Source: Terriglobia bacterium (lineage in GTDB: Bacteria; Acidobacteriota; Terriglobia; Bryobacterales; Bryobacteraceae). From it: DNA of 64,000 nucleotides. Where the stretch lies: assembly GCA_020073265.1 (NCBI GenBank), contig JAIQFN010000028.1, forward strand, positions 1 through 64,000. The letters are read 5' to 3'. Each line of letters begins with the position of its first letter. The stretch's first letter is position 1. The notes under the pieces were generated by a model that was not told the DNA's origin, made no database searches, and saw only the letters and a list, made by a program, of their open reading frames with translations. A program made the translations under genes and the position numbers. Shown in pieces: positions 1-64,000 of the stretch.

Positions 1-146
1 TGGCGGTTCTCCCTCCCGTCGGCACAACCTAACACAATACGCGCCCGAATCGACAATCGCTGTGCTGTTTTCGGTCGCCGCGCCCACTCTTGGAGCTTCG
101 CCCGTTCCTCTTCACTCACCACGATTGGCTTAGTTGGTCGGCCCAT
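1..146 (-). CDS. IS630 family transposase, N-terminal fragment (cut by window edge)
   Basis: Translating leftward from the ATG at 146 gives 48 codons beginning MGRPTKPIVVSEEER and continuing with KTAQRLSIRARIVLGCADG. This is the helix-turn-helix N-terminus typical of IS630-family DDE transposases (arrangement xxRPxxxxxLSxEER...RARIVLxCADG). The reading frame is open to the window edge, so the gene may be intact beyond it. In the family this domain binds the terminal inverted repeat; the DDE catalytic domain would follow outside the window. The call rests on this N-terminal pattern only. Confidence 0.7.
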   Translation of the reverse strand, partial: MGRPTKPIVVSEEERAKLQEWARRPKTAQRLSIRARIVLGCADGRENR

Positions 147-211
147 GCTGGTTGGATTCCCAGCATAGCAAGCGGGTTCCTATCATTATGCGAACTTCTG
201 ACTCAGGACAC
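1..211 (-). mobile_element. IS630-type insertion sequence, 5' end only
   Basis: The window opens inside an insertion sequence. The transposase start lies at 146 on the minus strand, and the non-coding end of the element runs to about 211. There the sequence reads ACTCAGGACA followed by CTAG. IS630 elements insert at TA, often inside CTAG, and duplicate the TA, so the end is placed at the C before TA 212-213. The other end and most of the transposase are outside the window. The exact boundary is inference. Confidence 0.55.
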
Positions 212-342
212 TAGTCCCTTGCATTCGACAGTACTGGAGGGGAAACCGGCGCGATTCTAGGTGACCTCAGTTGTCGCCAGACTATGAAACCCTCACGTTT
301 TGATACCGGCTCCAGCCGATGGTTCATCCAAGGAGGAACACT

Positions 343-543
343 GTGCAGATACGTTTGTTGGCCTGCCTTGCGGGCGGCTTGCTGGGCGTCGTGGTGGCAT
401 CCCCCATCAACGCCAGCCTGGGGCTGAACCCTAGCATCGCCTTGATCGGCTTTGCATCAGTCGGCCTGGGTGTCGGATACGCCGCAAGCATTTTGTTCGA
501 CGTATTCACTTCGAAGCCCGAGGACGAGAGCGTCGAGTCTTAG
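343..543 (+). CDS. small two-TM membrane protein of unknown function
   Basis: A 66-residue protein from a GTG start. The GTG is preferred over the in-frame ATG at 319 because a strong ribosome site AAGGAGG lies at 330-336, six bases before it and downstream of the ATG. The chain has two hydrophobic segments, about residues 4-20 and 29-50, rich in Gly, Ala and Val, and a short acidic tail ending SKPEDESVES. It probably sits in the inner membrane as a hairpin. It converges on the secreted-protein gene that ends at 599. No family is recognised. Confidence 0.6.
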   Translation: MQIRLLACLAGGLLGVVVASPINASLGLNPSIALIGFASVGLGVGYAASILFDVFTSKPEDESVES

Positions 544-598
544 AGTTTCTCGGACTCCCTGGCATTCGCCTGAGTGCGAGCACGGCGCGGATGCTGTG

Positions 599-1603
599 TT
601 ACTTCTTGCCCGCCGCTGCTTCCTGTTTGCGCGCGCCGCCCAGGATGTCGGGCATCGCGTAGTTGCCTTCGTGGCAGGCGTATTCGTACACCGGTCCCGG
701 AGTGGCGACGAACGGATACTCCATGGTCCAGGTTTTGGTGAACGTAGCCGGGTCGTCGATGCTGACCTTGTAAAGGATGGTATTCGGATCGACGCGCTGG
801 AAGCGCTCGACCACGTGCAGGTTTTCCGAAGCGCCGGAGAACAGGGTCTGGTCGGTGAAATTGGTGGTGTCGACCACCAGCGTGTCGCCTTCCCAATGAC
901 CGATGGAGTCGCCCAGCAACTGGCGGACGTTGGCGGGCTTGTGCGTGCCGTTGATGCGGACCACGCGGACGTCGTGCACCATTTCGATCAGAATCATGAG
1001 CGCGTCCTTGGTCTGGACGAACTGGTAGTTGTTGTTGTAGAGCACCGGCATCATGGGCGGGCCGGAAGTGGAGCCGAAGCCGATGATGCAGCGCTCCGAG
1101 AGCGGCCGGTCCTTCACGCTGTCATAGACCATGTAGCTGCGCATGATGGCGGCCATTCGCTTGTTCGATTCCGGCGTGCGTGGCGGCATCTTGCCATCCG
1201 GCGGATCGACGATCAGGGAGGTTCGCTTCACGCCATCGACGCGCGCGAGCTGGCTGCCGCGGTCGATGAACAACACGTTGTAGCCGCCGGTGCCGTTGGA
1301 GCCGGCCGCGGCCAGCAAGGGACTTTCCGATTTGCCGTCGACGTCCTGGAGTTCTTTGGCGGAACTCTTCTCGAATGCGGCGGCCTCGGCGTCGTTCAGG
1401 GTCGGCTTGCTCGCAAACTGCGGGGGGCGCTCCATGGGCGTGATGGTGGCGTTGGTCCACACGCCTTGGAAGTCGGGATGGCCGTCCGGAGTGCGCGGGA
1501 TCGCGGAGGTCTTGGGCTTCGCGCGGCTGGTGGTTTGGGACGGGAGCGGCGCGGCGAGCAGGGCTGCCAAGGCAACGGTGCATGCGAGAAACCGATAGCT
1601 CAT
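599..1603 (-). CDS. secreted protein of the GHPDFQGVW family, function unknown
   Basis: A 334-residue protein with a signal peptide (about residues 1-22, MSYRFLACTVALAALLAAPL, then PSQ). The mature part starts with a basic linker and the motif DGHPDFQGVWTN, the hallmark of a secreted family that is much expanded in Solibacter-like acidobacteria and also seen in proteobacteria. Later motifs include GHWEGDTLVVDTTNF (about residues 240-255), typical of the same family. No catalytic residues are obvious. The short Lys-rich tail (GARKQEAAAGKK) is unusual. Transcribed leftward, downstream of the crotonase gene but 123 bp away, so co-transcription is uncertain. Biochemical role unknown. Confidence 0.75.
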   Translation of the reverse strand: MSYRFLACTVALAALLAAPLPSQTTSRAKPKTSAIPRTPDGHPDFQGVWTNATITPMERPPQFASKPTLNDAEAAAFEKSSAKELQDVDGKSESPLLAAAGSNGTGGYNVLFIDRGSQLARVDGVKRTSLIVDPPDGKMPPRTPESNKRMAAIMRSYMVYDSVKDRPLSERCIIGFGSTSGPPMMPVLYNNNYQFVQTKDALMILIEMVHDVRVVRINGTHKPANVRQLLGDSIGHWEGDTLVVDTTNFTDQTLFSGASENLHVVERFQRVDPNTILYKVSIDDPATFTKTWTMEYPFVATPGPVYEYACHEGNYAMPDILGGARKQEAAAGKK

Positions 1604-1670
1604 TGGAACTCCTTTGTCCTTCTTCTTACGATACTGCCGGTGGGGGGATTGTGCAACGAAAAGGCGTTCG

Positions 1671-1691
1671 CACGAGTGCGTGCGCCACGGG
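1671..1691 (+). repeat. dispersed intergenic repeat, copy 1 (AGTGCGTGCGCCACGGG core)
   Basis: The core AGTGCGTGCGCCACGGG occurs here and again at 41062-41078. The flanking GCGTTCGCA is also shared. The arms CACG...CGTG give it weak palindromic character. It lies between the crotonase and the secreted-protein gene. It looks like a short dispersed non-coding repeat of the host genome. Confidence 0.5.
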
Positions 1692-1726
1692 TTGTGGCCG
1701 GGCGCCTCGAATCGGCACCAACAAGG

Positions 1727-2503
1727 CTACTGACTTGAAGCTGGCGGAGTAGAGTCCTTCCGCGCGGCCAGCAGGCGGGCGAACATCAGGTACTCGCGAT
1801 CGCTGTGCGTCGGCTCGTCGGGGACCATCAGGTTCGCCAGCGCTCGGGTGGTGGATTTCGTGAGTGCGAGCGACAGCGGGTCCTTGGAGAGCAGCTTCGC
1901 GGCCAGGGCGCGCGCGGCTTTTTCCAGCGCGTCGTCAGCGGTTACCTGGTTGAGAAACCCCCAGCGCAGGGCGTCGTGAACCGAGAAGCGCTCGCCGGTC
2001 ATCACCAGTTCCTTGGTGCGCGCGGGGCCGAGTTCACGCATCAGCCGCGGCAGTGCGTTCCAGGTGAGCGGGATGTCGAGATCGATCTCGGGGATGGAGA
2101 ACCAGACGCTCTCGGCGGCCAGTCGGAGGTCCATCGCGGACAGGAACACGATGGCGCCACCGATGGCCAGGCCGTTGACGGCGCCGATGGTCACCTGGTC
2201 TAGCGCTTCGATGGCGGCGGAGGTCTGGTTGCCGGTCCCGGCCAAGCGGCGCAGTTCGAGAGGGTTGGAATCCGCCGTTTTGAGCGAGGCGATGTCCTTC
2301 AGGTCGGCGCCGGCGGAGAAGGCGCGGCCTGCTCCGGTGAAGATGACGACGCGCGTCCGGCTGTCGTTGCGAAGTTGAGCGCAGACCTCCTGAAGCTCGG
2401 CGTGCATGCGCGAGTTGATGGCGTTCAGTTTGTCCGGGCGGTTGAGGGTGATGGTGGCGAGACCGGGCAATTCGGCGTCGGTCTCAAACTTCAGTGTGTC
2501 CAT
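1727..2503 (-). CDS. enoyl-CoA hydratase/isomerase family protein (crotonase fold)
   Basis: 258 residues, normal crotonase length. The N-terminal half has ITLNRPDKLNAI and the oxyanion-hole segment FSAGADLKD (about residues 63-71). A second oxyanion segment, GLAIGGAI, follows at about 110. The usual GGG.EL stretch is altered (IGGAIVFLSAMDLRLA), and the residue normally supplying one catalytic Glu is not conserved, while the PEIDLD glutamate near residue 142 is kept. It may therefore be an isomerase, a hydrolase or a narrow-specificity hydratase rather than a classical FadB-type hydratase. It acts on acyl-CoA thioesters in the cytoplasm. Only 13 bp separate it from the upstream cytochrome c gene, so the two may be co-transcribed. 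Confidence 0.85.
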   Translation of the reverse strand: MDTLKFETDAELPGLATITLNRPDKLNAINSRMHAELQEVCAQLRNDSRTRVVIFTGAGRAFSAGADLKDIASLKTADSNPLELRRLAGTGNQTSAAIEALDQVTIGAVNGLAIGGAIVFLSAMDLRLAAESVWFSIPEIDLDIPLTWNALPRLMRELGPARTKELVMTGERFSVHDALRWGFLNQVTADDALEKAARALAAKLLSKDPLSLALTKSTTRALANLMVPDEPTHSDREYLMFARLLAARKDSTPPASSQ

Positions 2504-2516
2504 CGTGCCCCGGCCA

Positions 2517-2945
2517 TTACGGCGTGAGCGATTTCAGGTAAGCCAGCACCGATTCGGCATCGACGCGCGTCATGCCGAAGTTTGGCATGGGCGGCCGAGG
2601 CGGCTCACCGGTGCGCGATATCCCGGTGGTGAGCAGGCGGACGAACTCGGAATCGCTGCCCGGCGGCCGGCGGGCGATGCGAGGCGTCACCAGGGCCCAA
2701 TTGGTCACCGGATAGGTTGGCTGGATCTGAAGGGGTCCACCCATGAGCCAGTTTCTGCGATCGTGCTCGTCCTCGCCGGCGGTGTTGCCCGGCGTGTGGC
2801 AGCGGCCGCATTTCGCCACATGTTCCACGATGTACTTGCCGCGGTCGACGGAAGCTTTGGCGTTGTCCTGAGCGCTGGCCGGATGCGTCTGGGCCAAGGC
2901 GAAAAGAGCGAAAAGAGCGATCGAGGTTCGAGCAAGAGTCTTCAT
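2517..2945 (-). CDS. secreted class I c-type cytochrome
   Basis: 142 residues with a signal peptide of about 26 residues ending ASAQ. One haem-binding motif CGRCH lies near residue 47, directly after a short helix GKYIVEHVAKC. A candidate axial Met is in the segment PMPNFGMTRVDAESVLAYL near the C-terminus, the usual place in small class I cytochromes. It probably carries electrons in the periplasm. The crotonase gene follows 13 bp downstream; a functional link between them is not obvious. The partner dehydrogenase or oxidase is not in the window. Confidence 0.85.
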   Translation of the reverse strand: MKTLARTSIALFALFALAQTHPASAQDNAKASVDRGKYIVEHVAKCGRCHTPGNTAGEDEHDRRNWLMGGPLQIQPTYPVTNWALVTPRIARRPPGSDSEFVRLLTTGISRTGEPPRPPMPNFGMTRVDAESVLAYLKSLTP

Positions 2946-3009
2946 AGCGAGGTTTCTACCAAGTAGAGAATTTTAGCAAGGAACAAGAGCTGGGGTTGGT
3001 GGCGTTGCG

Positions 3010-5301
3010 TCACCGCGGCGGGGCGGCAACTTCGTACACCTGAACCTCCCTGCGCGCGGCGGGACCGAATCCGGCCGACGCGCTGCTTGACGAAAATACC
3101 GGCCGGAATCGCTGCAACGCTTCCATGGGCACGCAACTGATCAAGGGATCATCGCCTACCAACACGCATCCGTCGTCCCGGCAAGCGGTCTCAGCCGTGA
3201 GCGCCTCCTGTGCCGACTGGAATCGCCTGGTTCCGACCACGTCCGGATCGCTTCGCCCGTCCGACGCCTTGCGGAGCCAGAGAATCACCGCGCCGCCTCG
3301 CCCAGCCACCGACTGGCCGCCGAACGCAAATAGCCGGACCACCATACTGCGATAGTACGCCGGCCGGTAGAACGCGGCGGCTCTGCGTTGGCCCTTGGCA
3401 TCGGTTTGGTACGCCACCAGGATGTATTCGTCGCGGCGGTGGCGCCGGGAGTATTCGAAGAATGAAGGATACTCTCCGACGAGCAGCTCTTTCGAAGACG
3501 GCCACAACGGGAGGCTTTCATTCACCACTACGTAGCGCGTGCGCCAGGTGCGCAACAAGGGGATCGCCTCGGCCTCCGATTGCGCCAGGAAAAAATCGGC
3601 AGCGACGGACGCGTTGGCTTGAGTCGGGTTCGTCACTGGGATTCGTCTTCCCACGTTCACAAGCCAATAACCGAAGTCCCACCACGCCATCACGCTGTAG
3701 GCAGACGGAGGATACTGATAAGCCGGCCCGTAGTCCGGCCGGCGGTAGCGATGGTAGTAGAAATCGGGATCTCCGAAGGGTTCGGGAGTGGATGTGCGCA
3801 TCCAATCCAAGGTTTCCTTCCAGTCCGCGGAGATTCCGTTCGGCTCGTCGGCGTTCGCCGCGGCATACAGGTTGGGGCCGAATACCAGCAATACCAAGGA
3901 CGCGCCGGTCACCCAGGCAGTCTTGCGTCCGGAGGCGAACAGGCTGGCCGCTGCGTAGCCGGATAACAGGGCCACGGCGGTCGCAAAGTAGTACGTCATC
4001 CGGAGCTGGCCCAGCGCCATAACACCGGTGATGAGCCCCCAGAAAAAGATCAGCGAACGGCCGGCTTTGGCGTGCTTGAAGGTGGACTCACCCAGCCAGA
4101 GCAACCCCAACAGCGCGAAGAAGAAGGCGCCATAGAACTGGAGCACAACCGGCATGAACGTGAAGTGACCTTGCTCATACAGCAGGGATTGCAGCTCGTT
4201 GATCCCGCCCGACGTCCCAAACAACGCGGGCGCGATTCGCGCGGCGAAGCTCTTCGCCAGATGACGCCAGCTTGAAATGAACAATAGCGCGGGAATCAGA
4301 GATAACAATCCCGCGGCCGCCAGTCCGCCGAGCAACCACCGGCGCGGGCGTTCAAACCGGCTGCACCAGCTCGTCCACAATTCCAAAGCGGCGATCGCGA
4401 GACCACCCAGCCCGAGCGCGGCGATCGAGTAATTCATCCACAGCAGGTTATGGAATGCCAGGCAAAAGCCGAGGGCAACCAGGAAGACGAGGTACAGCGG
4501 CTGAAACGATGGAGCGGGGTCGTCCCGAGGCCACCACGAACGGAGCCGGTCGTAAACGGCCCAGATCAAGACGAAACCCACCAGGAATACGGCGCCGTGA
4601 AAGGTGAGCAGGTAGGCGGCCAGCGTCAGTCCCGCAACCAATGCCCGCCCGAGCGAACGCGGCCGCTCGAAGGCACGCAACAGCAGCCAAAGGAACAGCG
4701 TCGCAAGCAGGCTCTCCATGATGTGATGGTCCGTGAATCCCAAGCTCGAAACGCGCAGGAAATGCCCTGGCAACGTCGCGATTACGGCGGCTGCCAGCAG
4801 CGCCGGGCGCGGACCAAACACGAGCTTTCCCAAAACGAATACGGCCACGACGGTGAACACGGCCAAGACCGCGGGATACCAGGCTGCGATCACGTGCAGG
4901 AGCGACTCCGATGGTGCCCCCCCGCCCGCCAACCAGGCGATCAAGCCGAGCAGCCAATCATAAAAGGGCGCGGTGGCGGTGTCTTGCACGCGTCCAAAAG
5001 CGACGTAGGGATCCACCATGATGCGCCACGGGAAATGCCGCACCAGGTTCTCGGCGACGCGGATGTGGTACCACGCATCGCCTTCCTGGAAATTTACGAA
5101 GCCCGTCTGGAACACCAGATCGAAGCGCGGAACGACACGGATCCACAGCGCCAGCCCACAGAGCGCGGCCACGGCGATCCACTGCCACCGCTCCAGGAAC
5201 GCTGCCAGCGCTCCAGGACGGTCTTGCTCGGGCAGCGGCTCGGGCTGCATCTGGATCGTGCTCATTTCGGTTTTCCGGCGCGCATTTCGGGAATCGATCA
5301 T
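3010..5301 (-). CDS. STT3/AglB-like oligosaccharyltransferase
   Basis: 763 residues, or 751 from the second ATG at 5265. A hydrophobic N-terminal two thirds with about 12-13 membrane segments is followed by a soluble C-terminal domain. The first luminal loop has EGDAWYHIRVAENL (D75), matching the first acidic motif of STT3 proteins. A later loop has FTDHHIMES (190-197), like the DHH acidic motif of archaeal AglB. The soluble domain has VMAWWDFGYWL, the signature WWDYG motif (W540-G544, Tyr replaced by Phe), followed by RIPVTNPTQANASVAADFF as in AglB. The family transfers lipid-linked glycans to Asn in N-X-S/T sequons on the periplasmic face. It diverges from a PglK-like flippase gene 39 bp away, and ALG-like glycosyltransferases follow, which strengthens the call. 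Substrate and sequon are unknown. Confidence 0.85.
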   Translation of the reverse strand: MIDSRNARRKTEMSTIQMQPEPLPEQDRPGALAAFLERWQWIAVAALCGLALWIRVVPRFDLVFQTGFVNFQEGDAWYHIRVAENLVRHFPWRIMVDPYVAFGRVQDTATAPFYDWLLGLIAWLAGGGAPSESLLHVIAAWYPAVLAVFTVVAVFVLGKLVFGPRPALLAAAVIATLPGHFLRVSSLGFTDHHIMESLLATLFLWLLLRAFERPRSLGRALVAGLTLAAYLLTFHGAVFLVGFVLIWAVYDRLRSWWPRDDPAPSFQPLYLVFLVALGFCLAFHNLLWMNYSIAALGLGGLAIAALELWTSWCSRFERPRRWLLGGLAAAGLLSLIPALLFISSWRHLAKSFAARIAPALFGTSGGINELQSLLYEQGHFTFMPVVLQFYGAFFFALLGLLWLGESTFKHAKAGRSLIFFWGLITGVMALGQLRMTYYFATAVALLSGYAAASLFASGRKTAWVTGASLVLLVFGPNLYAAANADEPNGISADWKETLDWMRTSTPEPFGDPDFYYHRYRRPDYGPAYQYPPSAYSVMAWWDFGYWLVNVGRRIPVTNPTQANASVAADFFLAQSEAEAIPLLRTWRTRYVVVNESLPLWPSSKELLVGEYPSFFEYSRRHRRDEYILVAYQTDAKGQRRAAAFYRPAYYRSMVVRLFAFGGQSVAGRGGAVILWLRKASDGRSDPDVVGTRRFQSAQEALTAETACRDDGCVLVGDDPLISCVPMEALQRFRPVFSSSSASAGFGPAARREVQVYEVAAPPR

Positions 5302-5340
5302 TATTGTATACGGCGGGGCCAGCTAAAATCAGGATTTGCC

Positions 5341-7188
5341 ATGCGCGAAATCGTAACCACCGTCCGGCAAGCCATGTCTCTGCTGAGCAGGGACCTGCGC
5401 CGGCGATGGTGGCTGCAAGCGCCCTGGGCTCTGTTTTCAGCCTTGCTGGAGATGATTGCGACGGCCGCGATGCTGCTCCTGATCCGTCTGATCACCGATC
5501 CCGCCGGGGTCGAGCGCATGGCTTCCATGGAAATACTCCGCCGATGGCTCGGCTTCCCACCGGGGCCGGGCTTCAACGCGGCATTCGGCGTTCTGGTAGG
5601 CGTGCTTTTCCTGGTGAAAAACAGTTTGCGAGTGGCGGAGAACTACGCCCAGGAGCGATGTGCCGCGGCGACGGCGGTGTGGATCTCTTCCGGACTGCTG
5701 GAGCGATATTTGCGGGCGCCGTACAGCCTGCATCTGCGGCGCAATTCGTCCGAGATGCTCAGCAACGTCAGCGGTGCCGCCGACCAGGTGAGCTGGGTCG
5801 TCCTGGAGTCCGCCACGGCATTGATTTCCGAGTCGCTGGTCGCTCTGGGAATTTTGACGGTGCTGGTGGATCAACTTCCGCCGCTGGCGCGCGGCGCGGC
5901 GGCGCTGACTGCCGGAGTCACCATCCTGTTGCTTTGGATCACCCAGCATCGGCATATACGTTGGGGTCGATTGCTGCACAGCGCGGCGATTCAAAGATTG
6001 CAGAACCTGCGGCAAAGCCTGGCGGCGGCGAAGGAAGCCAAGATCCTGGGGCGCGAGCGATACTTTGTGACGAGGTTCGCCCGGATTCGCGCGGCGCTCG
6101 GCGACATCGAAGTGGTGCAACACACTACCGAAATCATTCCGCGCCTGGTGGTGGAGACCACCTTCGTGGTGGCGCTGGCGGCGTTGATCGTGATCGCCTG
6201 GTTGAGATCCAACGCCGGGGGCGACCTGATGCTCACGCTCGGCATTTTCGCTTACGGCGGTCTCCGATTGCTGCCCTCGCTGCATCTGGTGGTCTATCGA
6301 TTCAACCGGGTCGGCTCCGGAGCAGCCGCCGTCAAAATCGTCTCCCGGGACTGGCAGGAACTTGCGCCCTTCGTCTCCGCCAGCGAGGAAGCCATCGCCC
6401 CGATGAAGGTGACCGCCACGATCAGCCTGGAGGCGGTCTCGTTCTCTTACGAAGAATCACACAGCGGCCCGGACGAAGCCGCTTTGAGCGACGTCGACCT
6501 GGCCATTCGCGTCGGTGAGTCCATCGGCATCGTCGGCCCTACCGGTTCCGGCAAGACCACTTTGGTCGACCTGATACTAGGAATTCTAGAGCCTACCTCG
6601 GGGGCGGTTCGCGTGGATGGCCGGGACATCCGCCTGTCACTGAGGTCCTGGCATCAGCAGATCGGTTACGTTCCTCAAGCCGTGTACCTGATCGACGACA
6701 CCATCCGCCGCAATATCGCTTTGGGCCTGGAGGACGCCGAGATCGACGAAGAACGCGTGCTCGAGTCCGCGCGCGCCGCCCAGCTCGACGGCTTCCTGCG
6801 CGAGTTAGCAGACGGGCTGAATACGGTGGTGGGGGAACGCGGGGTGAAGCTTTCGGGAGGAGAGCGGCAGCGCATCGCGGTGGCGCGGGCTCTCTACCGG
6901 AGACCGTCTGTTCTGGTCTTCGACGAAGCCACTTCGGCGCTGGATAACGTAACCGAGCAGGCGCTCACCGCCACCATCCAGGCTCTGCCAGGCAAGACCA
7001 CCAAAATCTTCATCGCGCACCGGCTGAGCACGGTGCAGTCCTGCGACCGGCTGGTATTTCTGCGCAAGGGCCGAATTTCCGGCGTGGGAACCTACGCGGA
7101 GTTGCAGAGGAATCCGGAGTTTCTTGCGCTGAGCCTGGCGGGCGATGTCGAAAGCCGCAGCCTCCCGGCGCTTCAGGAACCACTGTGA
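5341..7188 (+). CDS. PglK/MsbA-type ABC transporter (probable lipid-linked glycan flippase)
   Basis: A 615-residue half-transporter, with six membrane segments in about residues 15-330 fused to an ATPase domain. Walker A is GPTGSGKTT (399-407), the signature is LSGGERQRIAVARAL (from 504), and Walker B is VLVFDEATSAL (D528, E529), followed by the H-loop FIAHRLSTV. The length and fold are those of MsbA and of PglK, which flips undecaprenyl-PP-oligosaccharide in Campylobacter. The ATG at 5341 is chosen because the open frame upstream is antisense to the STT3 gene; AGGA lies just before it. Starting back to back with an oligosaccharyltransferase and lying beside three glycosyltransferases, it most likely flips the lipid-linked glycan used by STT3. 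A general lipid or drug exporter cannot be excluded from sequence. Confidence 0.85.
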   Translation: MREIVTTVRQAMSLLSRDLRRRWWLQAPWALFSALLEMIATAAMLLLIRLITDPAGVERMASMEILRRWLGFPPGPGFNAAFGVLVGVLFLVKNSLRVAENYAQERCAAATAVWISSGLLERYLRAPYSLHLRRNSSEMLSNVSGAADQVSWVVLESATALISESLVALGILTVLVDQLPPLARGAAALTAGVTILLLWITQHRHIRWGRLLHSAAIQRLQNLRQSLAAAKEAKILGRERYFVTRFARIRAALGDIEVVQHTTEIIPRLVVETTFVVALAALIVIAWLRSNAGGDLMLTLGIFAYGGLRLLPSLHLVVYRFNRVGSGAAAVKIVSRDWQELAPFVSASEEAIAPMKVTATISLEAVSFSYEESHSGPDEAALSDVDLAIRVGESIGIVGPTGSGKTTLVDLILGILEPTSGAVRVDGRDIRLSLRSWHQQIGYVPQAVYLIDDTIRRNIALGLEDAEIDEERVLESARAAQLDGFLRELADGLNTVVGERGVKLSGGERQRIAVARALYRRPSVLVFDEATSALDNVTEQALTATIQALPGKTTKIFIAHRLSTVQSCDRLVFLRKGRISGVGTYAELQRNPEFLALSLAGDVESRSLPALQEPL

Positions 7189-7201
7189 GCGATGGTTCGC
7201 G

Positions 7202-8467
7202 TCAGGCGGAGCGGAGAACACGGTGAAACACCGGCGCTGCTTCGCGTTGCCAGACCTGTTGCCAGGTTTCCGTGCAGGCGGCCTGGATGTTGCACTGCAT
7301 TTGCGCCAGGAGTTGCAAGTCGTCCGGGAAACCCGCCAACAGCTGGTCGATGCGGCAGGCTAGTTCCTGGCTGGTTCGAAACGTTAGCGCCGTCACGCCC
7401 GGCTGGATTTGTTCGGTCAGGCACTCGCCATAGTCCAAAACGCAGGCCGGCGTCCGGGCGCCAAACAGATCCATCAACTTCATGGGCAGGTCCACGCCTG
7501 ACGTCGAGCGGTGCAGGCAGAATCCAAAGTGCGCCGCGCAGAGTAGCTCGCGATAATCGGCCGGATCGAGGAAAGCGGTCCGCAGCGTCAGGCGCCGCCA
7601 GCAGAGGCCGGAGATCCGCTGTTCGAACGCCTCCCGCAACGGACCGCGGCCGGTAATCACGACGCACAATCGCGGTAGCGGCGATGGCGCGCCCTGCGAG
7701 TCCCAGCGCTGCAATCCCTCCAGCAACAGATCCATGTCTTCGTCGGCCGACCAACTGGTGGGACAGACCGCCAACGCAGCGTCTTGGGGAAGAACAAAAC
7801 CTGCGCGGCTGAGGACCCGGTGAGCCGCCGCGCTGCGCGCAGTCATGGGCAGGAGCGGCAACAGTTCCCGGGGTCTGTCAGGCAGCACGACAGCCGCGGG
7901 CAGTCCGAACTCGCGAGTCAGAACATCGCGCATGGCGGCGGAAACGCACAGATGGGCGTCCGCCTGGCTCCCCAACCAGCGCTCACATGCTTTGGCCAGC
8001 CGCACCATGAAATGTGCCGGACCCAGACGCAGCGCCAGCATCGCATATCCGAAGTTATGCCAGTCCACGATGAACAAGGATCGGCGGGCACGCGCCGCCA
8101 GCCAGCCGGCCAGCAGAGTAGGAAAGCTGGGCGGATTCTGCACCAGCACAACATCGGCGCGCGGCGTTCGCGCCAACAGCAGCCAGAACGATTCCAAGCC
8201 GAGGAAGGCCGCGCGCCACGCGCTGAAGAGGAGAAACAGAATCCGCGACCGCCCCTCGCGCGCGCGATCTAGCGAGCGGACCCGGTGCAGACGGATCCGT
8301 GGATGCTCCGCAACCGCGCGATCCACGGGTGTCTCGTGATAGCCAGCCAGCGAGACCGCGGCTCCGTCCTCGGCCAGCGCCCAGGCCTGGTTCAACATCC
8401 GCGGACTCCGGCCCAAATCCCCCAGCACCAGAATTGTCACTCGATAGTGGGGTTGTCGAGCGGCCAT
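7202..8467 (-). CDS. ALG1-like (GT33) mannosyltransferase homologue
   Basis: 421 residues from the ATG at 8467. A longer frame to 8587 exists but would overlap the start of the divergent MurG-like gene. The protein follows eukaryotic ALG1 almost motif by motif: VLGDLGRSPRM near the N-terminus, QNPPSFPTLL, then FIVDWHNFGYAML (about 132-144), LCVSAAM, CPTSWSADEDMDLLLEGL, CVVITGRGPLREAF, and CLHRSTSGVDLPMKLMDLFG (about 317-336). ALG1 adds the first mannose to GlcNAc2-PP-dolichol on the cytoplasmic face. Here the lipid would be undecaprenyl or another polyprenyl. The N-terminal membrane anchor of eukaryotic ALG1 is lacking. Converges with the ABC gene, 13 bp apart, and diverges from the MurG-like gene. 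The donor sugar is inferred, not shown. Confidence 0.8.
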   Translation of the reverse strand: MAARQPHYRVTILVLGDLGRSPRMLNQAWALAEDGAAVSLAGYHETPVDRAVAEHPRIRLHRVRSLDRAREGRSRILFLLFSAWRAAFLGLESFWLLLARTPRADVVLVQNPPSFPTLLAGWLAARARRSLFIVDWHNFGYAMLALRLGPAHFMVRLAKACERWLGSQADAHLCVSAAMRDVLTREFGLPAAVVLPDRPRELLPLLPMTARSAAAHRVLSRAGFVLPQDAALAVCPTSWSADEDMDLLLEGLQRWDSQGAPSPLPRLCVVITGRGPLREAFEQRISGLCWRRLTLRTAFLDPADYRELLCAAHFGFCLHRSTSGVDLPMKLMDLFGARTPACVLDYGECLTEQIQPGVTALTFRTSQELACRIDQLLAGFPDDLQLLAQMQCNIQAACTETWQQVWQREAAPVFHRVLRSA

Positions 8468-8494
8468 GTGCGGGAAAGCATTATCATATCCGGG

Positions 8495-9637
8495 GTGGAC
8501 GTTCAGGACAAGCAACCGCAACGGGACGTCCGCTCGCGGGCCGGGCGAAGAACCGTGGCCGTCGCTGGAGGCGGCACCGCCGGGCATGTCAATTCAGCCT
8601 TGGCTATTATGTCCGCCTACCAGTCGGCCTGCGGTGCGGAAGTGTATTTCATCGGCTGTCAAGGTGGATTCGAGACGCAACTGGTCCCTGCCAGCGGATT
8701 TGACCTGGTGATCATTCCGGGTACCCCTTATGCCCGGCAGAGCGTGCTCGGGAAAATACGGTCGTTGCTGACGCTCGTGCAAGGAACTCTGGCCGCCCGG
8801 CGATTGCTCAAGCGCAAACAGACCAACCTGGTGATCGGCGTGGGTGGATATGCGTCCTTGGGCTCGATCCTGGCCGCTCGTATCCTGGGGATTCCCTGCG
8901 TCATTCATGAGGCCAACGTATTTCCCGGCTTGGCCAACCGGTTGATCGGCTCACTGAGCGCCCGGGTTTTTGTCGGCTGGAGTCAAGCCAGTGCGTTCTT
9001 TTCGAGCTCGAAGACTGTGGTGACCGGCAACCCGGTCCGACCCGTTATCGCCGCCCGAGCCCGCGATCTTCCGGACCAGGAAGCGCCCCCAGGTTACAGG
9101 AGGATTCTGGTAACGGGTGGTTCTCTGGGATCGCCGTTCCTCAACCAGAAAGGTCCGGAGCTGCTGGCGCGCGTCCGCGAGCGGGGGGTTCCCATCGCAG
9201 TCCGTCATCAGAGTGGGGAAGGTGAAGCGGAGCGGCTGAAAGTTGAATATCAGCGGCTGGGAATTCCCGCCCGCGTATCACCATTCATCGACGACATGGC
9301 GGAGGCATATCGCGAAGCCGATTTTGCCATCGCGACCGCGGGGGCGCTGACCCTGGCCGAACTGGCCACTTTCGGTCTGCCGGCTCTGCTGATTCCTCTG
9401 CAAGCGGCGGCCGCGGACCACCAGATGGCCAATGCGAAAGCGTACGCTGAACATGCGGGAACAAGCTGGGTTGAGGAACACAACTGGGATCCCGAGGAGC
9501 TCGCGAAACTGGTTGCGACTACTCTCGCCGATTCCGACGCCCTCAGCGCGCAGGCGCGGCGGCTCCGCGAGATGGCCCGTCCGGACGCTGCCCGCACGCT
9601 GGTGGAGGAATGCGAAGCCTACCTGACCAGCCGGTGA
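8495..9637 (+). CDS. MurG-like GT28 glycosyltransferase (candidate ALG13/14 equivalent)
   Basis: 380 residues from a GTG start. Family GT28 features in order: VAVAGGGTAGHVNSAL (residues 21-36, compare MurG GGTGGH), GVGGYASLGSILAA, IPCVIHEANVFPGLANRL, VTGNPVRPVI, VTGGSLG, and PFIDDMAEAYREADFAIATA followed by ELATFGLPALLIPL and DHQMANA. MurG adds GlcNAc to lipid I. A stand-alone copy far from any cell-wall genes and starting 27 bp from an ALG1-like gene suggests another acceptor. In eukaryotes the MurG-related pair ALG13/ALG14 adds the second GlcNAc just before ALG1 acts. The ordinary murG would have to exist elsewhere in the genome; if not, this gene could be murG itself. The start is weakly defined because no clear ribosome site precedes it. 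Confidence 0.8.
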   Translation: MDVQDKQPQRDVRSRAGRRTVAVAGGGTAGHVNSALAIMSAYQSACGAEVYFIGCQGGFETQLVPASGFDLVIIPGTPYARQSVLGKIRSLLTLVQGTLAARRLLKRKQTNLVIGVGGYASLGSILAARILGIPCVIHEANVFPGLANRLIGSLSARVFVGWSQASAFFSSSKTVVTGNPVRPVIAARARDLPDQEAPPGYRRILVTGGSLGSPFLNQKGPELLARVRERGVPIAVRHQSGEGEAERLKVEYQRLGIPARVSPFIDDMAEAYREADFAIATAGALTLAELATFGLPALLIPLQAAAADHQMANAKAYAEHAGTSWVEEHNWDPEELAKLVATTLADSDALSAQARRLREMARPDAARTLVEECEAYLTSR

Positions 9638-9644
9638 AGCGGTC

Positions 9645-10814
9645 CTAGGCGCGCGCGGCAGGATCCTGAGCGAACCGCGTTACGATTTCGTGCACTGACT
9701 CGCAGAACCTGTCTGTCGAGAACACATTCCTCCGTTCGGCCACCTGACTTCGCAGCTCCCGTTCCAGAGCCTGGTCTTCGAGGACGCGCACAATTTTTTC
9801 CACGGCATCCGCTACCCCATCGAACGCGAGGCGCGGATCTTTCCCGACGATTTCCACGGGTCCGCCGGAATTGTGCACGAATAGAATGCATCCGGCGCGC
9901 TGCAGTTCGGCCGGCGCGATCCCAAAATGCTCGTCCTGCATGGCGTGAATCCCGTACCGGTGGGCGGCCAGTTCCGCCAGCAGAGTGGTGCGATCCAGGT
10001 CAAATAGCAGACGGAACCAGGGCCGGCTGGCGGCCAGCTCCTGCAGCCTGGCGGCGTACGCGGCGTCGTCGACGTGCCCAATCAATGTCAGCGCCAGGTC
10101 ATGCCCGCGCCGGCGAACCGATTCCACTATTTCCATAGCCATGTCCCAACGCTTGATGGGAGCGACGCGCCCAACCGCCGCCATGGCCGGTTGTCTCTGC
10201 TCCCAGGGCATGTCCGCAAACGTTCCGGGAATTGGAGGATAGACCACGACAGGATCGTTTCCGTAAGTCTTGCGGAGGCGGTCCGCTACGAACTGGGAAT
10301 TCGCGATGGTAAGATTTCTCTTCAGGCCCTCCTTGGTGGCGCGCGCGTAAGCATTGCAGAAGGCGCGATAGCTAAAGAGCATCCCCGGGAGTTGGTGATA
10401 CCACCGCATTTCGCTGTCTGGCCGCGGCATGAAGAGCCATGGATAGTGAACATACTGAATTCCACGGCGATGAAAATCCATTTCATTGCTGGTGCTGAAC
10501 AGGACGTCGTAGTCCTCGCTTTCGTCCAGTTCTTGCGCCCAGCGCATGGTTAGGCAAAGCTCCAGCAACGCGCCGCTGGTGGGAATCCATCGCATGCGGC
10601 GCAGATGCCGCTCCGGAGCGATGCGGACCTCAAAATCTCCCTGGCTGAGGCTAGTGCCGAAGCTCCGATTCACGGCCCGATGGTCTACCGGCTCGATGGT
10701 AGCCAGAGTAACTTCGAAATCACTCCGCAGGGTTTGCAAAACCCACGCCGCTACTGCGTTGCCCCCGCCAACCGGCCGCACGCGCGGATGTGAAATGAGG
10801 ACCCGCTTACGCAT
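9645..10814 (-). CDS. ALG11-like GT4 glycosyltransferase
   Basis: 389 residues with a GT4 (GT-B) fold. The N-terminus has LISHPRVRPVGGGNAVAAW. The middle has IQYVHYPWLFMPRP and then NLTIANSQFVADRL and VVVYPPIPG. The C-terminal domain has YGIHAMQDEHFGIAPAEL and FVHNSGGPVEIVG (about 300-335). The pairs YVHYP, VYPP, GLHxMxxEHFGIG and HNSGGP occur in this order in eukaryotic ALG11, which adds alpha-1,2-mannoses to the lipid-linked core. Many bacterial GT4 enzymes share parts of this, so ALG11-like describes the pattern and does not prove the reaction. It converges with the MurG-like gene, 7 bp apart. It completes a set of three lipid-linked oligosaccharide type transferases beside STT3 and a flippase. 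Confidence 0.75.
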   Translation of the reverse strand: MRKRVLISHPRVRPVGGGNAVAAWVLQTLRSDFEVTLATIEPVDHRAVNRSFGTSLSQGDFEVRIAPERHLRRMRWIPTSGALLELCLTMRWAQELDESEDYDVLFSTSNEMDFHRRGIQYVHYPWLFMPRPDSEMRWYHQLPGMLFSYRAFCNAYARATKEGLKRNLTIANSQFVADRLRKTYGNDPVVVYPPIPGTFADMPWEQRQPAMAAVGRVAPIKRWDMAMEIVESVRRRGHDLALTLIGHVDDAAYAARLQELAASRPWFRLLFDLDRTTLLAELAAHRYGIHAMQDEHFGIAPAELQRAGCILFVHNSGGPVEIVGKDPRLAFDGVADAVEKIVRVLEDQALERELRSQVAERRNVFSTDRFCESVHEIVTRFAQDPAARA

Positions 10815-10997
10815 CGGCCCTCGCGGGCGAGGACACCACTATGCCGCACCAGCGTCCGATGGTCATAACGTCAGTATAAGCGCGTGATCGATTCGGGGCC
10901 GCGTTTTCGCCCGCGTGGGTGAAGGAACCCCATACATGAGAATCCCCAGTTCCAATTCTGCCTGGCTCGAGCGAGGCCGCGCGGTCAGCGGCAGGTC
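10815..10997. other. intergenic region between ALG11-like gene and anchored-protein gene
   Basis: 183 bases between two divergent genes. No RNA gene, repeat or convincing promoter box was recognised by eye. It must hold the promoters of both flanking genes. Confidence 0.4.
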
Positions 10998-12176
10998 ATG
11001 AGAATGCCGATTATAGCGGCCGTCGCGATTTGCGCCGTGCTGACGTTGGGCGCGGGCGCCCTGTATGTTTACAGCAAGACGCCGAAGGCTCCCGACAAGA
11101 CCGAGAGGATCGGTTCACTGGAGTTGGTGACCCACACCATCTTCTACAAGACCGGCTGGAATGAAGGCCAGGTGCACTGGGGCCAGACGGAAAACTATTC
11201 GCTGCGCTACCAGGGCAAGGCGTTCTCCTTCGAAGGGCGCTCGGGCATGTACGGCGACCAGCAGGCTACCTACAGCGGCTTCAATGCCCTGTTCACGTTT
11301 CCGTCCGCGCAGCCGGCCGTGGTGGTGAACGTCGGCGATCCGAACAACACCAGCTTCTTTTACTTGATTCACGACCTGAACGGCGCGCCGCAGGCCGAGT
11401 TCCTGACGGACACCGACAGCGTGTCGGCGAGCTGGCTGGATGCGTCGCCCGGCACTGGGCCGGCGGTGCTCAATGTCGCCATGCATCGCGGCCGCTTGGA
11501 GGGAGGCCGGTATCTGCTGTTGGGATTGTATTGCGTGCTCGATACGCAGACGCTCACGTCCTACCGGTTCAAGCAACCCGAGGGCGCGAACCCCAACCAG
11601 TTCAAGCCGGCCATCGCGATGTCGCCGGACAGGCACAGCTTTGTGCGTTTTGGTTACCAGAACAATGGGGGCGCGGCGGTGATGATCGCGTTCGACTTTA
11701 TCGACAGCGCCTCAGACGTGCTGCCGATCGATCGCAAGACGATGCGCTTCAACGAATGGGCGGAGATCGATGCAGCCTGGCTGGACCATCACTTTGAGTG
11801 GAAGCGCGCGGCCGGCGTACACGACCGCCTGGCGGCGCGCACCAACATCCAGCCGCTGCCCTATCGCGGATATCGCTCGACCGATACCTACGACCCCAGC
11901 ATGAAAGAGTACAAACTCATGCGCGTGCAGCCCGAGATGTTCGAGCGGGTGAAGGAGTTCGTCGCGAAGGAGCTTCAGGGCCAGCCGTTGCCGGAGACGC
12001 TGGAGACAGCCGCATCGTTCAAGGTAGAAGGTCACACCGTGCACTTGTTGAAGCACGAGGATGAAGTCTCGGTCTGGATGGATCGCGGACCCGATTCGGC
12101 GCTAGTGTTTCAGATCGGCGACCGCTTCGACGAGGTGCTGAAGACCGGCGTGCATGACGACCTCTTTCTGCCGTAG
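10998..12176 (+). CDS. membrane-anchored extracytoplasmic protein, unknown function
   Basis: 392 residues. One hydrophobic segment at residues 4-24 (IIAAVAICAVLTLGAGALYV) can be a signal anchor or signal peptide. The rest is soluble, with aromatic-rich beta-type sequence such as HWGQTENYSLRYQGKAFSF. No known motif was recognised. A second in-frame ATG two codons downstream is an equally good start. Convergent with the protein kinase gene, 12 bp apart. Its place next to the glycosylation-like locus makes it one possible exported substrate, but a quick look shows NTS, NPN and similar stretches that do not settle this. Confidence 0.65.
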   Translation: MRMPIIAAVAICAVLTLGAGALYVYSKTPKAPDKTERIGSLELVTHTIFYKTGWNEGQVHWGQTENYSLRYQGKAFSFEGRSGMYGDQQATYSGFNALFTFPSAQPAVVVNVGDPNNTSFFYLIHDLNGAPQAEFLTDTDSVSASWLDASPGTGPAVLNVAMHRGRLEGGRYLLLGLYCVLDTQTLTSYRFKQPEGANPNQFKPAIAMSPDRHSFVRFGYQNNGGAAVMIAFDFIDSASDVLPIDRKTMRFNEWAEIDAAWLDHHFEWKRAAGVHDRLAARTNIQPLPYRGYRSTDTYDPSMKEYKLMRVQPEMFERVKEFVAKELQGQPLPETLETAASFKVEGHTVHLLKHEDEVSVWMDRGPDSALVFQIGDRFDEVLKTGVHDDLFLP

Positions 12177-12188
12177 AGGTATTCGCGA

Positions 12189-13403
12189 CTATTCCTTCAG
12201 ATCGAGGCTCTTCTTCTTCCGGAACGGATTCAGCTTGCTCCAAAACTTTCGCTTCATGTGCGGACTAGTCTCTGAGACGCTGGCCTCCGGCTCTATCGCT
12301 GCGACCGTGCCGGCATGGTCCGCCGCGCGGTCTGCCCGCTGCTCGTGCGTGGACTCCGTGACCGAAGGCGTCGTGGCCGGATCAACCCCCGCGCTGGACG
12401 GCTCGACTGGAAACGCGAATTCCGGAGGTGCCACGTGCAGTACCTGCAACGACACGGCGGGAGGCGCAACCGGGCGGAATCGGTCGACTGCGGGCCAAGC
12501 GACCAGCGCCAGGGCCAGACCAGCTGAGATTGCGATTCCGCCGCGCAGGATGCGCATGTATGGCCGAGCCTGTTCAACCCCAGGCGCCGGTTCCGTTTGA
12601 GCAATGGCCTGGAGAAACTCCGCGGCGGATTGATAGCGCCGCGCCGGATCGCGAGCCAGCGCGCGCTGCACGATCTCATCCCAGCGTCTCGAGAGGCCCG
12701 GCTCAAGCTGCGTGGGCGGCTGAGGCTGGCTCTCTGTGTCGGTGAGCACCGGAGCGAGCCGCCGGTCTGCTCCGAAAGGTTTGCGTCCGGTGAGGACTTC
12801 ATACAGGATGGTCCCAACGGAAAAGAGGTCGGATCGGCCGTCCGGTTCCGTGGTGCGCTTCACTTGCTCCGGCGCCATGTAGGGAAGCGTGCCCAGGATC
12901 TCTCCGCCCCTGGTCAGCAGCGGATCGCCGAACGACTTCGAGAGTCCGAAATCGGTCAGCTTCACCTCGCCGACCGCGGTGATGATCACGTTGGAAGGAG
13001 TGACGTCGCGATGCACTACGCCCTGCTGGTGCGCGTACTGAAGCGCGATCAGGATCTGCCTGATGTATTCGACGCCGGTGCGAATCGGCAGGCGCCCCGC
13101 GCTCAGGATGCTTTCCAGTGTCCGCCCTTCGACGAACTCCATCAAGAGGATCAACTGATTTTCCGAATGCAGCGCGTTGTGAAGGACGGCAATGTTGGGG
13201 TGGCTTAGGCGGGCCAAGACTTGCATCTCGCGTTCAAAGCGCTTGATCTGGGTCTCGGTTGCGAGTTCGGCGGCCAGCACCTTCATGGCCTCAGTTCGCC
13301 GGGTGAGGCGGTGCTCGACCTTGTACACGTGCCCCATACCGCCGGCGCCGAGCAGAGCAGTGATGGAGTAGTCGCCGAATGTCTGTCCTACATGAAAACC
13401 CAT
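12189..13403 (-). CDS. Ser/Thr protein kinase, PknB-like, one TM segment
   Basis: 404 residues. Kinase domain about 12-270: Gly loop LGAGGMGHVY (18-27), Lys41 in EAMKV, catalytic loop HRDVTPSN (131-138), and DFG at 151-153. The loop carries Thr where most Ser/Thr kinases have Lys (HRDLKPEN); HRDVSPQN-type loops are common in myxobacterial and acidobacterial kinases, so it is probably still active. A membrane segment follows at about 280-300, and the tail of about 100 residues is outside, Pro/Ala-rich, and ends in a highly basic stretch (KRKFWSKLNPFRKKK). It lacks PASTA repeats. It should phosphorylate cytoplasmic targets in response to an external or membrane cue. No partner phosphatase is in the window. 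Confidence 0.9.
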   Translation of the reverse strand: MGFHVGQTFGDYSITALLGAGGMGHVYKVEHRLTRRTEAMKVLAAELATETQIKRFEREMQVLARLSHPNIAVLHNALHSENQLILLMEFVEGRTLESILSAGRLPIRTGVEYIRQILIALQYAHQQGVVHRDVTPSNVIITAVGEVKLTDFGLSKSFGDPLLTRGGEILGTLPYMAPEQVKRTTEPDGRSDLFSVGTILYEVLTGRKPFGADRRLAPVLTDTESQPQPPTQLEPGLSRRWDEIVQRALARDPARRYQSAAEFLQAIAQTEPAPGVEQARPYMRILRGGIAISAGLALALVAWPAVDRFRPVAPPAVSLQVLHVAPPEFAFPVEPSSAGVDPATTPSVTESTHEQRADRAADHAGTVAAIEPEASVSETSPHMKRKFWSKLNPFRKKKSLDLKE

Positions 13404-13677
13404 CGCATCAGGTCCACGGCTCGAAGAGCGACCGCCGGGTCCATTATAGAGACGCTTGGCGGCGGGAGAAATGCATCGGTCTGGCCAATTTGACCTAAGA
13501 TCGAACCGTAGGGGGCAGGCGGGAAATTACGTAGAACTTCCTTGACCGTGGTTATGTCCGGTCCTATTGACGTCGCAGCACACGCGACCAGGAGAAGCCA
13601 ACACCTCAGCCATCGAAAGTCGGCCGAGGCAGTTTGCTGCTAACAGGCCCATGTGTCCGGTCCGGACACTGATCTGC
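13404..13677. other. intergenic region upstream of kinase, with palindrome
   Basis: No gene is supported here. A near-perfect palindrome GTGTCCGGTCCGGACAC (13653-13669, 8-bp arms around one T) lies 9 bp beyond the CCA end of the tRNA. Its half TGTCCGGTCC recurs at 13556-13565. There is no T-run after the hairpin, so it is not a textbook terminator. It could be a tRNA-linked integration scar, an operator or an IS end remnant. Confidence 0.4.
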
Positions 13678-13755
13678 TGGGGCGGCTGGTGGGATTCGAA
13701 CCCACGACATCCAGAACCACAATCTGGCGCTACTACCAACTGAGCTACAGCCGCC
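13678..13755 (-). tRNA. tRNA-His (anticodon GTG)
   Basis: The minus strand gives a full cloverleaf: acceptor GCGGCTG/CAGCCGC, D-arm beginning TAGCTCAGTTGGTAG, anticodon stem CCAGA/TCTGG with loop TTGTGGT (anticodon GTG), and T-arm GTGGG/CCCAC with loop TTCGAAT. The extra G at position -1 (base 13755), which pairs with C73 and is the identity element of His tRNA, is encoded. The CCA end is also encoded (13680-13678). It stands alone, between the kinase and a glycosyltransferase gene. Confidence 0.97.
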
Positions 13756-13769
13756 GTATTTATACCAGT

Positions 13770-14993
13770 TTAACATCTGACCGCCTTCAGCAGGTCCGCG
13801 AAGGCTGCGATGTTGCGATTGAGATCGTACTGCTCCAGGACGCGGCGGCGCGCGGACTTGCCCAACCGCAAACGCAACTCGGCGTCATCCATCAGCCGCG
13901 CCAGAGCGGACGCCAGCGCTTCGTCGTTCGACGGCGGCGCCAGAAGGCCATCCACCTCGTTGCGGATCAGCTCGGGAATGCCGGTGATCCAGGTGGCCAC
14001 GCACGGGATCTCCATCGCCATGGCTTCCATCAGGACCACCGGAATCCCCTCGGCGAAGCTGGCCAGCGCGAACACGTCGGCTTGCGCATACAGATCGCGG
14101 ATTCGATCCGCGTTCTGCCGGCCTTCGAAGATCACGTGCGCGTTGAGACCCCGCCGCGCTGCTTCGTTTTCGAGGTTGGTGCGATCCTCGCCGTCGCCCA
14201 CCAGGCGTAGCCGCACCGAACGGCCCGCACGCATCAGCCGATCCAGCGCCGCGATCAGCACGAGCTGGCCTTTCACCGGCGCCAGCCTCCCTACGCAGAT
14301 AATCTCGAACGGCGACGGATTATAGCGGAACGGCCGCGGAGCATAGATCTCCGGATCGACGCCCAGGCGTGCAACCCGAAGCTTGTCCCAATCAGCCGGC
14401 TCGGAAAAGCGCATCAACTGGCTGCGGCCGAATTCGCTGATCGCGCACACCAGGTCGAAAACCCGGATCTTTTGCCGCAGATGAAACCCCTCGGGATCGA
14501 TGAATTCATCCGAGCCGTGAATGGTCGCCGAAGTTCGCATCGGCGCGACGCGGCGCGCGAGCAGTCCCACGGTGGTGCTGAAGTGCATATGCACCTGTGA
14601 GAGGCGCTGCCGCCACATCCAATCCGCGAACACTACCGCTTCGGCGAAATACAGCAGGTTCTTGATCTCGAATCCCAGGTGCGCGGCGTAGGCCAGCGCG
14701 CCGGCATACGCAAGCGGACGCCGCAGCAGCGTCCGGAGGTTCGCAGCCAGCGCCGACGCGACTCCCGCGGGCTTGATGTAGAACGTGGCGCGCTGTTCTT
14801 CGCGCTCCTCAGCCGTCAGAAATTCCAAAGGCCGGTCGGCCGCGCGCACCGACGCCACGCGAATATCGAAACCCAAACGCCTGAGGCCCTGAATCTCGCG
14901 CAGGATGAAGGTATGGCTGACCGCCGGATACTGGCTCACCAGGTAGGCGATCTGAACGGGCGCGTCGCTCAGGGAAGTCCGGCCTTCTTCCAA
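13770..14993 (-). CDS. GT4 glycosyltransferase (colanic-acid/EPS type)
   Basis: About 407 residues of GT4 enzyme: IAYLVSQYPAVSHTFILREI at the N-terminus (typical of WcaL-like and EPS transferases), TIHGSDEF near 145, CVGRLAPVKGQLVLIAAL, LRLVGDGEDR, and DVFALASFAEGIPVVLMEAMAMEIPCVAT with the nucleotide-sugar binding E-x7-E. The start is uncertain. No ATG or GTG lies near the natural N-terminus. A TTG at 14993 is used here, while a CTG at 14972 would overlap the TGA of the upstream ubiD-type gene in the arrangement CTGA. Either way the gene overlaps or abuts ubiD and is likely co-translated. Acceptor and sugar are unknown; a role in surface polysaccharide is likely. Confidence 0.85.
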   Translation of the reverse strand: MEEGRTSLSDAPVQIAYLVSQYPAVSHTFILREIQGLRRLGFDIRVASVRAADRPLEFLTAEEREEQRATFYIKPAGVASALAANLRTLLRRPLAYAGALAYAAHLGFEIKNLLYFAEAVVFADWMWRQRLSQVHMHFSTTVGLLARRVAPMRTSATIHGSDEFIDPEGFHLRQKIRVFDLVCAISEFGRSQLMRFSEPADWDKLRVARLGVDPEIYAPRPFRYNPSPFEIICVGRLAPVKGQLVLIAALDRLMRAGRSVRLRLVGDGEDRTNLENEAARRGLNAHVIFEGRQNADRIRDLYAQADVFALASFAEGIPVVLMEAMAMEIPCVATWITGIPELIRNEVDGLLAPPSNDEALASALARLMDDAELRLRLGKSARRRVLEQYDLNRNIAAFADLLKAVRC

Positions 14994-16420
14994 AGCTGCG
15001 CGACGCGCTGCTTTACATCCTCCGGCATGCGGATCACATCCGGCCAGGGACGCACGAATCCTTCTTCTTTCCACTTGCGCGTGGCGTCGATGCCCATCTT
15101 GGAGCCGTAGTTCGGAAGGCGGCTCGAATGGTCCAGCGAATCCACCGGGCCGAGCACGAACTGGATGTCGCGCTCGGGATCGATGTTGTTCAAAGCCTTC
15201 CAGGCGACTTCGCTCACGTTCTGGACGTCCACGTCCTCGTCCACCACCACGATCACCTTGCTGAACATGGCCTGGCCGAGTCCCCAGATGGCGTGCATCA
15301 CCTTGCGCGCGTGCAGCGGGTAGGATTTTCGAATCGAGACCAGGATCAGGTTGTGGAAGATGCCTTCCGCTGGCATCGCGATGTCGCGGATCTCAGGCAA
15401 CTGCAGGCGCATCAGCGGCAGGAAGATGCGTTCGATGGCCTTGCCCATGTAGAAATCCTCCATGGGCGGCGGACCGACGATGGTGGTGGCGTAGATGGGA
15501 TGCTTGCGCTGCGTGATGCAGGTGATGTGAAACACCGGGTAGTCGTCAGCCAGCGAATAGAAGCCGGTGTGATCGCCGAAGGGGCCTTCGCGGCGCTGCT
15601 CGCCGAGTTCGACGTAGCCCTCCAGCACGATTTCGGAATTGGCGGGGACCTCCAGGTCCGACGTTTCGCACTTCACCATTTCCACCGGCTTCGAGCGCAG
15701 GAATCCGGCGATCATCATCTCGTCGAGATCCGGCGGCAGCGGCAGGATGGCCGAGTACATGGTCGCGGGATCGGAACCGATGGCCACCGCGACGTCCATG
15801 CGCGCCTGCTTGCCCTCCTTCAGCAGACGGCGATGATGTTCGGCGCCCTGCTTGTGCGTCTGCCAGTGCATGCCGGTGGTGCGGCCGTCGTACACCTGCA
15901 GCCGGTAGCAGCCGCAGTTGCGCTTGCCGTTGTCGGGATTTTTCGAGAATACCATCGGCAGCGTGATGAACCGGCCGGCGTCATCGGGCCAGCACTTCAG
16001 GATGGGATATTCGTCCAGCGAGAAATTGTCGCGGCGGATCACGTCCTTGCAAGGTCCGCCGGAGACGATCTTGGGAAAGAAGGCGCCCATCTCGGCCAGC
16101 TTGGGCAGCATCTTCAGCTTTCCGAGCAGGCCTTCGGGCATGCGCATTTCCAGATACTCGGAGATGCGCCCGGCCACCTCTTCCACCGACTCCACGTCCA
16201 GCGCGATCTGCATCTTGCGCAGGCTGGCAAAGCTGTTGATGAGCACCGGAATGTTGCTGCCGCGCGGCTTCTCGAACAACAGCGCCGGGCCGCCGCTTTT
16301 CACCGCGCGGTCGGCGAATTCGGTGATTTCGAGCACCGGGTCTACTTCAAAAGGAATGCGCTTCAGTTCCTTGTTCTTTTCGAGCGCGGCGATGAAGTCG
16401 CGCAGGTCGCTGTACGCCAT
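14969..16420 (-). CDS. UbiD family decarboxylase
   Basis: 483 residues, the usual UbiD length. Begins MAYSDLRDFIAALEKNKELKRI and has the family segments KSGGPALLFEKPRGSNIPVL, GPCKDVIRRDNFSLDEYPILKCWPDD, the catalytic-region ANSEIVLEGYVELGEQRREGPFGDHTGFYS (E-x-R-E-GPFGDHTG), and VVVDEDVDVQN. UbiD enzymes use prenylated FMN to remove carboxyl groups from aromatic or alpha,beta-unsaturated acids, for example in ubiquinone or menaquinone (futalosine) synthesis. The partner flavin prenyltransferase UbiX is not in the window. It diverges from fabG over 47 bp and overlaps a glycosyltransferase gene downstream. The exact substrate is not readable from sequence. Confidence 0.9.
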   Translation of the reverse strand: MAYSDLRDFIAALEKNKELKRIPFEVDPVLEITEFADRAVKSGGPALLFEKPRGSNIPVLINSFASLRKMQIALDVESVEEVAGRISEYLEMRMPEGLLGKLKMLPKLAEMGAFFPKIVSGGPCKDVIRRDNFSLDEYPILKCWPDDAGRFITLPMVFSKNPDNGKRNCGCYRLQVYDGRTTGMHWQTHKQGAEHHRRLLKEGKQARMDVAVAIGSDPATMYSAILPLPPDLDEMMIAGFLRSKPVEMVKCETSDLEVPANSEIVLEGYVELGEQRREGPFGDHTGFYSLADDYPVFHITCITQRKHPIYATTIVGPPPMEDFYMGKAIERIFLPLMRLQLPEIRDIAMPAEGIFHNLILVSIRKSYPLHARKVMHAIWGLGQAMFSKVIVVVDEDVDVQNVSEVAWKALNNIDPERDIQFVLGPVDSLDHSSRLPNYGSKMGIDATRKWKEEGFVRPWPDVIRMPEDVKQRVAQLWKKAGLP

Positions 16421-16467
16421 ATCAGATGAGGAATGCCCAGGTTTTACTATGATGGAAATTCAGTCTG

Positions 16468-17202
16468 ATGACAAATCGAACCGCTTTCATCACCGGGGCG
16501 AGCCGGGGAATCGGACGGGCGTGTGCCGTGTCTCTCGCCGAGGCAGGCGCGCGCGTGGCGGTGGCGGCCCGCAGCCTGGATCAGCTCGAGGCGCTGGCCG
16601 GCTGGTTGCGGGACCACGGCCGCGAGGCGTTCGCGGTGGCAATCGACATGTCCAACGCCGATTCCATCAAGGAAGCGCTCGCCAAGACCGCCAAGGATTT
16701 CGGTCACATCGCCATCCTGGTGAACAACGCCGGCATCACCAGGGATGGCCTGGCGATGCGCATGAAGAAGGAAGATTGGGACAGCGTGATCGCCACCAAC
16801 CTGACCGGCGCGTTTCTCGCCATCCAGCACGTGCTGCCGGCCATGATGCGCGAGCGCTGGGGCCGCATCATCAACATTTCATCGGTGGTCGGCGAAATGG
16901 GCAATCCCGGCCAGGCCAACTACGTCGCCTCCAAGGCCGGACTCATCGGGTTGACCAAAGCCATCGCGCAGGAGATGGGCAGCCGCAACATCACCGTCAA
17001 CGCCGTCGCGCCCGGATTCGTCGAGACCGGAATGACGGAAGGCCTGGCGCAGGAACTCAAGGACAACATGCTGGGTCACATCCCGCTCAGGCGTATCGGC
17101 CGGCCGGAAGACGTGGCCGCGGCCGTACGGTTTCTGGCCAGCGAGGAAGCGAGTTACATCACCGGACACGTGCTGGACGTGAACGGCGGGCTGCATATGT
17201 AG
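16468..17202 (+). CDS. fabG: 3-oxoacyl-ACP reductase (SDR family)
   Basis: 244 residues, the exact size of FabG. Cofactor motif TGASRGIGRA (residues 9-18), NNAG at about 86-89, catalytic Ser in NISSVVGEMG, and YVASKAG with the Tyr-x3-Lys pair (about 150-154). The C-terminal EEASYITGHVLDVNGGLHM is the standard FabG ending. It reduces 3-oxoacyl-ACP with NADPH in fatty acid synthesis. It stands apart from other fab genes here (fabI lies at the far end of the window), so a second FabG-like SDR for another pathway is possible. Convergent with the adenylate-forming gene, 10 bp apart. Confidence 0.9.
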   Translation: MTNRTAFITGASRGIGRACAVSLAEAGARVAVAARSLDQLEALAGWLRDHGREAFAVAIDMSNADSIKEALAKTAKDFGHIAILVNNAGITRDGLAMRMKKEDWDSVIATNLTGAFLAIQHVLPAMMRERWGRIINISSVVGEMGNPGQANYVASKAGLIGLTKAIAQEMGSRNITVNAVAPGFVETGMTEGLAQELKDNMLGHIPLRRIGRPEDVAAAVRFLASEEASYITGHVLDVNGGLHM

Positions 17203-17211
17203 TTGGGGCAT

Positions 17212-18558
17212 TCAGTCCCCAGCCAGTTCCGATATCACCGCTTTCACCTTGCCATTGAGTCCTGGCGGAAGCGTTTCCACCCAGTCCACTTCGACCCGGC
17301 CGGCGTTACCGACTTTCGATTCGAGCGCCCGGACCAAGGCGCCCGAAGCCTCCGTGCGATTGACACTGTAATCGCCCACCGCCCGCAACACAAATCGATC
17401 CGGGGCCTGCTGCACGATCTGTATCTGCACAATTCCGGGCACCGCGCGCAGGGGTTCCAGCGCCACCAGGGAGTGCATCACGCGTCCGTCCGCCAGGCGC
17501 AGCAAGTCGTCGCTGCGTCCCCGGATGGCCTCAATCATCGGAAGCGTGCGTCCACAGTCGCAGGCAGCATGGCTTCGTGTGACCACGTCACCGAGCTTGT
17601 AGTTCAAGAGCACCGTTGCCCGATTGGTGAGGTTGGATATCACAATTTGTCCAGTACCGCCCGGTCCCGCGTCCCGGCCTTGCTCATCCACCACCCGCAC
17701 GGCGACGGCATCCAGCGAAAGATGGAACCCGCGCAGCCGTTCGCACTGGAAACCGATCCGCAACGCCTCCACGGACTGATAGGTGGAGCTTACTGGAATG
17801 CCGAATTCCTGCTCGATCAGCCGGCGATCCGCGTCCGCCATGGCGTCGGCAGCATAAACAATCACCTTGGGGTGATGAATCCGGATCTTGCGCTGGTACG
17901 CCTCGCGGAAAAGCGCGCCCAGATAGGACCCATAACCGCGGATGACGTCCGGACGAAACTCGTTGATGGCTGCAACGGTTTCGGCAAACGGAAGATCCCC
18001 CGGAGATAGGAATTGCCGTGCCAGGTCGACTGCGGGAGGAGTCCACGAGTAGCTTTCATAGAAATGCCGGATTTGAAACGCGACGGAGCCAGGACGCACG
18101 ACGTGCATCTCGCGGTAGCCGAAGACGCTTCCGGTAAATGCGGACAAAACCAACCGCTGCCGGTGGCCGTTCGCCAGCGCCTCAAAGAGGGCCCGGGCAT
18201 CGTATCGAATCTGTTTGGATCGCCCCGAGGTGCCGCTGGAATCAAGGACCAGACCGGGCGCGTGCAGCAGGTTCGCCGCCAGAAACAGCTCCGGCTCGCG
18301 CGCGACCTGGAGGCCGTCCAGCATAGGTAGCTCGGCCAGGTCGGCCGCCGTGCGGAAGTCGCGGGGCTTCAGGCCGCGCCGATCCATTTCATCGCGATAA
18401 AAGGGCACGTTCCGATAAGCGTGAGCAATGATCGTACGAACCCGCTGAGCCTGAAGCGCCAAGATCTGGGAAAGAGGCCGATAGGGAAGCCTGCGTTCCG
18501 CGCGGGCATGCCACAATGTAAACGCGTTCCAATAGGTTTTTGCGAGCAGGTTCGGCAT
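17212..18558 (-). CDS. PaaK/CapK-like adenylate-forming enzyme
   Basis: 448 residues. N-terminal RVRTIIAHAYRNVPFYRDEMDRRGL is typical of phenylacetate-CoA ligase-like and CapK proteins. The ATP-binding P-loop is LDSSGTSGRSKQIRYD (about 108-123). YQSVEALRIGFQCE and LNYKLGDVVTR follow, then a Cys-containing segment ACDCGRTLPMIEAIRGRSDD. These enzymes activate a carboxylate as an acyl-AMP. Copies next to ATP-grasp genes and glycosyltransferases are common in exopolysaccharide loci, where their substrate is mostly unknown. The ATP-grasp gene lies 17 bp upstream on the same strand, so the two form an operon. Phenylacetate degradation is unlikely because no other paa genes are present. Confidence 0.85.
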   Translation of the reverse strand: MPNLLAKTYWNAFTLWHARAERRLPYRPLSQILALQAQRVRTIIAHAYRNVPFYRDEMDRRGLKPRDFRTAADLAELPMLDGLQVAREPELFLAANLLHAPGLVLDSSGTSGRSKQIRYDARALFEALANGHRQRLVLSAFTGSVFGYREMHVVRPGSVAFQIRHFYESYSWTPPAVDLARQFLSPGDLPFAETVAAINEFRPDVIRGYGSYLGALFREAYQRKIRIHHPKVIVYAADAMADADRRLIEQEFGIPVSSTYQSVEALRIGFQCERLRGFHLSLDAVAVRVVDEQGRDAGPGGTGQIVISNLTNRATVLLNYKLGDVVTRSHAACDCGRTLPMIEAIRGRSDDLLRLADGRVMHSLVALEPLRAVPGIVQIQIVQQAPDRFVLRAVGDYSVNRTEASGALVRALESKVGNAGRVEVDWVETLPPGLNGKVKAVISELAGD

Positions 18559-18575
18559 CTAAATCGCGCCGCGGC

Positions 18576-19769
18576 CTAGACGGCCTCCCAGGATGTCGCC
18601 CGCTGCGCGGATCGCAGACTCTTTCGCTTGTACAGCCGGCCAGCGGCAAACGCGATTTCAGCAAGATGCGGCAGGGGGTCGGAGAACCACAAGTCGGACT
18701 GTGTACCTCGCGACGGCCCGAAGAATTCCCTGAACGACGGCCATCGATGCCCGCGCCCCAACGTGTCCAGGATGCCGAAGGGCCAGGGCCACCGGTAGCG
18801 GAGCCCGGACTGGTAGCGGAAACACGGTTCCACATCGCCTTCCAGCGCCATCCGGCAGGCCAGCAACGGGAAATTGATCCCAGCCGCGATGGACAATCCC
18901 AGCGTCCCCCAGAAGCGTCCGTTTATTTCCAGCAGACAGGCGCGCTTGGCTTGCCGGTCGACCATGAATTCCACTTGCGCCGGACCATGCCATCGCAGGG
19001 CTCGCAGCAGGGCGACGGCCTGTTCCAGGAGCCACTCCTGCTGGGTCGTTTCTACCAGCGTGCCTACCCCGCCGCTGTTCGGGTGCATGCGCAGGCGTCT
19101 CTGCGTTAGCGCGGCGCGAGGCTCGCCGTGACGGAATAACACGCATACATCGTGCACCTCACCCTGCACATGCTCCTGGACCAGCAGACTACCGTGACCG
19201 AACACCAGGTCCTCGCTCGGACGGGGCGCCGCGAAGCGCCGCAGAAGGTCGGGCGCGTTTTGCGCGATCGACATCCCCACCGCGCCGGCTCCCCGCCGGA
19301 GCTTCACCACGCACGGATAACGTATCTGGGCCGCGAGCGCACGCAATTCGGCCTCGTCCTTCGGGCAGTGCGTTTCCGGCGTCTGCAGCCCGAGCCTCCG
19401 AGCCAGCTTGCCGGTCTCTTCCTTATCCCTTGAAATCTCCAGGGCCTCATAGGCCGGCGTCACCAAACGCGTGAGTGCTTCGAGCGTTGCAGCCCTCTGC
19501 GAGATCGCGACGCAGGCATAGTCTCCCATCGGCAGGAGCACATCGTGAGGAAGGCGCCGGAGCTGGCTGGCCAGTGTTTCTACAAATGCCGCGACTCCTT
19601 TAGCGGGATGAGGATATCGGACACGCCCGTCTCCGAATCGCGAATAGTAGGCTTCGCCCAGGAACCGGTCGCTGCCGACCGTCACGGCCGCCACACCCGC
19701 CAAAGCGCGGACAGCCGCGAGTGTCTTGCGGTCGTCTGGCACGCAGGTGGTGGCTAATAACACACGCAC
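18576..19769 (-). CDS. ATP-grasp ligase, carbamoyl-phosphate-synthase-like
   Basis: 397 residues from a GTG start. Central ATP-grasp fold: YPCVVKLRRGAGAVGMSIA (about 150-168), LVQEHVQGEVHDV, VEFMVDRQAKRACLLEINGRFWGTLGLSIAAGINFPLL with the metal-binding E-x-NGRFWG. The N-terminal part resembles the preATP domain (DVLLPMGDYACVAIS). ATP-grasp enzymes join a carboxylate to an amine or thiol through an acyl phosphate. The gene pairs with the downstream PaaK-like gene, so the two may activate and attach one carboxylic building block, for example to a glycan or peptide. Substrates unknown. Confidence 0.85.
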   Translation of the reverse strand: MRVLLATTCVPDDRKTLAAVRALAGVAAVTVGSDRFLGEAYYSRFGDGRVRYPHPAKGVAAFVETLASQLRRLPHDVLLPMGDYACVAISQRAATLEALTRLVTPAYEALEISRDKEETGKLARRLGLQTPETHCPKDEAELRALAAQIRYPCVVKLRRGAGAVGMSIAQNAPDLLRRFAAPRPSEDLVFGHGSLLVQEHVQGEVHDVCVLFRHGEPRAALTQRRLRMHPNSGGVGTLVETTQQEWLLEQAVALLRALRWHGPAQVEFMVDRQAKRACLLEINGRFWGTLGLSIAAGINFPLLACRMALEGDVEPCFRYQSGLRYRWPWPFGILDTLGRGHRWPSFREFFGPSRGTQSDLWFSDPLPHLAEIAFAAGRLYKRKSLRSAQRATSWEAV

Positions 19770-19848
19770 GGTTTATGCTCCTGGCCTCTCAACAGACTAT
19801 CCAGCATCACCGGGCAGGTGCTGTACCTGATCGCGGCCTGCGGGGGCG

Positions 19849-22443
19849 CTACTGCCCGGCTCCAAGCACGCTCGCGTCCTCGCGCAATAACTCATTCACC
19901 CTGGCCATCAGCGTTTCGGGAAGGAACGGCTTCTGCAAGAATGCCGTGCCTTGTTCGATGGCGCCGCGGTGCAGCAGCGCGTGATCGGTGTAGCCCGAGA
20001 TGAACAGCACGATCAGGCCGGGGCGGGACTTGGTCAGTTGATCCGCCAGATCCGGTCCACTCATCTCCGGCATCACTACGTCCGTGATCAACAAATCGAT
20101 GTGATCCCGATGTTTAATCGCAAGCTCCAAGGCGACTCGCCCGTTGCTCGCGCTCAAGACCCGGTGGCCTGCATCCGAAAGCACGTCCTCGGCCAGCATC
20201 CGAATGGCCGCCTGGTCCTCGACCAGTAGGATCGTCGCCGTGCGCCCCAGGCGGGATTCATCCCGCGCACTCGGGACTTCGATTTTGACGCCGTCGGCCG
20301 ACGGGAGATAAATCTTAAACGTGGCCCCGTGACCGGGCTCGCTGTAGACATCGATCCAACCGCTGTGCTGCGTCACGATGCCGTACACCGTGGCGAGTCC
20401 GAGTCCGGTTCCTTTTCCGGCTTCCTTAGTGGTAAAGAACGGCTCGAAGAGATGAGCTTCGGTCTCGGCATCCATCCCCTTGCCGGTATCCGTGACCGCC
20501 ACCAGCGCATAGCGTCCGGCCGGGCGAACGCCTCGCCGCCCAAGGTCTTCATGTCCTCTCAAGACGGTCTGGGTCTCGATGGTGAGCTTTCCTCCCGTCG
20601 GCATCGCATCCCGCGCATTCACCGTCAGGTTCATCAGGATCTGAGTGAGCTGACCGGAATCCACCTTGACGAAGCAGGAGTCGTCCTCCAGGACCACGGC
20701 CAGGTCCACGTCTTCTCCCATGAGGCGCTCGAGCATGTCCCTGGTCTGTTTAATGAAGACGTTCAGGTCCAGCACCCTGGGCTGAGTGACCTGCTTACGG
20801 CTGAAGGTCAGCAACTGTCCGGTCAGCGAAGCGGCCCGTTCGCCGGCTTTCAAGATTTCAGCGACCGTGTTGCGCAGCGGATCATGGGGAGGGAGGCGAT
20901 GGTCGACCGTCGCCGCGTAGCCCAGGATCACGGTCAGAAGGTTGTTGAAGTCATGCGCCAGCCCGCCCGCCAGCCGTCCCACCGCTTCCATCTTCTGCGT
21001 CTGCCGGACCATGTCTTCGAGTTGATGTTGGCGCGTGATGTCTCGCGCGATCTTGGAGGCCCCCACCACGCGCCCGTCGCCATCGCGGATGGGAGACACG
21101 GTGAGCGACACTTTGATGCGGCGGCCGTCCTTGGTCAGCCTTTCGGTCTCGTGGTGATGAACCGACTCGCCCTGGCCAATTCGCTCCAGGATGTTCTGCA
21201 TGTCGTCCCTGCGATCGGGAGGAATCAAACGCGATGTGGAACTGCCCATCATCTCCTCCGCCGAATATCCAAAGATGCGCTCCGCTCCCAGATTCCACGC
21301 GGTCACGGCGCCATCCAGCGAATTTCCGATGATGGCATCGTCCGAATTCTCGACCACCGACGCCAGGCGCCGGGCAACATCGAAAGCTTTTTTTCGCTCG
21401 GTCACGTCGCGAAAGACCAGCACCACTCCGCTGATCCCTCCGCCCAAGCCGGTGATCGGCGCCGCGCTGTCATCGATGGGAACTTCGGGACCGGTTTTTG
21501 GAATGAGCACGGTGTGGTTGGCCAACGCCACGATCTGGCCGTCCTTCAAGACGCGCCGCACAGGATTTTCAACCGTGTCGCGCGTGGCCTGGTTTACGAT
21601 CTGAACGATCCGCTCGATGCCGACCCCCAGAGCTTCTGCTTCCCGGTAACCGGTCAAGCGCTCGGCCACGGCGTTCATCATGTGAACGTTGCCTTCACGG
21701 TCTGTCGTGATGACGCCGTCGCCGATGCTATAGAGTGTGGCCCTAAGCAAGTCGCGGCCCTCTTCGGCGGTCCGTTTCGATTCAGCTAATTCGACCACCA
21801 ACTGCTGCATCTGCAAGGCGGCGCTGCGAAGCGCTGCGCCTCCGATTCCCACTAACGCCACCAGGAGCACGGCCCCCAGGAGCGTCACGATCCGAAGCTG
21901 GCCGGCCCCGGCGCTGAGATCGCTCCAGGCGTTGCTCCAGCGCGCCGTCCCCGCGTCCTCCAACTGCTGCGAGACGCCGCGAATGCGGTCCATGGTTTGC
22001 TTGCCTTGATCCGTTTCGACGGCCGCCAAGGCGGCAGCGCTTCCCTGGTATTGCCGGAGTTCGAGCGTGTTTCGCAACTCGGCCAGCTTCTCGGCGATCA
22101 GCGTCTGAAGCTGCTGGAAGCGATCGCGTTGACCGGCGTCATCGTTCGCAAGCGGCGCCAACTCGCTCAGTTCACCGGGCAACTGGTCCACCGCGGCCTG
22201 GTAGGGATCCAGGTATTCCTGGCGGCCGGTCAGCAGGAAACCCCTTTGGCTGGTTTCCGCATCGCGCATGCGGTTCAACAGACTTTCATTCAGAGTCAGC
22301 ATCCGGCGGGCTTCCCGGATTCTTGTATAAGCAACCTCGTACCGCTTCCAGTCTTGGTAGCTCAAGACGCCGATGACAAACAGGGTGACCAACGCCAATG
22401 CGATAGCGGTAAAGCCCAGCGCTCGGGATTTTGAGGCGTTCAT
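19849..22443 (-). CDS. CHASE3-PAS hybrid sensor histidine kinase
   Basis: 864 residues from the ATG at 22443 (MNASKSRA), which puts a clean membrane segment at residues 9-29; an upstream ATG would add 22 hydrophilic residues. Next comes a periplasmic CHASE3-like helical domain (about 30-175, with ETSQRGFLLTGRQEYL), a second membrane segment near 185-205, then two PAS domains (about 240-360 and 365-485). The phospho-acceptor is His497 in AGGLAHDFNNLLTVI. The ATPase domain has NLTVNARDAMP and GKGTGLGLATVYG. A C-terminal receiver has the phosphorylation Asp in LLITDVVMPEMSG. Signal unknown; phosphoryl output through a phosphotransfer protein is likely. It is transcribed alone and divergent from aguB. 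Confidence 0.92.
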   Translation of the reverse strand: MNASKSRALGFTAIALALVTLFVIGVLSYQDWKRYEVAYTRIREARRMLTLNESLLNRMRDAETSQRGFLLTGRQEYLDPYQAAVDQLPGELSELAPLANDDAGQRDRFQQLQTLIAEKLAELRNTLELRQYQGSAAALAAVETDQGKQTMDRIRGVSQQLEDAGTARWSNAWSDLSAGAGQLRIVTLLGAVLLVALVGIGGAALRSAALQMQQLVVELAESKRTAEEGRDLLRATLYSIGDGVITTDREGNVHMMNAVAERLTGYREAEALGVGIERIVQIVNQATRDTVENPVRRVLKDGQIVALANHTVLIPKTGPEVPIDDSAAPITGLGGGISGVVLVFRDVTERKKAFDVARRLASVVENSDDAIIGNSLDGAVTAWNLGAERIFGYSAEEMMGSSTSRLIPPDRRDDMQNILERIGQGESVHHHETERLTKDGRRIKVSLTVSPIRDGDGRVVGASKIARDITRQHQLEDMVRQTQKMEAVGRLAGGLAHDFNNLLTVILGYAATVDHRLPPHDPLRNTVAEILKAGERAASLTGQLLTFSRKQVTQPRVLDLNVFIKQTRDMLERLMGEDVDLAVVLEDDSCFVKVDSGQLTQILMNLTVNARDAMPTGGKLTIETQTVLRGHEDLGRRGVRPAGRYALVAVTDTGKGMDAETEAHLFEPFFTTKEAGKGTGLGLATVYGIVTQHSGWIDVYSEPGHGATFKIYLPSADGVKIEVPSARDESRLGRTATILLVEDQAAIRMLAEDVLSDAGHRVLSASNGRVALELAIKHRDHIDLLITDVVMPEMSGPDLADQLTKSRPGLIVLFISGYTDHALLHRGAIEQGTAFLQKPFLPETLMARVNELLREDASVLGAGQ

Positions 22444-22574
22444 AACCGTAGGGCGCCGAAAAACCTCCGGACGCGTTCTTATTCTATGCCAGATGCCGCC
22501 GGCGGGCACGGCGATTACGGGCTTGTTCCGCCCGTCACCTTGCGGCTTGCCGCCCGCGCCACCACAATAGAGAA

Positions 22575-23465
22575 ATGGATTCTTCGAGCACGGAGAAGTT
22601 CCGTGTAGGCCTGGTGCAGATGAGCTGCGCGGTGGACCCGAACGAGAACCTCGAGAAAGCGATCTGGAAGATTCGCGAGGCCGCCGGGCGCGGCGCCCAG
22701 ATCGTTTGCCTCCAGGAACTGTTCCGTTCGCAATACTTCTGTCGCGAGGAGAACGCCGAGCTGTTCGCGCTGGCCGAGCCTGTTCCGGGACCTACCACCG
22801 AAACGCTGGGACGACTGGCGCGTGATCTCGGCGTGGTGGTGATCGCGTCGCTGTTCGAGCGCCGCGCCGCGGGCCTGTACCACAACACCGCGGCGGTCAT
22901 CGGAGACGATGGCGAGATCGCCGGGATCTACCGCAAAATGCACATCCCCGACGATCCGCTGTATTTCGAAAAATTCTATTTCACGCCGGGCGATCTGGGC
23001 TTCGTCAACTTCGACACGCGATTCGCGCGCGTCGGCGTGCTGGTGTGCTGGGACCAGTGGTATCCGGAAGCGGCCCGGGTTTCGAGCCTCAGCGGCGCGA
23101 ACATCCTCTTCTATCCGACCGCCATCGGATGGCATCCCTCCGAAAAAGAAAGCCACGGCGCAGTGCAGGTGGACGCCTGGCGTACCATCCAACGCGGGCA
23201 CGCCATTGCCAACGGGATTTATGTCGCGGCCGTCAATCGCGTCGGTCATGAAGGACCCGCGGGCGGCGGCCTGGACTTCTGGGGTTCGTCGTTCATCGCC
23301 GATCCGTTCGGCCAGGTCATCGCGCAAGCTTCTTCTTCAGAAGACGAGATCCTGATCGCCGAGTGCGATCCGCGGCGCGTCGAGAAGATACGCCGCAATT
23401 GGCCGTTCCTGCGCGACCGTCGCATCGATGCCTATGCTCCAATCCTGAAGCGGTGGCTGGATTGA
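22575..23465 (+). CDS. aguB: N-carbamoylputrescine amidase
   Basis: 296 residues of the nitrilase superfamily with the full Glu-Lys-Cys triad: CLQELFRSQYF (Glu), GIYRKMHIPDDP (Lys) and GVLVCWDQWYPEAAR (Cys). The latter two segments and FYFTPGDLGF, GWHPSEKE and DFWGSSFIADPFG match N-carbamoylputrescine amidase closely. It hydrolyses N-carbamoylputrescine to putrescine, CO2 and ammonia. The next gene is agmatine deiminase, whose start overlaps this stop, so both enzymes of the agmatine-to-putrescine route are coupled. Confidence 0.93.
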   Translation: MDSSSTEKFRVGLVQMSCAVDPNENLEKAIWKIREAAGRGAQIVCLQELFRSQYFCREENAELFALAEPVPGPTTETLGRLARDLGVVVIASLFERRAAGLYHNTAAVIGDDGEIAGIYRKMHIPDDPLYFEKFYFTPGDLGFVNFDTRFARVGVLVCWDQWYPEAARVSSLSGANILFYPTAIGWHPSEKESHGAVQVDAWRTIQRGHAIANGIYVAAVNRVGHEGPAGGGLDFWGSSFIADPFGQVIAQASSSEDEILIAECDPRRVEKIRRNWPFLRDRRIDAYAPILKRWLD

Positions 23466-24478
23466 CGCCGCTCCAACTCGGATTCAGACTGCCCGCCGAG
23501 TGGGAGCCGCACGCGGCCACCTGGCTCGCCTGGCCGCACGAGCGCACCGACTGGCCGGGAAAATTCGCGCCGATTCCCTGGGTGTACGGCGAAGTGGCGC
23601 GGCGGCTGGCGCGCGTCGAAAAGGTGCGGATCCTGGTGGAGGATCAGGCGGCGGAACAGAGCGCGCGCCGGGTTTTCCGGAAATGCGCCGTGAACATGGA
23701 CGCCGTCGAGTTCTTCCGCCATCGCACCAATCGAAGCTGGACGCGCGACTTTTGCCCCGTCTTCGTTCGCAATCCGAAGGGCGAGGTGGCTTGCGGCAAC
23801 TGGAAGTTCAACGGATGGGCCAAGTATGACAATTGGCGCCAGGATAATCAGGTCCCGAAATTTCTCGCCAAGCGGCTGAAGATGCGCGAATTCGAGCCTG
23901 GCATCGTGCTGGAAGGCGGCAGCATCGACGCCAGCGGCGCAGGTTTGCTGGTCACTACCGAGGAGTGCCTGCTGAGCGAGAGCGTGCAGGTTCGCAACCC
24001 GGGACTCGGCCGCGCGGGCCTGGAGCGCTACTTCGCCGACTATCTCGGAATCGAGCGAACCATCTGGCTGAAGAACGGCATCGCCGGCGACGACACGCAC
24101 GGCCACATCGACGACCTGGCCCGCTTCGTCGATGCGGACACCGTCGTGACGGTGGTCGAGCAGGACCGGTCGGAGGCGAACTACGAGCCGCTGCGGGAAA
24201 ATCTTGCGCTGCTGAAACAGACCGGCCTGCGGGTTGAAACGCTGCCCATGCCGGTGCCGGTTTACTTCGACGGCCAGAGGCTACCGGCCAGTTACGCGAA
24301 TTTCTATATCGCCAACGGGCTGGTGCTGGTTCCAACATTCAACGATCCGATGGATCGGGTGGCGCTGAACACGTTAGCGAAGCTATTCAGCAACCGTGAA
24401 GTGGCCGGAATCTACTGCGGCGATTTGGTTCTGGGCCTGGGGACGCTGCACTGTATGACGATGCAGCAGCCGGCCTAG
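23462..24478 (+). CDS. aguA: agmatine deiminase
   Basis: 338 residues from a TTG start that overlaps the aguB stop in TTGA. This start gives the expected N-terminus LGFRLPAEWEPHAATWLAWPH, where the longer upstream frame is only the aguB reading in another phase. Guanidine-modifying family motifs: RTNRSWTRDFCPVF, NWKFNGWAKY, LEGGSIDASGAG, DDTHGHIDDLARF with catalytic His, and the C-terminal catalytic Cys in GLGTLHCMTMQQP. It converts agmatine to N-carbamoylputrescine, the substrate of AguB. Arginine decarboxylase, which supplies agmatine, is not in the window. Ends 4 bp into the convergent gene. Confidence 0.95.
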   Translation: MTPLQLGFRLPAEWEPHAATWLAWPHERTDWPGKFAPIPWVYGEVARRLARVEKVRILVEDQAAEQSARRVFRKCAVNMDAVEFFRHRTNRSWTRDFCPVFVRNPKGEVACGNWKFNGWAKYDNWRQDNQVPKFLAKRLKMREFEPGIVLEGGSIDASGAGLLVTTEECLLSESVQVRNPGLGRAGLERYFADYLGIERTIWLKNGIAGDDTHGHIDDLARFVDADTVVTVVEQDRSEANYEPLRENLALLKQTGLRVETLPMPVPVYFDGQRLPASYANFYIANGLVLVPTFNDPMDRVALNTLAKLFSNREVAGIYCGDLVLGLGTLHCMTMQQPA

Positions 24479-25008
24479 CGAATCGTAAAATCGAGAATCG
24501 TCTCCACCCGCAGGCTGACGTCCTTCTTGCCGGTGGCAGCCGCTCCCGCGGTGCCTGCCGCCGCGCCAGCTCCCAAGCCGATGGCCGCGCCCTTGCCGCC
24601 ACCCGCGATCGCTCCGATGATGGCGCCCGCTACCGCGCCTCCGCCGGCCGCCTTGGCGTCGCGGCCTTTGTGCGATCCACCCTCGCTCGAATAGGTGTCG
24701 GACACCACATGAATCCCATGGATCGAAACAAGCTGCAGTTCGAGCAGCGCGGTGCCGGAGAGACGGCCGGAGGCCTTGGCCTCCACCACTCTGCCTTCCA
24801 CGGGGTCCCCGCGCCGGGCTACGGTCTTACCGCGAACCACGATTTTTTCGGCCACTGTCCCGGCCCACATATCGCCGGAACGCGCCTTGTCGGACGAAAT
24901 GGTCTGTCCCAGCCGGACACGCACCAGCGTTCCCTCGGGAATCTCGGCGGCCTGCGCCAGCCATGCAACTCCGCAAAAGGCTAAGCAAACGGTGATGAGT
25001 CTTCGCAT
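24475..25008 (-). CDS. exported glycine-zipper protein
   Basis: 177 residues from the ATG at 25008, with a signal peptide [20 protein letters not shown]. The mature part starts [18 protein letters not shown] and contains a small beta domain (about 21-110) with GDPVEGRV, then a glycine zipper [15 protein letters not shown] followed by [16 protein letters not shown] (about 125-160), a pattern that inserts into membranes. The start choice places the signal peptide at the N-terminus. Similar proteins are common in acidobacteria and have no known role; an outer-membrane or periplasmic location is likely. It diverges from the sodium symporter gene and overlaps the end of aguA by 4 bp, tail to tail. 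Confidence 0.75.
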
Positions 25009-25056
25009 CGTCTCTGGTCTCCCACGGTTCATCGTACAATAGCTGCGACTCGTTCG

Positions 25057-26571
25057 ATGCATTCTTTTGACTTAGCCGTGATCGTGATTTACCTGATCGC
25101 GATCACGTGGTTCGGCTCGCGGTTTCGCAGCCGCCAGCGCAATCTCAAGGATTATTTCCTGGGCGGACAAACCACGCCCTGGTGGGCGATTTCGCTTTCG
25201 ATCGTTTCGGCCGAAACCAGCACGCTTACAGTGCTCGGCACCCCGCCGCTGGCGTTTGCCGGAAATTTCCAGTTTCTGCAACTCGTGCTGGGATATCTGC
25301 TGGCGCGCATCGTGATCTCGGTTCTGTTTCTGCCGCAGTATTTCCGCGGCGAGATGTTCACGGCCTACGAGCTGATGCGCCGGCGTTTCGGGGAGCGCAT
25401 TCGAAAACTCACCGCGGGAACGTTCCTGGTGCTGCGCGCGCTGGCCGAAGGCGTCCGCGTTTTTGCAGTGTCGATCGTAATCTCCATCATTCTGGTCCAG
25501 CCGGCCGCCGAACGCCCCGGGTGGAGCTTCCTGCGCGGCGGCCAAGGCGAGGTGGTTTCCATCCTGGTCATCGTCGCTCTGACGCTCTTCTACACTTTCG
25601 AGGGAGGCATGACGGCGGTGATCTGGACCGACGTGGCGCAGATGTTCCTGTACGTGGCCGGAGCGGTGCTCAGTTTTTTCGTCATCCTGCGGCAGATCCC
25701 GGGAGGCTGGAGTCACGTGCTGGACGTCGCGGGCGCGGCGCACAAGTTCCAAATGTTCGACTTCCGTTTTTCGTGGAGCGCGGAGTTTTTCGCACGCAAC
25801 TACAGCTTCTGGGCGGGACTCATCGGCGGCTGTTTCCTCACCACCGCCAGCCACGGAACCGAGCAACTGCTGGTCCAGCGGCTGCTGGCCGCCCGGAACG
25901 AAGCCCAGAGCCGAGCCGCGCTGCTCTCCAGTTGGCTGGTGATCTTTTTCCAGTTCGCTTTGTTTTTGTGGATCGGGACGCTGCTGTTTGTGCATTATTC
26001 CTCCACCCGCCAGCCGGCCCCGCAACCGCCCGAATCTATTTATCCCAGTTTTGTCTGGCAAAATCTGCCACCGGGTCTGGCCGGGCTGGTGATGGCAGCC
26101 ATCCTGGCGGCGGGCATGTCCAACCTGAGCGCGGCGCTCAACGCGCTGGCTTCCACCACCGTGATGGACTTCTACAAGCCGCTGGCGCTGCGCCGGGATC
26201 CGGCCAAGTCCGAGCATTATTTCCTGGGAATCGCGCGCTGGGCGACCATCGCCTGGGCCGTGATCCTGGTTTTGGTCGGAATGGTGGCGCGCAACTGGGG
26301 GTCGGTACTGGAGGCCGGCTTGACCATCGCGTCGATTCTTTACGGATCGCTGCTGGGCGTCTTCCTGCTGGGGCTGCTGACCACGCGGGTGCAAGAGAAA
26401 GCCGCCATGACGGCCATGCTGGCTGGATTGATCGTCATGCTGGGCGTGAAACAATGGACGCATATCGCCTTCACCTGGTACGTGTTGATCGGCACCACCG
26501 TCACATTCGCGACCGGCTACGCGGTTTCGCTCGCGTTGGGAGAATCCATCCATGACCGAAAAGCCGGCTGA
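25057..26571 (+). CDS. sodium:solute symporter (SSS family)
   Basis: 504 residues with about 13 membrane segments. N-terminal DLAVIVIYLIAITWFGSRF, then the family stretch NLKDYFLGGQTTPWWAISLS followed by VSAETSTLTVLGTPPLAF. FYTFEGGMTAVIWTDVAQ (around 183-200) and AGMSNLSAALNALASTTVMDFYKPL (around 350-375) are SSS landmarks covering Na-binding helices. It takes up an organic solute with Na+. The substrate cannot be read. An amino-acid permease gene overlaps its 3' end by 20 bp, so both are translated together, and the polyamine genes lie just upstream. Confidence 0.88.
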   Translation: MHSFDLAVIVIYLIAITWFGSRFRSRQRNLKDYFLGGQTTPWWAISLSIVSAETSTLTVLGTPPLAFAGNFQFLQLVLGYLLARIVISVLFLPQYFRGEMFTAYELMRRRFGERIRKLTAGTFLVLRALAEGVRVFAVSIVISIILVQPAAERPGWSFLRGGQGEVVSILVIVALTLFYTFEGGMTAVIWTDVAQMFLYVAGAVLSFFVILRQIPGGWSHVLDVAGAAHKFQMFDFRFSWSAEFFARNYSFWAGLIGGCFLTTASHGTEQLLVQRLLAARNEAQSRAALLSSWLVIFFQFALFLWIGTLLFVHYSSTRQPAPQPPESIYPSFVWQNLPPGLAGLVMAAILAAGMSNLSAALNALASTTVMDFYKPLALRRDPAKSEHYFLGIARWATIAWAVILVLVGMVARNWGSVLEAGLTIASILYGSLLGVFLLGLLTTRVQEKAAMTAMLAGLIVMLGVKQWTHIAFTWYVLIGTTVTFATGYAVSLALGESIHDRKAG

Positions 26572-27937
26572 CCAACGGCTCGATCTCAAGCGCGACCTGG
26601 GGATCTGGAGCGCGGCTGCCATCGTGGTGGGCACGGTGATCGGCAGCGGGATTTTCCTGGTGCCAAATGCGATGGTCAAGAATGTCGGCACGCCGGCCAT
26701 GGTTTTCGCGGTGTGGATCTTTGGCGGCATGCTGTCGCTATTCGGCGCCCTGAGCTACGCAGAGCTCGCGACCGCCATGCCGGAAGCCGGCGGCGAATAC
26801 AATTATCTGCGCGAAGCCTATGGACCGGTGTGGGGGTTCTTGTATGGCTGGACGCAGATGTGGGTCGCCAAGAGCGGGTCGATCGCGACGCTGGCCACGG
26901 GTTTTTTTATCTATCTTGCGAATTTCCGTCCTGAACTTGAGGGCATTTGGGTGGTAGTGCCACTGCCGCTTGGAGAATCCGGCCATCCGCTCGAAATCCG
27001 CTACGGGCAATTGCTGGCGATGGCCGTGATCGCGGTGCTGGGCTTGATCAACTACTTCGGTGTTCGCGTGGGCGGCGATGTCCAGGTAACGGTGACATTG
27101 CTGAAGGTCGCGCTGATCGGCGGCATCATCGTGATCGGTCTTGCGACCGCCCATGGAACCACGGCGAACTATCACACCTCGGCTGCGGCGGCGGGCGGCA
27201 TCGCGGGATTCTTCGCGGCGCTGGTAGCGGCCCTGTGGGCGTACGACGGGTGGAACAACGTCGTCATGGTGGCGTCGGAAGTCCGCCAGCCGCAGCGCAA
27301 TCTTCCGCTGGCGCTGATCATCGGAACTCTGGCCGTGGTGGCCGTCTATCTGTTGACCAATCTGGCTTATTTCCGCGTGCTTCCGGCCGATGCCGTGGCT
27401 TCGACGGACCGCGTGGCCGGCGAAATGATGCGCCGGGTGCTGGGAGACCGTGGAGCAGGCGCGGTGAGCATCGCGGCAATGATTTCGATCTTTGCGGCGC
27501 TGAATGGGTCCATCCTTTCCGGCGCCCGGGTGCCTTTCGCCATGGCTCGAGACGGCCTGTTTTTCCGGCGCGTCGGATTCGTACACCCGGAACATCGGAC
27601 GCCCAGCGTGTCGATTCTGGTCTTGAGCGGCTGGGCCGCGATCCTGGTGCTCAGCGGCCGCTACGATCAACTGTACACCTACGTGATCTTCGCCAGCGCG
27701 ATCCTGTATGGGATGGCGACTGCGGCGGTCATCGTGTTGCGATTCAAGCGCCCGGACCTGCCCCGGCCTTACCGGACGCTGGGCTACCCCTGGGTACCGG
27801 TCATTTTTGTGCTCGGGATCGGGTGTCTGGTGGTATCGACCTTGTTGAAGTCGCCGCGGGAGTCGCTGCTGGGGCTGGGGTTGATATCGCTGGGCCTGCC
27901 CTTCTATTTCTATTGGAAACGAAGCCAGTCGGGCTGA
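26552..27937 (+). CDS. APC-family amino acid permease
   Basis: 461 residues with 12 membrane segments. The first helix carries the substrate-binding motif VGTVIGSGIFLVPNAM (residues 26-41, GSGIF as in LAT-type transporters). LSYAELATAMPEAGGEYNYLREAYGP follows, then WAYDGWNNVVMVASEVRQPQRNLP. This arrangement is that of the LAT/amino-acid exchanger branch of the APC superfamily. The gene starts inside the end of the sodium symporter gene. Substrate unknown; amino acids or polyamines are plausible from the neighbouring aguBA genes. Confidence 0.9.
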   Translation: MTEKPADQRLDLKRDLGIWSAAAIVVGTVIGSGIFLVPNAMVKNVGTPAMVFAVWIFGGMLSLFGALSYAELATAMPEAGGEYNYLREAYGPVWGFLYGWTQMWVAKSGSIATLATGFFIYLANFRPELEGIWVVVPLPLGESGHPLEIRYGQLLAMAVIAVLGLINYFGVRVGGDVQVTVTLLKVALIGGIIVIGLATAHGTTANYHTSAAAAGGIAGFFAALVAALWAYDGWNNVVMVASEVRQPQRNLPLALIIGTLAVVAVYLLTNLAYFRVLPADAVASTDRVAGEMMRRVLGDRGAGAVSIAAMISIFAALNGSILSGARVPFAMARDGLFFRRVGFVHPEHRTPSVSILVLSGWAAILVLSGRYDQLYTYVIFASAILYGMATAAVIVLRFKRPDLPRPYRTLGYPWVPVIFVLGIGCLVVSTLLKSPRESLLGLGLISLGLPFYFYWKRSQSG

Positions 27938-27994
27938 GCAAAGGTCCGGGGCGAGGGTCTGATTCCGGCTCCAGAACAGTCTCCGAAATTACTC

Positions 27995-28098
27995 TTGTTC
28001 GGTTTCCCGAACAAAAAGCTTGAAAAGCATATAAGAAATGCAGTACAAATACTAATACAAGGCCTTTAGATTCTATTGGTCTGTTCGCTTTCCCGAAC
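27995..28098. promoter_or_regulatory. two GTTCG-N-CGAAC inverted repeats before the AT-hook gene
   Basis: Repeat 1 at 27995-28014 has arms TTGTTCGG/CCGAACAA around TTTC. Repeat 2 at 28083-28098, GTTCGCTTTCCCGAAC, matches the core of repeat 1 at 15 of 16 bases. The starts of the two cores are 86 bp apart. No T-run follows either, so they are more like operators than terminators. They lie in the 202-bp AT-rich gap between the permease and the AT-hook gene and could bind a dimeric regulator. The remaining gap holds no gene. Confidence 0.5.
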
Positions 28099-28139
28099 GG
28101 GAAGCCATATTTTGAGATTTTTTTTTGGAGATCGACTAG

Positions 28140-28355
28140 ATGGACATCAACAAGATGTTGGCCGAACTTCGGCTAGAGCGTGAGCATATTGAAGAAGCAA
28201 TCATGACCCTCGAACGGCTGGCGAGGGGACGCGGCCGGCGCCGGGGACGTCCACCGGCCTGGATGTCCCAGATCAAGAGGCGCGGACGGCCACCCGGAAG
28301 CAAGAACCGGCCCAAGAACGAAGCCAAAGGCGCTGCCAAGTCGGTAGCCGCCTAA
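28140..28355 (+). CDS. small AT-hook-like DNA-binding protein
   Basis: 71 residues. An N-terminal amphipathic helix (MDINKMLAELRLEREHIEEAIMTLERLA, given here in two parts: MDINKMLAELRLEREH and IEEAIMTLERLA) can form a coiled coil. Two basic AT-hook-like segments follow: GRRRGRPPAW (about 33-42) and KRRGRPPGSKNRPK (about 46-59), each with the core R-GRP that binds the minor groove of AT-rich DNA. The tail is Lys/Ala-rich. GGAG nine bases before the ATG is a good ribosome site. It probably acts as a dimeric nucleoid-type protein. Similar small proteins recur in acidobacterial genomes. Function not established. Confidence 0.75.
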   Translation: MDINKMLAELRLEREHIEEAIMTLERLARGRGRRRGRPPAWMSQIKRRGRPPGSKNRPKNEAKGAAKSVAA

Positions 28356-28449
28356 AGCCCGGGGGCGGTCTTACTCCAGCCCGATACTCTTATCGGACCT
28401 GGGAAACGGGCACTCTTGCCTGTTAGAGCGTAACAACTCGGACTGCCTC

Positions 28450-30780
28450 TTACCTATAAATCAAGTACTTCTCTCGCCGTTGGACGAAGACGGCGAGGGA
28501 TTCCTCCATCTTCTGTACCGTAGTCCGTGGATCGGCTCCGCTTTTAGCGGCGGCGATGACCTCGTGATTGCCGATCAGGAAGCGGTTGGCATCCCACGGA
28601 ATCCTCGCAGGATACAGCTTCTCGAGGGCGTAGCCCACTTCCAGGCCCAGGCGGATGCTGTCGAAGGTGGTGCGGTCGGTAATCACAAAACGAACCCCCT
28701 CAATGGGGCGCCCGGCGAAGTTGGAAGAGGACGGCGTAAAGCGGGTGGGGTAGACGCGCACGCCGGGAATATAGCGGCTGTTGAGAAAAGCGGCCAATGG
28801 GCGGCCCTGGATCCAATCCGCGCCGATCTGCTCGAAGGGAGCGTCGGTGCCGCGGCCGACCGAGTAGTTCGTAGAGGCTTCCAGCATGGCGAGTCCGGGA
28901 TACAGCAGCGCGGCGTTGAGGCTGCGCATGTTGGGCGAAGGGTCCACCCAGGCCAGGCCGGTGGAATCGAACCAGTCGCCGCGGTCCCAGCCCTGCATCG
29001 CGACCACGTGCAGATCCAGGCCGAGATGTTGCTCGTCGTTGGCCATGGCGGCCAGCTCGCCCAGCGTCATGCCGTGGCGCACGGGAATTTCGAGGCAGCC
29101 GGTGAAGGATTCCAGATCGCGGTCGAGTAGCGGGCCTTCGACGTGCACGCCGGTGATGGGGTTAGGACGGTCCAGCACGAAGAATGGCACGTTCTTCTTG
29201 GCCGCCTCCTGCATGCTGTAGAGCATGGTGCAGGAGTAGGTGTAGAAGCGCGCTCCTACGTCCTGGATGTCGAACACCAGGGCGTCGATCCCGTTCAGCA
29301 TGGCGGGCGCGATGCGGCGCGAGGAGCCTTCATAAAGGCTGAATACGGGCAAGCCGGTGGCGGGATCTTTGGTGTTGGCGACGTTGGGCTGATCCTGATT
29401 TCCGAGCAGGCCGTGTTCGGGCGAAAACAGGGCCGCGATTTTGACGCCCGCAGCCAGCATCAGATCGATATTGCGCTTTCCGTCGCGGCTGAGTCCGGTT
29501 TGATTGGTGATGAGACCGATGCGTTTTCCTTGCAGCGGGGCGAAGTGGCCGGCGGCGAGAACATCCAGGCCGGTGAGGACCTCGGCCTTCGGCTCCACCA
29601 CCCGATGCAGGCCCGGCCCAGTGATGGTTTCGTTGTATCCGGTGAGTTTCACGCCGGGCGCGGCGATGCCGTAGCCGGCCGCGACGATGGTCGCAATACG
29701 GCTGCGCAGCGAGGTGAGCGATTTCCCGCGATGCGGATGGACCACATTGGTAAGGATGATGATGTAAGTGCGGCTGGTGGGATCGATCCAGAGCGAGGTT
29801 CCGGTGAAGCCGGTGTGGCCGTAGGAGCCGATGGGGAACAGCTCGCCGCGATTGCTGGAGTAGGTGGAATCGATGTCCCAGCCCAGGCCGCGCAGGATGG
29901 GCTGGTCGGCGGGCGAGGCGGGCGAGGTGAATTTCTCGACGGTGGCGGCGCTGAACAGCCGGGTTCCGTTCGATTCGCCGCGGTCGAGCATCATTTGCGC
30001 GAATTTCCCGAGATCCGCGGCGGTGGTGAACAGGCCCGCGTGGCCGGCCACACCGCCCATGTAACGCGAGGTGTCGTCATGCACCGCGCCGCGGAGGGGC
30101 TTGCCGGTGGTTGGATCGATTTCGGTGGGGGCGATCCGAGGAATCAGGGCGGCCGGCGGCTGAAACATGCTGTCGCGCATGCCGAGCGGCTGGAAAATGT
30201 TTTCTTGTGCGAAATTCGAGAGCATTTGTCCGCTTAAACGGTGCACAATTTCACCCAGCAAAATAAAATTGATGTCGCTGTAAACGAACCGAAGGCCGGG
30301 CGGGCGCACGGGTTTGTCAATTAAGGCGCGCTGGATGCCGGTCTGATAGCCGCTCCAGGCGGGTTTCAAGTCCAGGTCGGGCCGGAGTCCGGAGAAGTGC
30401 GTCATCAAGTCGCGGATCTCGATGTCGCTTTTGCCGCCCTGGAACTCCGGCAGATAGCGAGTGACCAGGTCGTCGATCCGGATCTTGCCCTGCTCGAACA
30501 GCTTCATGATGGAGGGCGTGGTGGCGATCACCTTGGTGAGCGAGGCGGCGTCGAAGATGGTGTCGACGGTCATGGGCTCGCGCTGGGGGATGAGCGCGCG
30601 GTGGCCGTAGGCTTTCTGGTAGACCACGGCGCCATCGTGCCCGATCAGGAGCACGGCGCCGGGGATGAGGCCGGACTCGACGGCCTGGTTGAGCTGCTGG
30701 TCTACGGCGGCGGCGCCCGGGAACACTGGTTGCGCGCACAGGGAGGCCGCGCAGGCGAGAAGCAGGACCAGGGTCTTCAT
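28450..30780 (-). CDS. fused beta-lactamase-fold amidase/esterase and NamZ-type exo-muramidase
   Basis: 776 residues. Signal peptide about 1-16. Residues about 20-375 are a class C beta-lactamase-like serine hydrolase: catalytic SLTK (in [14 protein letters not shown]), [13 protein letters not shown] (Tyr motif), and [10 protein letters not shown] in place of the KTG box. Residues about 395-776 are a DUF1343/NamZ domain, with [31 protein letters not shown] and [16 protein letters not shown]-like [14 protein letters not shown]. NamZ is an exo-beta-N-acetylmuramidase; in Bacillus the gene lies with AmiE, a beta-lactamase-fold MurNAc-L-Ala amidase, and NagZ. Here both activities are in one exported chain, suggesting periplasmic peptidoglycan turnover. 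Its ATG overlaps the stop of the pterin dehydratase gene (ATGA). Confidence 0.88.
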
Positions 30781-31067
30781 TGCAGCTTGTTGGCCACCTG
30801 GTCCAGGAGCTTGGCGAGGTCGACGTCTTTGGAGGTGATGCCTTGCGCGTCGTGCGTGGTGAGGTCGACTGTGACGCGGTTATAGACGTTGAACCATTCC
30901 GGATGGTGGCCCATTTTTTCGATGGCCAGCGCGGCGGTGGACATGAAGCCGAAAGCGTGGATGAAGTCGGCGAATTTGTATTCCTTGTGAAGTTTTCCCT
31001 CGGCGACAGTCCATCCAGGCAGTCTGGAGAGCGCGGCCTTGAGCTCGGAGCCGGAGAATTTCCTCAT
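30777..31067 (-). CDS. pterin-4a-carbinolamine dehydratase
   Basis: 96 residues from the ATG at 31067 ([19 protein letters not shown]), the normal size; a longer frame upstream adds 40 non-homologous residues. The family motif [27 protein letters not shown] contains the active-site His pair and the Pro-Glu-Trp-x-N-V-Y signature. The enzyme dehydrates 4a-hydroxytetrahydrobiopterin, regenerating the cofactor of aromatic amino acid hydroxylases, or acts in molybdopterin or other pterin metabolism. No hydroxylase gene is nearby. It is the first gene of a two-gene operon with the peptidoglycan-hydrolase fusion, a pairing with no obvious logic. Confidence 0.92.
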
Positions 31068-31119
31068 AACCACATTATGCGGCGCGGGGTGGGTGCGGCG
31101 CAGGCGGCGCGCTCCAGCT

Positions 31120-31319
31120 CTAACGCGACCTCTCCGGATTCTCGCCCACAACAACGAGCACATCGATCGCACCGGCGCGATTCGCATTCTTGGGAAGGGA
31201 GCCGTAGAGATCGTCTGGGGCTTTCACGCCGGCGATATCCAGCAGGAGGAAATTTCCGGCGGCGATGTGGACGTAGCCAACAGGAGACAGGCGGCGAGTC
31301 GAAGCGAGGGTTTGCGCAT
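31120..31319 (-). pseudogene. possible frameshifted small secreted-protein remnant
   Basis: From an ATG at 31319 the minus strand reads MRKPSLRLAACLLLATSTSP, a good signal peptide, and stops after 31 codons. A different frame over the same stretch reads VGYVHIAAGNFLLLDIAG and continues [18 protein letters not shown] to a stop near 31120, with plausible protein composition. A single frameshift would join the two. No family is recognised and the open part may be chance, so this is weak. The rest of the 31068-31402 gap holds only the double-hairpin repeat. Confidence 0.25.
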
Positions 31320-31345
31320 GGTGACTATTTTCGTCCTTGTAGACT

Positions 31346-31386
31346 GCCGGCTGAAGCCGGCTGCAGCCAGGATTGGCTGCCCCACT
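31346..31386 (+). repeat. 41-bp double-hairpin repeat, copy 1
   Basis: Two hairpins in tandem: GCCGGCT-GA-AGCCGGC, one T, then GCAGCCA-GGAT-TGGCTGC, then CCCACT. It is identical over 41 bases to copy 2 at 33697 and inverted relative to copy 3 at 56761. It sits just before the RNase R start, REP-like in size and structure. Confidence 0.85.
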
Positions 31387-31402
31387 TCTATAATTGTGGC
31401 TA

Positions 31403-33688
31403 GTGACGGATTCCGCCATTCTTGCTCACATCGGGCGGCTGCCGCATGCGCGGGCTACTTTCAAGCAGCTTGTGCGGGAGTTGGGGACACGCGGGGAGTC
31501 GCGCGCGGAGCTTGAGGCTGCGCTCGACCGCCTGACTGAGCGCGGCGATCTGGTGGAGGTGCGGTCGGGACACTTTGTGGCGACGCGGTTCAGCCGCGAA
31601 TACGCCGCCGGGCGTCTGAACATGCATCGGGACGGGTACGGGTTTCTGATCTCGGACCGGCCGCTCGAGGGCGTGCGCGGCGACGTATACATCCCGCGCG
31701 AATCCGCGCAGACGGCCATGCATGGGGATCGCGTGGTGGTCCACATCGCGCGCATCGAAAGCGACGGGCGGGCGGACGGCGAGATCGTGAAGATTCTGCG
31801 GCGCGCGCACTTGACCGTGGTGGGCGAGTTTCGATTGCGCAAACGCGGCTGCCATGTGATTCCGCACGACGAGCGCATCCATCATTGGATCGAGATTCCC
31901 GAAGGCATGGAGCTGCCGGCCGCCGTCGAGAGCCGCCACCGCGTGGGCGTTGCTCCCATCCAGGTAAGCGGTCCGGAGGATCTCGACGGGATGATCGTGA
32001 ACGTCGAGATCCTGGAGTTCCCCGAGGACGGCGGGCACGCGGTGGGGCGCGTCATCGAGATCCTGGGACGACCGGACGATTTCGGCGTGGATGTCGAAAT
32101 CGTCATCCGGAAATATCACATCCCGCATCAGTTTCCGCCGGATGCGCTGGCGCAGGCGCAAGGTTTTTCCAACATCATCCGTGAGGACGAACTCGCCGGC
32201 CGGCAGGACTACCGCGATCTCGACATCGTCACCATCGATGGCGAAACGGCGCGCGATTTCGACGACGCCGTCTGGGTGGATCGGTTGGCCAACGGCGACT
32301 ACGCGCTGCAGGTTCACATCGCCGACGTGAGCCACTATGTGAGGCCCGGCACGCCGATCGACGAAGAGGCTTTGCTGCGCGGCACCAGCGTGTATTTTCC
32401 CGACCGCGCCGTGCCGATGCTGCCGCTGGAGCTATCCACCGAGATCTGTTCGTTGAAGCCCGGCGTGGACCGGCTGGTGCTCTCGGTGCTGCTCGAAATC
32501 GATCATCGCGGCGATGTTGTGTCGCAGCGGTTCGCGCGCGGCGTGATCCGCAGCGTGGAGCGCATGACGTACACCGACGTCCACGCGCTGCTGGAGGGAG
32601 ATGTCGTGTTGCGGGAGCGCTACGAGCGGCTGATTCCGCGCTTCGAGCTGATGCGCGAGCTGGCGCTGGTTTTGAACCGCAAGCGCGTGCAGCGCGGGGC
32701 CATCGACTTCGACATGCCGGAGCCGCTGATCGAATTCGACCAGTTCGGCGAAATGACCGGCGTGACGCGCAGCCCGCGCAACATAGCGCACCGGCTGATT
32801 GAGGAATTCATGCTGGCGGCGAACGAAGCGGTGGCGTCGCACCTGGAGCAGGCCGGGATCGCGTCGCTGTTCCGCATCCACGAGAAGCCGGATCCCAAGC
32901 GCGTGATGGAATTCGAGGAGATCGCGGCGCATTTCGGCTATTCGCTGGGGATCGGGGCGATTCCGGTGAAGCGCTTTCGCGTGGCGGAGCGCGGGCGGGA
33001 CGGGCGCACGGTGAGGAAGGTGGTGGAGACCGCCGACGACAGCCTGGCGATCTCGCCGCGAAACTACCAGAAGCTGGTGGCTAAGATCGAAGGCAAACCG
33101 GAGGAGCGCATCCTCAGCTACCTGATGCTGCGGTCGCTCAAACAGGCGCGCTACAGCGCGGAGAATCGCGGACACTTCGCGCTCGCGGCTACCAGTTACA
33201 CGCACTTTACTTCGCCTATCCGGCGTTATCCGGATCTGGTGGTGCATCGGATTCTGAGCGCGGCGCTGGATGGAAAGCACGATACGCTGGCACCGGAGCG
33301 GCTGGGGGCCATCGCGGACGATTGTTCGGAGACCGAGCGGCGGGCGGCGGATGCGGAACGCGAACTGGTGGAGTGGAAGAAGGCCAAGTTCATGGAGGAG
33401 CGCGTTGGGGAGCAGTTTCGTGGGCTGATTATCAGTACTACGCGGTTTGGATTTTTCGTGGAGTTGGAGGAGCTTTTTGTCGAGGGTTTGGTGCCGATAG
33501 AAACGCTGCCGGGAGATCGATTTCTTTATCACGAGAATGTGCGGAAGATTATCGGGCAGCGGACGCGGAGGGAGTTTAGGATTGGGGACACGGTTGACGT
33601 CCTGTTGGATAGAGTCGATCCGATTGAACGGAAGCTGCAGTTTTCGCTCATTGAGCCGGAGCGGGCGCGGAAGAAGCGGCGGAAGTAA
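31403..33688 (+). CDS. rnr: ribonuclease R (VacB/RNase II family)
   Basis: 761 residues from the GTG at 31403; a TTG three codons upstream is an alternative. Winged-helix N-terminus (about 1-70), two cold-shock OB domains (about 70-215), the RNB catalytic domain beginning ITIDGETARDFDDAVW-like DIVTIDGETARDFDDAVWV (about 275-293) with the Asp cluster, HFTSPIRRYPDLVVHR (about 600-615), and a C-terminal S1 domain ending in a basic tail RARKKRRK. It degrades structured RNA 3' to 5'. TATAAT at 31389-31394 ends 8 bases before the GTG, so the mRNA may be leaderless. Flanked by identical copies of a 41-bp hairpin repeat. Confidence 0.95.
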   Translation: MTDSAILAHIGRLPHARATFKQLVRELGTRGESRAELEAALDRLTERGDLVEVRSGHFVATRFSREYAAGRLNMHRDGYGFLISDRPLEGVRGDVYIPRESAQTAMHGDRVVVHIARIESDGRADGEIVKILRRAHLTVVGEFRLRKRGCHVIPHDERIHHWIEIPEGMELPAAVESRHRVGVAPIQVSGPEDLDGMIVNVEILEFPEDGGHAVGRVIEILGRPDDFGVDVEIVIRKYHIPHQFPPDALAQAQGFSNIIREDELAGRQDYRDLDIVTIDGETARDFDDAVWVDRLANGDYALQVHIADVSHYVRPGTPIDEEALLRGTSVYFPDRAVPMLPLELSTEICSLKPGVDRLVLSVLLEIDHRGDVVSQRFARGVIRSVERMTYTDVHALLEGDVVLRERYERLIPRFELMRELALVLNRKRVQRGAIDFDMPEPLIEFDQFGEMTGVTRSPRNIAHRLIEEFMLAANEAVASHLEQAGIASLFRIHEKPDPKRVMEFEEIAAHFGYSLGIGAIPVKRFRVAERGRDGRTVRKVVETADDSLAISPRNYQKLVAKIEGKPEERILSYLMLRSLKQARYSAENRGHFALAATSYTHFTSPIRRYPDLVVHRILSAALDGKHDTLAPERLGAIADDCSETERRAADAERELVEWKKAKFMEERVGEQFRGLIISTTRFGFFVELEELFVEGLVPIETLPGDRFLYHENVRKIIGQRTRREFRIGDTVDVLLDRVDPIERKLQFSLIEPERARKKRRK

Positions 33689-33696
33689 ATGACCGG

Positions 33697-33737
33697 GCCG
33701 GCTGAAGCCGGCTGCAGCCAGGATTGGCTGCCCCACT
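33697..33737 (+). repeat. 41-bp double-hairpin repeat, copy 2
   Basis: Identical to copy 1 at 31346. It begins 8 bases after the rnr stop and its last two bases fall in the stop codon of the convergent gene that ends at 33736, so it fills the whole space between two 3' ends, where it could end transcription or protect mRNA 3' ends. Confidence 0.85.
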
Positions 33738-35022
33738 AGGCGACTGAAGCGGCGCGGAGGGGGAAGTTTTGGGACGCCAGGGATTCCAGGAGGTGTTCGT
33801 GGATGCCTGGTTCGAGCATGTAGTAGGTGCGGCCGCCGTCGTCCACCAGGACCGCGAGTTTCTTGGCGGCCAGCAGCAGGCAGAGTTGCTGTTCGCCCGG
33901 AGCCAGAGCCGTTACGTCGACGCGCGCGGTGCCGCGTGGACCGGGGACCAGCTTTCTCAGGAAGTCGCGCGTGAAGATCTGGTGATCGATGCCTTCCAGC
34001 GCCGCGCCGGCGGAGACCCAGCGATCCTCGGCGGCCGCGAAGAAATACGGTCCCGAGGCAAACGCCAGCAGGAATACGATTACATCGATGAACGTGGCCA
34101 GCGCGAGTGCGAATCCGTGGCGCGGCGTGGGCGCGGTGAAAAGCTCTTCGAAGGCGACCAGCAGATCTTCTTGTCCTGAGACGGTGCGATCCACGAAGTC
34201 GTTGTAAGCGGGAACGGCGGGCTTTTCGATCCGTCCGGAATGCAGCGCCTGCTCGATGTCCGTCCAGGGCACGCCGTCGTAGGCCTGCCGGTAAGCTTGC
34301 AACTGCTTTTCGGTGGGATCGAGCGGCTTGTTCTTGGCGACGAAGTCGGCGAGCTGCGCCTGCGAGCGCTGCATGCCGGCGAGCGACTGCTGTGCCAGCC
34401 GGGTGTAGCGGTCGAACGCCGTGTACCGAACGCCTTCGCCCGAACCTTCGCGGTAGCCTTGCGCATAGGTCTGGCCTTCGCGCGCCACCGCGGCCCGCAC
34501 CGTGGCCAGGTAAGGATCGGCATCCTGGGCCTGGGAAATGTGTCCGTGCGTTTTCTCGGCGTCGGTCAACTCCTGGAGCGCGACCACGTGCTTCTGCTGC
34601 TCGGCGATGCCGGAGGTAACCAGCTTCTGGACCTGCCCGGCTGAATCGGCCAGCGTGTCGTACAGCTTCCGCTCGATGGTGGCCGGACGCTCGCGCGCGC
34701 TGAACCAGGTGTACAGGCTGGTGTAGGAAAACGCAATGGAGATGATCGCGGTCACCACGTACACGCCGATCAGCAGCGAGCGCCTGGCGGCGTCGCGGCT
34801 CGGGGAGCTGAAGCCGATGAGCCACGCCACCATCACCAGCGCGGTCTGCACGCCGATGGACGCGAGCGCCGAAAACCAGACCGAGAGGTACAGACGCATT
34901 CCTTCGAAGGTGGTGTACCAGGAGACGATCGCCAGCAGGCAACTGGCGACAAACAGGGCCTTGACCATGGGACGGGTCAACCCTGTGGAGTCCGTGGAAG
35001 TGTTCGAAGAGAGGTAAGACAC
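33736..35022 (-). CDS. four-TM protein with coiled-coil loop, function unknown
   Basis: 428 residues from a GTG at 35022. This start is chosen because AGGAGG lies six bases upstream; the ATG farther out would begin inside a simple repeat. Three membrane segments near the N-terminus (about 20-40, 50-72, 82-102) are followed by a long helical region of about 190 residues with Gln/Ala-rich coiled-coil character, then a fourth membrane segment HGFALALATFIDVIVFLLAF (about 285-310). The C-terminal 110 residues form a soluble domain (VTALAPGEQQLCLLLAAKKLAVLVDDGGR). No known family was recognised. Tail to tail with rnr across a hairpin repeat. Confidence 0.7.
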   Translation of the reverse strand: MSYLSSNTSTDSTGLTRPMVKALFVASCLLAIVSWYTTFEGMRLYLSVWFSALASIGVQTALVMVAWLIGFSSPSRDAARRSLLIGVYVVTAIISIAFSYTSLYTWFSARERPATIERKLYDTLADSAGQVQKLVTSGIAEQQKHVVALQELTDAEKTHGHISQAQDADPYLATVRAAVAREGQTYAQGYREGSGEGVRYTAFDRYTRLAQQSLAGMQRSQAQLADFVAKNKPLDPTEKQLQAYRQAYDGVPWTDIEQALHSGRIEKPAVPAYNDFVDRTVSGQEDLLVAFEELFTAPTPRHGFALALATFIDVIVFLLAFASGPYFFAAAEDRWVSAGAALEGIDHQIFTRDFLRKLVPGPRGTARVDVTALAPGEQQLCLLLAAKKLAVLVDDGGRTYYMLEPGIHEHLLESLASQNFPLRAASVA

Positions 35023-35063
35023 ACTAATCCTCCTGCAAGGATTAACGGTTCTAGCGGTTCCTT

Positions 35064-35153
35064 GGTTCCTTGGTTTTTTGGTTCCTTGGTTCACTCTTGC
35101 TTTGCGGCGAGGACCGCGAGTTGGCAACTAAAGAACCCAAAAACCAAGGAACC
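35064..35153. repeat. TTGGTTCC repeat tract with inverted copy
   Basis: Left arm 35064-35084 (GGTTCCTTGGTTTTTTGGTT plus C) and right arm 35133-35153 are inverted copies matching at 19 of 21 bases, 48 bases apart. The unit TTGGTTCC is tandemly repeated in 35058-35092. It lies in the 143-bp gap between the EF-G paralogue and the four-TM protein. It could fold into a long hairpin in RNA from either side. It is not CRISPR-like, having no regular spacers. Confidence 0.6.
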
Positions 35154-35165
35154 AATGAACGATTC

Positions 35166-37262
35166 TTATTCTTCTTCCTCTTCTTCGCCGGTCTTGGCGG
35201 CCTTGGCGGCGGCGATGATCTTGTCGGCTTGCAGCGCCGGGACGTAGTCGTAGTGCGAAAACTCCATCTGGTAGGAAGCGCGGCCCTGCGTCATCGAGAT
35301 CAGGTCGTTCTGATAGCTGAGCATCTCGGACATCGGAACCTGGGCGCGGATGATCTGGGTGCTGCCCTTGGTGTCCATGCCCTGGATGCGTCCGCGGCGG
35401 CCGTTGAGGTCGCCCATCAGGTCGCCGGCGTACTCCACCGGCGCCTGAATTTCGACGTTCATGACCGGCTCGAGGATGGCCGGCTTGGCTTGCTGCATGG
35501 CGGCTTTGAAGGCCTTGCGGGCCGCCAGCTTGAAGGCCATTTCCGAAGAGTCGACGTCGTGGTAGGAGCCGTCGTAGACCGTAACTTTGAAGTCCACCAC
35601 GGGGTAACCTGCCAGGAATCCGTTGGCCGCGGCCTCGACGATTCCTTTTTCCACCGCCGGGATGTACTGGCGCGGGATGGAGCCGCCGAAGATCTCGTTG
35701 GCGAACTCGAATTTGCCGCCGCGCGGTAACGGCTCGATGCGGATCCAACAGTCGCCGAACTGGCCATGGCCGCCGGTCTGCTTCTTGTGGCGGCCCTGGA
35801 CGTCGGCCTTGCCGCGGACGGTTTCGCGGTAGGGGATTTTCGGCGCATGCAGCTCCACGTCCACGCCGTAGCGCTTCTTCAAGCGGGAGACGATCACCTC
35901 GACGTGCTGCTGGCCGCTTCCGGCGAGCAAAAACTCCTTGGTCTGCGGGTCGCGATAGAAGCGCAGCGATTGATCTTCTTCGAGAATGCGCTGGACCGCG
36001 TTGCCGAGCCGGTCCTCGTCCTGGCGGCTCTTGGCGGAAATCGCGAAGGCGATGGAAGGCTCCGGAAATTGGACCGGCGGATAACTGATGAGCGATCCCT
36101 TGTCGGCCAGCGTGTCGCCTGTGAGCGTCTCTTTCAGCTTGGCGACCGCGCCGATGTCGCCGGCGTGCAACTCGTTCACCGGTTGAATGGTCTTGCCGGC
36201 CAGGCAGCCGATGTGCGCCAGGCGCTCAGAGGCCGAGGAGCGCGCGTTCACCAGGTTGGCGTCGTTCTTCACCACGCCCGACAGCACTTTGAAATAGGTG
36301 ACACGTCCGGCGAACGGATCGGCCACGGTTTTGAAAACGAACGCGGACACCGGCTCGCTGTCCTTGATAGCGCGCTGAACTTCCTTGTCATTCAGCTTGC
36401 CCGCGACCGGCTTGTTTTCGATGGGCCCCGGAAAATTCTCGACGATGAAGTTCAGCAGGCTGTCGGAACCGACGTTGCGCAGCCCGGAACTGCACAGGAC
36501 CGGATAGATGCGGCGCTCGCGGATGGCTTGGCGCAAGCCGGTCAGGATCTGCTCGGGTTCCAAAGTGCCCTTGTCGAAATACTGCTCCATCAGAGCGTCG
36601 TTGCCCTCGGCCACCATTTCGATCAGGGCTTCGTGGGCCTTCTGCGCGGCGTCGGCGCGATCGGCCGGGATCTCGCCTTCCTTGCCCTTGCCGTCGCCGT
36701 CGGCGGTGTAGGTGAAGGCCTTCATGCGGACCAGGTCGATGAAGCCCTTGAAATCTTTCTCGGCGCCCAGCGGCAACTGAACGGGGACGGCGGAGCGGCC
36801 GAAAATCTCATGGACGCTGGCCAGCGCGCGTTCGAAGTCGGAGCGCTCGCGATCTAGTTTGTTGATGACCACGGCGCGGGGCAAATTGAACTCGTCGGCG
36901 AAGCTCCAGACTTTTTCGGTCTGCACCTCGACGCCGGCGACGCCGTCCACCACCACCAGCGCGCTGTCGGCGGCCACCATGGCGCCCTTGGTGTCGTTGA
37001 TGAAGATGTTGAAGCCGGGCGTGTCGATCAGGTTGATCTTCTTTTTGCCCCATTCCGCGAATGCCAACGCGGTGGAGATGGTCAACTTGCGCTGGATCTC
37101 GTCGTCGTCAAAATCGGTGACGGTGTTGCCTTCGTCGACGCGCGTCAGGCGGTTGGTGGCGCCGGAGGTGAACAGAAACCCGGCGGCGAGCGTGGTCTTG
37201 CCCGAGTGCCCGTGCCCGATCAGGGCGACATTTCTGACGTCTGTACCTTCGTATACTTTCAC
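35166..37262 (-). CDS. elongation factor G paralogue
   Basis: 698 residues with all EF-G domains. G domain: GHGHSGKTTLAA (G1, about 15-26), DTPGFNIFI (G3), NKLDRERSDF (G4). Domains II-V follow, with IPYRETVRGKADVQGRHKKQTGGHGQFGD (start of domain IV) and LMGDLNGRRGRIQGMDTKG (domain V). The G1 variant GHxxSGKT and lack of the usual AHIDAGKTT point to the divergent EF-G-like branch rather than the main translocase, so it may act in ribosome recycling or under stress. The very acidic end (GEEEEEE) is distinctive. It is a single gene, not in a str operon with rpsL/rpsG/tuf. Confidence 0.9.
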   Translation of the reverse strand: MKVYEGTDVRNVALIGHGHSGKTTLAAGFLFTSGATNRLTRVDEGNTVTDFDDDEIQRKLTISTALAFAEWGKKKINLIDTPGFNIFINDTKGAMVAADSALVVVDGVAGVEVQTEKVWSFADEFNLPRAVVINKLDRERSDFERALASVHEIFGRSAVPVQLPLGAEKDFKGFIDLVRMKAFTYTADGDGKGKEGEIPADRADAAQKAHEALIEMVAEGNDALMEQYFDKGTLEPEQILTGLRQAIRERRIYPVLCSSGLRNVGSDSLLNFIVENFPGPIENKPVAGKLNDKEVQRAIKDSEPVSAFVFKTVADPFAGRVTYFKVLSGVVKNDANLVNARSSASERLAHIGCLAGKTIQPVNELHAGDIGAVAKLKETLTGDTLADKGSLISYPPVQFPEPSIAFAISAKSRQDEDRLGNAVQRILEEDQSLRFYRDPQTKEFLLAGSGQQHVEVIVSRLKKRYGVDVELHAPKIPYRETVRGKADVQGRHKKQTGGHGQFGDCWIRIEPLPRGGKFEFANEIFGGSIPRQYIPAVEKGIVEAAANGFLAGYPVVDFKVTVYDGSYHDVDSSEMAFKLAARKAFKAAMQQAKPAILEPVMNVEIQAPVEYAGDLMGDLNGRRGRIQGMDTKGSTQIIRAQVPMSEMLSYQNDLISMTQGRASYQMEFSHYDYVPALQADKIIAAAKAAKTGEEEEEE

Positions 37263-37358
37263 TTAAGTTTTACTCCAGGCGGGATGCCAATAGGGGATCT
37301 TAACACAATTGAAAGAAGGCGAAACGCTGCAGAAAGCGGCTCGGTCCGTTATTCTGTA

Positions 37359-37372
37359 GCTACCAAGGTAGC
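37359..37372. promoter_or_regulatory. palindrome before the Phd remnant
   Basis: GCTACCAAGGTAGC is a palindrome with 6-bp arms, 11 bases before the broken Phd-like reading frame. Phd/YefM antitoxins bind such palindromes to repress their own operon, so this is a likely leftover operator. Confidence 0.45.
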
Positions 37373-37383
37373 CACATGGAAGT

Positions 37384-37458
37384 ATGAAATCCGCCACCGT
37401 TCGAGAGCTAAAGAACAACGCGTCCGAGCTGCTGCGCCAAGGTGAGCGAGTGGAATGA
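37384..37458 (+). pseudogene. Phd/YefM-type antitoxin remnant
   Basis: A 24-codon frame beginning MKSATVRELKNNASELLRQ and ending GERVE before TGA. This is the recognisable first helix-strand of Phd-family antitoxins (xxATVRELRNNxxxLLRxVxxGE). The protein stops where the domain should continue, and no frame downstream restores it; the toxin partner is also missing. It is a truncated relic directly beside an intact ParDE module in the opposite orientation, which suggests repeated toxin-antitoxin turnover at this spot. Confidence 0.6.
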
Positions 37459-37478
37459 CCCTGGAATTGTAGCGAGCC

Positions 37479-37784
37479 TTACCCGCTTCGCCACGCCCTC
37501 TCTTGATTTCGAGCACCGTGAAAGACGTGTAGGATTTCAATTTTGGCTGACCCGGAAGCGCGATAGTATACAACGTGATCGCGTGCGGGAAACTTCCGCA
37601 CGCCCGAACCGAACTGTGGCGCTAGGACGCCTGCGTTGGGCTGGCTTGAAAGCGTGATGATGGTCTTCACGATGCCTGTCATGATCGTCAATGCAACGTC
37701 CGGCCCCGCGCGGCCAACCCAATAGTCGGAGATCTCTTGCAGGTCTCGCTTGGCCGAGCGAGTAAGCCTGTAGACACGCTTCAT
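37479..37784 (-). CDS. parE: ParE/RelE-type toxin
   Basis: 101 residues. Begins MKRVYRLTRSAKRDLQEISDYW, the classical ParE opening, followed by LSSQPNAGVLAPQFGSGVRKFPARDHVVYYRASGSAKIEILHVFHGARN, here as segments FPARDHVVYYR and IEILHVFHGARN typical of the family. ParE toxins poison DNA gyrase; RelE relatives cleave mRNA, and the sequence favours ParE. The start overlaps the stop of the antitoxin gene by 4 bp, standard for the module. The module lies between the EF-G paralogue and the TRAP transporter genes. Confidence 0.88.
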   Translation of the reverse strand: MKRVYRLTRSAKRDLQEISDYWVGRAGPDVALTIMTGIVKTIITLSSQPNAGVLAPQFGSGVRKFPARDHVVYYRASGSAKIEILHVFHGARNQERAWRSG

Positions 37785-38092
37785 CCGGCTTTGGAACGGC
37801 GCTGTCTCTTAACGGAGGTTTCAACCAATTCGTTGGCTAGACGCGTGAGGCCATGCCGGTCGTAATCTTCAAACCGGCCTGCTTCGATATCCCGGATACC
37901 TTGACGGACCCGGCTCCGTTCGGAGTCGGCGAACATCGCACGTTCCTTCTTGAAGGCTTCCGCTTCCTGCATACGGCGAACCGCGTCGCGCACTACCTCG
38001 CTGACGTTGGTGTAGGCGCCTTTCTTCACGCGGCTGCGGATGAAGCGGGCCATCTGCGGCGAAAGGGAGATGTTCATCTGTTCAATGGGCAT
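37781..38092 (-). CDS. parD: ParD-type antitoxin
   Basis: 103 residues. N-terminal ribbon-helix-helix: MNISLSPQMARFIRSRVKKG, then YTNVSEVVRDAVRRMQEAE. This is the DNA-binding dimer that represses the operon. The remaining 55 residues are charged and flexible, as expected for the toxin-binding arm. AGGA seven bases before the ATG is the ribosome site. First gene of the module; a 23-bp perfect palindrome lies 31 bp upstream and probably is its operator. Confidence 0.88.
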   Translation of the reverse strand: MPIEQMNISLSPQMARFIRSRVKKGAYTNVSEVVRDAVRRMQEAEAFKKERAMFADSERSRVRQGIRDIEAGRFEDYDRHGLTRLANELVETSVKRQRRSKAG

Positions 38093-38095
38093 GTT

Positions 38096-38145
38096 CTGTC
38101 CTCACCTTAGCTCCCCAGTCAATAACAGTCAAGTTTTGACTGTTA
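38096..38145 (-). promoter_or_regulatory. parDE promoter and operator palindrome
   Basis: The palindrome TAACAGTCAA-GTT-TTGACTGTTA (38123-38145) has perfect 10-bp arms. Read leftward, its second arm contains a -35-like TTGACT, followed 17 bases later by TAAGGT as a poor -10. Binding of ParD here would block the promoter. The palindrome also contains the stop codon of the TRAP permease gene, so the module is inserted tight against it. Confidence 0.6.
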
Positions 38146-39969
38146 CTTGCCGAACCAGCGCAGCGGAGCCAGGGTCAGCCACGGAACGTAGGTGATCAGC
38201 AGAACGCTGCCCATCAGGATGAACAGGAACGGGAGCGTGGCCCAGATGATGGTGCCCATCGGTTTCTTGAAACGGTAGGCCGACAGGAACAGGTTGATTC
38301 CCACCGGCGGGTGCAGATAGCCCAGCTCGAGATTGGCGATGAAGATCACGCCCATCTGCACCGGATCGATGGCGTAGGCGACGGCCAGGGGTTTGAGCAA
38401 AGGCACCACCACCAGAATCGCGGCGAAGATGTCCATCAGCGCGCCCACCACCAGCAGGGCGCCGTTGAGCAGCAGCAGGAACAGGTACTTGGACTGCACG
38501 TGCGCCTGCACCCAGTCGATGAGCCGGGAGGGGACCTCGGCATCGATGAGGTAGTTGGTGAAACCCAGCGCGACGCCGAGGATCAGAAGAATACCGCCGA
38601 CGATGGTGGCGCATTCGACGAACACTTCGCGGTAGTCGCGCGTCAGCTTCAGATCGCGGTAGATGAAGACCTCGACGACGAATGCGCAGAAGGCGGTGAG
38701 CGCGGCCGCCTCGGTGAGCGTCCCGAAGCCGCCGAACAAGCCGATCACCATGATCACCGGCAGCGCCAGCTCGAATTTCGCGGTCCACAGAGCGGAGGCG
38801 GCTTCGCGCAGGGAGAAAGGGTCGCGAACGGCGTTGCTCTTCAGTCCCATGTGGATGCCGACGGTGGCGACGCAGCCGATCATTAGCAGTTCGGGAAGAA
38901 TGGCGCCGGTAAACAGGCGCGGCAGCGGCGTCTGCGAATACACGCAGTAGAGAATCGCGGGAACGCTGGTGGGAAACAGCAGGCCGAGCGAGCCGGACGA
39001 AGTCAGCAGGCCGATGGAGAAATTTTCCGGATAACGCGTCTTGATGAGCATCGGCACCAGCAGTCCGCCGAGCGAAAGAATGGTGAGGCCGGAGCCGGCG
39101 AAGGTGAAGACCGTGCAGATGGCGACGGTGGCGATGGCCAAGCCGCCCGGAATCCAACTGAACAGCGCGGTGAAGACGCGCAGCAGGCGCTTGGTTGCAC
39201 CGCCCTGCACCATGAAGTAGCCGGCCAGAGTGAACAGCGGGATGGAAGGCAGCAGGGGCGATGCCACCAGCCGGTACATTTCCACCGGGACCGAAGCCAC
39301 CGGCGTGGTGTTGGCCCAAAACAGCAGCAGCGAAAGGCCGCCAAACACGGCGAAGATGGGCAGGCCCAGCACCGAAACCAGCGCCAGAATGGTGAGCGAC
39401 AACGGAAGCACGCCGGGTGTTCCGACTGGAATCACGAATCCGAACAGCGCCGGAAGGGGCAGGCCGAGAGCAGCCAGCGCGCGGCCCTTCCAACTCGGGC
39501 TGCAGTGCCACACCGCGCGCAGAGCGACCACGGCGAAGCCGACCAGCATGATCGCCAGCGCCGTCCACTTGGGAACTCCGGGAAGCAATTGGCTAGAGGC
39601 CTGACGCTCGGAGCGCACGAACACCCAGCTTGCCCAGGCCAGACAGGTGGAAACCGCGGCCAGCATCGCGCCGGCGGCGATCTTGGCGGGAGCGCGCCAG
39701 CTTTCCGGGAGGAACGTACTGGACGACAATCCCAACAACCGGTCGGAACGCGAGGCCAGCATGCCGCCCAGCATTCCGATCCAGAGGGTGAGCTGTTGCA
39801 CCACCACGGCGGATCCCGGTATTCCGGACCAGCGCAGCTGGCGCGCCACCATCTCGATGACCGGCAGTACGGTCATCAAGGAAAGCGCCAGGATGGAGAA
39901 CGAGTTTTCGAAAAACTGGAGTGGCGTGTCGGGCCCGGACGTCTCCGGGGGCGGCGCCGCGTGGCTCAC
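38143..39969 (-). CDS. TRAP transporter DctQ-DctM fusion
   Basis: 608 residues. The first 170 residues carry four membrane segments like the small DctQ subunit (FFENSFSILALSLMTVLPVIEMVAR at the start). A further hydrophobic linker leads to a DctM-type large permease with about 12 segments (from about residue 200; landmarks PIFAVFGGLSLLLFW, FTFAGSGLTILSLGGLLVPML, GLLTSSGSLGLLFPTSVPAILY, and PPVGINLFLSAYRFKKP at the end). TRAP transporters import carboxylates, sialic acid or similar anions with Na+. Fused QM proteins occur in sialic acid-type systems and elsewhere. The start overlaps the stop of the binding-protein gene (ATGA). Substrate unknown. Confidence 0.92.
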   Translation of the reverse strand: MSHAAPPPETSGPDTPLQFFENSFSILALSLMTVLPVIEMVARQLRWSGIPGSAVVVQQLTLWIGMLGGMLASRSDRLLGLSSSTFLPESWRAPAKIAAGAMLAAVSTCLAWASWVFVRSERQASSQLLPGVPKWTALAIMLVGFAVVALRAVWHCSPSWKGRALAALGLPLPALFGFVIPVGTPGVLPLSLTILALVSVLGLPIFAVFGGLSLLLFWANTTPVASVPVEMYRLVASPLLPSIPLFTLAGYFMVQGGATKRLLRVFTALFSWIPGGLAIATVAICTVFTFAGSGLTILSLGGLLVPMLIKTRYPENFSIGLLTSSGSLGLLFPTSVPAILYCVYSQTPLPRLFTGAILPELLMIGCVATVGIHMGLKSNAVRDPFSLREAASALWTAKFELALPVIMVIGLFGGFGTLTEAAALTAFCAFVVEVFIYRDLKLTRDYREVFVECATIVGGILLILGVALGFTNYLIDAEVPSRLIDWVQAHVQSKYLFLLLLNGALLVVGALMDIFAAILVVVPLLKPLAVAYAIDPVQMGVIFIANLELGYLHPPVGINLFLSAYRFKKPMGTIIWATLPFLFILMGSVLLITYVPWLTLAPLRWFGK

Positions 39970-40976
39970 GGCATCCCTGCCGCGTTGGCGCCGGGATGCT
40001 GCTTGCGGTATTCGTCGCGCAGGCGTTTCACTTCATCGAACAGGTCGGGAGGCACCATGCTGCCGCGCAGCTTCGGCCAGATGCTTTCGGACAACTGGCG
40101 CCATTCGGCCAGCGCTTTGGGGTCGGCGTGCACGACGTTCAGGCCGAACTGCTGCATCATGGGGACCGAGCTGGCCTCGGCTTTGCGGATCTCTTCCCGC
40201 AGAGCCACGCCGGCGGTCTTCGCGGACGCGAGCATTTCCTTTTGCACCGGCGCGGGGATCTTATCCCACACACTCTTGTCGATCAAGGTAGCGCCCACCA
40301 ATTGCGCGAAGTGGATGTCCAGCATGTTGTGGGCGCCGCCAAACCACTGGTTGCTGAGCGCGATCAGCGGCGGCGCTTGAAAGGCGTCGATCAGGCCGGT
40401 TTGCAGGCCGGTGAGGATGTCGGTGGCGGCCAGGGCCACCGGATGAAAGCCGTTCACCTTGTACAGCTCGAAGGTGCTGTTGTCGCCCTGCAACACGCAC
40501 AACTTCAATTTGCGGATCTCGTCGGGGCGGGAGGCGGGCTGTTTGGTGAAGAAATGGACCCAGCCGGCATCGCCCCAGTTCAGCACGATGAAGCCGCGCT
40601 GCGCCAGACCTTTCTGCAACCGGTCGGATATTTTGTCCCGCACGTAGTCCAGCTCTTCATAGGAGTCGAGCATCATCGGGATTTGCAGGGCGGACACGGC
40701 GGCGTCGATGCCGCTCAATCCGGCGCCCGAGATCGCCACGGCCTGAAGTTTCTTGATGCGGATCTTTTGGACCATCTCCGGCTCGTCGCCCTGTTCGCCG
40801 CCGGGATAGATTTTCAACTCGACTTTGCCGCCCGAGGCCTTCTTCCACTCCTCGCCCATGTTGAGCAGGATCTCGTGCCAGCGCGAGCCCTTGGGCACCA
40901 GGGTGCCCAGGCGGATGACGGTTTGACCGGGGAGCGCGGCCGCTAACAGAAAGAAAGCGATGATTACGCGGGCCAT
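39966..40976 (-). CDS. TRAP transporter substrate-binding protein (DctP family)
   Basis: 336 residues from the ATG at 40976, which gives the signal peptide MARVIIAFFLLAAALPGQ; the longer upstream frame lacks one. Family segments: IRLGTLVPKGSRWHEILLNMGEEW, ELKIYPGGEQGDEPEMVQKIR, GLQTGLIDAFQAPPLIALSNQWF, and WDKIPAPVQKEML. Positions Arg-like R (in the ligand-binding K/R near 150-170, region KLKLCVLQGDN) are less canonical, so the ligand may not be a simple dicarboxylate. It acts in the periplasm with the fused permease encoded downstream. Confidence 0.9.
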   Translation of the reverse strand: MARVIIAFFLLAAALPGQTVIRLGTLVPKGSRWHEILLNMGEEWKKASGGKVELKIYPGGEQGDEPEMVQKIRIKKLQAVAISGAGLSGIDAAVSALQIPMMLDSYEELDYVRDKISDRLQKGLAQRGFIVLNWGDAGWVHFFTKQPASRPDEIRKLKLCVLQGDNSTFELYKVNGFHPVALAATDILTGLQTGLIDAFQAPPLIALSNQWFGGAHNMLDIHFAQLVGATLIDKSVWDKIPAPVQKEMLASAKTAGVALREEIRKAEASSVPMMQQFGLNVVHADPKALAEWRQLSESIWPKLRGSMVPPDLFDEVKRLRDEYRKQHPGANAAGMP

Positions 40977-41032
40977 GCAAGCATGGTAACGCAGCCGCGA
41001 AGGGACTGGCGCTCGGCTGGCCATTTCCAGCG

Positions 41033-41079
41033 TTCGCATGAGTGCGAATGCGGCACGCAGGAGTGCGTGCGCCACGGGG
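41033..41079 (+). repeat. dispersed intergenic repeat, copy 2 (AGTGCGTGCGCCACGGG core)
   Basis: GCGTTCGCATGAGTGCGAATG followed by CGGCACGCAGGAGTGCGTGCG and CCACGGGG. It shares the 17-base core and the GCGTTCGCA segment with 1665-1691; a weaker copy of the first half may lie at 564-590. It fills the gap between dctP and the zinc-ribbon gene. Confidence 0.5.
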
Positions 41080-41080
41080 A

Positions 41081-41830
41081 CTAAGTCTGTTGTTGGGTCG
41101 CCGCGAGGTCGGCTTCGAAGCTGACCGGCGGATTGTAGTACAGGATGCGGCCGCAGCTTTCGCAAAGCATCAACTGATCGGTATTGCGCAGATCCTGGAA
41201 AAACTGCGGGCGTAACACGATCTGGCAGGCCGAGCAGCGGCCGTCGGTGGCCTCAGCCACGGCCGTGCCATGCCATTTTTTGCGGATGCGCTCGTAGGCG
41301 GAGTAAATGGGAGCCTTGAGACCGGTCACCAGACCCTTGCGCTCGGCCTTCAGCACTTCGAGCTGCTTCTGATCGGCGGCGGTGCGCTCGCGCGCGCGCG
41401 CCTTCTCGGCCTCCACCTGCTGCTTTTCTTCCTTCAACGCCGCCTCGGCCTTCTTGACGTTGCCGTCCAACGGCTCGGCTTCCGCCATCAGATCCAGGAT
41501 GCGATCCTCGGCCTTGCGAATGCCAGCTTCGCAGAAGGCGATCTCGTGCTGAAACGCGCGATACTGCTCGTTGGTCTTGGCCCCCAGCATCTGGTCCCGC
41601 AGCTTGGAAATCTTCTGAGCCTCGACTTTGGCCTCGTCTTCCAGGCGTTTGCGCTCTTTTTGATTCGCGGCCAGGGCGGCCCGATCGGCCTCCAGCCTGC
41701 GAAGGTGGGAGTCCAACGCCTTCTCGATCTCCGCGATATGCTTGGGAAGTGTGGCAATTTCCCGCTCCAAGTCGCCGATTCTCAGGTCCAGAGCTTGCAA
41801 GCGGGTGACCTGTTCCATCTCTCCGGTCAT
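41081..41830 (-). CDS. coiled-coil protein with C4 zinc ribbon
   Basis: 249 residues. About 175 residues of heptad-type helix (LDLRIGDLEREIATLPKHIA to EKARARERTAADQKQLEVLK) form a long coiled coil. A C-terminal zinc ribbon follows, with two CxxC knuckles: CSACQ and CESCG about 22 residues apart. This is the widespread bacterial zinc-ribbon/coiled-coil family (CT398-like), linked to flagellar export or secretion factors in some species; the role here is unknown. The ATG at 41830 is used, while a TTG two codons upstream and an ATG four codons downstream are possible. Confidence 0.82.
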   Translation of the reverse strand: MTGEMEQVTRLQALDLRIGDLEREIATLPKHIAEIEKALDSHLRRLEADRAALAANQKERKRLEDEAKVEAQKISKLRDQMLGAKTNEQYRAFQHEIAFCEAGIRKAEDRILDLMAEAEPLDGNVKKAEAALKEEKQQVEAEKARARERTAADQKQLEVLKAERKGLVTGLKAPIYSAYERIRKKWHGTAVAEATDGRCSACQIVLRPQFFQDLRNTDQLMLCESCGRILYYNPPVSFEADLAATQQQT

Positions 41831-41937
41831 CAACAAGACATTCTAACATTTCTTTACACAGGAAGGATTCCCGAATCGAGGACAACGTGCAGAGAGACGT
41901 AACGCCCGCGCCATCGTCGAACATCATAAGATAGACC

Positions 41938-42930
41938 ATGCTCAGCGCGCGCATTCCCATTCTGCTCACGGCCTGCGGGCTGATCCTCGGCCCGGCGCGC
42001 GCGCAAGACACCTTGCCGGCCGAACAGATCCACGTCGGCGACGCGACCGTTGAAGTGACCTTCGCGCCGGGCAAAGTGGACCTTCCCATGCCGAGCATCC
42101 GGACCTGGATCACCAATGCAGCCGATGCGGTGGCGGAATATTTTGGAAAATTTCCGGTGCCCCACGCACGCATCCTATTGCGGCCGGCCGAGGGACGAAG
42201 CGGCGTCTTCAACGGCACCACCTGGGGCAATATGCGATCCTCGGGGCCGTTCACCCGAATCTCGCTCGGCCAGCTCACCGACCAGCAGGACCTGGACACC
42301 GACTGGATGATGACGCACGAAATGGTTCACATGGCGTTCCCGAACGTCACGGGCGACGATCGGGAGCACCACTGGATCGAAGAAGGCATGGCGACTTACA
42401 TCGAGCCGATCGCGCGCGCTCAAATCGGCCAGCTCAAGGTAGACAAGGTCTGGGGCGACATGGCTCGCTACATGCCGCAAGGCCTTCCGCGCGACGGCGA
42501 CCAGGGTCTGGATCACACCCACACCTGGGGACGCACCTATTGGGGCGGCGCGCTGTTCTGGCTGCTGGCGGATGTTCAAATCCGCGAGCGCACCAATAAC
42601 CGGAAGGGACTGCAAGACGCCATGCGCGGCATCCTGGAAGCCGGCGGCAGTATCGAACAGGACTGGCCCATCGAGCGCATCCTGGAGACCGGCGACAAGG
42701 CTACCGGAAGCACCGTCCTGATGGACCTCTACAACCAGATGAAGGCCACTGCGGTGGAGACCGATCTGGGCGACCTATGGCGGCGGCTGGGCGTTGAACT
42801 GAACGGAGGCGTGGTGAAATACAACGACCGCGCGCCGCTGGCCAAGGTCCGCAAAGCGATCACGGTGCCGTGGAAGGACAGCGGGCGCAAGAAGGTGGCA
42901 ACCGCGGCGGCCAGGCACCCGCGCGGCTGA
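41938..42930 (+). CDS. secreted gluzincin-type zinc metallopeptidase
   Basis: 330 residues with a signal peptide ending ARAQ at about residue 23. The metal site is HEMVH (about 127-131) in DTDWMMTHEMVHMAFPN, followed 18 residues later by HHWIEEGMATYIEP, whose Glu is the third ligand of the HExxH-x-E (gluzincin) arrangement. The rest resembles the peptidase M1/M61-like catalytic fold, without the full M1 N-terminal domain. It is exported and probably acts in the periplasm or outside. The C-terminus ends with basic residues (DSGRKKVATAAARHPRG). Convergent with the response regulator genes. Exact family and substrate unknown. Confidence 0.78.
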   Translation: MLSARIPILLTACGLILGPARAQDTLPAEQIHVGDATVEVTFAPGKVDLPMPSIRTWITNAADAVAEYFGKFPVPHARILLRPAEGRSGVFNGTTWGNMRSSGPFTRISLGQLTDQQDLDTDWMMTHEMVHMAFPNVTGDDREHHWIEEGMATYIEPIARAQIGQLKVDKVWGDMARYMPQGLPRDGDQGLDHTHTWGRTYWGGALFWLLADVQIRERTNNRKGLQDAMRGILEAGGSIEQDWPIERILETGDKATGSTVLMDLYNQMKATAVETDLGDLWRRLGVELNGGVVKYNDRAPLAKVRKAITVPWKDSGRKKVATAAARHPRG

Positions 42931-42931
42931 G

Positions 42932-43306
42932 CTAAGCAGCCGAGGCGCCGATCAACTCTTCCAGCTTGAGCAGCACCGCGGCCGGCGAGTAGGGTTTGCA
43001 GAAATACGCGCTGGCGCCCAGCCCGGCGATGTGCGCCTGGATGCGAGGGTCGCTATCGCCGCTGATCACCACGATGGGGAGCGAGGACCGCCGGGAGCGC
43101 ACGGCTTGGATCAGCGCCAGGCCATCCATGCTTGGCAGATGCAGGTCCGTCACCAGCGCCGAAACGTCGTTCGCCGCCAGCCATTGCAGGGCCTCCTCGG
43201 CGCTGCCGACGGAACGCACCGCCAGGTTGGGAACCTTCATCAGCGCGATCTCCAGCGTGTCGCTGCAGATTTCGGCATCTTCGACGATCAGAACGTTGCG
43301 GGTCAT
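42932..43306 (-). CDS. single-domain response regulator
   Basis: 124 residues: a receiver domain only, from the ATG at 43306 (MTRNVLIVEDAEICSDTLEI). Acidic pair ED near residue 9-10, phospho-Asp in VTDLHLPSMDG (about 52-62), and Lys in CKPYSPA (about 105). No output domain, like CheY or Spo0F. It starts 7 bp after the OmpR-type regulator gene, so both come from one transcript. It could relay phosphate between a hybrid kinase and other proteins. The two hybrid kinases in the window lie elsewhere and no kinase is adjacent. Confidence 0.88.
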   Translation of the reverse strand: MTRNVLIVEDAEICSDTLEIALMKVPNLAVRSVGSAEEALQWLAANDVSALVTDLHLPSMDGLALIQAVRSRRSSLPIVVISGDSDPRIQAHIAGLGASAYFCKPYSPAAVLLKLEELIGASAA

Positions 43307-43313
43307 AGCGCGC

Positions 43314-43988
43314 CTAGGGCAGAAACCGGTAGCCGACTCCATGCACCGTCAGGAAGTGCCGCGGCCGGGCGGTGTCGGGCTCCAGCTTCTGGCGCAATCG
43401 GACGACGTGCGCATCCACGGTGCGGGTGTGCGGCAGCCAGTCGTAACCCCACACGGAGTTGAGAATCATTTCGCGCGTAAGGGGACGGTCGGCGTTCTGC
43501 AGAAAGTAGGTGAGCAGGTTGTACTCGGCTCGGGTGAGCTTCAGCTCTTCACCGGCTTTTTTGACGACGCGGCGCGTGAGGTCCACTTCCACATCGGAAA
43601 ATTCGAGCAGCCGGCCAGCCTCGGGAGACGTGCGCCGCAGCACGGCCCGGATACGCGCCAGCAATTCGCGCGCGCCGAACGGCTTCACGACGTAGTCGTC
43701 GGCCCCGATCTCGAGCAACTGCACTTTGTCCATTTCACCGCTCACGGCGCTCAGCACGATCAGCGGCGTGGTCATTCCAGTGGCGCGGAGTTGCTTGCAG
43801 ACCTCCAGTCCGCTCAGGCCGGGCATGCGCAGATCCACCAGGATCACTCGCGGCTTCAATGCCAGGGCCTGCTTGACACCGGCGGAGCCATCTCCGGCCA
43901 ACACCGCGTGGTAGCCTTCCTGCTCCAGCATGACGCCGATGGTGTCGCGCAAGCTGCAATCGTCGTCGATGACCAGGACTGTTTGCAT
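43314..43988 (-). CDS. OmpR/PhoB-family response regulator
   Basis: 224 residues from the ATG at 43988. Receiver domain: DDD near residues 7-9, phospho-Asp in ILVDLRMPGLSG (about 50), Lys in VVKPFGARELLARI. Winged-helix DNA-binding domain: LKLTRAEYNLLTYFLQNADRPLTREMILNSVWGYDW, quoted here by its ends LKLTRAEYNLL and MILNSVWGYDW, then TVDAHVVRLRQKLEPD and VHGVGYRF. It regulates genes in response to an unknown kinase. The usual adjacent kinase gene is missing; a single-receiver gene follows instead. Confidence 0.92.
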   Translation of the reverse strand: MQTVLVIDDDCSLRDTIGVMLEQEGYHAVLAGDGSAGVKQALALKPRVILVDLRMPGLSGLEVCKQLRATGMTTPLIVLSAVSGEMDKVQLLEIGADDYVVKPFGARELLARIRAVLRRTSPEAGRLLEFSDVEVDLTRRVVKKAGEELKLTRAEYNLLTYFLQNADRPLTREMILNSVWGYDWLPHTRTVDAHVVRLRQKLEPDTARPRHFLTVHGVGYRFLP

Positions 43989-44198
43989 ACCGATGCTATC
44001 GCGATTGTAACCGAGTTCCGCCGCCGCATCTGTCAATTTGAAAAACACGCGGCCGGTTTTTACAAGAGTTTTACAAGTCGGCAACGAGCGGGCCTGCAAT
44101 CGCTCCGTTGCCCAGCAGTGCTACTATTCGGGATCGCCCTGTTCTGGTTTTGCGCAGGATATTTCGCGAACGAGGACAGGAGAATTCGTGTCCTTGTG

Positions 44199-45317
44199 AT
44201 GCCCCGGCGCGTGTTACTCATGGCGCGCGAACTCGACCTGGGAGGGAGCGAGCGGCAGTTGACCGTGATCGCCAAGGCCCTGGATCGCTCACGGTTCGAA
44301 GCGCTGGTCGGATGCTTCCGTCCGGCCGGATTGCGCGGCCAGGAACTCTCGGCGGCCGGCGTCGGGATCGCGCACTTTCCGGTGTACTCGTTCGCTTCTC
44401 CCGCGGCCGCATCCGGCGCGTGGAAATTGGCGCGCTTCATTCGCAGCCGCGGGATCGATCTGGTGCACACCTTCGACTATCCGCTCACGGCCTTCGCGAT
44501 TCCGGTTGGACACTTTTTCACGCGGGCCATTGTGGTGTCGAGCCAGCGCGCGCACCGTGGATTGATCCCGTCCGGCTACCGTACGCTGGTCCGCGCGACG
44601 GACCGGCTGGCCGACGCTATCGTGGTGAACTGCGAGTTCCTCCGGCGGCACTTGGAGCAGGACGAAGGCGTGGCGAGTTCGCGGATTCGGCTGTGCTACA
44701 ACGGCATCGATCTGGATGAGTTCCAGAGTGGCGATAGTTCGCGGCCAGCGGAGCTTCCGGCAGATGCGCTGGTGATCGGCGTGGTTTGCGCGTTGAGGCC
44801 GGAGAAGGACTTGCCGTCGCTGCTCAAAGCGTTCGCATGCGTCCGGCGCGCGCGAGCGGGGCTGAAGCTGGCCATCGTAGGCGGTGGACCGCTGCTGGCG
44901 GCGCTGAAATCGCAGGCGCGCGAACTCGCCATCGTTGACGAATGCGTGTTTGCGCCCGCCACGGATCGCGTAGCCGACTGGCTGCGCGCCATCGACATCT
45001 TCGTGCTGCCGTCGCGCTCGGAAGCCTTGTCGAATTCGCTGATGGAAGCCATGGCCTGCGGCTGTTGCGCGGCGGCCTCCAATGTCGGGGGTAACCCGGA
45101 GCTGGTCCGCAACGGCGAAACTGGGCTGCTGTTCGAGGCCGGCGACGTGGCGGACTTGAGCGCGCGCCTGGAGCTTCTGATCGGGAACGATTCGCTGCGC
45201 AGACGGCTGGCGACAGCCGGAGTCCAGTGGATCCGCGAGCGCTTCTCGGTTCGCTCGGCCGCCCAGCGCATGGGAGAGATCTACGGCGAATTGCTGGAGC
45301 GCCGGGCCGGCGGATGA
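44199..45317 (+). CDS. GT4 glycosyltransferase
   Basis: 372 residues from the ATG at 44199; the open frame extends far upstream but there it is antisense to the response regulators. A GTG one codon upstream is also possible, and AGGAGA lies at 44178-44183. N-terminus VLLMARELDLGGSERQLTVIA has the GGSERQ acceptor-domain motif of GT4. The donor domain has VVCALRPEKDLPSLLKAF, LAIVGGGPLL and DIFVLPSRSEALSNSLMEAMACGC with E-x7-E. It should transfer a sugar from an NDP-sugar in the cytoplasm, for surface polysaccharide. The end overlaps the convergent rluB-type gene by 37 bp. Confidence 0.87.
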   Translation: MPRRVLLMARELDLGGSERQLTVIAKALDRSRFEALVGCFRPAGLRGQELSAAGVGIAHFPVYSFASPAAASGAWKLARFIRSRGIDLVHTFDYPLTAFAIPVGHFFTRAIVVSSQRAHRGLIPSGYRTLVRATDRLADAIVVNCEFLRRHLEQDEGVASSRIRLCYNGIDLDEFQSGDSSRPAELPADALVIGVVCALRPEKDLPSLLKAFACVRRARAGLKLAIVGGGPLLAALKSQARELAIVDECVFAPATDRVADWLRAIDIFVLPSRSEALSNSLMEAMACGCCAAASNVGGNPELVRNGETGLLFEAGDVADLSARLELLIGNDSLRRRLATAGVQWIRERFSVRSAAQRMGEIYGELLERRAGG

Positions 45318-46072
45318 CCCGCAGCCTGGGAGCGTCCGCCCGCCCGCTGAATCAGCTCGACCTCAGCGCGAGTGAGCTCGCGAAACTTGCCGATGGGCAG
45401 ATCGCCGATGCGCAGCCCGCCAATCTCGGTCCGCACCAGCTTGAGCACCTTGCTGCCGACGGCTTCGAGCATGCGGCGCACCTGGCGATTGCGTCCTTCG
45501 CGAATAGTGATTTCCAGGAATGAATAGCGCGCTGAGTCGCGCACGCGCTCGACCAGAGCCGGCTGCGTGAGACCATCGCTCAACATCACGCCCGCGCGCA
45601 ACTGATCGAGCTGCGCGTCAGCGAGCAGCGTCGCAGTCTTCACCAGGTAAGTCTTCGGAACCTTGTAATCCGGATTGGTGACGCGCTCGGCGAAGCGGGT
45701 GTCGTTGGTGAGCAGCAGCAGGCCGCTGGAGTCGAGATCGAGCCGTCCCACCGGAACCACCCAACGGCCGGCGTCCTGGATCAGATCGTACACGGTGGGG
45801 CGCCCGCCCGGATCTTTGTAGGTGGTCAGGAAACCCTTGGGCTTGTAAAGCAGCAGGTAGATTTTCCTGGCGGCCTGGATGGACTTGCCGTCCAGCGTTA
45901 CCTGGTCGCGTTCCAGGTCGACCCAGTGATCCGGCGTCTGGATGAGCCGGCCGTTCACCTTGACTCGGCCGGCGCCGATCCACTGGCGTGCGTCGGTGCG
46001 CGATCCCAGGCCGGCTTTCGACAAAACGCGCTCCAGAGTCTTCAGCGGGCGCTTGCCGGGCTTGGGCTTCAC
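45281..46072 (-). CDS. RluB/RsuA-type rRNA pseudouridine synthase
   Basis: 263 residues. N-terminal S4 RNA-binding domain LERVLSKAGLGSRTDARQWI (about 13-32) with VKVNG. The catalytic domain has YLLLYKPKGFLTTYKDP, then VVPVGRLDLDSSGLLLLTND with the catalytic Asp (GRLDxxSxGLLLLT), KVPKTYLVKT, and REGRNRQVRRMLEAVG. RluB makes pseudouridine 2605 in 23S rRNA; RluE, RluF and RsuA relatives modify other sites, so the target is not certain. The last residues (QRAGGRSQAAGHPPARRSSNSP) lie in the overlap with the convergent glycosyltransferase gene. Confidence 0.9.
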   Translation of the reverse strand: MKPKPGKRPLKTLERVLSKAGLGSRTDARQWIGAGRVKVNGRLIQTPDHWVDLERDQVTLDGKSIQAARKIYLLLYKPKGFLTTYKDPGGRPTVYDLIQDAGRWVVPVGRLDLDSSGLLLLTNDTRFAERVTNPDYKVPKTYLVKTATLLADAQLDQLRAGVMLSDGLTQPALVERVRDSARYSFLEITIREGRNRQVRRMLEAVGSKVLKLVRTEIGGLRIGDLPIGKFRELTRAEVELIQRAGGRSQAAGHPPARRSSNSP

Positions 46073-46120
46073 TGCAGCCAGCCTAGCAGGCCGAAGCAGG
46101 CGGGAGCGGAGCAGCTTGTC

Positions 46121-49100
46121 CTATCGCTTGGTCAGCCGGCGGACTTCAGTCAAGATCGTGTCGGGCTCGAACGGCTTGCGAAAAAGTGCGTCAGCGCCCA
46201 GCTTCCTGGCGAGCTCCAGATAAGCTCCTCCGAAAGCTCCCGAGATGGCGACCAGGCGGATGTCGGGCCAGTTCCTGTGAATGACGTGAATCGTCTCCAG
46301 GCCTTCCTGCTCCGGCATCACCAGGTCGGTGATCACCAGGTCGAAGGCCGTTTCCTCACAGCGCGCCTGGGCTTCTTTTCCATTGGATGCTTGCAGGACG
46401 CTGAAACCGTCGGCCTCCAGGAGAGTCGCGAGGAACGACCGGACTTGCGCATCGTCATCGACAATCAGGATCCTGCGGACGACCTGGTCGCGCGCCGCTA
46501 CCTCGCCGCCACACGCCAGGACTTCGCCGACCTTGGCGAGCAGCTCGTCGGGGCGGAACGGCTTGGACAGGAAATTCAGACCGGGGTCGAGGATACCATG
46601 GCGCATCATGGCATTCTCCGTGTATCCGGACATGTACAAGACCTTGATTTCGGGACGCGTGGCAGCCAGCCGGTCGGCCAACTCCTGTCCGTTCATGCCG
46701 CTCATGATGACATCGGTAAGTACCAGGTCCACCGTGGACAGAACGTTGCCCGACGCAAGGGCTTCCTCGGCACTGCGCGCCTCCGTAACTTTGTAGCCGT
46801 GCTCCCGCAGCACCTCGCTCGCCAGGTTCCGGATGCCTGGATCGTCTTCCACGACCAGAATCATTTCGCCCGCAGCCAAGCCGGCTGGCTGGATTCGAGA
46901 ATCCAAGACGGTTCCTGCTTCCTCCACTGACGGCAGGTAAATCTTGAACGTCGTGCCGACAGTGATCTCGCTATAGACTGAAATCGCGCCACCGCTCTGT
47001 TTGACGCTGCCCAGCACGGTGGAGAGTCCCAGGCCGGTGCCCATGCCAGGCTCCTTGGTGGTGAAAAAAGGCTCAAAGATTCTGGACTTGGTCTGCTCAT
47101 CCATGCCGCAGCCCGTATCGCTGACCGTGAGAACAGCGTAAGCGCCCGGCTCGAGGGACCGCAGCCTGGCTGCGCCGGGATCCAGATCCTGGCGACTGGT
47201 CTCGATCAGGATCTCGCCGCCTTGCCGCATTGCGTCCCGGGCATTGATGACCAGATTCATGAGCGCCTGTTCCATCTGGCCTGGATCGGCCTTGACGTTT
47301 CCGGCGGCGGGATCGAGCACGGCCGCCAGCCGGATATCTTCGCCGATCAGCCGGCGTAGCATGGATTCGGTGTCGCGGATGAGATGGTTCAGCGAGAACA
47401 CGCGGGGGTGCTGCACCTGCTTGCGGCTGAAGGCCAGCAGCTTCTGGGTCAACGCGGCCGCTCGCTCGCCCGCTTTGCGGATCTCGACGATGTTCTTGCT
47501 CAGCGGATCGGACGTGGAGACTTTGCGTTCCAACATGCTGCTGTAGCCCAGAATCACGGTGAGCAGATTGTTGAAATCGTGCGCGATTCCGCCGGCCAGG
47601 CGGCCCACCGCCTCCATCTTCTGAGACTGGCGGAGCTGTTCCTCCAGCTTCTTGCTCTCGGTGACATCGGTGAACATGCACAGGGAACCCGCGAATGTCC
47701 CCTCGTCATCCTGGAGCGGGCTGGCGGAAGTGTTGACCCAAAGCACCGATCCATCCTCGCGGCGGAGACGCTTTTCAAAGGATTCGCTCACGCCTCGTCG
47801 TCTGGTCTCGAAGTGCCGGCGGCGATCCTCTTGATCCTCTTCAAAGTGAATTTCGGGACACTGCAGGTCGGCGCCATGTTCGTAACCCAACATGCCGGCG
47901 AACCGCGGGTTGTAGTAAGTGATGCCGCAGCCGGCATCGCACATGCAGATCCCCTCGTGGGTGTTCTCCACGATGCTGCGGTAGCGTTGCTCGCCGCGGC
48001 GGAGATCGGTCTCGGCCCGGAGACGCTCGGTAATATCTTCGATGAGGTAAACGATTTCGGCCGGCGACCCAGCGGCATCACGGACCACCGAAACGCTGAT
48101 GCGCGCCCACAAGGTCTCGCCGCTGTTACGAAGAAAGCGTTCCATGCCGACAAAGCCGGAAATCTCCCGGCGCAACAGTTGTCCCAGTACCTGCGCATCG
48201 CGGGCCAGGTCGCTCGGGTGGGCGAGTTGCTGATAGGACGCTCCCAGCAGTTCTTCTTCACCCCGTGCCACCATCTCGCAGAACGCGCGATTCACCTCCA
48301 GAAAGCGGCCATCCAGGTCCGTGATGAACAGGCCGGCCGCGGCATTGGCGAACGCACCGCGAAAACGTTCCTCGCTCACGCGCAGCCGTTCCTCCGCCTG
48401 CTTTCGCTTGCTGATGTCCTTGAACGAAACCACGCTGCCCTCGATGTTTCCGTTTTGCACAATAGGACACGAGGCGTACTCGGCCACAAAAGATGAGCCA
48501 TCCGGGCGCCACAGCACCTCGTTGTCGACACGCACGCTTTCCCCTTTTCGGAAAGCGTCGAAGATCGGGGAATCCTCGTCCGGATACGGTGAGCCATCCG
48601 CCCGGAAGGATTGGACCAGGTGGTGCATGTTGCGGCCCAGGCACTCTTCCGGTTCGTATCCCAGCATGGCGGCCGCGGCGCGATTGATGAAGGTGCAGCG
48701 TCCAGCAATGTCCAGACCGTAAATGCCTTCGTCGACCGAGTCGAGCATGGCCACCCGCTCGATCAGCAGCCGGTCCCGCTCGCGTTGGGCCTGCTTGCGT
48801 TGGGTCAAATCCACGACAAAGCACACCGCGTCCCGACCTTCCTCCGTATCCTGTAAAGCCGCAATCCCGAGGAGTACTGGAACGCGGGCGCCGTCCTTGC
48901 GGATGTACTCTTTTTGGAACGCGGGCGCGACGCCGGTGGCTCTTACGTGCTCGGTGACCTGCCGATCCGCGTCCAACCACTCCGGTGGAGTCAGGTTGAT
49001 CCAGGTCAATCCGCCGGCTTCCAGCTCAGCACGGGAGTAACCGACGATACGCAGGAATTCGTCGTTGGCCTCGACGATCCTGCCGTCGGCTGCCGCCACC

Positions 49101-49192
49101 ATGATGCCGACGACATTGGAGTCGGCCAGCAGTTGGATAGAGGTGCGAACTTGCGAAGCCGGAGCATCCGGTGGCGCGTGGTGGGTGGCCAT
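46121..49192 (-). CDS. multi-PAS hybrid histidine kinase with two receivers
   Basis: 1023 residues, no membrane segment. Four PAS domains in about 10-520 (IKDISKRKQAEERL, LIEDITERLRAETD and similar linkers mark their ends). The kinase core has His538 in AGGIAHDFNNLLTVILGYSS, then NLVINARDAMRQGG and GMGTGLGLSTVLG. Two C-terminal receivers follow, with phospho-Asp in VDLVLTDVIMSGMNG and FDLVITDLVMPEQEG, and Lys in SKPFRPDELL and RKPFEPDTIL. It is a cytoplasmic multi-input sensor whose phosphate moves through the receivers. No dedicated output protein is adjacent. It diverges from hutI over about 100 bp. Confidence 0.93.
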   Translation of the reverse strand: MATHHAPPDAPASQVRTSIQLLADSNVVGIMVAAADGRIVEANDEFLRIVGYSRAELEAGGLTWINLTPPEWLDADRQVTEHVRATGVAPAFQKEYIRKDGARVPVLLGIAALQDTEEGRDAVCFVVDLTQRKQAQRERDRLLIERVAMLDSVDEGIYGLDIAGRCTFINRAAAAMLGYEPEECLGRNMHHLVQSFRADGSPYPDEDSPIFDAFRKGESVRVDNEVLWRPDGSSFVAEYASCPIVQNGNIEGSVVSFKDISKRKQAEERLRVSEERFRGAFANAAAGLFITDLDGRFLEVNRAFCEMVARGEEELLGASYQQLAHPSDLARDAQVLGQLLRREISGFVGMERFLRNSGETLWARISVSVVRDAAGSPAEIVYLIEDITERLRAETDLRRGEQRYRSIVENTHEGICMCDAGCGITYYNPRFAGMLGYEHGADLQCPEIHFEEDQEDRRRHFETRRRGVSESFEKRLRREDGSVLWVNTSASPLQDDEGTFAGSLCMFTDVTESKKLEEQLRQSQKMEAVGRLAGGIAHDFNNLLTVILGYSSMLERKVSTSDPLSKNIVEIRKAGERAAALTQKLLAFSRKQVQHPRVFSLNHLIRDTESMLRRLIGEDIRLAAVLDPAAGNVKADPGQMEQALMNLVINARDAMRQGGEILIETSRQDLDPGAARLRSLEPGAYAVLTVSDTGCGMDEQTKSRIFEPFFTTKEPGMGTGLGLSTVLGSVKQSGGAISVYSEITVGTTFKIYLPSVEEAGTVLDSRIQPAGLAAGEMILVVEDDPGIRNLASEVLREHGYKVTEARSAEEALASGNVLSTVDLVLTDVIMSGMNGQELADRLAATRPEIKVLYMSGYTENAMMRHGILDPGLNFLSKPFRPDELLAKVGEVLACGGEVAARDQVVRRILIVDDDAQVRSFLATLLEADGFSVLQASNGKEAQARCEETAFDLVITDLVMPEQEGLETIHVIHRNWPDIRLVAISGAFGGAYLELARKLGADALFRKPFEPDTILTEVRRLTKR

Positions 49193-49295
49193 GACTTGAC
49201 TACTCCTGTTAGTTGACGGCGGAACTACTTTCTCTCAGCATTGGTGTAGCCTGGGAGAGGATCGGAATAGTCTTCCGGTATTTGCATCCCCAACA

Positions 49296-50570
49296 ATGCG
49301 TAAAGTCACGCTGGTCAGGGGAGCCCGGCAACTTCTCACGTTGCGTGGACCGAGCGGACCCCGCCGCGGGTCCGAGCTCAGGAATCTGGGGCTCATTCAA
49401 GATGGCGCGCTGTTGATTGTCGACGGCCTGGTCCAGGAAGTCGGACCCACCCGGCGGCTGGAGAACCTGGCGCTGGCTCGCGAGGCCGACGAGATTGACG
49501 CCAGCGGGTGCGTCGTCATGCCGGGATTCGTGGACAGCCACACGCACCTGGTGGGAGGGCAGGCCCGCATGGCGGACTACGAGATGCAGCTAGCCGGCGC
49601 CAGTCACGAGGAGATCGCGCAAGCCGGCGGGGGCGCCCTGGCGCTGGCCAGGTCCATTCAAGAGCTTTCGTTTCGCACCCTGGAGGCACTGGCGGTGAGG
49701 GCGCTCGAGGAAGCAGTCCGGCATGGCACCACGGCGCTCGAGGCCAAGTCCGGCTTTGGGCTCACCGACGCGGCCGAAATCAAAATCCTGCGCGTACACT
49801 CGGCGCTTCAGAAGCAGCCCGTCGCAGTGGTGTCGACTTTCCTGTGTGCGCGCGCGGCGACCGGCTATGAGGGCCGCGCGGATGACTACCTGGAGTGGAT
49901 CTGCGGCCACGTTCTGCCGCTGGTCAAACGCCGAAAGCTCGCCGAGTTCGTCGACATCCGCTGTGAGCAAGGCGCGTTCACCGTCGCGCAGGCGCGCCGC
50001 TATCTAACCGCTGCGCGCCGGCTTGGATTCGCGCTGAAGGTTCACAGCGGGCCGCGCTCCAACCCTGGAACCATACGGCTGGCGGTGGAGTTGGGCGCCA
50101 CCAGCGTGGACCATGTGATCGACCCGACGGACGAAGACATCGCGCTGCTGGCTGGATCGCAGAGCGTCGCGACGCTGCTGCCCGGGGCGGTGTTCTATCT
50201 CGGATCGCAGCGCTACGCGCCGGCCCGGCAGTTGATCGACAATGGCGTCGCAGTAGCTCTGGCCACCAACTATAATCCGGAGACCAGCCCGTCGCAGAAC
50301 ATGCAGATGATCATCGCGCTGGCCTGCAGGACCATGAACATGACGCCGGCCGAGGCCGTCACGGCGGCCACGCTCAACGCGGCGCATGCGCTCGGCCGGG
50401 CCTCCAGCATCGGCTCGCTCGAAACCGGCAAGAGCGCCGACCTGCTCATCCTCAGCGTTCCCGACTACCGCGAGATACCCTATCATTTTGGCGTCAATCT
50501 GGTGGACCTGGTGATGAAGAGCGGCAGCGTGCTGGTCGAAAGATCCGAGGTGCGGTGGCCGGCCAACTGA
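49296..50570 (+). CDS. hutI: imidazolonepropionase
   Basis: 424 residues, the usual length. Amidohydrolase metal motif VMPGFVDSHTHLVGGQARM (about 70-88), GGGALALARSIQEL, TALEAKSGFGLTDAAEIKIL, and LPGAVFYLGSQRYAPARQLID. It hydrolyses 4-imidazolone-5-propanoate to N-formimino-L-glutamate in histidine degradation. Two places differ from the most familiar HutI pattern: KVHSGPRSN where many have KxHADQ, and ALATNYNPETSP where many have ATDxNPG. Both deserve a structural look. The next gene is glutamate formimidoyltransferase, whose GTG start lies inside this gene's end. hutH and hutU are not in the window. Confidence 0.9.
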   Translation: MRKVTLVRGARQLLTLRGPSGPRRGSELRNLGLIQDGALLIVDGLVQEVGPTRRLENLALAREADEIDASGCVVMPGFVDSHTHLVGGQARMADYEMQLAGASHEEIAQAGGGALALARSIQELSFRTLEALAVRALEEAVRHGTTALEAKSGFGLTDAAEIKILRVHSALQKQPVAVVSTFLCARAATGYEGRADDYLEWICGHVLPLVKRRKLAEFVDIRCEQGAFTVAQARRYLTAARRLGFALKVHSGPRSNPGTIRLAVELGATSVDHVIDPTDEDIALLAGSQSVATLLPGAVFYLGSQRYAPARQLIDNGVAVALATNYNPETSPSQNMQMIIALACRTMNMTPAEAVTAATLNAAHALGRASSIGSLETGKSADLLILSVPDYREIPYHFGVNLVDLVMKSGSVLVERSEVRWPAN

Positions 50571-51439
50571 TCGAGTGCGTTCCCAACTTTTCCGAAGGCC
50601 GCGATCCGGCCATCGTGCAGGCCATTGTAGCGGCCATCGCTTCCGTCGACGGCGTGCGCTTGCTGCGTTGGGAAATGGATGCGGATCACAACCGCTCCGT
50701 GGTCACGTTCGCGGGCGCGCCCGAGCGAGTGGCGGAAGGAGCCTTGGCGGGCATCCGGGCGGCCGCCGAGCGCATCGATCTGCGGCGTCACAGCGGCGTT
50801 CATCCCAGGATCGGCGCCGCCGACGTGGTGCCGTTTGTGCCCTTGCATGGCGCCAGCATGGCTGACTGTGTCGCGATCGCCCGCCGGACCGGCGAACGAG
50901 TCTGGAACGAGCTGGGCGTGCCGGTCTACTTCTATGAAGCCGCGGCGTCGAGCCCGGAGCGGAGGCCGCTCGAGAACATTCGCCGTGGCGGATTCGAGCA
51001 TCCCGCGCTGGCGCCGGACCTGGGCGGACCAGCGCTGCATCCCAGCGCGGGGGCGTGCGTCATAGGCGCGCGCAAGCTGCTCATCGCGATGAACGTCAAC
51101 CTGCAGACCACCGATCTGGCCATTGCCAGAAGCATCGCGCGCAAGATTCGAGCTTCTTCCGGCGGACTGCCGGGGCTGAAAGCCATCGGCGTGACGCTCG
51201 CCAGCCGCAGCATGGTGCAAGTCTCGATGAACCTCACCGATTTCGAACAGACCGGGATCGATCAAGCGTTGGGGGCCGTGCGGAGGGAGGCGGCAGCGCA
51301 CAACGTCGCGATCGCGGGAGTGCAATACGTCGGCCTGCTTCCGAAAAAGGCCGTGGAGGCCGCTGCGGCCCGCGATCCAGAGTGGGCCGGCTTCGATCCC
51401 CAGTTGATCCTCGAAGACCGCCTGGAGGGAATCCGATGA
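50555..51439 (+). CDS. ftcD: glutamate formimidoyltransferase
   Basis: 294 residues from a GTG start overlapping the end of hutI by 16 bp. Starts LIECVPNFSEGRDPAIVQAI, has WEMDADHNRSVVTFAG, RRHSGVHPRIGAADVVPFVP, and the C-terminal VSMNLTDFEQTGIDQA. This is the formyltransferase half of bifunctional FTCD; the cyclodeaminase half is absent, as in many bacteria. It moves the formimino group from N-formimino-glutamate to tetrahydrofolate, giving glutamate and 5-formimino-THF, the step right after HutI. So these two genes form a histidine-degradation operon. Confidence 0.92.
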   Translation: MAGQLIECVPNFSEGRDPAIVQAIVAAIASVDGVRLLRWEMDADHNRSVVTFAGAPERVAEGALAGIRAAAERIDLRRHSGVHPRIGAADVVPFVPLHGASMADCVAIARRTGERVWNELGVPVYFYEAAASSPERRPLENIRRGGFEHPALAPDLGGPALHPSAGACVIGARKLLIAMNVNLQTTDLAIARSIARKIRASSGGLPGLKAIGVTLASRSMVQVSMNLTDFEQTGIDQALGAVRREAAAHNVAIAGVQYVGLLPKKAVEAAAARDPEWAGFDPQLILEDRLEGIR

Positions 51440-51538
51440 AGCGGCGGTCGCGAGGCGATCACTGCCTCAATTTCGAGCTGGCGATCTGGAGCCTAATTCA
51501 GGCCTCTGGCGCCACAAAAGCTACACTATAGAGTAGGT

Positions 51539-52084
51539 GTGCCGGTGCAAACGGAGATGGAATCGACAAGCGCTTTGATATCACGGCGTCAAGAAGTGAT
51601 GGAGCGCCTTTTCACCGACCTGCAGGTAGAACGCTTCAATCAGCTCTACTATCAGACAAGAGCTAAGACTACCAAAGCTTTGATCACGTTTGCGAATGTG
51701 ATTGCGGTACTCGCTGCAAGCGCTGCTTTCACTGGACTGCTCAAGGGCGGCAATGGAATATCGCAATTCGTTTTGCAAGTTCTGATGGTGATCGCTGCAA
51801 TTTCCGCAGCAATCGTGCCAGTATTAGGTCTCGAATCTAAGTTCTCTCAGTTGGAACGAGCCGCGTTGGGCCATGCCATTGCCAAGGATAGACTATGGTC
51901 CCTACTGCGAGACCTGAAGCTCTCCGATATCGACGACAGCCATGAAGTACGCGAGAAGGAGATTACGGCTTTCAGGGATGCCCTGAGTGCCCTAGATGAG
52001 GAGCCGCATGATGCCGTCAGGCGTTCGTGCTGGGAAGAAGTCAAGCGTGAGCTTCCCGCCGAAAAAGCCTGGACGATCATATGA
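51539..52084 (+). CDS. two-TM SLATT-like protein
   Basis: 181 residues from a GTG; an ATG at 51557 with GGAG directly before it is a second choice. A polar N-terminal helix is followed by two membrane segments (about 47-69, ALITFANVIAVLAASAAF, and 74-98, VLQVLMVIAAISAAIVPVL), then a charged helical C-terminus of about 80 residues. This layout is that of the SLATT domain, a two-TM pore-forming effector family found in nucleotide-second-messenger conflict systems, but no sensor or cyclase gene is adjacent. The call is by architecture only. Base composition is lower in GC than the flanking genes, in line with acquired DNA. Confidence 0.5.
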   Translation: MPVQTEMESTSALISRRQEVMERLFTDLQVERFNQLYYQTRAKTTKALITFANVIAVLAASAAFTGLLKGGNGISQFVLQVLMVIAAISAAIVPVLGLESKFSQLERAALGHAIAKDRLWSLLRDLKLSDIDDSHEVREKEITAFRDALSALDEEPHDAVRRSCWEEVKRELPAEKAWTII

Positions 52085-52187
52085 GTTCGCGGCCGCTGGA
52101 AAAGCGCGGTGGCCAAGCGCCGCAGAACTGCCCAAGAGACCGCCTCCTCCTCCGCCAAAGAAGAGTACCGCGACTCTGAATCGCTAG
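51996..52187 (+). CDS. overlapping small ORF with proline-rich tail
   Basis: 63 codons in the +1 frame relative to the two-TM gene, overlapping its last 89 bases and ending ELPKRPPPPPPKKSTATLNR. The basic and polyproline tail reads like a real protein end. It may be a separate small gene or, with a +1 frameshift, an extension of the two-TM protein. Neither a good ribosome site nor a family match was seen, so confidence is low. Confidence 0.25.
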   Translation: MRSRMMPSGVRAGKKSSVSFPPKKPGRSYEFAAAGKARWPSAAELPKRPPPPPPKKSTATLNR

Positions 52188-52217
52188 TTCTCGGCAAAGG
52201 ACTTTTGAAACGGGAAC

Positions 52218-52255
52218 GGGGCTCTGGTAGTGTCCTATCATCCGGTTGCTGGCTT
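52218..52255 (+). repeat. left target duplication and terminal inverted repeat of IS1-type element
   Basis: GGGGCTCT (52218-52225) is the target copy. The element begins GGTAGTGTCCT at 52226. Within the first 30 bases the inverted partner on the right matches at 11 of 11, then at GTTGCT (positions 20-25) and scattered bases. IS1 ends also begin GGT and make 8-9 bp duplications. Confidence 0.85.
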
Positions 52256-52349
52256 GGTGGGGGTCGCGCCCGCATTGAATGCCAAATCTCTTTACACATT
52301 TCAGCGTCGGGCGTATGCTGAGTGTAGATGGATCGTGAAGTACGCATAG

Positions 52350-52577
52350 CTATTGCAGCGGGCCTTCGAAGCGTCTCAAAATCTCTTCAACAGTTCTGTC
52401 TTCCTGAAACTTGGCAGTCGCCTTCGCAAGCTGTTCCATTAACCCAGTCGCCATTTGCGGCGGCATCAGACGCCCAAGGGCCGTTACCAATGCGCCCAGC
52501 AGTTCAAGAATCTGACGTGACTGGGCAAACTGAACTTGCAGAATCATCAATAGTTCTTCCTGAGTGATTTTTTCCAT
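52350..52577 (-). CDS. small protein downstream of transposase, unknown
   Basis: 75 residues from the ATG at 52577 (MEKITQEELLMILQVQFAQ); a TTG at 52595 would overlap the transposase stop. Helical throughout, with Gln/Leu heptads and EEILRRFEGP at the end. Directly after the transposase gene and inside the element, so probably part of it, either as a regulator or helper of transposition or as cargo. No family recognised. Confidence 0.55.
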   Translation of the reverse strand: MEKITQEELLMILQVQFAQSRQILELLGALVTALGRLMPPQMATGLMEQLAKATAKFQEDRTVEEILRRFEGPLQ

Positions 52578-52591
52578 AGGCACGTAGCATA

Positions 52592-53533
52592 TCAACGTGC
52601 TTCAATCAGTTCCCGAACCGTCCAAATATGATCCGCAATCCCCGCCTCCATTGCAGGCGTAACCCTCAACGTCCGATGCACGCGCACAAAGTTGTACCAC
52701 GCAAAGTGCAGACACAGCGCGGCCCAGTGGTTCTCAAACTTGCGGGAGAATGCATTCGTCAATCTGGTCATCCGGCGAATCTGCATCCGCATGGTGAGGT
52801 TCTGACGCTCGATGTGGCTAGTGCATATCTTGGCGGGGTCAGGATCGCCAAGGATAGCCTTCTTAGTCGTATCTACCACCTCAGGTGGCGAGTAGCGTGT
52901 CTCGCCTTCTTGGGGAGCCGCATAGGTCTTAATCAGCATCCCGTAATCGACTCGATCCGATAGCGTGCTATCAATTGCCTGAATGTAGGGCTGGAAACCA
53001 TCAGTCGTCAGTTGATACCACTGTCGCGATGTAGCTGCCCTAAGACCCTCGATGAAAGCGTTCGTGGTGGCCTGATTACGCTTGCCAAGAGCGAAGTTCA
53101 AAACTAACTTGCTCTCCTGGTCGATTGCAACGAAGCAATAGAAATCGCCAATCGTGGCGTCATTCTCGCGGCCCATGGGCCGGTTCCGCTCCTTGCAGTA
53201 TAGGTATTGCCACACCTCATCAGCCTGCACGAACCGAACCGGAACATTGACGATTAGGTGGCCCATGAGCTTTTCACACCGCTCACCGGCCAGCACCAAG
53301 AGCTTTAGAATCGTGTCGCGGTGAACCTCGGTCAAGCGCTCAATCGAACGAATCGAGCAACCCTCAACCAACATCTTTAGAATCGTTTCAGCCTTGTCGA
53401 GCGAGAGGCGCATTTCATCAAGCTGGCCTGGTTGGGTAAAGGTCCGCCCGCACTGCCGACAACGGAAGCGCTGGCGACCATTGGGATGCTTGCCAAAGCG
53501 CTTGCAGGCGACTCGACAGGAATGGCACGTCAT
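52592..53533 (-). CDS. IS1-family transposase (single reading frame)
   Basis: 313 residues. N-terminal zinc ribbon with CxxC pairs (MTCHSC at 3-6, RCRQC at 25-28), as in InsA. A helix-turn-helix follows (GCSIRSIERLTEVHRDTILKLL, shown here as GCSIRSIERLTEV). The DDE part has FVQADEVWQYL, GDFYCFVAIDQESKL, QLTTDGFQPY and SHIERQNLTMRMQIRRMTRL, then FENHWAALCLHFAWYNFVRVH. IS1 of E. coli uses a frameshift between InsA and InsB; here one frame covers both, as in IS1 relatives of environmental bacteria. It is full length and looks intact. It lies inside clear terminal repeats, so the element may still move. Confidence 0.9.
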   Translation of the reverse strand: MTCHSCRVACKRFGKHPNGRQRFRCRQCGRTFTQPGQLDEMRLSLDKAETILKMLVEGCSIRSIERLTEVHRDTILKLLVLAGERCEKLMGHLIVNVPVRFVQADEVWQYLYCKERNRPMGRENDATIGDFYCFVAIDQESKLVLNFALGKRNQATTNAFIEGLRAATSRQWYQLTTDGFQPYIQAIDSTLSDRVDYGMLIKTYAAPQEGETRYSPPEVVDTTKKAILGDPDPAKICTSHIERQNLTMRMQIRRMTRLTNAFSRKFENHWAALCLHFAWYNFVRVHRTLRVTPAMEAGIADHIWTVRELIEAR

Positions 53534-53658
53534 TCTAGACCTTGCTTTCTTCAGGCAAAAGGTCCAAAATGGCAGTGGGTAAGCAACCCTGCCTTGGGCT
53601 TGCCTGAGGCTAGCCCCGCAAGTAGTTGACGCTACAAACGGGGTGAGTTAATTGGGGG

Positions 53659-53725
53659 TGGAGGTGGAAGGAATCGAACCTTCGCCAGAGTGACTTCGCA
53701 GGCCATCCGGCAACCATTCACCCCC
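53659..53725 (-). ncRNA. tRNA-like or tmRNA-end-like fold inside the IS1-type element
   Basis: The minus strand has 5' GGGGGTG pairing with CACCTCC (one G-U), and a perfect T-arm GAAGG-TTCGATT-CCTTC directly before the 3' acceptor strand, then A. The middle is only about 35 bases and does not form a standard D-arm plus anticodon arm. The 3' end CACCTCCAC and the 5' start GGGGGTGAATGGTT resemble the two ends of tmRNA genes more than a normal tRNA. It may be a shortened tRNA/tmRNA mimic or relic. Function unknown. Confidence 0.35.
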
Positions 53726-53730
53726 ACAAA

Positions 53731-54234
53731 TCATTCCAGCCTCAAACGAAACTCATTTCGGTTGTTTTCTTTTCGCAACTCAAAAATTTCGGACTTCTTT
53801 TTCAGCGTCATGTCAATCGCGTTGTAAAGCGTACCCTTGCCCCGCTGGTCGAACTGTTTCTTGATTTCCTTTGTAGTCATCCACAGGTTGCCGTTGTCCC
53901 TGATAATTGCAGCAGCAGCATCTGCGATTGTGAGAGAGGCGAAGCCGTTGGCGCTAGGAACCTCAGAGGGTTCACTTTGGGTTCCTGCGTATAGATCGTA
54001 AGCCCTTTGGAGTGTGTTCTTTCGATCCGCTAGTGCATCGCGCTTTTTCTGGATCTCGCGAAGGCGTTTTTCTAGCACTTCCAATTCCTTGGCACATTGG
54101 TCCAAGTCCAGCTTTATACTGGCAGCCAGGTCCTTATTCATACTCCAATCATACTCCATGATGGAGTTGAGGTCAAGTAGAAAATTGGAGCTATTCTCCG
54201 AGGATTCCGTTACCGTGCTATCTTCGTTTTCCAT
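53731..54234 (-). CDS. coiled-coil protein with HARE-HTH-like winged helix (passenger)
   Basis: 167 residues from the ATG at 54234, chosen because AAGGAGG lies nine bases upstream; the longer frame to 54282 has none. Residues about 35-85 form a coiled coil (LDQCAKELEVLEKRLREIQ, KKRDALADRKNTLQRAYDLY). Residues about 100-167 look like a winged helix: LTIADAAAAIIRDNGNLWMT, TKEIKKQFDQRGKGTLYNAI, and a final strand NRNEFRLRLE, close to HARE-HTH/ASXL-type domains that bind DNA. It may regulate the element or a host gene. Its start codon overlaps that of the opposite gene by two bases. Confidence 0.65.
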   Translation of the reverse strand: MENEDSTVTESSENSSNFLLDLNSIMEYDWSMNKDLAASIKLDLDQCAKELEVLEKRLREIQKKRDALADRKNTLQRAYDLYAGTQSEPSEVPSANGFASLTIADAAAAIIRDNGNLWMTTKEIKKQFDQRGKGTLYNAIDMTLKKKSEIFELRKENNRNEFRLRLE

Positions 54235-54544
54235 GAGACAAAACCTCCTTGTTCTGCTTCTCGTGATCGCGTGCGGCATCATTGCCTACGATCACCTTCA
54301 ATCCGTGTTGCCTGTTCAGGCTCAATCTGGCTTTTCACCAGGAAAGTTCATGATTGTTCCAGCCCCGTATGACTACGAACAGTCAGGCAGGCCAACTATT
54401 CACGTACTGGGCGTATTCAAAATCGACACGCAAACTGGCCAAACTTGGGAATGGGAAGCTAGGCCAGATGACAAGGGAGCGCCAACCCGATATTGGTATC
54501 CCCAAGTAGACGCGCTTCCCGTGCCAACGCAGCCAAGGAACTGA
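54233..54544 (+). CDS. small exported protein (passenger), unknown function
   Basis: 103 residues. Signal peptide MRQNLLVLLLVIACGIIAYD with cleavage near VQAQ at about 32. The mature 70 residues, SGFSPGKFMIVPAPYDYEQ to DALPVPTQPRN, are rich in Tyr, Trp and Pro and look like a small beta protein. No ribosome site is visible before the ATG, which sits in CATG, overlapping the start of the opposite gene. The element therefore encodes an exported protein, uncommon cargo for an IS1-type unit. No family recognised. Confidence 0.6.
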   Translation: MRQNLLVLLLVIACGIIAYDHLQSVLPVQAQSGFSPGKFMIVPAPYDYEQSGRPTIHVLGVFKIDTQTGQTWEWEARPDDKGAPTRYWYPQVDALPVPTQPRN

Positions 54545-54553
54545 AGGAGACCT

Positions 54554-54841
54554 CTAGCGGGGCAAGAAGCCCATTCGCTTAGGAGCGCTATCAGGATCTT
54601 CCAGCCACAATATGCCTTCGATATATTTCCACGGAATGAATGCTCTCGACTTTGCGTCAGACGCATCCTTGCGGGCGCTGCGCACGAATACGCCATGATA
54701 GCTATGAGCATCCAGTACCCAGACCGTGAAGTAGGCTAGGTCGTCACCGATCTTATCTGGCGTCCTCTCTGTGAGGAAATGGAAGTAGCCCAAGCGCAAC
54801 CATGAGGTTTGCACAGTAATGAGCGCCAGTTCGCCAGCCAC
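54554..54841 (-). CDS. small protein near right end of element, unknown
   Basis: About 95 residues from a GTG at 54841. The frame continues upstream through the terminal repeat, but there it is antisense to lipA. LRLGYFHFLTERTPDKIGDD, LAYFTVWVLDAHSYHGVFV and AFIPWKYIEGILWLED read as a folded small domain. Convergent with the exported-protein gene, nine bases apart. It looks like the third passenger. The start is poorly defined. Confidence 0.45.
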   Translation of the reverse strand: MAGELALITVQTSWLRLGYFHFLTERTPDKIGDDLAYFTVWVLDAHSYHGVFVRSARKDASDAKSRAFIPWKYIEGILWLEDPDSAPKRMGFLPR

Positions 54842-54856
54842 CGCAAAGATGGTATC

Positions 54857-54894
54857 AAAGGAGCAACGATCTAACAGGACACTACCGGGGCTCT
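54857..54894 (-). repeat. right terminal inverted repeat and target duplication of IS1-type element
   Basis: The element ends AGGACACTACC at 54886. GGGGCTCT (54887-54894) is the second target copy, followed by GGTCGC of the original site. See the left end for the matching half. Confidence 0.85.
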
Positions 54895-54925
54895 GGTCGC
54901 GCGCACGAAGGATAGAATAAAAGTA

Positions 54926-55789
54926 GTGTTGGTTTCCATCAGCCCTTCCTCCGAACGGCCGGCGTGGCTGCGCGCCCCCGCGCCCAGCGGCGACAACTAC
55001 CACGAGTTGAAGAGATTGGTGACGGAGTTGAAGCTGCACACGGTGTGCGAAAGCGCGGCCTGTCCCAACACGGGCGAGTGCTGGAACCGGCGCACGGCGA
55101 CTTTCATGATTCTCGGCAACGTCTGCACGCGCCGCTGCGGCTTCTGCGCGGTGCAGAAAGGCGCGCCGCTCGCGGTGGATTATGACGAGCCGCGCCGCGT
55201 CGCCGAGGCCTGCGCCGCCCTGGGACTGCGCTACGCCGTCGTGACCAGCGTCAATCGCGACGACCGCAAGGACGGGGGCGCCGAGTTGTTCGCTCTCACC
55301 ATTCGAGCCATTCGCGAACGCATCCCGGGCTGCAAAGTCGAGGTGCTGGTGCCGGACTTTCAAGGCTCCGGGGAAGCCATGGAAATGGTTATGAATGCGC
55401 ATCCGGATGTGCTGAATCACAATATCGAGACGGTGCCGCGCCTGTACCGGCAGGTGCGCCTGGGTGCGCGTTACGAGCGGTCGCTCGACATGCTGGCCTT
55501 CGCCAAGCGTGTGCGGCCTTTCGTGCCCACCAAGAGCGGCCTGATGCTGGGGCTGGGCGAAAACATCGGCGAAGTGGAGCAGGTGATGCGCGATCTGCGC
55601 GCGCATCAAGTGGAGTTCCTCACACTTGGCCAATACCTGCGGCCTTCGGCCCGGCATTTGCCGATCATCCGCTATGTCCCCCAGGGCGAGTTTGACGACC
55701 TGAAGCGGTTGGGTTACGAGCTGGGCTTTTCGCACGTCGAGTCCGGGCCGCTGGTCCGCAGTTCCTATCACGCGAGCGACGCGGTCTAG
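54926..55789 (+). CDS. lipA: lipoyl synthase
   Basis: 287 residues from a GTG. The radical-SAM cluster motif is CTRRCGFC (CxxxCxxC) after FMILGNVCTRRCGFCAV. The auxiliary cluster motif CESAACPNTGECW (CxxxxCxxxxxC) lies about 25 residues earlier, as in all LipA. NHNIETVPRLYRQVR, KSGLMLGLGE and LTLGQYLRPS complete the signature. It inserts two sulfurs into octanoyl groups on lipoyl domains. The usual N-terminal extension is short. The IS1-type element ends 39 bases upstream, so the lipA promoter is partly inside the duplicated target; TAGAAT at 54913-54918 could be its -10, giving a leaderless message. Confidence 0.95.
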   Translation: MLVSISPSSERPAWLRAPAPSGDNYHELKRLVTELKLHTVCESAACPNTGECWNRRTATFMILGNVCTRRCGFCAVQKGAPLAVDYDEPRRVAEACAALGLRYAVVTSVNRDDRKDGGAELFALTIRAIRERIPGCKVEVLVPDFQGSGEAMEMVMNAHPDVLNHNIETVPRLYRQVRLGARYERSLDMLAFAKRVRPFVPTKSGLMLGLGENIGEVEQVMRDLRAHQVEFLTLGQYLRPSARHLPIIRYVPQGEFDDLKRLGYELGFSHVESGPLVRSSYHASDAV

Positions 55790-55790
55790 C

Positions 55791-56753
55791 ATGAGCGCCT
55801 TTCGCGAAGTTTACCCGGGCGTGTTGAAGCTGACGCTGCCGCTGCCGTTCGAGCTGGAATCGGTGAATGTTTTCCTGGTGGCGCTCGAGGACGGCTATAT
55901 GCTGATCGATTGCGGGATGGAGACCAAGCCCGCTTTTGAAACGCTGGAGAGCGCGATGGCCGAGCGAGGAATCGCCTGGACCGAAATCCGCCGCATTTTC
56001 CTGACGCACATGCATCCGGACCACATGGGGATGTCGGCGCGCCTGCTGGAGCTCACCGGCGCCGAACTCGCCATGCACGAAGCGGAGGCCAACCATTTAC
56101 GGATGGTCGCGACCGCCGAGCGGCGTTTCCCGTGGCTGGAGCTCGCGTACACGCAGGCCGGAGTCCCGAAAGCGCTCGAAGACAAGATGGACGAGCATTT
56201 CCTGGAAGTGCGGAAGAACTTTCACAACCTGACGCCGGATGTTCTGTTCGTCGGAGGCGAAGAGATTCCCACCGCGATCGGTCCACTGCAGGTGCTGTGG
56301 ACCTCGGGACACTCTCCGGGACACGCCTGCCTGTATTCAGCCGAGCGAAAAATCCTTTTCTCGGGCGACCAGATCCTGGAAAACATCACGCCCAACATCG
56401 CGTGGCATCCGGGGCGCGACATGCTGGGCGAATTCCTGGAATCGCTGGAGCGGCTGGCGGGCCTGGAAGTCGATCTGATCCTGCCCGCGCACGGCGAGCC
56501 TTTCTCCGGCCATCGCGCCTGGATCGAGCAGACCAAGACGCATCACCGCGAGCGCTGCGACGAGATTCTGGCTTTGATCGGGCAGTCGCCGCGCTCGGCG
56601 CACGTCCTGGTGGGCGAGATGTGGCGCAGAAAGCTGTCGCCGATCAATCATCATTTCGCGATTTTCGAAGTGCTGGCCCACCTGGAGCACATGCAGCGTC
56701 AAGGTCGCGTGCGCTCGAGCGAAGAGAACGGCGTGCTGGCCTGGCACCCCTGA
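55791..56753 (+). CDS. metallo-beta-lactamase-fold hydrolase
   Basis: 320 residues. The zinc motif HMHPDHMG (HxHxDH, about 66-73) follows LESVNVFLVALEDGYMLIDCG. Next is TSGHSPGHACLYS with the third His, LFSGDQIL with the bridging Asp, and LPAHGEPF with the last His. The C-terminal 70 residues (HHRERCDEILALIGQSPRSA, then AIFEVLAHLEHMQRQGRV) are a helical extension often found in acyl-CoA- or quinolone-type MBL hydrolases, similar to ELAC/glyoxalase II relatives such as LACTB2-like proteins. It starts one base after the lipA stop, so they share a transcript. Substrate not known. Confidence 0.9.
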   Translation: MSAFREVYPGVLKLTLPLPFELESVNVFLVALEDGYMLIDCGMETKPAFETLESAMAERGIAWTEIRRIFLTHMHPDHMGMSARLLELTGAELAMHEAEANHLRMVATAERRFPWLELAYTQAGVPKALEDKMDEHFLEVRKNFHNLTPDVLFVGGEEIPTAIGPLQVLWTSGHSPGHACLYSAERKILFSGDQILENITPNIAWHPGRDMLGEFLESLERLAGLEVDLILPAHGEPFSGHRAWIEQTKTHHRERCDEILALIGQSPRSAHVLVGEMWRRKLSPINHHFAIFEVLAHLEHMQRQGRVRSSEENGVLAWHP

Positions 56754-56760
56754 TGGCGAT

Positions 56761-56801
56761 TGTGGGGCAGCCAATCGTGGCTGCAGCCGGCTTTAGCCGG
56801 C
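56761..56801 (-). repeat. 41-bp double-hairpin repeat, copy 3 (inverted)
   Basis: Matches the reverse complement of copies 1 and 2 at 38 of 41 bases. Two of the three differences are in the two hairpin loops and one is the outermost base, so both 7-bp stems are kept. Its bases also supply the stop codon (TAA) of the leftward gene ending at 56793. Confidence 0.85.
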
Positions 56802-57359
56802 AGCACGGGTGTCGACGACTCCGGCGGTTGTCAAGAATCCTCCAGCGGACGTAAACTCTGACAGCATTTTGGCTGCCCTGTTTTCATCGAGCGCCTTCAC
56901 CGCATTCGTTACCAGCTCGACGCGCTTACCGGTCTTGAGCAGGCCGAAGGCCGCGAAGCGCACGCAGATCTCGGTCACCACACCGTAGACCACGTAGCAG
57001 TCGGCGTTCAAATCAGACAGTAGCGGCGCGAGGCAGGGGTTGCTGAAGCAATCCAGCTCCTGCTTTTCGAGAATCAGTTGCTGGACGCCTTCGCCCCGAG
57101 CCGGAAGCGTGGCGCGCTTTTCGCGCAATGTAATCGCGGGCTTCTGCTGGCCTACCGTGCCGGCCACGCAATGGTGCGGGTAAGTCTTGAACTCGGGATC
57201 ATCCTCGGCATGCGTGCACATGGTGGAGATCACCAGCGGCGCGCGGCGATTCAAATCCGCCACCGCCGCCAGGATTCTTTCAGCGCCCGGCACGTACAAC
57301 GCTCCCGCCGGATACATGAAATCAATCTGCGTGTCGATGTCGAAGAAGACCGTTTTCAT
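56793..57359 (-). CDS. isochorismatase-fold hydrolase, nicotinamidase-like
   Basis: 188 residues. Catalytic triad pattern: Asp in FFDIDTQIDFMYPAGALYVP (about residue 11-13), Lys in TLREKRATLP or nearby, and Cys in VVYGVVTEICVRFAAFGLL (TEICV, about 133-137). HAEDDPEF and HHCVAGTVGQQ correspond to the metal-site segment of nicotinamidases (DxHPxxH is altered). Nicotinamidase turns nicotinamide into nicotinate, the substrate of the phosphoribosyltransferase encoded upstream, whose end overlaps this gene's start by 38 bp. That pairing favours PncA function, though other isochorismatase-fold amidases cannot be excluded. Confidence 0.8.
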   Translation of the reverse strand: MKTVFFDIDTQIDFMYPAGALYVPGAERILAAVADLNRRAPLVISTMCTHAEDDPEFKTYPHHCVAGTVGQQKPAITLREKRATLPARGEGVQQLILEKQELDCFSNPCLAPLLSDLNADCYVVYGVVTEICVRFAAFGLLKTGKRVELVTNAVKALDENRAAKMLSEFTSAGGFLTTAGVVDTRAAG

Positions 57360-58668
57360 TCTGGACCTTTTCGTACAGCGCCATCAGCGCCTGGCTGTGC
57401 TCCACGTGATACTGCTGGTCGGTGTCGAACAGGCTTCGAATGGCGGTGGGCAGGCGCTTGATCGATTCGGCGGCGTACTGGCGCGTGGCCGTCACGCCAG
57501 GTAGAGGCTCCACCAGCTTTCCTCCCAGCAGCACCGGACGAAGCAGCGCGCGCGCCTCGGGTTCGCCTGGGCTGCATCCGATGCACTCCCACGAGCAGGC
57601 GATCACGTCGTGACCCGCCAGCCGGAAAACCTGCTTGGCGCCGGGCAGCGTGTGTTTGTCCTCGCTGAACTTGGCCGTGACGCGGCCGTCCAGCTCCACC
57701 AGTTTGTAGACCACGCCCAGGTTGGGCGAATCGGTGGAGGTGGCCAGGTCGGTTCCGACGCCGAACGCATCGATAGGAGCGCCGGCGGCGGCGAACTCGA
57801 GGATCTTGTATTCATTGAGATCACTGGTCGCCATGATCTTGGCGTCCTGAAGCCCGGCCTCGTCCAGGATCTTGCGCACCGCGCGCGAAAGCTCCACCAG
57901 GTTGCCGCTGTCCAGACGAACGCCCCACATCGGACGTCCCAGCGAAGCGGCCAGGCGAGCGCCTTCGATGGTGTCGTAGGTGTCGATCAGGTACACTGTC
58001 GCTTCACCCAGCAGGTCCTGCAGCCGCTGGCTGGCTTCGCGCTCGGTGGCGAAGGCTTGAATCCAGGAATGCGCCGCGGTTCCGAAGACGGGGATGCCGT
58101 AGCGGAAACCGGTTTCGGTGTTGCTGGTGCCGGCGCAGCCGCCGATGTAGGACGCGCGGCCCGCCAGCACGCCCGCTTCCGGCGAATGGGCGCGGCGCGT
58201 TCCGAAATCCACCACCGCGCGGCCGCCCGCAACCTCCACCATGCGCGCCGCCTTGGTCGCGATCAGCGATTGGAAGCCGATCGTCGCCAGCAGGTAGGTC
58301 TCGACAATCTGCGCTTCCATCAGCGGCGCCCGGACCGTCAGGAACGGCTCGCCGGCAAAGATCGGCGTGCCTTCTTTGATCGCGAACAGGTCGCCTGTGA
58401 ATCGCAGCTTCGCCAGCGCCTCGAAGAACCCCGGCGAGACGCGCTGGAATTGCGGCAAGGACCGCAGGTAGCGGATTTCGTCGGCGGTGAAGCGCAGGTT
58501 CGCGAGATACTCCACCACCTGCTCGAGACCGGCCGACAGCACGTAATTGCGATAGCGAGGCAGATGCCGGAAGAACAGTTCGAAGCTGGCGAGTTCGTCG
58601 GCCTTGCCGGCCTCGAAGTAACCGGCCGCCATCGTGAGCTGGTAGAGGTCGGTGAGGAGTCCGGTCAT
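57322..58668 (-). CDS. pncB: nicotinate phosphoribosyltransferase
   Basis: 448 residues, the length of the long-form NAPRTase. N-terminus GLLTDLYQLTMAAGYFEAGK; AVVDFGTRRAHSPEAG (about 150-165), GIPVFGTAAHSWIQAF with active-site His; VRLDSGNLVELSRAVR, IMATSDLNEYKILEF and DAFGVGTDLATSTDSPNLGVVYKLVEL. It makes nicotinate mononucleotide from nicotinate and PRPP in NAD salvage. Followed by the nicotinamidase-like gene and preceded, 14 bp away, by the DUF4340-like gene of the ABC set, all leftward. Nothing known links NAD salvage with this exporter, so co-transcription may be incidental. Confidence 0.95.
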   Translation of the reverse strand: MTGLLTDLYQLTMAAGYFEAGKADELASFELFFRHLPRYRNYVLSAGLEQVVEYLANLRFTADEIRYLRSLPQFQRVSPGFFEALAKLRFTGDLFAIKEGTPIFAGEPFLTVRAPLMEAQIVETYLLATIGFQSLIATKAARMVEVAGGRAVVDFGTRRAHSPEAGVLAGRASYIGGCAGTSNTETGFRYGIPVFGTAAHSWIQAFATEREASQRLQDLLGEATVYLIDTYDTIEGARLAASLGRPMWGVRLDSGNLVELSRAVRKILDEAGLQDAKIMATSDLNEYKILEFAAAGAPIDAFGVGTDLATSTDSPNLGVVYKLVELDGRVTAKFSEDKHTLPGAKQVFRLAGHDVIACSWECIGCSPGEPEARALLRPVLLGGKLVEPLPGVTATRQYAAESIKRLPTAIRSLFDTDQQYHVEHSQALMALYEKVQNENGLLRHRHAD

Positions 58669-58682
58669 GGCCCAGGGCCGTG

Positions 58683-60014
58683 CTATTTCTTGGCCGCCGG
58701 CGGCGGTGGGGCCGGCTTCACGTCCGAGGCCGCCTTGGACAGCTCGTCGACTGCCTTGGCATCCAGGCCGTAGAGCGCGGGCTCGTTCTCCCGCTTCGCG
58801 ATGTAGTCATTGCCCTGCTTTGAGATTAATACTTTCTCGACGCGCTTGCCGTCGCTCCAGGTCACCGTCACGTCGGTGGCGGGAGTCCCCAAGGCGCCCG
58901 TATCGATAAACTTGCTGGCCGCCAGATCACGCAGCTTGTCGATGAAGGACTGCACGCTGGTGCCGTCCATGTGCTTGCCGTTCGAAAACCAGTCTTCGCC
59001 GGTCTTCTGGAACAGGTACGACTTGCCGGCATCGTGCATCTCCAGCTTGCCGGGATCGTTGAAGCCGAAGTCGAATAGCTTCTTGTTGCGGAAATCGTCC
59101 AGGCCTTTGTCCACGCCCGCGCCAAGGTCGGCGGTCACCTTGTAAACGCCCGGAACCACGCTCGATTTCGCGTAGTAATCGTCCTTGTTCTTGCGGACCT
59201 CGAGCTGCTGCGATCCGGAAGCATCGGTGAACTTCACGGTCGCCACCGCGGTTGCGGAAGCGAAAGCCGACACCGCCTTCTTGGCGTCTTCGTCGGACAC
59301 CGCCGGGTCCAGCTTGGCGTCTTTGACTTTGCGAATCAGCTCGTCGATCTGCGAGCCGTCGGCGCGCAGCGGCTTGGGCTTGACGATCTGCCATTGGTCC
59401 TTGTCGCGCCCGAACTCCACGTCCTGCTTCTTGGCGATCAGCTCAACGCGGCTGAGCTTGTCCTGATCGAAGGTGAGCAGGCGCTTATCGCGCAGATCGT
59501 TGAAGGTCTTGTCGAACCCGGTTTTGACGTAGCTGGCGGCGCTCCACACGCGCGGATCGCCCTCCAGCGCGACATACGAGCCTCCGTTGGCGGGCACATC
59601 GTCACCGAAGCGAAGCTTGCTGACCTTGCCGCTCTTCAGCGTGATGTCCACCCTGAGGCTTGGATCGTCCAGACCGTAGCTCTTCAGATCCGCGGCCTTG
59701 TCTTCGATCAGCCGGTCACCGTTGACCGTGGCCGAGGCGGTGGCCAACTGGTTCACTGATTCCTGGTCGGCGGCATACTCGGGGCTGATCATTTGCCATT
59801 TGCCGGCGCTGTTCCTCGCCAGGTCGGTTTCAGCCCCGCCCTTTTTCTTAACGGAGATTTTGGCGATGTCGCCTTCAGTGAGCGCCAGAATCTTCAGAGA
59901 GGTGTCGGTGCTCGGCTTGGCCGCCTCAGCCGACTTTTGCTTGTTCGAATAATAGAGGCTTACCGCCAGTGCGGCCAAGACGACCGCCGCGGCAAGTAAT
60001 CTACGCAACCGCAT
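58683..60014 (-). CDS. DUF4340-like exported repeat protein
   Basis: 443 residues. N-terminal membrane anchor LLAAAVVLAALAVSLYYSNK (about 5-24). The mature part has repeated units of about 110 residues: ISVKKKGGAETDLARNSAGKWQMI, SRVELIAKKQDVEFGRDKDQWQIV and LEMHDAGKSYLFQKTGEDWFSN start successive units. This is the DUF4340 pattern (charged strand, then W-x-(I/L/F)). Such proteins regularly follow GldG-type genes in ABC exporter clusters. It probably sits in the periplasm as part of the transport complex. Twenty-one bases after the GldG-like gene, with a Pro/Lys end (KPAPPPPAAKK). Confidence 0.82.
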   Translation of the reverse strand: MRLRRLLAAAVVLAALAVSLYYSNKQKSAEAAKPSTDTSLKILALTEGDIAKISVKKKGGAETDLARNSAGKWQMISPEYAADQESVNQLATASATVNGDRLIEDKAADLKSYGLDDPSLRVDITLKSGKVSKLRFGDDVPANGGSYVALEGDPRVWSAASYVKTGFDKTFNDLRDKRLLTFDQDKLSRVELIAKKQDVEFGRDKDQWQIVKPKPLRADGSQIDELIRKVKDAKLDPAVSDEDAKKAVSAFASATAVATVKFTDASGSQQLEVRKNKDDYYAKSSVVPGVYKVTADLGAGVDKGLDDFRNKKLFDFGFNDPGKLEMHDAGKSYLFQKTGEDWFSNGKHMDGTSVQSFIDKLRDLAASKFIDTGALGTPATDVTVTWSDGKRVEKVLISKQGNDYIAKRENEPALYGLDAKAVDELSKAASDVKPAPPPPAAKK

Positions 60015-60035
60015 GCTTCGATCTCCCGGGCAAAA

Positions 60036-61412
60036 CTATCTTCTGCGGACCCACACCAGCACGCCGCCGATGATGACGATCAACGGCAGCAAGAACTGGC
60101 TCACGGTCCGCACTGCGATGAACTGAGCACGCGTCAAGGTGATGCGGCGGTCTTCCTGCTCCTTGGGCCGGATCGAGATCAGGTCCTCGTCGGACGACAG
60201 CCAGTTCATCATGTTGAGCAGCAGATTGCGATTCCCGTTGAAGCGCAGGAACGAATTGGACGCCCAGCGGGAATTGCCAACCACCACGAAGCGGCCCTGG
60301 TTGTTCGGCTTGCCGGTGTCGTAGGTGCCGGCCGCCGCCAGGGTGAAAGGACCTTTCTTGTCCTTGTTGGGGTCGATGCGAATCTCCGCCGAACTGAGAT
60401 TGTAAGTCGCGTAGCTGTTGGCGGAGGTCGAAAACAGTTTGCTGATGGTGGTGTGATCCGCGTTCTTGGTCTCGAGCGACCGCGCGATGGGGAAGCCCGT
60501 CGCGGTGCCCGCCAGATCGTTCACGATGGCGTGCGATTCGTAGGCGGTGATCAGCGGAACTTCCGGTCCCAGACCCACCAGTTGCGCCACCGGGTTCTCG
60601 TCGAGCAGCAAATCCTTGTCGGCCGTCACGCCCCAGCCGGACAGCGCCGAAGTGAGCGCCTGGTTGTCGCTGATCTCCTTGCGGCCCACCTTCAGCGGAG
60701 GATCCAGCATGATGAGCGCGCGGCCGCCGCCCTCGACGTACTTCTTGATCGCGTCCACGGCCGGCTGAATGTAGTCGCCGGAAGGTCCCGCCACCACCAG
60801 CACGGTGCAATCGGAAGGAACCTCCGCCTTCTCCAGCAGGTTGACGGATTTAACCTGATAGTTGTCTTTCTGGACGGCGGTCTGGAAATCGGAGAAGCCT
60901 TCGGCGCCGGAGTCGTCCAGGCGATGCTCGCCGCTGCCGCCCACCGCGCACACCGTTCGCGCGCCGCCTTTGATGGCGCGGATCATCGCTCCGGTGACGC
61001 CCTCCTCGTCAAAGGTCTTCGCTTCTTCTTTCTTGGCGCCGATCTCGATCACGGCGGTGCCTTCGTGAGTAATGTTAGCGGCCCGCGCCAACTGGGGTTT
61101 CTTGAGGTAGTCCACGTATTCGATGTGCACTTTCGGCGAGAGACTGGCGTAACGGTCCAATAGGTCCTTGCCGGCCTGCATGCCCGAAGGTTTGTCGAAA
61201 TATTGGATGGTGACATCCTGCTTCATTTCGTGGACGATCTTGCTGGTCTGGTCGGAAAGCGAGAAGCGCTTGTTGGCCGTCGCATCGTACGATTTGTTGT
61301 AGCGATTCGCCAGAAAATTCGCGACCACCAGCACCGCGAGAATCACGAGGATGTAAATGGACGCGTAGGCGGCGTATCTGGTTTGTCGAGCCTTGAGCCA
61401 CTCAGTATTCAT
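60036..61412 (-). CDS. GldG-like ABC-associated protein
   Basis: 458 residues. A membrane segment near the N-terminus (YASIYILVILAVLVVANFLA, about 15-35), a long periplasmic domain with VHIEYVDYLKKPQLARAAN and VLVVAGPSGDYIQPAVDAIKKYVEGGGRALIMLDPPL (here LVVAGPSGDY to GGRALIMLDPP), and a C-terminal membrane segment LLPLIVIIGGVLVWVRRR. This is the organisation of GldG and of the ABC-2-type auxiliary proteins, whose periplasmic domain is a modified glutamine-amidotransferase-like fold. In Flavobacterium GldFG with GldA is needed for gliding; in others the set has no assigned substrate. Start directly follows the permease stop. Confidence 0.88.
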   Translation of the reverse strand: MNTEWLKARQTRYAAYASIYILVILAVLVVANFLANRYNKSYDATANKRFSLSDQTSKIVHEMKQDVTIQYFDKPSGMQAGKDLLDRYASLSPKVHIEYVDYLKKPQLARAANITHEGTAVIEIGAKKEEAKTFDEEGVTGAMIRAIKGGARTVCAVGGSGEHRLDDSGAEGFSDFQTAVQKDNYQVKSVNLLEKAEVPSDCTVLVVAGPSGDYIQPAVDAIKKYVEGGGRALIMLDPPLKVGRKEISDNQALTSALSGWGVTADKDLLLDENPVAQLVGLGPEVPLITAYESHAIVNDLAGTATGFPIARSLETKNADHTTISKLFSTSANSYATYNLSSAEIRIDPNKDKKGPFTLAAAGTYDTGKPNNQGRFVVVGNSRWASNSFLRFNGNRNLLLNMMNWLSSDEDLISIRPKEQEDRRITLTRAQFIAVRTVSQFLLPLIVIIGGVLVWVRRR

Positions 61413-62180
61413 TTACGACCTCCAGCGCAGCGATTCCATGGAGCGCGATGTCAGGAACAGCCCCAGGAAGATCACCGACGCATAGAAAATGGCGTCTTTC
61501 GTATCCAGGACGCCTTTCGAGAACGAGTCGAAATGCGTGATCACCGACATATAGGCCAGCACCTTGGCCCAAGTGGCGGTCTCGTATCCGGCCACCCATT
61601 CCAGCACCCATAACATCAGGCAAACGCCGAAAGTGGCCGCGCCCGCGATGATCTGGTTCCTGGTCAGCGTGGAAATGAAAGTGCCGATGGCCAACAGCCC
61701 TCCGGCTTGCAGCAGCAGGCCCAGATATCCGATCGCCAGCGGCTTCCAATCCGGATTGCCGTAGCGGAACAGGAACGCGAAATTGATCGCGGTGAACAGC
61801 ATCATGGTGGCGTACAGGATCACGGCCGCCAACCACTTGCCGATAATGACTTCCAGATCGCGGACGGGCGAGGTGGCCAGCAGTTCGATGGTGCCCATGC
61901 GCTTCTCTTCCGCGAACAGCCGCATGGTGATCATGGGAATGAAGAACAGCCCGATCACGCTCACGTTCGACAGCAGCGGGCGGATGACGTATTCGTTCAC
62001 GCTCATCGGAAAAGCCTGGCCGCGCATCTGCGATTCCAGTCCCACCTGGTTGAAGTAGCCGACCGAGTTCCAGTAGAAGAACCCGAAAATCAGCGCGAAC
62101 ATGGTGAGCAACAGATAGGCGACTGGCGAAACGAAATAGCTATGCAGCTCCTTGCGACAGATGATCCAGATGTTTCTCAT
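61413..62180 (-). CDS. ABC-2 type permease, GldF-like
   Basis: 255 residues with six membrane segments. Begins IWIICRKELHSYFVSPVAYLLL, the ABC-2 N-terminus, and has FFIPMITMRLFAEEKRMGTIELLATSPVRD (E-loop/EEKRxGTxE), as in GldF and NosY-type permeases. It forms the transmembrane channel of the exporter with the ATPase whose stop overlaps its start (ATGA). The gene order ATPase-permease-GldG-like-DUF4340 is conserved in such systems. Confidence 0.9.
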   Translation of the reverse strand: MRNIWIICRKELHSYFVSPVAYLLLTMFALIFGFFYWNSVGYFNQVGLESQMRGQAFPMSVNEYVIRPLLSNVSVIGLFFIPMITMRLFAEEKRMGTIELLATSPVRDLEVIIGKWLAAVILYATMMLFTAINFAFLFRYGNPDWKPLAIGYLGLLLQAGGLLAIGTFISTLTRNQIIAGAATFGVCLMLWVLEWVAGYETATWAKVLAYMSVITHFDSFSKGVLDTKDAIFYASVIFLGLFLTSRSMESLRWRS

Positions 62181-63181
62181 GACTCTCTCCCTTGCGCAAC
62201 GGCTTCCACCGGCGGCGGTGCGGCGGCCCCGGCTTGTTCGGCGCCAGTCAACTGCAGGAAGATCTCCTCCAGGCTCATGGCGGTGGGCCGCAGCTCATTC
62301 AAGTTCCAACCTGACTCCACCACCGCGCGGGCCAAATCCCCGCGGATGGAGCGGTCCTGCAGGCTTTCCACTTCGAAAGAAGACCGGTTATTGAGCGTTT
62401 CCTTGAACACCACGCGGCTCACGCCGGACACCGTTTCCAGGCGATGCTGGACGGTTTTTGCGTCCAGAGCGCTGTCCCGGCCCTCCACTTCGATGACCAC
62501 CGATTCGGCACCGCGGGCCCGGTTCTGCAGGTTATGCACCGAGTCGGTAGCCACCAGCTTGCCTTTGTTGATGATGATCACCTGCTGGCAGGTTTGCTCC
62601 ACCTCGGGCAGGATGTGCGTGCTCAGGATGATGGTGTGGTCGCCCGCCAGGCTGCGGATCAGCTCGCGCGTTTCGTTGATCTGCTTGGGATCCAGGCCGG
62701 CCGTAGGCTCGTCCAGAATCAGGACGGGCGGGTTGTGAATGATGGCCTGAGCCAGTCCCACGCGCTGCCGGTAGCCTTTGGAAAGCTTGCCCAGCAGCTT
62801 GCTGGAGACGTCGGCGATGGCGCAGCGCTCGGAAACCTCGCCTACGCGCGCGGCCAGGCTCGACCCTGACATGCCTTTCAGCCTGCCGACGAAGGTCAGA
62901 TATTCCCGAACCTCCATCTCCGGATAGAGCGGCGGCGTTTCGGGCAGATATCCGATGCGCTTCTTCACTTCCAGAGGCTGTTCCAGGACGTCGAACCCGG
63001 CCACATTGGAGGCGCCGTCGGTGGGCGGAAGAAAGCACGTCAGGATGCGCATGGTGGTGGTTTTGCCGGCGCCGTTGGGGCCGAGAAATCCCACGATCTG
63101 CCCCTTCTGCACTTCAAACGAAATGTGGTCCACCGCAAGTGTGCGGGCGTATCTCTTCGTGAGGCCTTTAACCGTAATCAT
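62177..63181 (-). CDS. ABC transporter ATPase, GldA-like
   Basis: 334 residues. Walker A GPNGAGKTT (about 35-43), Q-loop region YLPETPPLYPEMEVREYL with the typical Pro-Glu, signature KLSKGYRQRVGLAQAI (LSKGY form, common in ABC-2/GldA and CcmA-type ATPases), Walker B VLILDEPTAGLDPKQ, and H-loop ILSTHILPEVEQ. A C-terminal extension of about 100 residues is typical of GldA-like subunits. It powers the permease encoded next. Start 133 bp from the fabI stop, so this is the first gene of the set. Confidence 0.93.
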   Translation of the reverse strand: MITVKGLTKRYARTLAVDHISFEVQKGQIVGFLGPNGAGKTTTMRILTCFLPPTDGASNVAGFDVLEQPLEVKKRIGYLPETPPLYPEMEVREYLTFVGRLKGMSGSSLAARVGEVSERCAIADVSSKLLGKLSKGYRQRVGLAQAIIHNPPVLILDEPTAGLDPKQINETRELIRSLAGDHTIILSTHILPEVEQTCQQVIIINKGKLVATDSVHNLQNRARGAESVVIEVEGRDSALDAKTVQHRLETVSGVSRVVFKETLNNRSSFEVESLQDRSIRGDLARAVVESGWNLNELRPTAMSLEEIFLQLTGAEQAGAAAPPPVEAVAQGRES

Positions 63182-63314
63182 AGATGGGCTCGGAGAAACT
63201 GCGATGACCGCTCGGACGTGCCTCCTGATGGGCTCGCGCCGAACAGGCTGCTCGAATCACATGATAGAAAGTAAGTTCGCCGGATGTCAATCTGGTGAAG
63301 CCGAGGGGAATCTC

Positions 63315-64000
63315 TCATTCCAGGCCCGCGAATCCCATGATTTGCATGCCGGCATCCACGTACAGGACGTTGCCTGTCACCCCACGTCCCAAATCGCTGG
63401 CCAGGAAAACCGCGGCGTCGGCGACTTCCGCGGGGTCGGTGTTGCGCCGGAGCGGTGCCAGGTGAGCCGCGCCTTCCAGCATTTTTGAAAAACCGCGAAT
63501 GCCTCGGGCGGAGGCGGTTTTCACCGCGCCGGCCGAGATGGCGTTCACTCGGATATTAGACGCCCCCAGGTCGCTGGCCAGGTACCGCATGGCCGCTTCC
63601 AGCGCCGCCTTGGCCACGCCCATGACGTTATAATTTTCTACCACACGCGTGGACCCAAGGTACGTTAACGTAATGATACTTCCGCCGCCCTGATCCTTGG
63701 GCGGCATCAGCGGGGCAGTGGCGCGCGCCACGGCCACCAGCGAGAAGGCGCTGACGTCCTGAGCCAGCGCGAAGCCGGCCCGCGAAGTCTCGACAAACGG
63801 CCGGCTCAAATCCTCGCGATTCGCGAAGGCGATGCTGTGCACGACGGCGTTCAAGACCGTTCCCTGGCTCTGGAGTTGACTGGTCAAGTTGGCAAGCTGA
63901 TCGTCTTGTGAGACGTCGCAGGCCAGCGTTTGGTGAGCCTTCAGCTCGGCCGCGAGTTCTTCGACGGTCAGCTTCTGGCGATCGCCCTGGTAGGTGAGGA
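63315..64000 (-). CDS. fabI: enoyl-ACP reductase, 3' part (5' end beyond the window)
   Basis: Open from the window edge, 228 codons present, C-terminus complete. LTYQGDRQKLTVEELAAEL and ACDVSQDD lie near the edge, then VLNAVVHSIAFANREDLSRP (HSIAFA), SAFSLVAVARATAPLM, SIITLTYLGSTRVVENYNVMGVAKAALEA with the Tyr-x6-Lys active pair of FabI (YLGSTRVVENYNVMGVAKA), RVNAISAGAVKTASARGI and NVLYVDAGMQIMG. It performs the last reduction in fatty acid elongation. An internal ATG at 63887 is not the start, since the FabI N-terminus continues upstream. Confidence 0.95.
   Translation of the reverse strand, partial: LTYQGDRQKLTVEELAAELKAHQTLACDVSQDDQLANLTSQLQSQGTVLNAVVHSIAFANREDLSRPFVETSRAGFALAQDVSAFSLVAVARATAPLMPPKDQGGGSIITLTYLGSTRVVENYNVMGVAKAALEAAMRYLASDLGASNIRVNAISAGAVKTASARGIRGFSKMLEGAAHLAPLRRNTDPAEVADAAVFLASDLGRGVTGNVLYVDAGMQIMGFAGLE

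Follow-up and report, generated by a model that had tools for sequence, protein, structure and literature searches.

The oligosaccharyltransferase and its neighbours

The window analysed here, 64,000 nucleotides at the start of a Terriglobia bacterium contig (JAIQFN010000028.1), contains five adjacent open reading frames at 3010-10814, confirming the five contiguous genes that an earlier note on this DNA had described. They lie on strands -, +, -, +, - and therefore do not form one operon. In order, they encode an AglB/STT3-type oligosaccharyltransferase (OST), an ABC half-transporter, an Alg1-like glycosyltransferase, a MurG paralogue and a GT4 glycosyltransferase. Four of the five genes (STT3-ABC-Alg1-MurG) are identically arranged in three congeneric genomes. 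A further GT4 gene is found nearby at 13770-15074.

The STT3 gene (3010..5301, minus strand) encodes a protein of at most 763 amino acids, which probably starts at Met13 (about position 5265), judging from the start of the congener protein. It matches the Pfam AglB core domain PF22627 (63.6 bits, cut-off 27) and the STT3 domain PF02516 (56.7 bits, cut-off 24.5), and its best solved relative is AfAglB (E 8.5e-41). The protein falls outside the TIGR04154 archaeo_STT3 subfamily, scoring 392.2 bits against a curated cut-off of 450. OSTs are characterised by two DXD motifs, a TIXE/SVSE glutamate and a WWDYG motif (PMC8342417). The GDAWYH, DHH and WWDFG motifs reported earlier were located at residues 74-79, 191-193 and 540-544, and the OST set corresponds to D75, D191/H193, E369 and WWDFG, although the TIXE stretch reads GINE, limiting that match to the Glu and the Ile. 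D75, D191/H192/H193, E369 and W541/D542/G544 are invariant in eight aligned AglB-type members. Neither the DK nor the MI motif of the Ser/Thr (sequon) pocket was clearly recognisable in these eight members, in which the region after RYVV is variable. The predicted model (pLDDT 71) has a GT-C fold followed by a C-terminal globular domain, and its fold neighbours are AfAglB (Z 38.1 over 588 residues), yeast STT3 (35.6) and PglB (24.4). Judged by sequence and model, the protein is nearest to archaeal AglB and not to eukaryotic STT3.

The product of the second gene (5341..7188, plus strand) is an ABC half-transporter of the PglK/MsbA type with PF00005 and PF00664 domains above cut-off. Most of its length aligns with PglK, of which residues 5-560 are matched (E 5.9e-59), in agreement with the PglK-like label given previously. 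Its scores are below the cut-offs of both the PglK equivalog model NF050066 (228.2 bits against 1000) and the NCBIfam MsbA model (260 bits). We propose that this flippase-type gene encodes the flippase of a lipid-linked glycan.

The MurG paralogue and the ALG-like glycosyltransferases

The Alg1-like protein (7202..8587, minus strand) has only generic GT4-type Pfam matches. It is nonetheless similar to yeast Alg1 along residues 17-448 (30% identity, 200 bits), the yeast query being an uncurated sequence, and matches to this query in the ORF set of the Alg1 loci described below are confined to Alg1-class ORFs. Such full-length similarity, exceeding that to other GT4 proteins, places the protein with Alg1 (GT33) at the sequence level, as the earlier note had suggested; this label and the Alg2 labels used below both lean on uncurated yeast sequences. 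Several stretches are nearly invariant among 26 aligned members of the family. The predicted model has a GT-B fold (pLDDT 89), with pLDDT below 50 for most of the first ~43 residues, and the start codon is uncertain; the MurG paralogue ORF overlaps the 5' end of the Alg1-like ORF as annotated. Protein and profile searches of the PDB returned no convincing solved relative, and the 50 fold matches listed for the model are all common GT-B enzymes, with no Alg1 entry among them. Separately, we set aside a weak match in G028 (8.4e-9) as that of a generic GT4 protein, because the region also matches the other GT4 of the window and G028 gave no match in the Alg1 search of Acidobacteriota genomes.

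The MurG-like gene (8495..9637, plus strand) belongs to GT28 and scores 261.9 bits with TIGR01133, above the equivalog cut-off of 250.25, which some cluster MurG copies at other loci miss. A second MurG copy of the same genome sits in a cell-wall gene cluster. In the MurG tree, the cluster copies form one clade (100/99) apart from the cell-wall MurGs; two label changes in this tree arise because the row L029_canon is a mislabelled cluster copy, identical to L029_clus. Gene context and tree thus led us to reject orthology of the window MurG with the ordinary cell-wall enzyme. The MurG-like GT28 of the earlier note is best described as a MurG paralogue; an Alg14 partner was looked for, and the Alg14 family PF08660 was found in 0/43 genomes, that of the window included. 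Of the 36 genomes searched that do not belong to the orphan Alg1 clade discussed below, 14 have a single MurG. Taken with the Alg14 result, this indicates that MurG-made chitobiose would not be universal in genomes with Alg1.

The last gene (9645..10814, minus strand) encodes a GT4 protein with PF00534 above cut-off, which is 38-58% identical to 11 related proteins from other Alg1 loci. An ALG11-specific Pfam domain gave no match at E 0.01, and PDB searches yielded nothing with the protein alone and general GT4 enzymes only with its profile. An uncurated yeast Alg11 query weakly matched 26 Alg11-class and five Alg2-like ORFs, with a best value of 3e-13 overall. The ALG11-like label given previously is, on this evidence, weak.

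The locus had also been called possibly complete, which we could not uphold. A lipid-initiating transferase was not found within 3010-10814, and neither Alg2-like nor Alg7-like genes are present in the window locus. A candidate initiating phosphotransferase with the WecA/Alg7 fold lies on the same contig, ~62 kb beyond the locus.

Distribution of Alg1 loci

A search from the Alg1-like protein retrieved 48 non-redundant loci, window included, under at least six phylum labels. It consisted of one contig scan with two short peptide patterns and may have missed distant or archaeal relatives. Duplicates L019, L020, L034, L035 and L036 (of L013, L012, L011, L014 and L015, respectively) were left out of the counts and the tree. 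In a linkage tally that uses our own score thresholds, with the window row entered by hand from the ORF list, the genes found near Alg1 at the 48 loci were ABC (31), MurG paralogue (27), STT3 (25), Alg11-like (25), Alg7/WecA-fold transferase (18) and Alg2-like (14). At least one of these six partners occurs at 43 of the 48 loci, and all six are present at two Rokubacteria loci, L049 and L052. Some other loci, such as L031, encode STT3s with a PglB-type core domain. Conservation of the gene set, for which the earlier note proposed a synteny check, is thus supported in congeners as well as across phylum labels.

STT3 was detected in 34 of 42 searched Alg1-bearing genomes and was not seen in the other eight; by comparison, it occurs in 19 of 284 Acidobacteriota genomes that have no Alg1. 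Co-occurrence of Alg1 and STT3 in a 297-genome Acidobacteriota table gave a Fisher value of 2e-5, relatedness being ignored; five genomes, recognised by identical STT3 coordinates, are common to this sample and the 42-genome set, so that their STT3 counts are not independent. An orphan Alg1 clade of six genomes keeps Alg1 outside the cluster; STT3 was not found in five of them and the sixth has a weak match (29.6 bits).

A putative bacterial N-glycosylation pathway

We favour, at a probability of about 60%, the reading that this locus encodes bacterial OST-type (en bloc) N-glycosylation with a lipid-linked glycan built by relatives of the eukaryotic cytosolic ALG enzymes. We infer the individual sugars, the sequence in which the enzymes act, the lipid carrier, the use of Asn as acceptor and the proteins that are modified. 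A WecA/Alg7-fold phosphotransferase, distant here and inside the cluster in other genomes, would load HexNAc-1-P, probably GlcNAc, onto undecaprenyl phosphate. The MurG paralogue would then add a second residue, probably GlcNAc, and the Alg1-like enzyme a beta-mannose. Further residues, probably mannose, could be added by the Alg11-like GT4, joined by the Alg2-like GT4 in other genomes. The ABC half-transporter would flip the lipid-linked glycan, which AglB/STT3 would finally transfer to sequon Asn residues of exported proteins.

This reading draws on the domains, motifs and fold of STT3, the Alg1 and Alg2 relationships, linkage at the 48 loci, the congener arrangement, STT3 co-occurrence and the clade of cluster MurGs. 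An engineered Man3GlcNAc2 pathway in E. coli, in which Alg13/14, Alg1 and Alg2 act on Und-PP-GlcNAc (PMC5698433), also speaks for it, as it shows Alg steps proceeding on undecaprenyl diphosphate. We count against it the single-MurG genomes together with the Alg14 result, the eight Alg1-bearing genomes in which STT3 was not seen, the orphan clade, the unconserved DK motif, the uncurated yeast queries, the weak Alg11 identity and the lack of a single operon. The N-glycosylation interpretation of the earlier note survives in its STT3, Alg1, ABC and conservation components, without its claim of completeness or its ALG13/14 and ALG11 wording; the GlcNAc2-mannose glycan and the exported acceptors would be as that note proposed.

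The glycan itself might be of another type. The Alg1- and Alg11-like enzymes may share ancestry with their eukaryotic counterparts while using other sugars or acceptors, a possibility that we regard as unlikely but as deserving real weight. Sugar specificity shifts often in GT4-type families, the likeness to Alg11 is weak, and the occurrence of Alg1 with a single MurG suggests an acceptor that may differ from chitobiose. However, the full gene sets of L049 and L052 match the eukaryotic cytosolic steps one by one, and the near-invariance of several Alg1 stretches also weighs against this possibility. A surface polysaccharide or glycolipid as the product of the glycosyltransferases, with the adjoining STT3 using another glycan or acceptor, is distinctly less probable. 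The orphan clade suggests that Alg1 can serve another purpose, and the Acidobacteriota genomes with STT3 and no Alg1, as well as the extra GT4 gene of the window, fit such a scheme, but the frequency of STT3 at Alg1 loci and in Alg1-bearing genomes argues against it, and no polymerase or ligase genes were noticed at the loci in passing. Eukaryotic DNA contaminating a bacterial assembly was rejected as having a negligible chance: although all 47 named records are uncultured genomes of metagenome type (46 titles start with 'MAG:' and one reads 'uncultured bacterium'), the genes have no introns, their 78.6 kb contig also carries bacterial neighbours as well as tRNA genes and belongs to a genome scored 98.18% complete, the arrangement recurs in separate genomes, and the STT3 is of the AglB type.

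Under the N-glycosylation reading, the loci share with the eukaryotic ER pathway (Alg7, Alg13/14, Alg1, Alg2, Alg11, STT3) linked relatives of Alg1, Alg2, STT3 and, weakly, Alg11, along with an Alg7-fold transferase. They differ from it in having a fused MurG paralogue in place of Alg13/14, an ABC half-transporter as the proposed flippase and a single-subunit STT3, and the window locus further lacks the Alg2- and Alg7-like genes. Campylobacter pgl likewise combines an STT3-fold transferase (PglB) and a PglK-type ABC half-transporter in a bacterium, but the window STT3 is closer in fold to AfAglB than to PglB and is accompanied by Alg1-like transferases. An AglB-type transferase is shared with archaeal N-glycosylation. 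For Sulfolobus, PMC8993221 describes a chitobiose core made by Alg7-like (AglH) and Alg13/14-like (Agl24) enzymes and places Agl24 in GT115, distant from MurG, whereas the cluster enzyme here is a MurG paralogue.

Lombard 2016 (PMC4973528) leaves the prokaryotic relatives of Alg1 undetermined and suggests a eukaryotic innovation. Our literature search, which left out most subscription journals and bioRxiv, found neither a bacterial Alg1 nor a cluster of this kind described. With a bacterial Alg1 family encoded next to an OST, at some loci together with Alg2-like, Alg11-like and Alg7-fold genes, the origin of Alg1 becomes accessible to tests by phylogeny and biochemistry. More speculatively, and we consider this rather doubtful, several bacterial phyla may have a native pathway that builds a core of the eukaryotic type on undecaprenyl diphosphate, reaching Man3-5GlcNAc2 where the clusters are most complete, and links it to Asn residues of exported proteins. 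The family would then represent the prokaryotic relatives that eukaryotic Alg1, and perhaps Alg2, have so far lacked, and might even be their source, and the eukaryotic N-glycosylation pathway would combine contributions from a bacterial cluster and from archaea. The engineered E. coli pathway is synthetic and relies on heterologous eukaryotic enzymes, whereas the cluster genes are native. If their glycan is of the mannose-GlcNAc2 type, bacteria would possess natively what glycoengineering has assembled in E. coli from eukaryotic components.

Locus layout and the STT3 enzyme

The earlier note had described five contiguous genes, and five adjacent ORFs do occupy positions 3010-10814, encoding in order an STT3 protein (- strand), an ABC half-transporter (+), an Alg1-like protein (-), a MurG-like protein (+) and a GT4 glycosyltransferase (-). 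With alternating strands, the first four genes fall into two divergent pairs and the fifth stands alone, so the locus is not an operon. The first 16 kb of the window have a GC content of 62-63%; the contig measures 78.6 kb and belongs to a 6.4 Mb genome (completeness 98.18%, contamination 3.34%). Close to the locus, at 13770-19769, are another GT4 gene and a gene for an ATP-grasp protein. Further along, a gene at 28450-30780 (- strand) fuses NamZ exo-N-acetylmuramidase domains with a beta-lactamase-fold domain, and GC falls to 55.8% at 52001-56000, surrounding a tRNA-Arg gene (53656-53726), possibly a mobile element.

The STT3 protein contains an STT3 N-terminal domain and an AglB core domain, both above the Pfam cut-offs; it scores 392 bits against the archaeal subfamily model TIGR04154, under the cut-off of 450. 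Searched against solved structures, its sequence matched AfAglB (E 8.5e-41), and a profile from 13 cluster STT3s also matched human STT3A (2e-32) and yeast STT3 (7e-18). The AfAglB motifs listed in the available part of PMC8342417 (Asp47; Asp161 and His163; Glu360 of TIXE; WWDYG) align with D75, D191/H193, E369 and WWDFG at residues 540-544, the last as the earlier note had read it. In one aligned member, from L044 (such handles denote individual Alg1-bearing loci or their genomes), TWDKG replaces WWDYG; the DK region lacks conservation among the aligned members. The AlphaFold2 model, predicted with middling confidence (pLDDT 71), has a fold that matches AfAglB (Z 38.1), yeast STT3 (35.6), human STT3A (34.5) and PglB (24.4). 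AglB-type STT3s in bacteria were previously reported as archaeal transfers, according to an excerpt of PMC4973528. STT3 type varies by locus, with an archaeal AglB_L1 domain in L061 (6461-8824) and a PglB-type core in L031 (3180-8821), where two STT3 genes stand in tandem.

Residues 11-579 of the ABC protein can be aligned with PglK (E 5.9e-59), although many eukaryotic full ABCB transporters outscore PglK against it.

The Alg1-like protein and its putative partner enzymes

Prokaryotic relatives of Alg1 were untraceable as of 2016, as stated in the portion of PMC4973528 consulted. The window's Alg1-like protein shows only generic GT4-type domains in Pfam, and its model has the common GT-B fold (pLDDT 89). 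Over residues 17-448 it is 30% identical to yeast Alg1 (200 bits; all yeast queries were uncurated versions of the sequences). Across 26 aligned Alg1-like members, stretches including GDLGRSPRM, QNPP, DWHN and SSGLDLPMK are strongly conserved, apart from a few variants. When 3270 locus ORFs and 16 window proteins were searched with these yeast queries, Alg1 had 48 hits at E <=1e-3 once duplicate loci were removed, every one of the Alg1 class (best 2e-85); Alg2 hit 13 Alg2-like ORFs plus a single long Alg11-labelled ORF, and Alg11 weakly matched 26 Alg11-class and five Alg2-like ORFs (best 3e-13). The Alg2-like protein of L031 is 32% identical to the uncurated yeast Alg2 (219 bits). The GT4 encoded by the fifth gene shares 38-58% identity with 11 aligned relatives from other Alg1 loci; it bears a likeness to Alg11 and we call it Alg11-like only.

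Two genes of the window genome exceed the TIGR01133 cut-off for MurG, the other copy lying among genes that we take, from their translations, to be cell-wall and division genes. A tree built from 27 cluster copies plus 21 rows intended to be canonical places all cluster copies in one clade (support 100/99), the single 'canonical' row inside it being a mislabelled cluster copy. At least two MurG genes occur in 22 of the 42 genomes reached from named loci and one in the remaining 20; all 21 genomes with a cluster MurG have at least two. The window genome likewise has two PF00953 phosphotransferase genes. The first shares a contig with the cell-wall cluster; the second is on the same contig as the window, C113, outside the window and about 62 kb past the locus (open frame C113:72911-74398, equivalent to L017:12912-14399), and a profile built from phosphotransferases inside other clusters matches it at 304 bits.

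Conservation and linkage

An Alg1 search of 61 relatives gave seven matches, six once a generic GT4 was dropped: the window genome, three of four congeners (68-71% identity), and single genomes from a different family of the order and from another part of the class, with none in other sampled members of the window's family. Synteny, which the earlier note had proposed examining, holds in these three congeners: they preserve STT3-ABC-Alg1-MurG in an identical arrangement, and one has the Alg11-like gene in place plus a second copy, none being found in the fetched stretch of the other two.

Among 48 Alg1 loci, a count that includes the window and leaves out five duplicates (a species-genome scan gave 47 loci), the stretch around Alg1, up to about 10 kb each side and frequently shorter, holds an ABC gene in 31, a MurG paralogue in 27, STT3 in 25, an Alg11-like gene in 25, a phosphotransferase in 18 and an Alg2-like gene in 14. 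At least one partner occurs in 43 loci and none in five; all six types occur in L049 and L052, both labelled Candidatus Rokuibacteriota (the L049 Alg11-like gene being in two overlapping pieces). Locus records are labelled Acidobacteriota, Myxococcota or Deltaproteobacteria, Binatota, Rokuibacteriota, Verrucomicrobiota and Planctomycetota. Since the STT3 positions of L032 (labelled Cyanobacteria) and L041 (Acidimicrobiia) are those of genomes assigned to the window's phylum, these labels are probably wrong, as is probably that of L046 (Gemmatimonadaceae). In the Alg1 tree, short branches join all three to Acidobacteriota.

Across 297 Acidobacteriota genomes, Alg1 occurs in 13, STT3 in 26 and both in seven (Fisher p 2e-5, relatedness ignored); the six with Alg1 alone all belong to one family, f51. 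STT3 was found in 34 of the 42 genomes reached from named loci, and not in L025, L027, L028, L029, L040, L046, L056 and L059. The Alg1-like genes of L021, L025, L027, L028, L056 and L059 form a single clade within Acidobacteriota (support 100/100) that has left the cluster: STT3 is absent in five of the six and weakly matched in L021 (29.6 bits), and the only cluster partner near Alg1 is an Alg2-like gene in L021, one side of Alg1 being shortened in L025 and L056. In L021, L027, L028 and L059 the neighbours, as we read them, resemble molybdenum-hydroxylase-type and aldehyde dehydrogenase genes.

A candidate assembly pathway

N-glycosylation in which an STT3 enzyme transfers the glycan en bloc is already known; the new part would be a eukaryote-like assembly set in bacteria. 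In Sulfolobus the chitobiose core is made by Agl24 (PMC8993221), and the available portions of PMC8993221 and PMC10307638 name no prokaryotic Alg1 relative. A full-text search of largely open-access journal literature found neither a bacterial Alg1 nor such a cluster described. Judging by what these families are known to do, the phosphotransferase would act first, followed by the MurG paralogue, the Alg1-like protein, the Alg2/Alg11-like enzymes, the ABC flippase and STT3. Alg13/14, Alg1, Alg2 and Alg11 can act on undecaprenyl diphosphate in engineered E. coli, according to an excerpt of PMC5698433.

Two results do not fit this order: a single MurG in 14 of 36 searched genomes outside the clade that left the cluster, and Alg14 in none of 43 genomes searched. 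Consequently, unless incomplete assemblies lost a second MurG, the sugar beneath the Alg1 residue in single-MurG genomes would either be a single GlcNAc or be added by another enzyme. A single-MurG group of eight (L032, L033, L037, L038, L040, L041, L058, L065) has its phosphotransferase, Alg1 and Alg11-like genes side by side in the cluster; an ABC gene accompanies them in six, and seven have STT3 in the genome.
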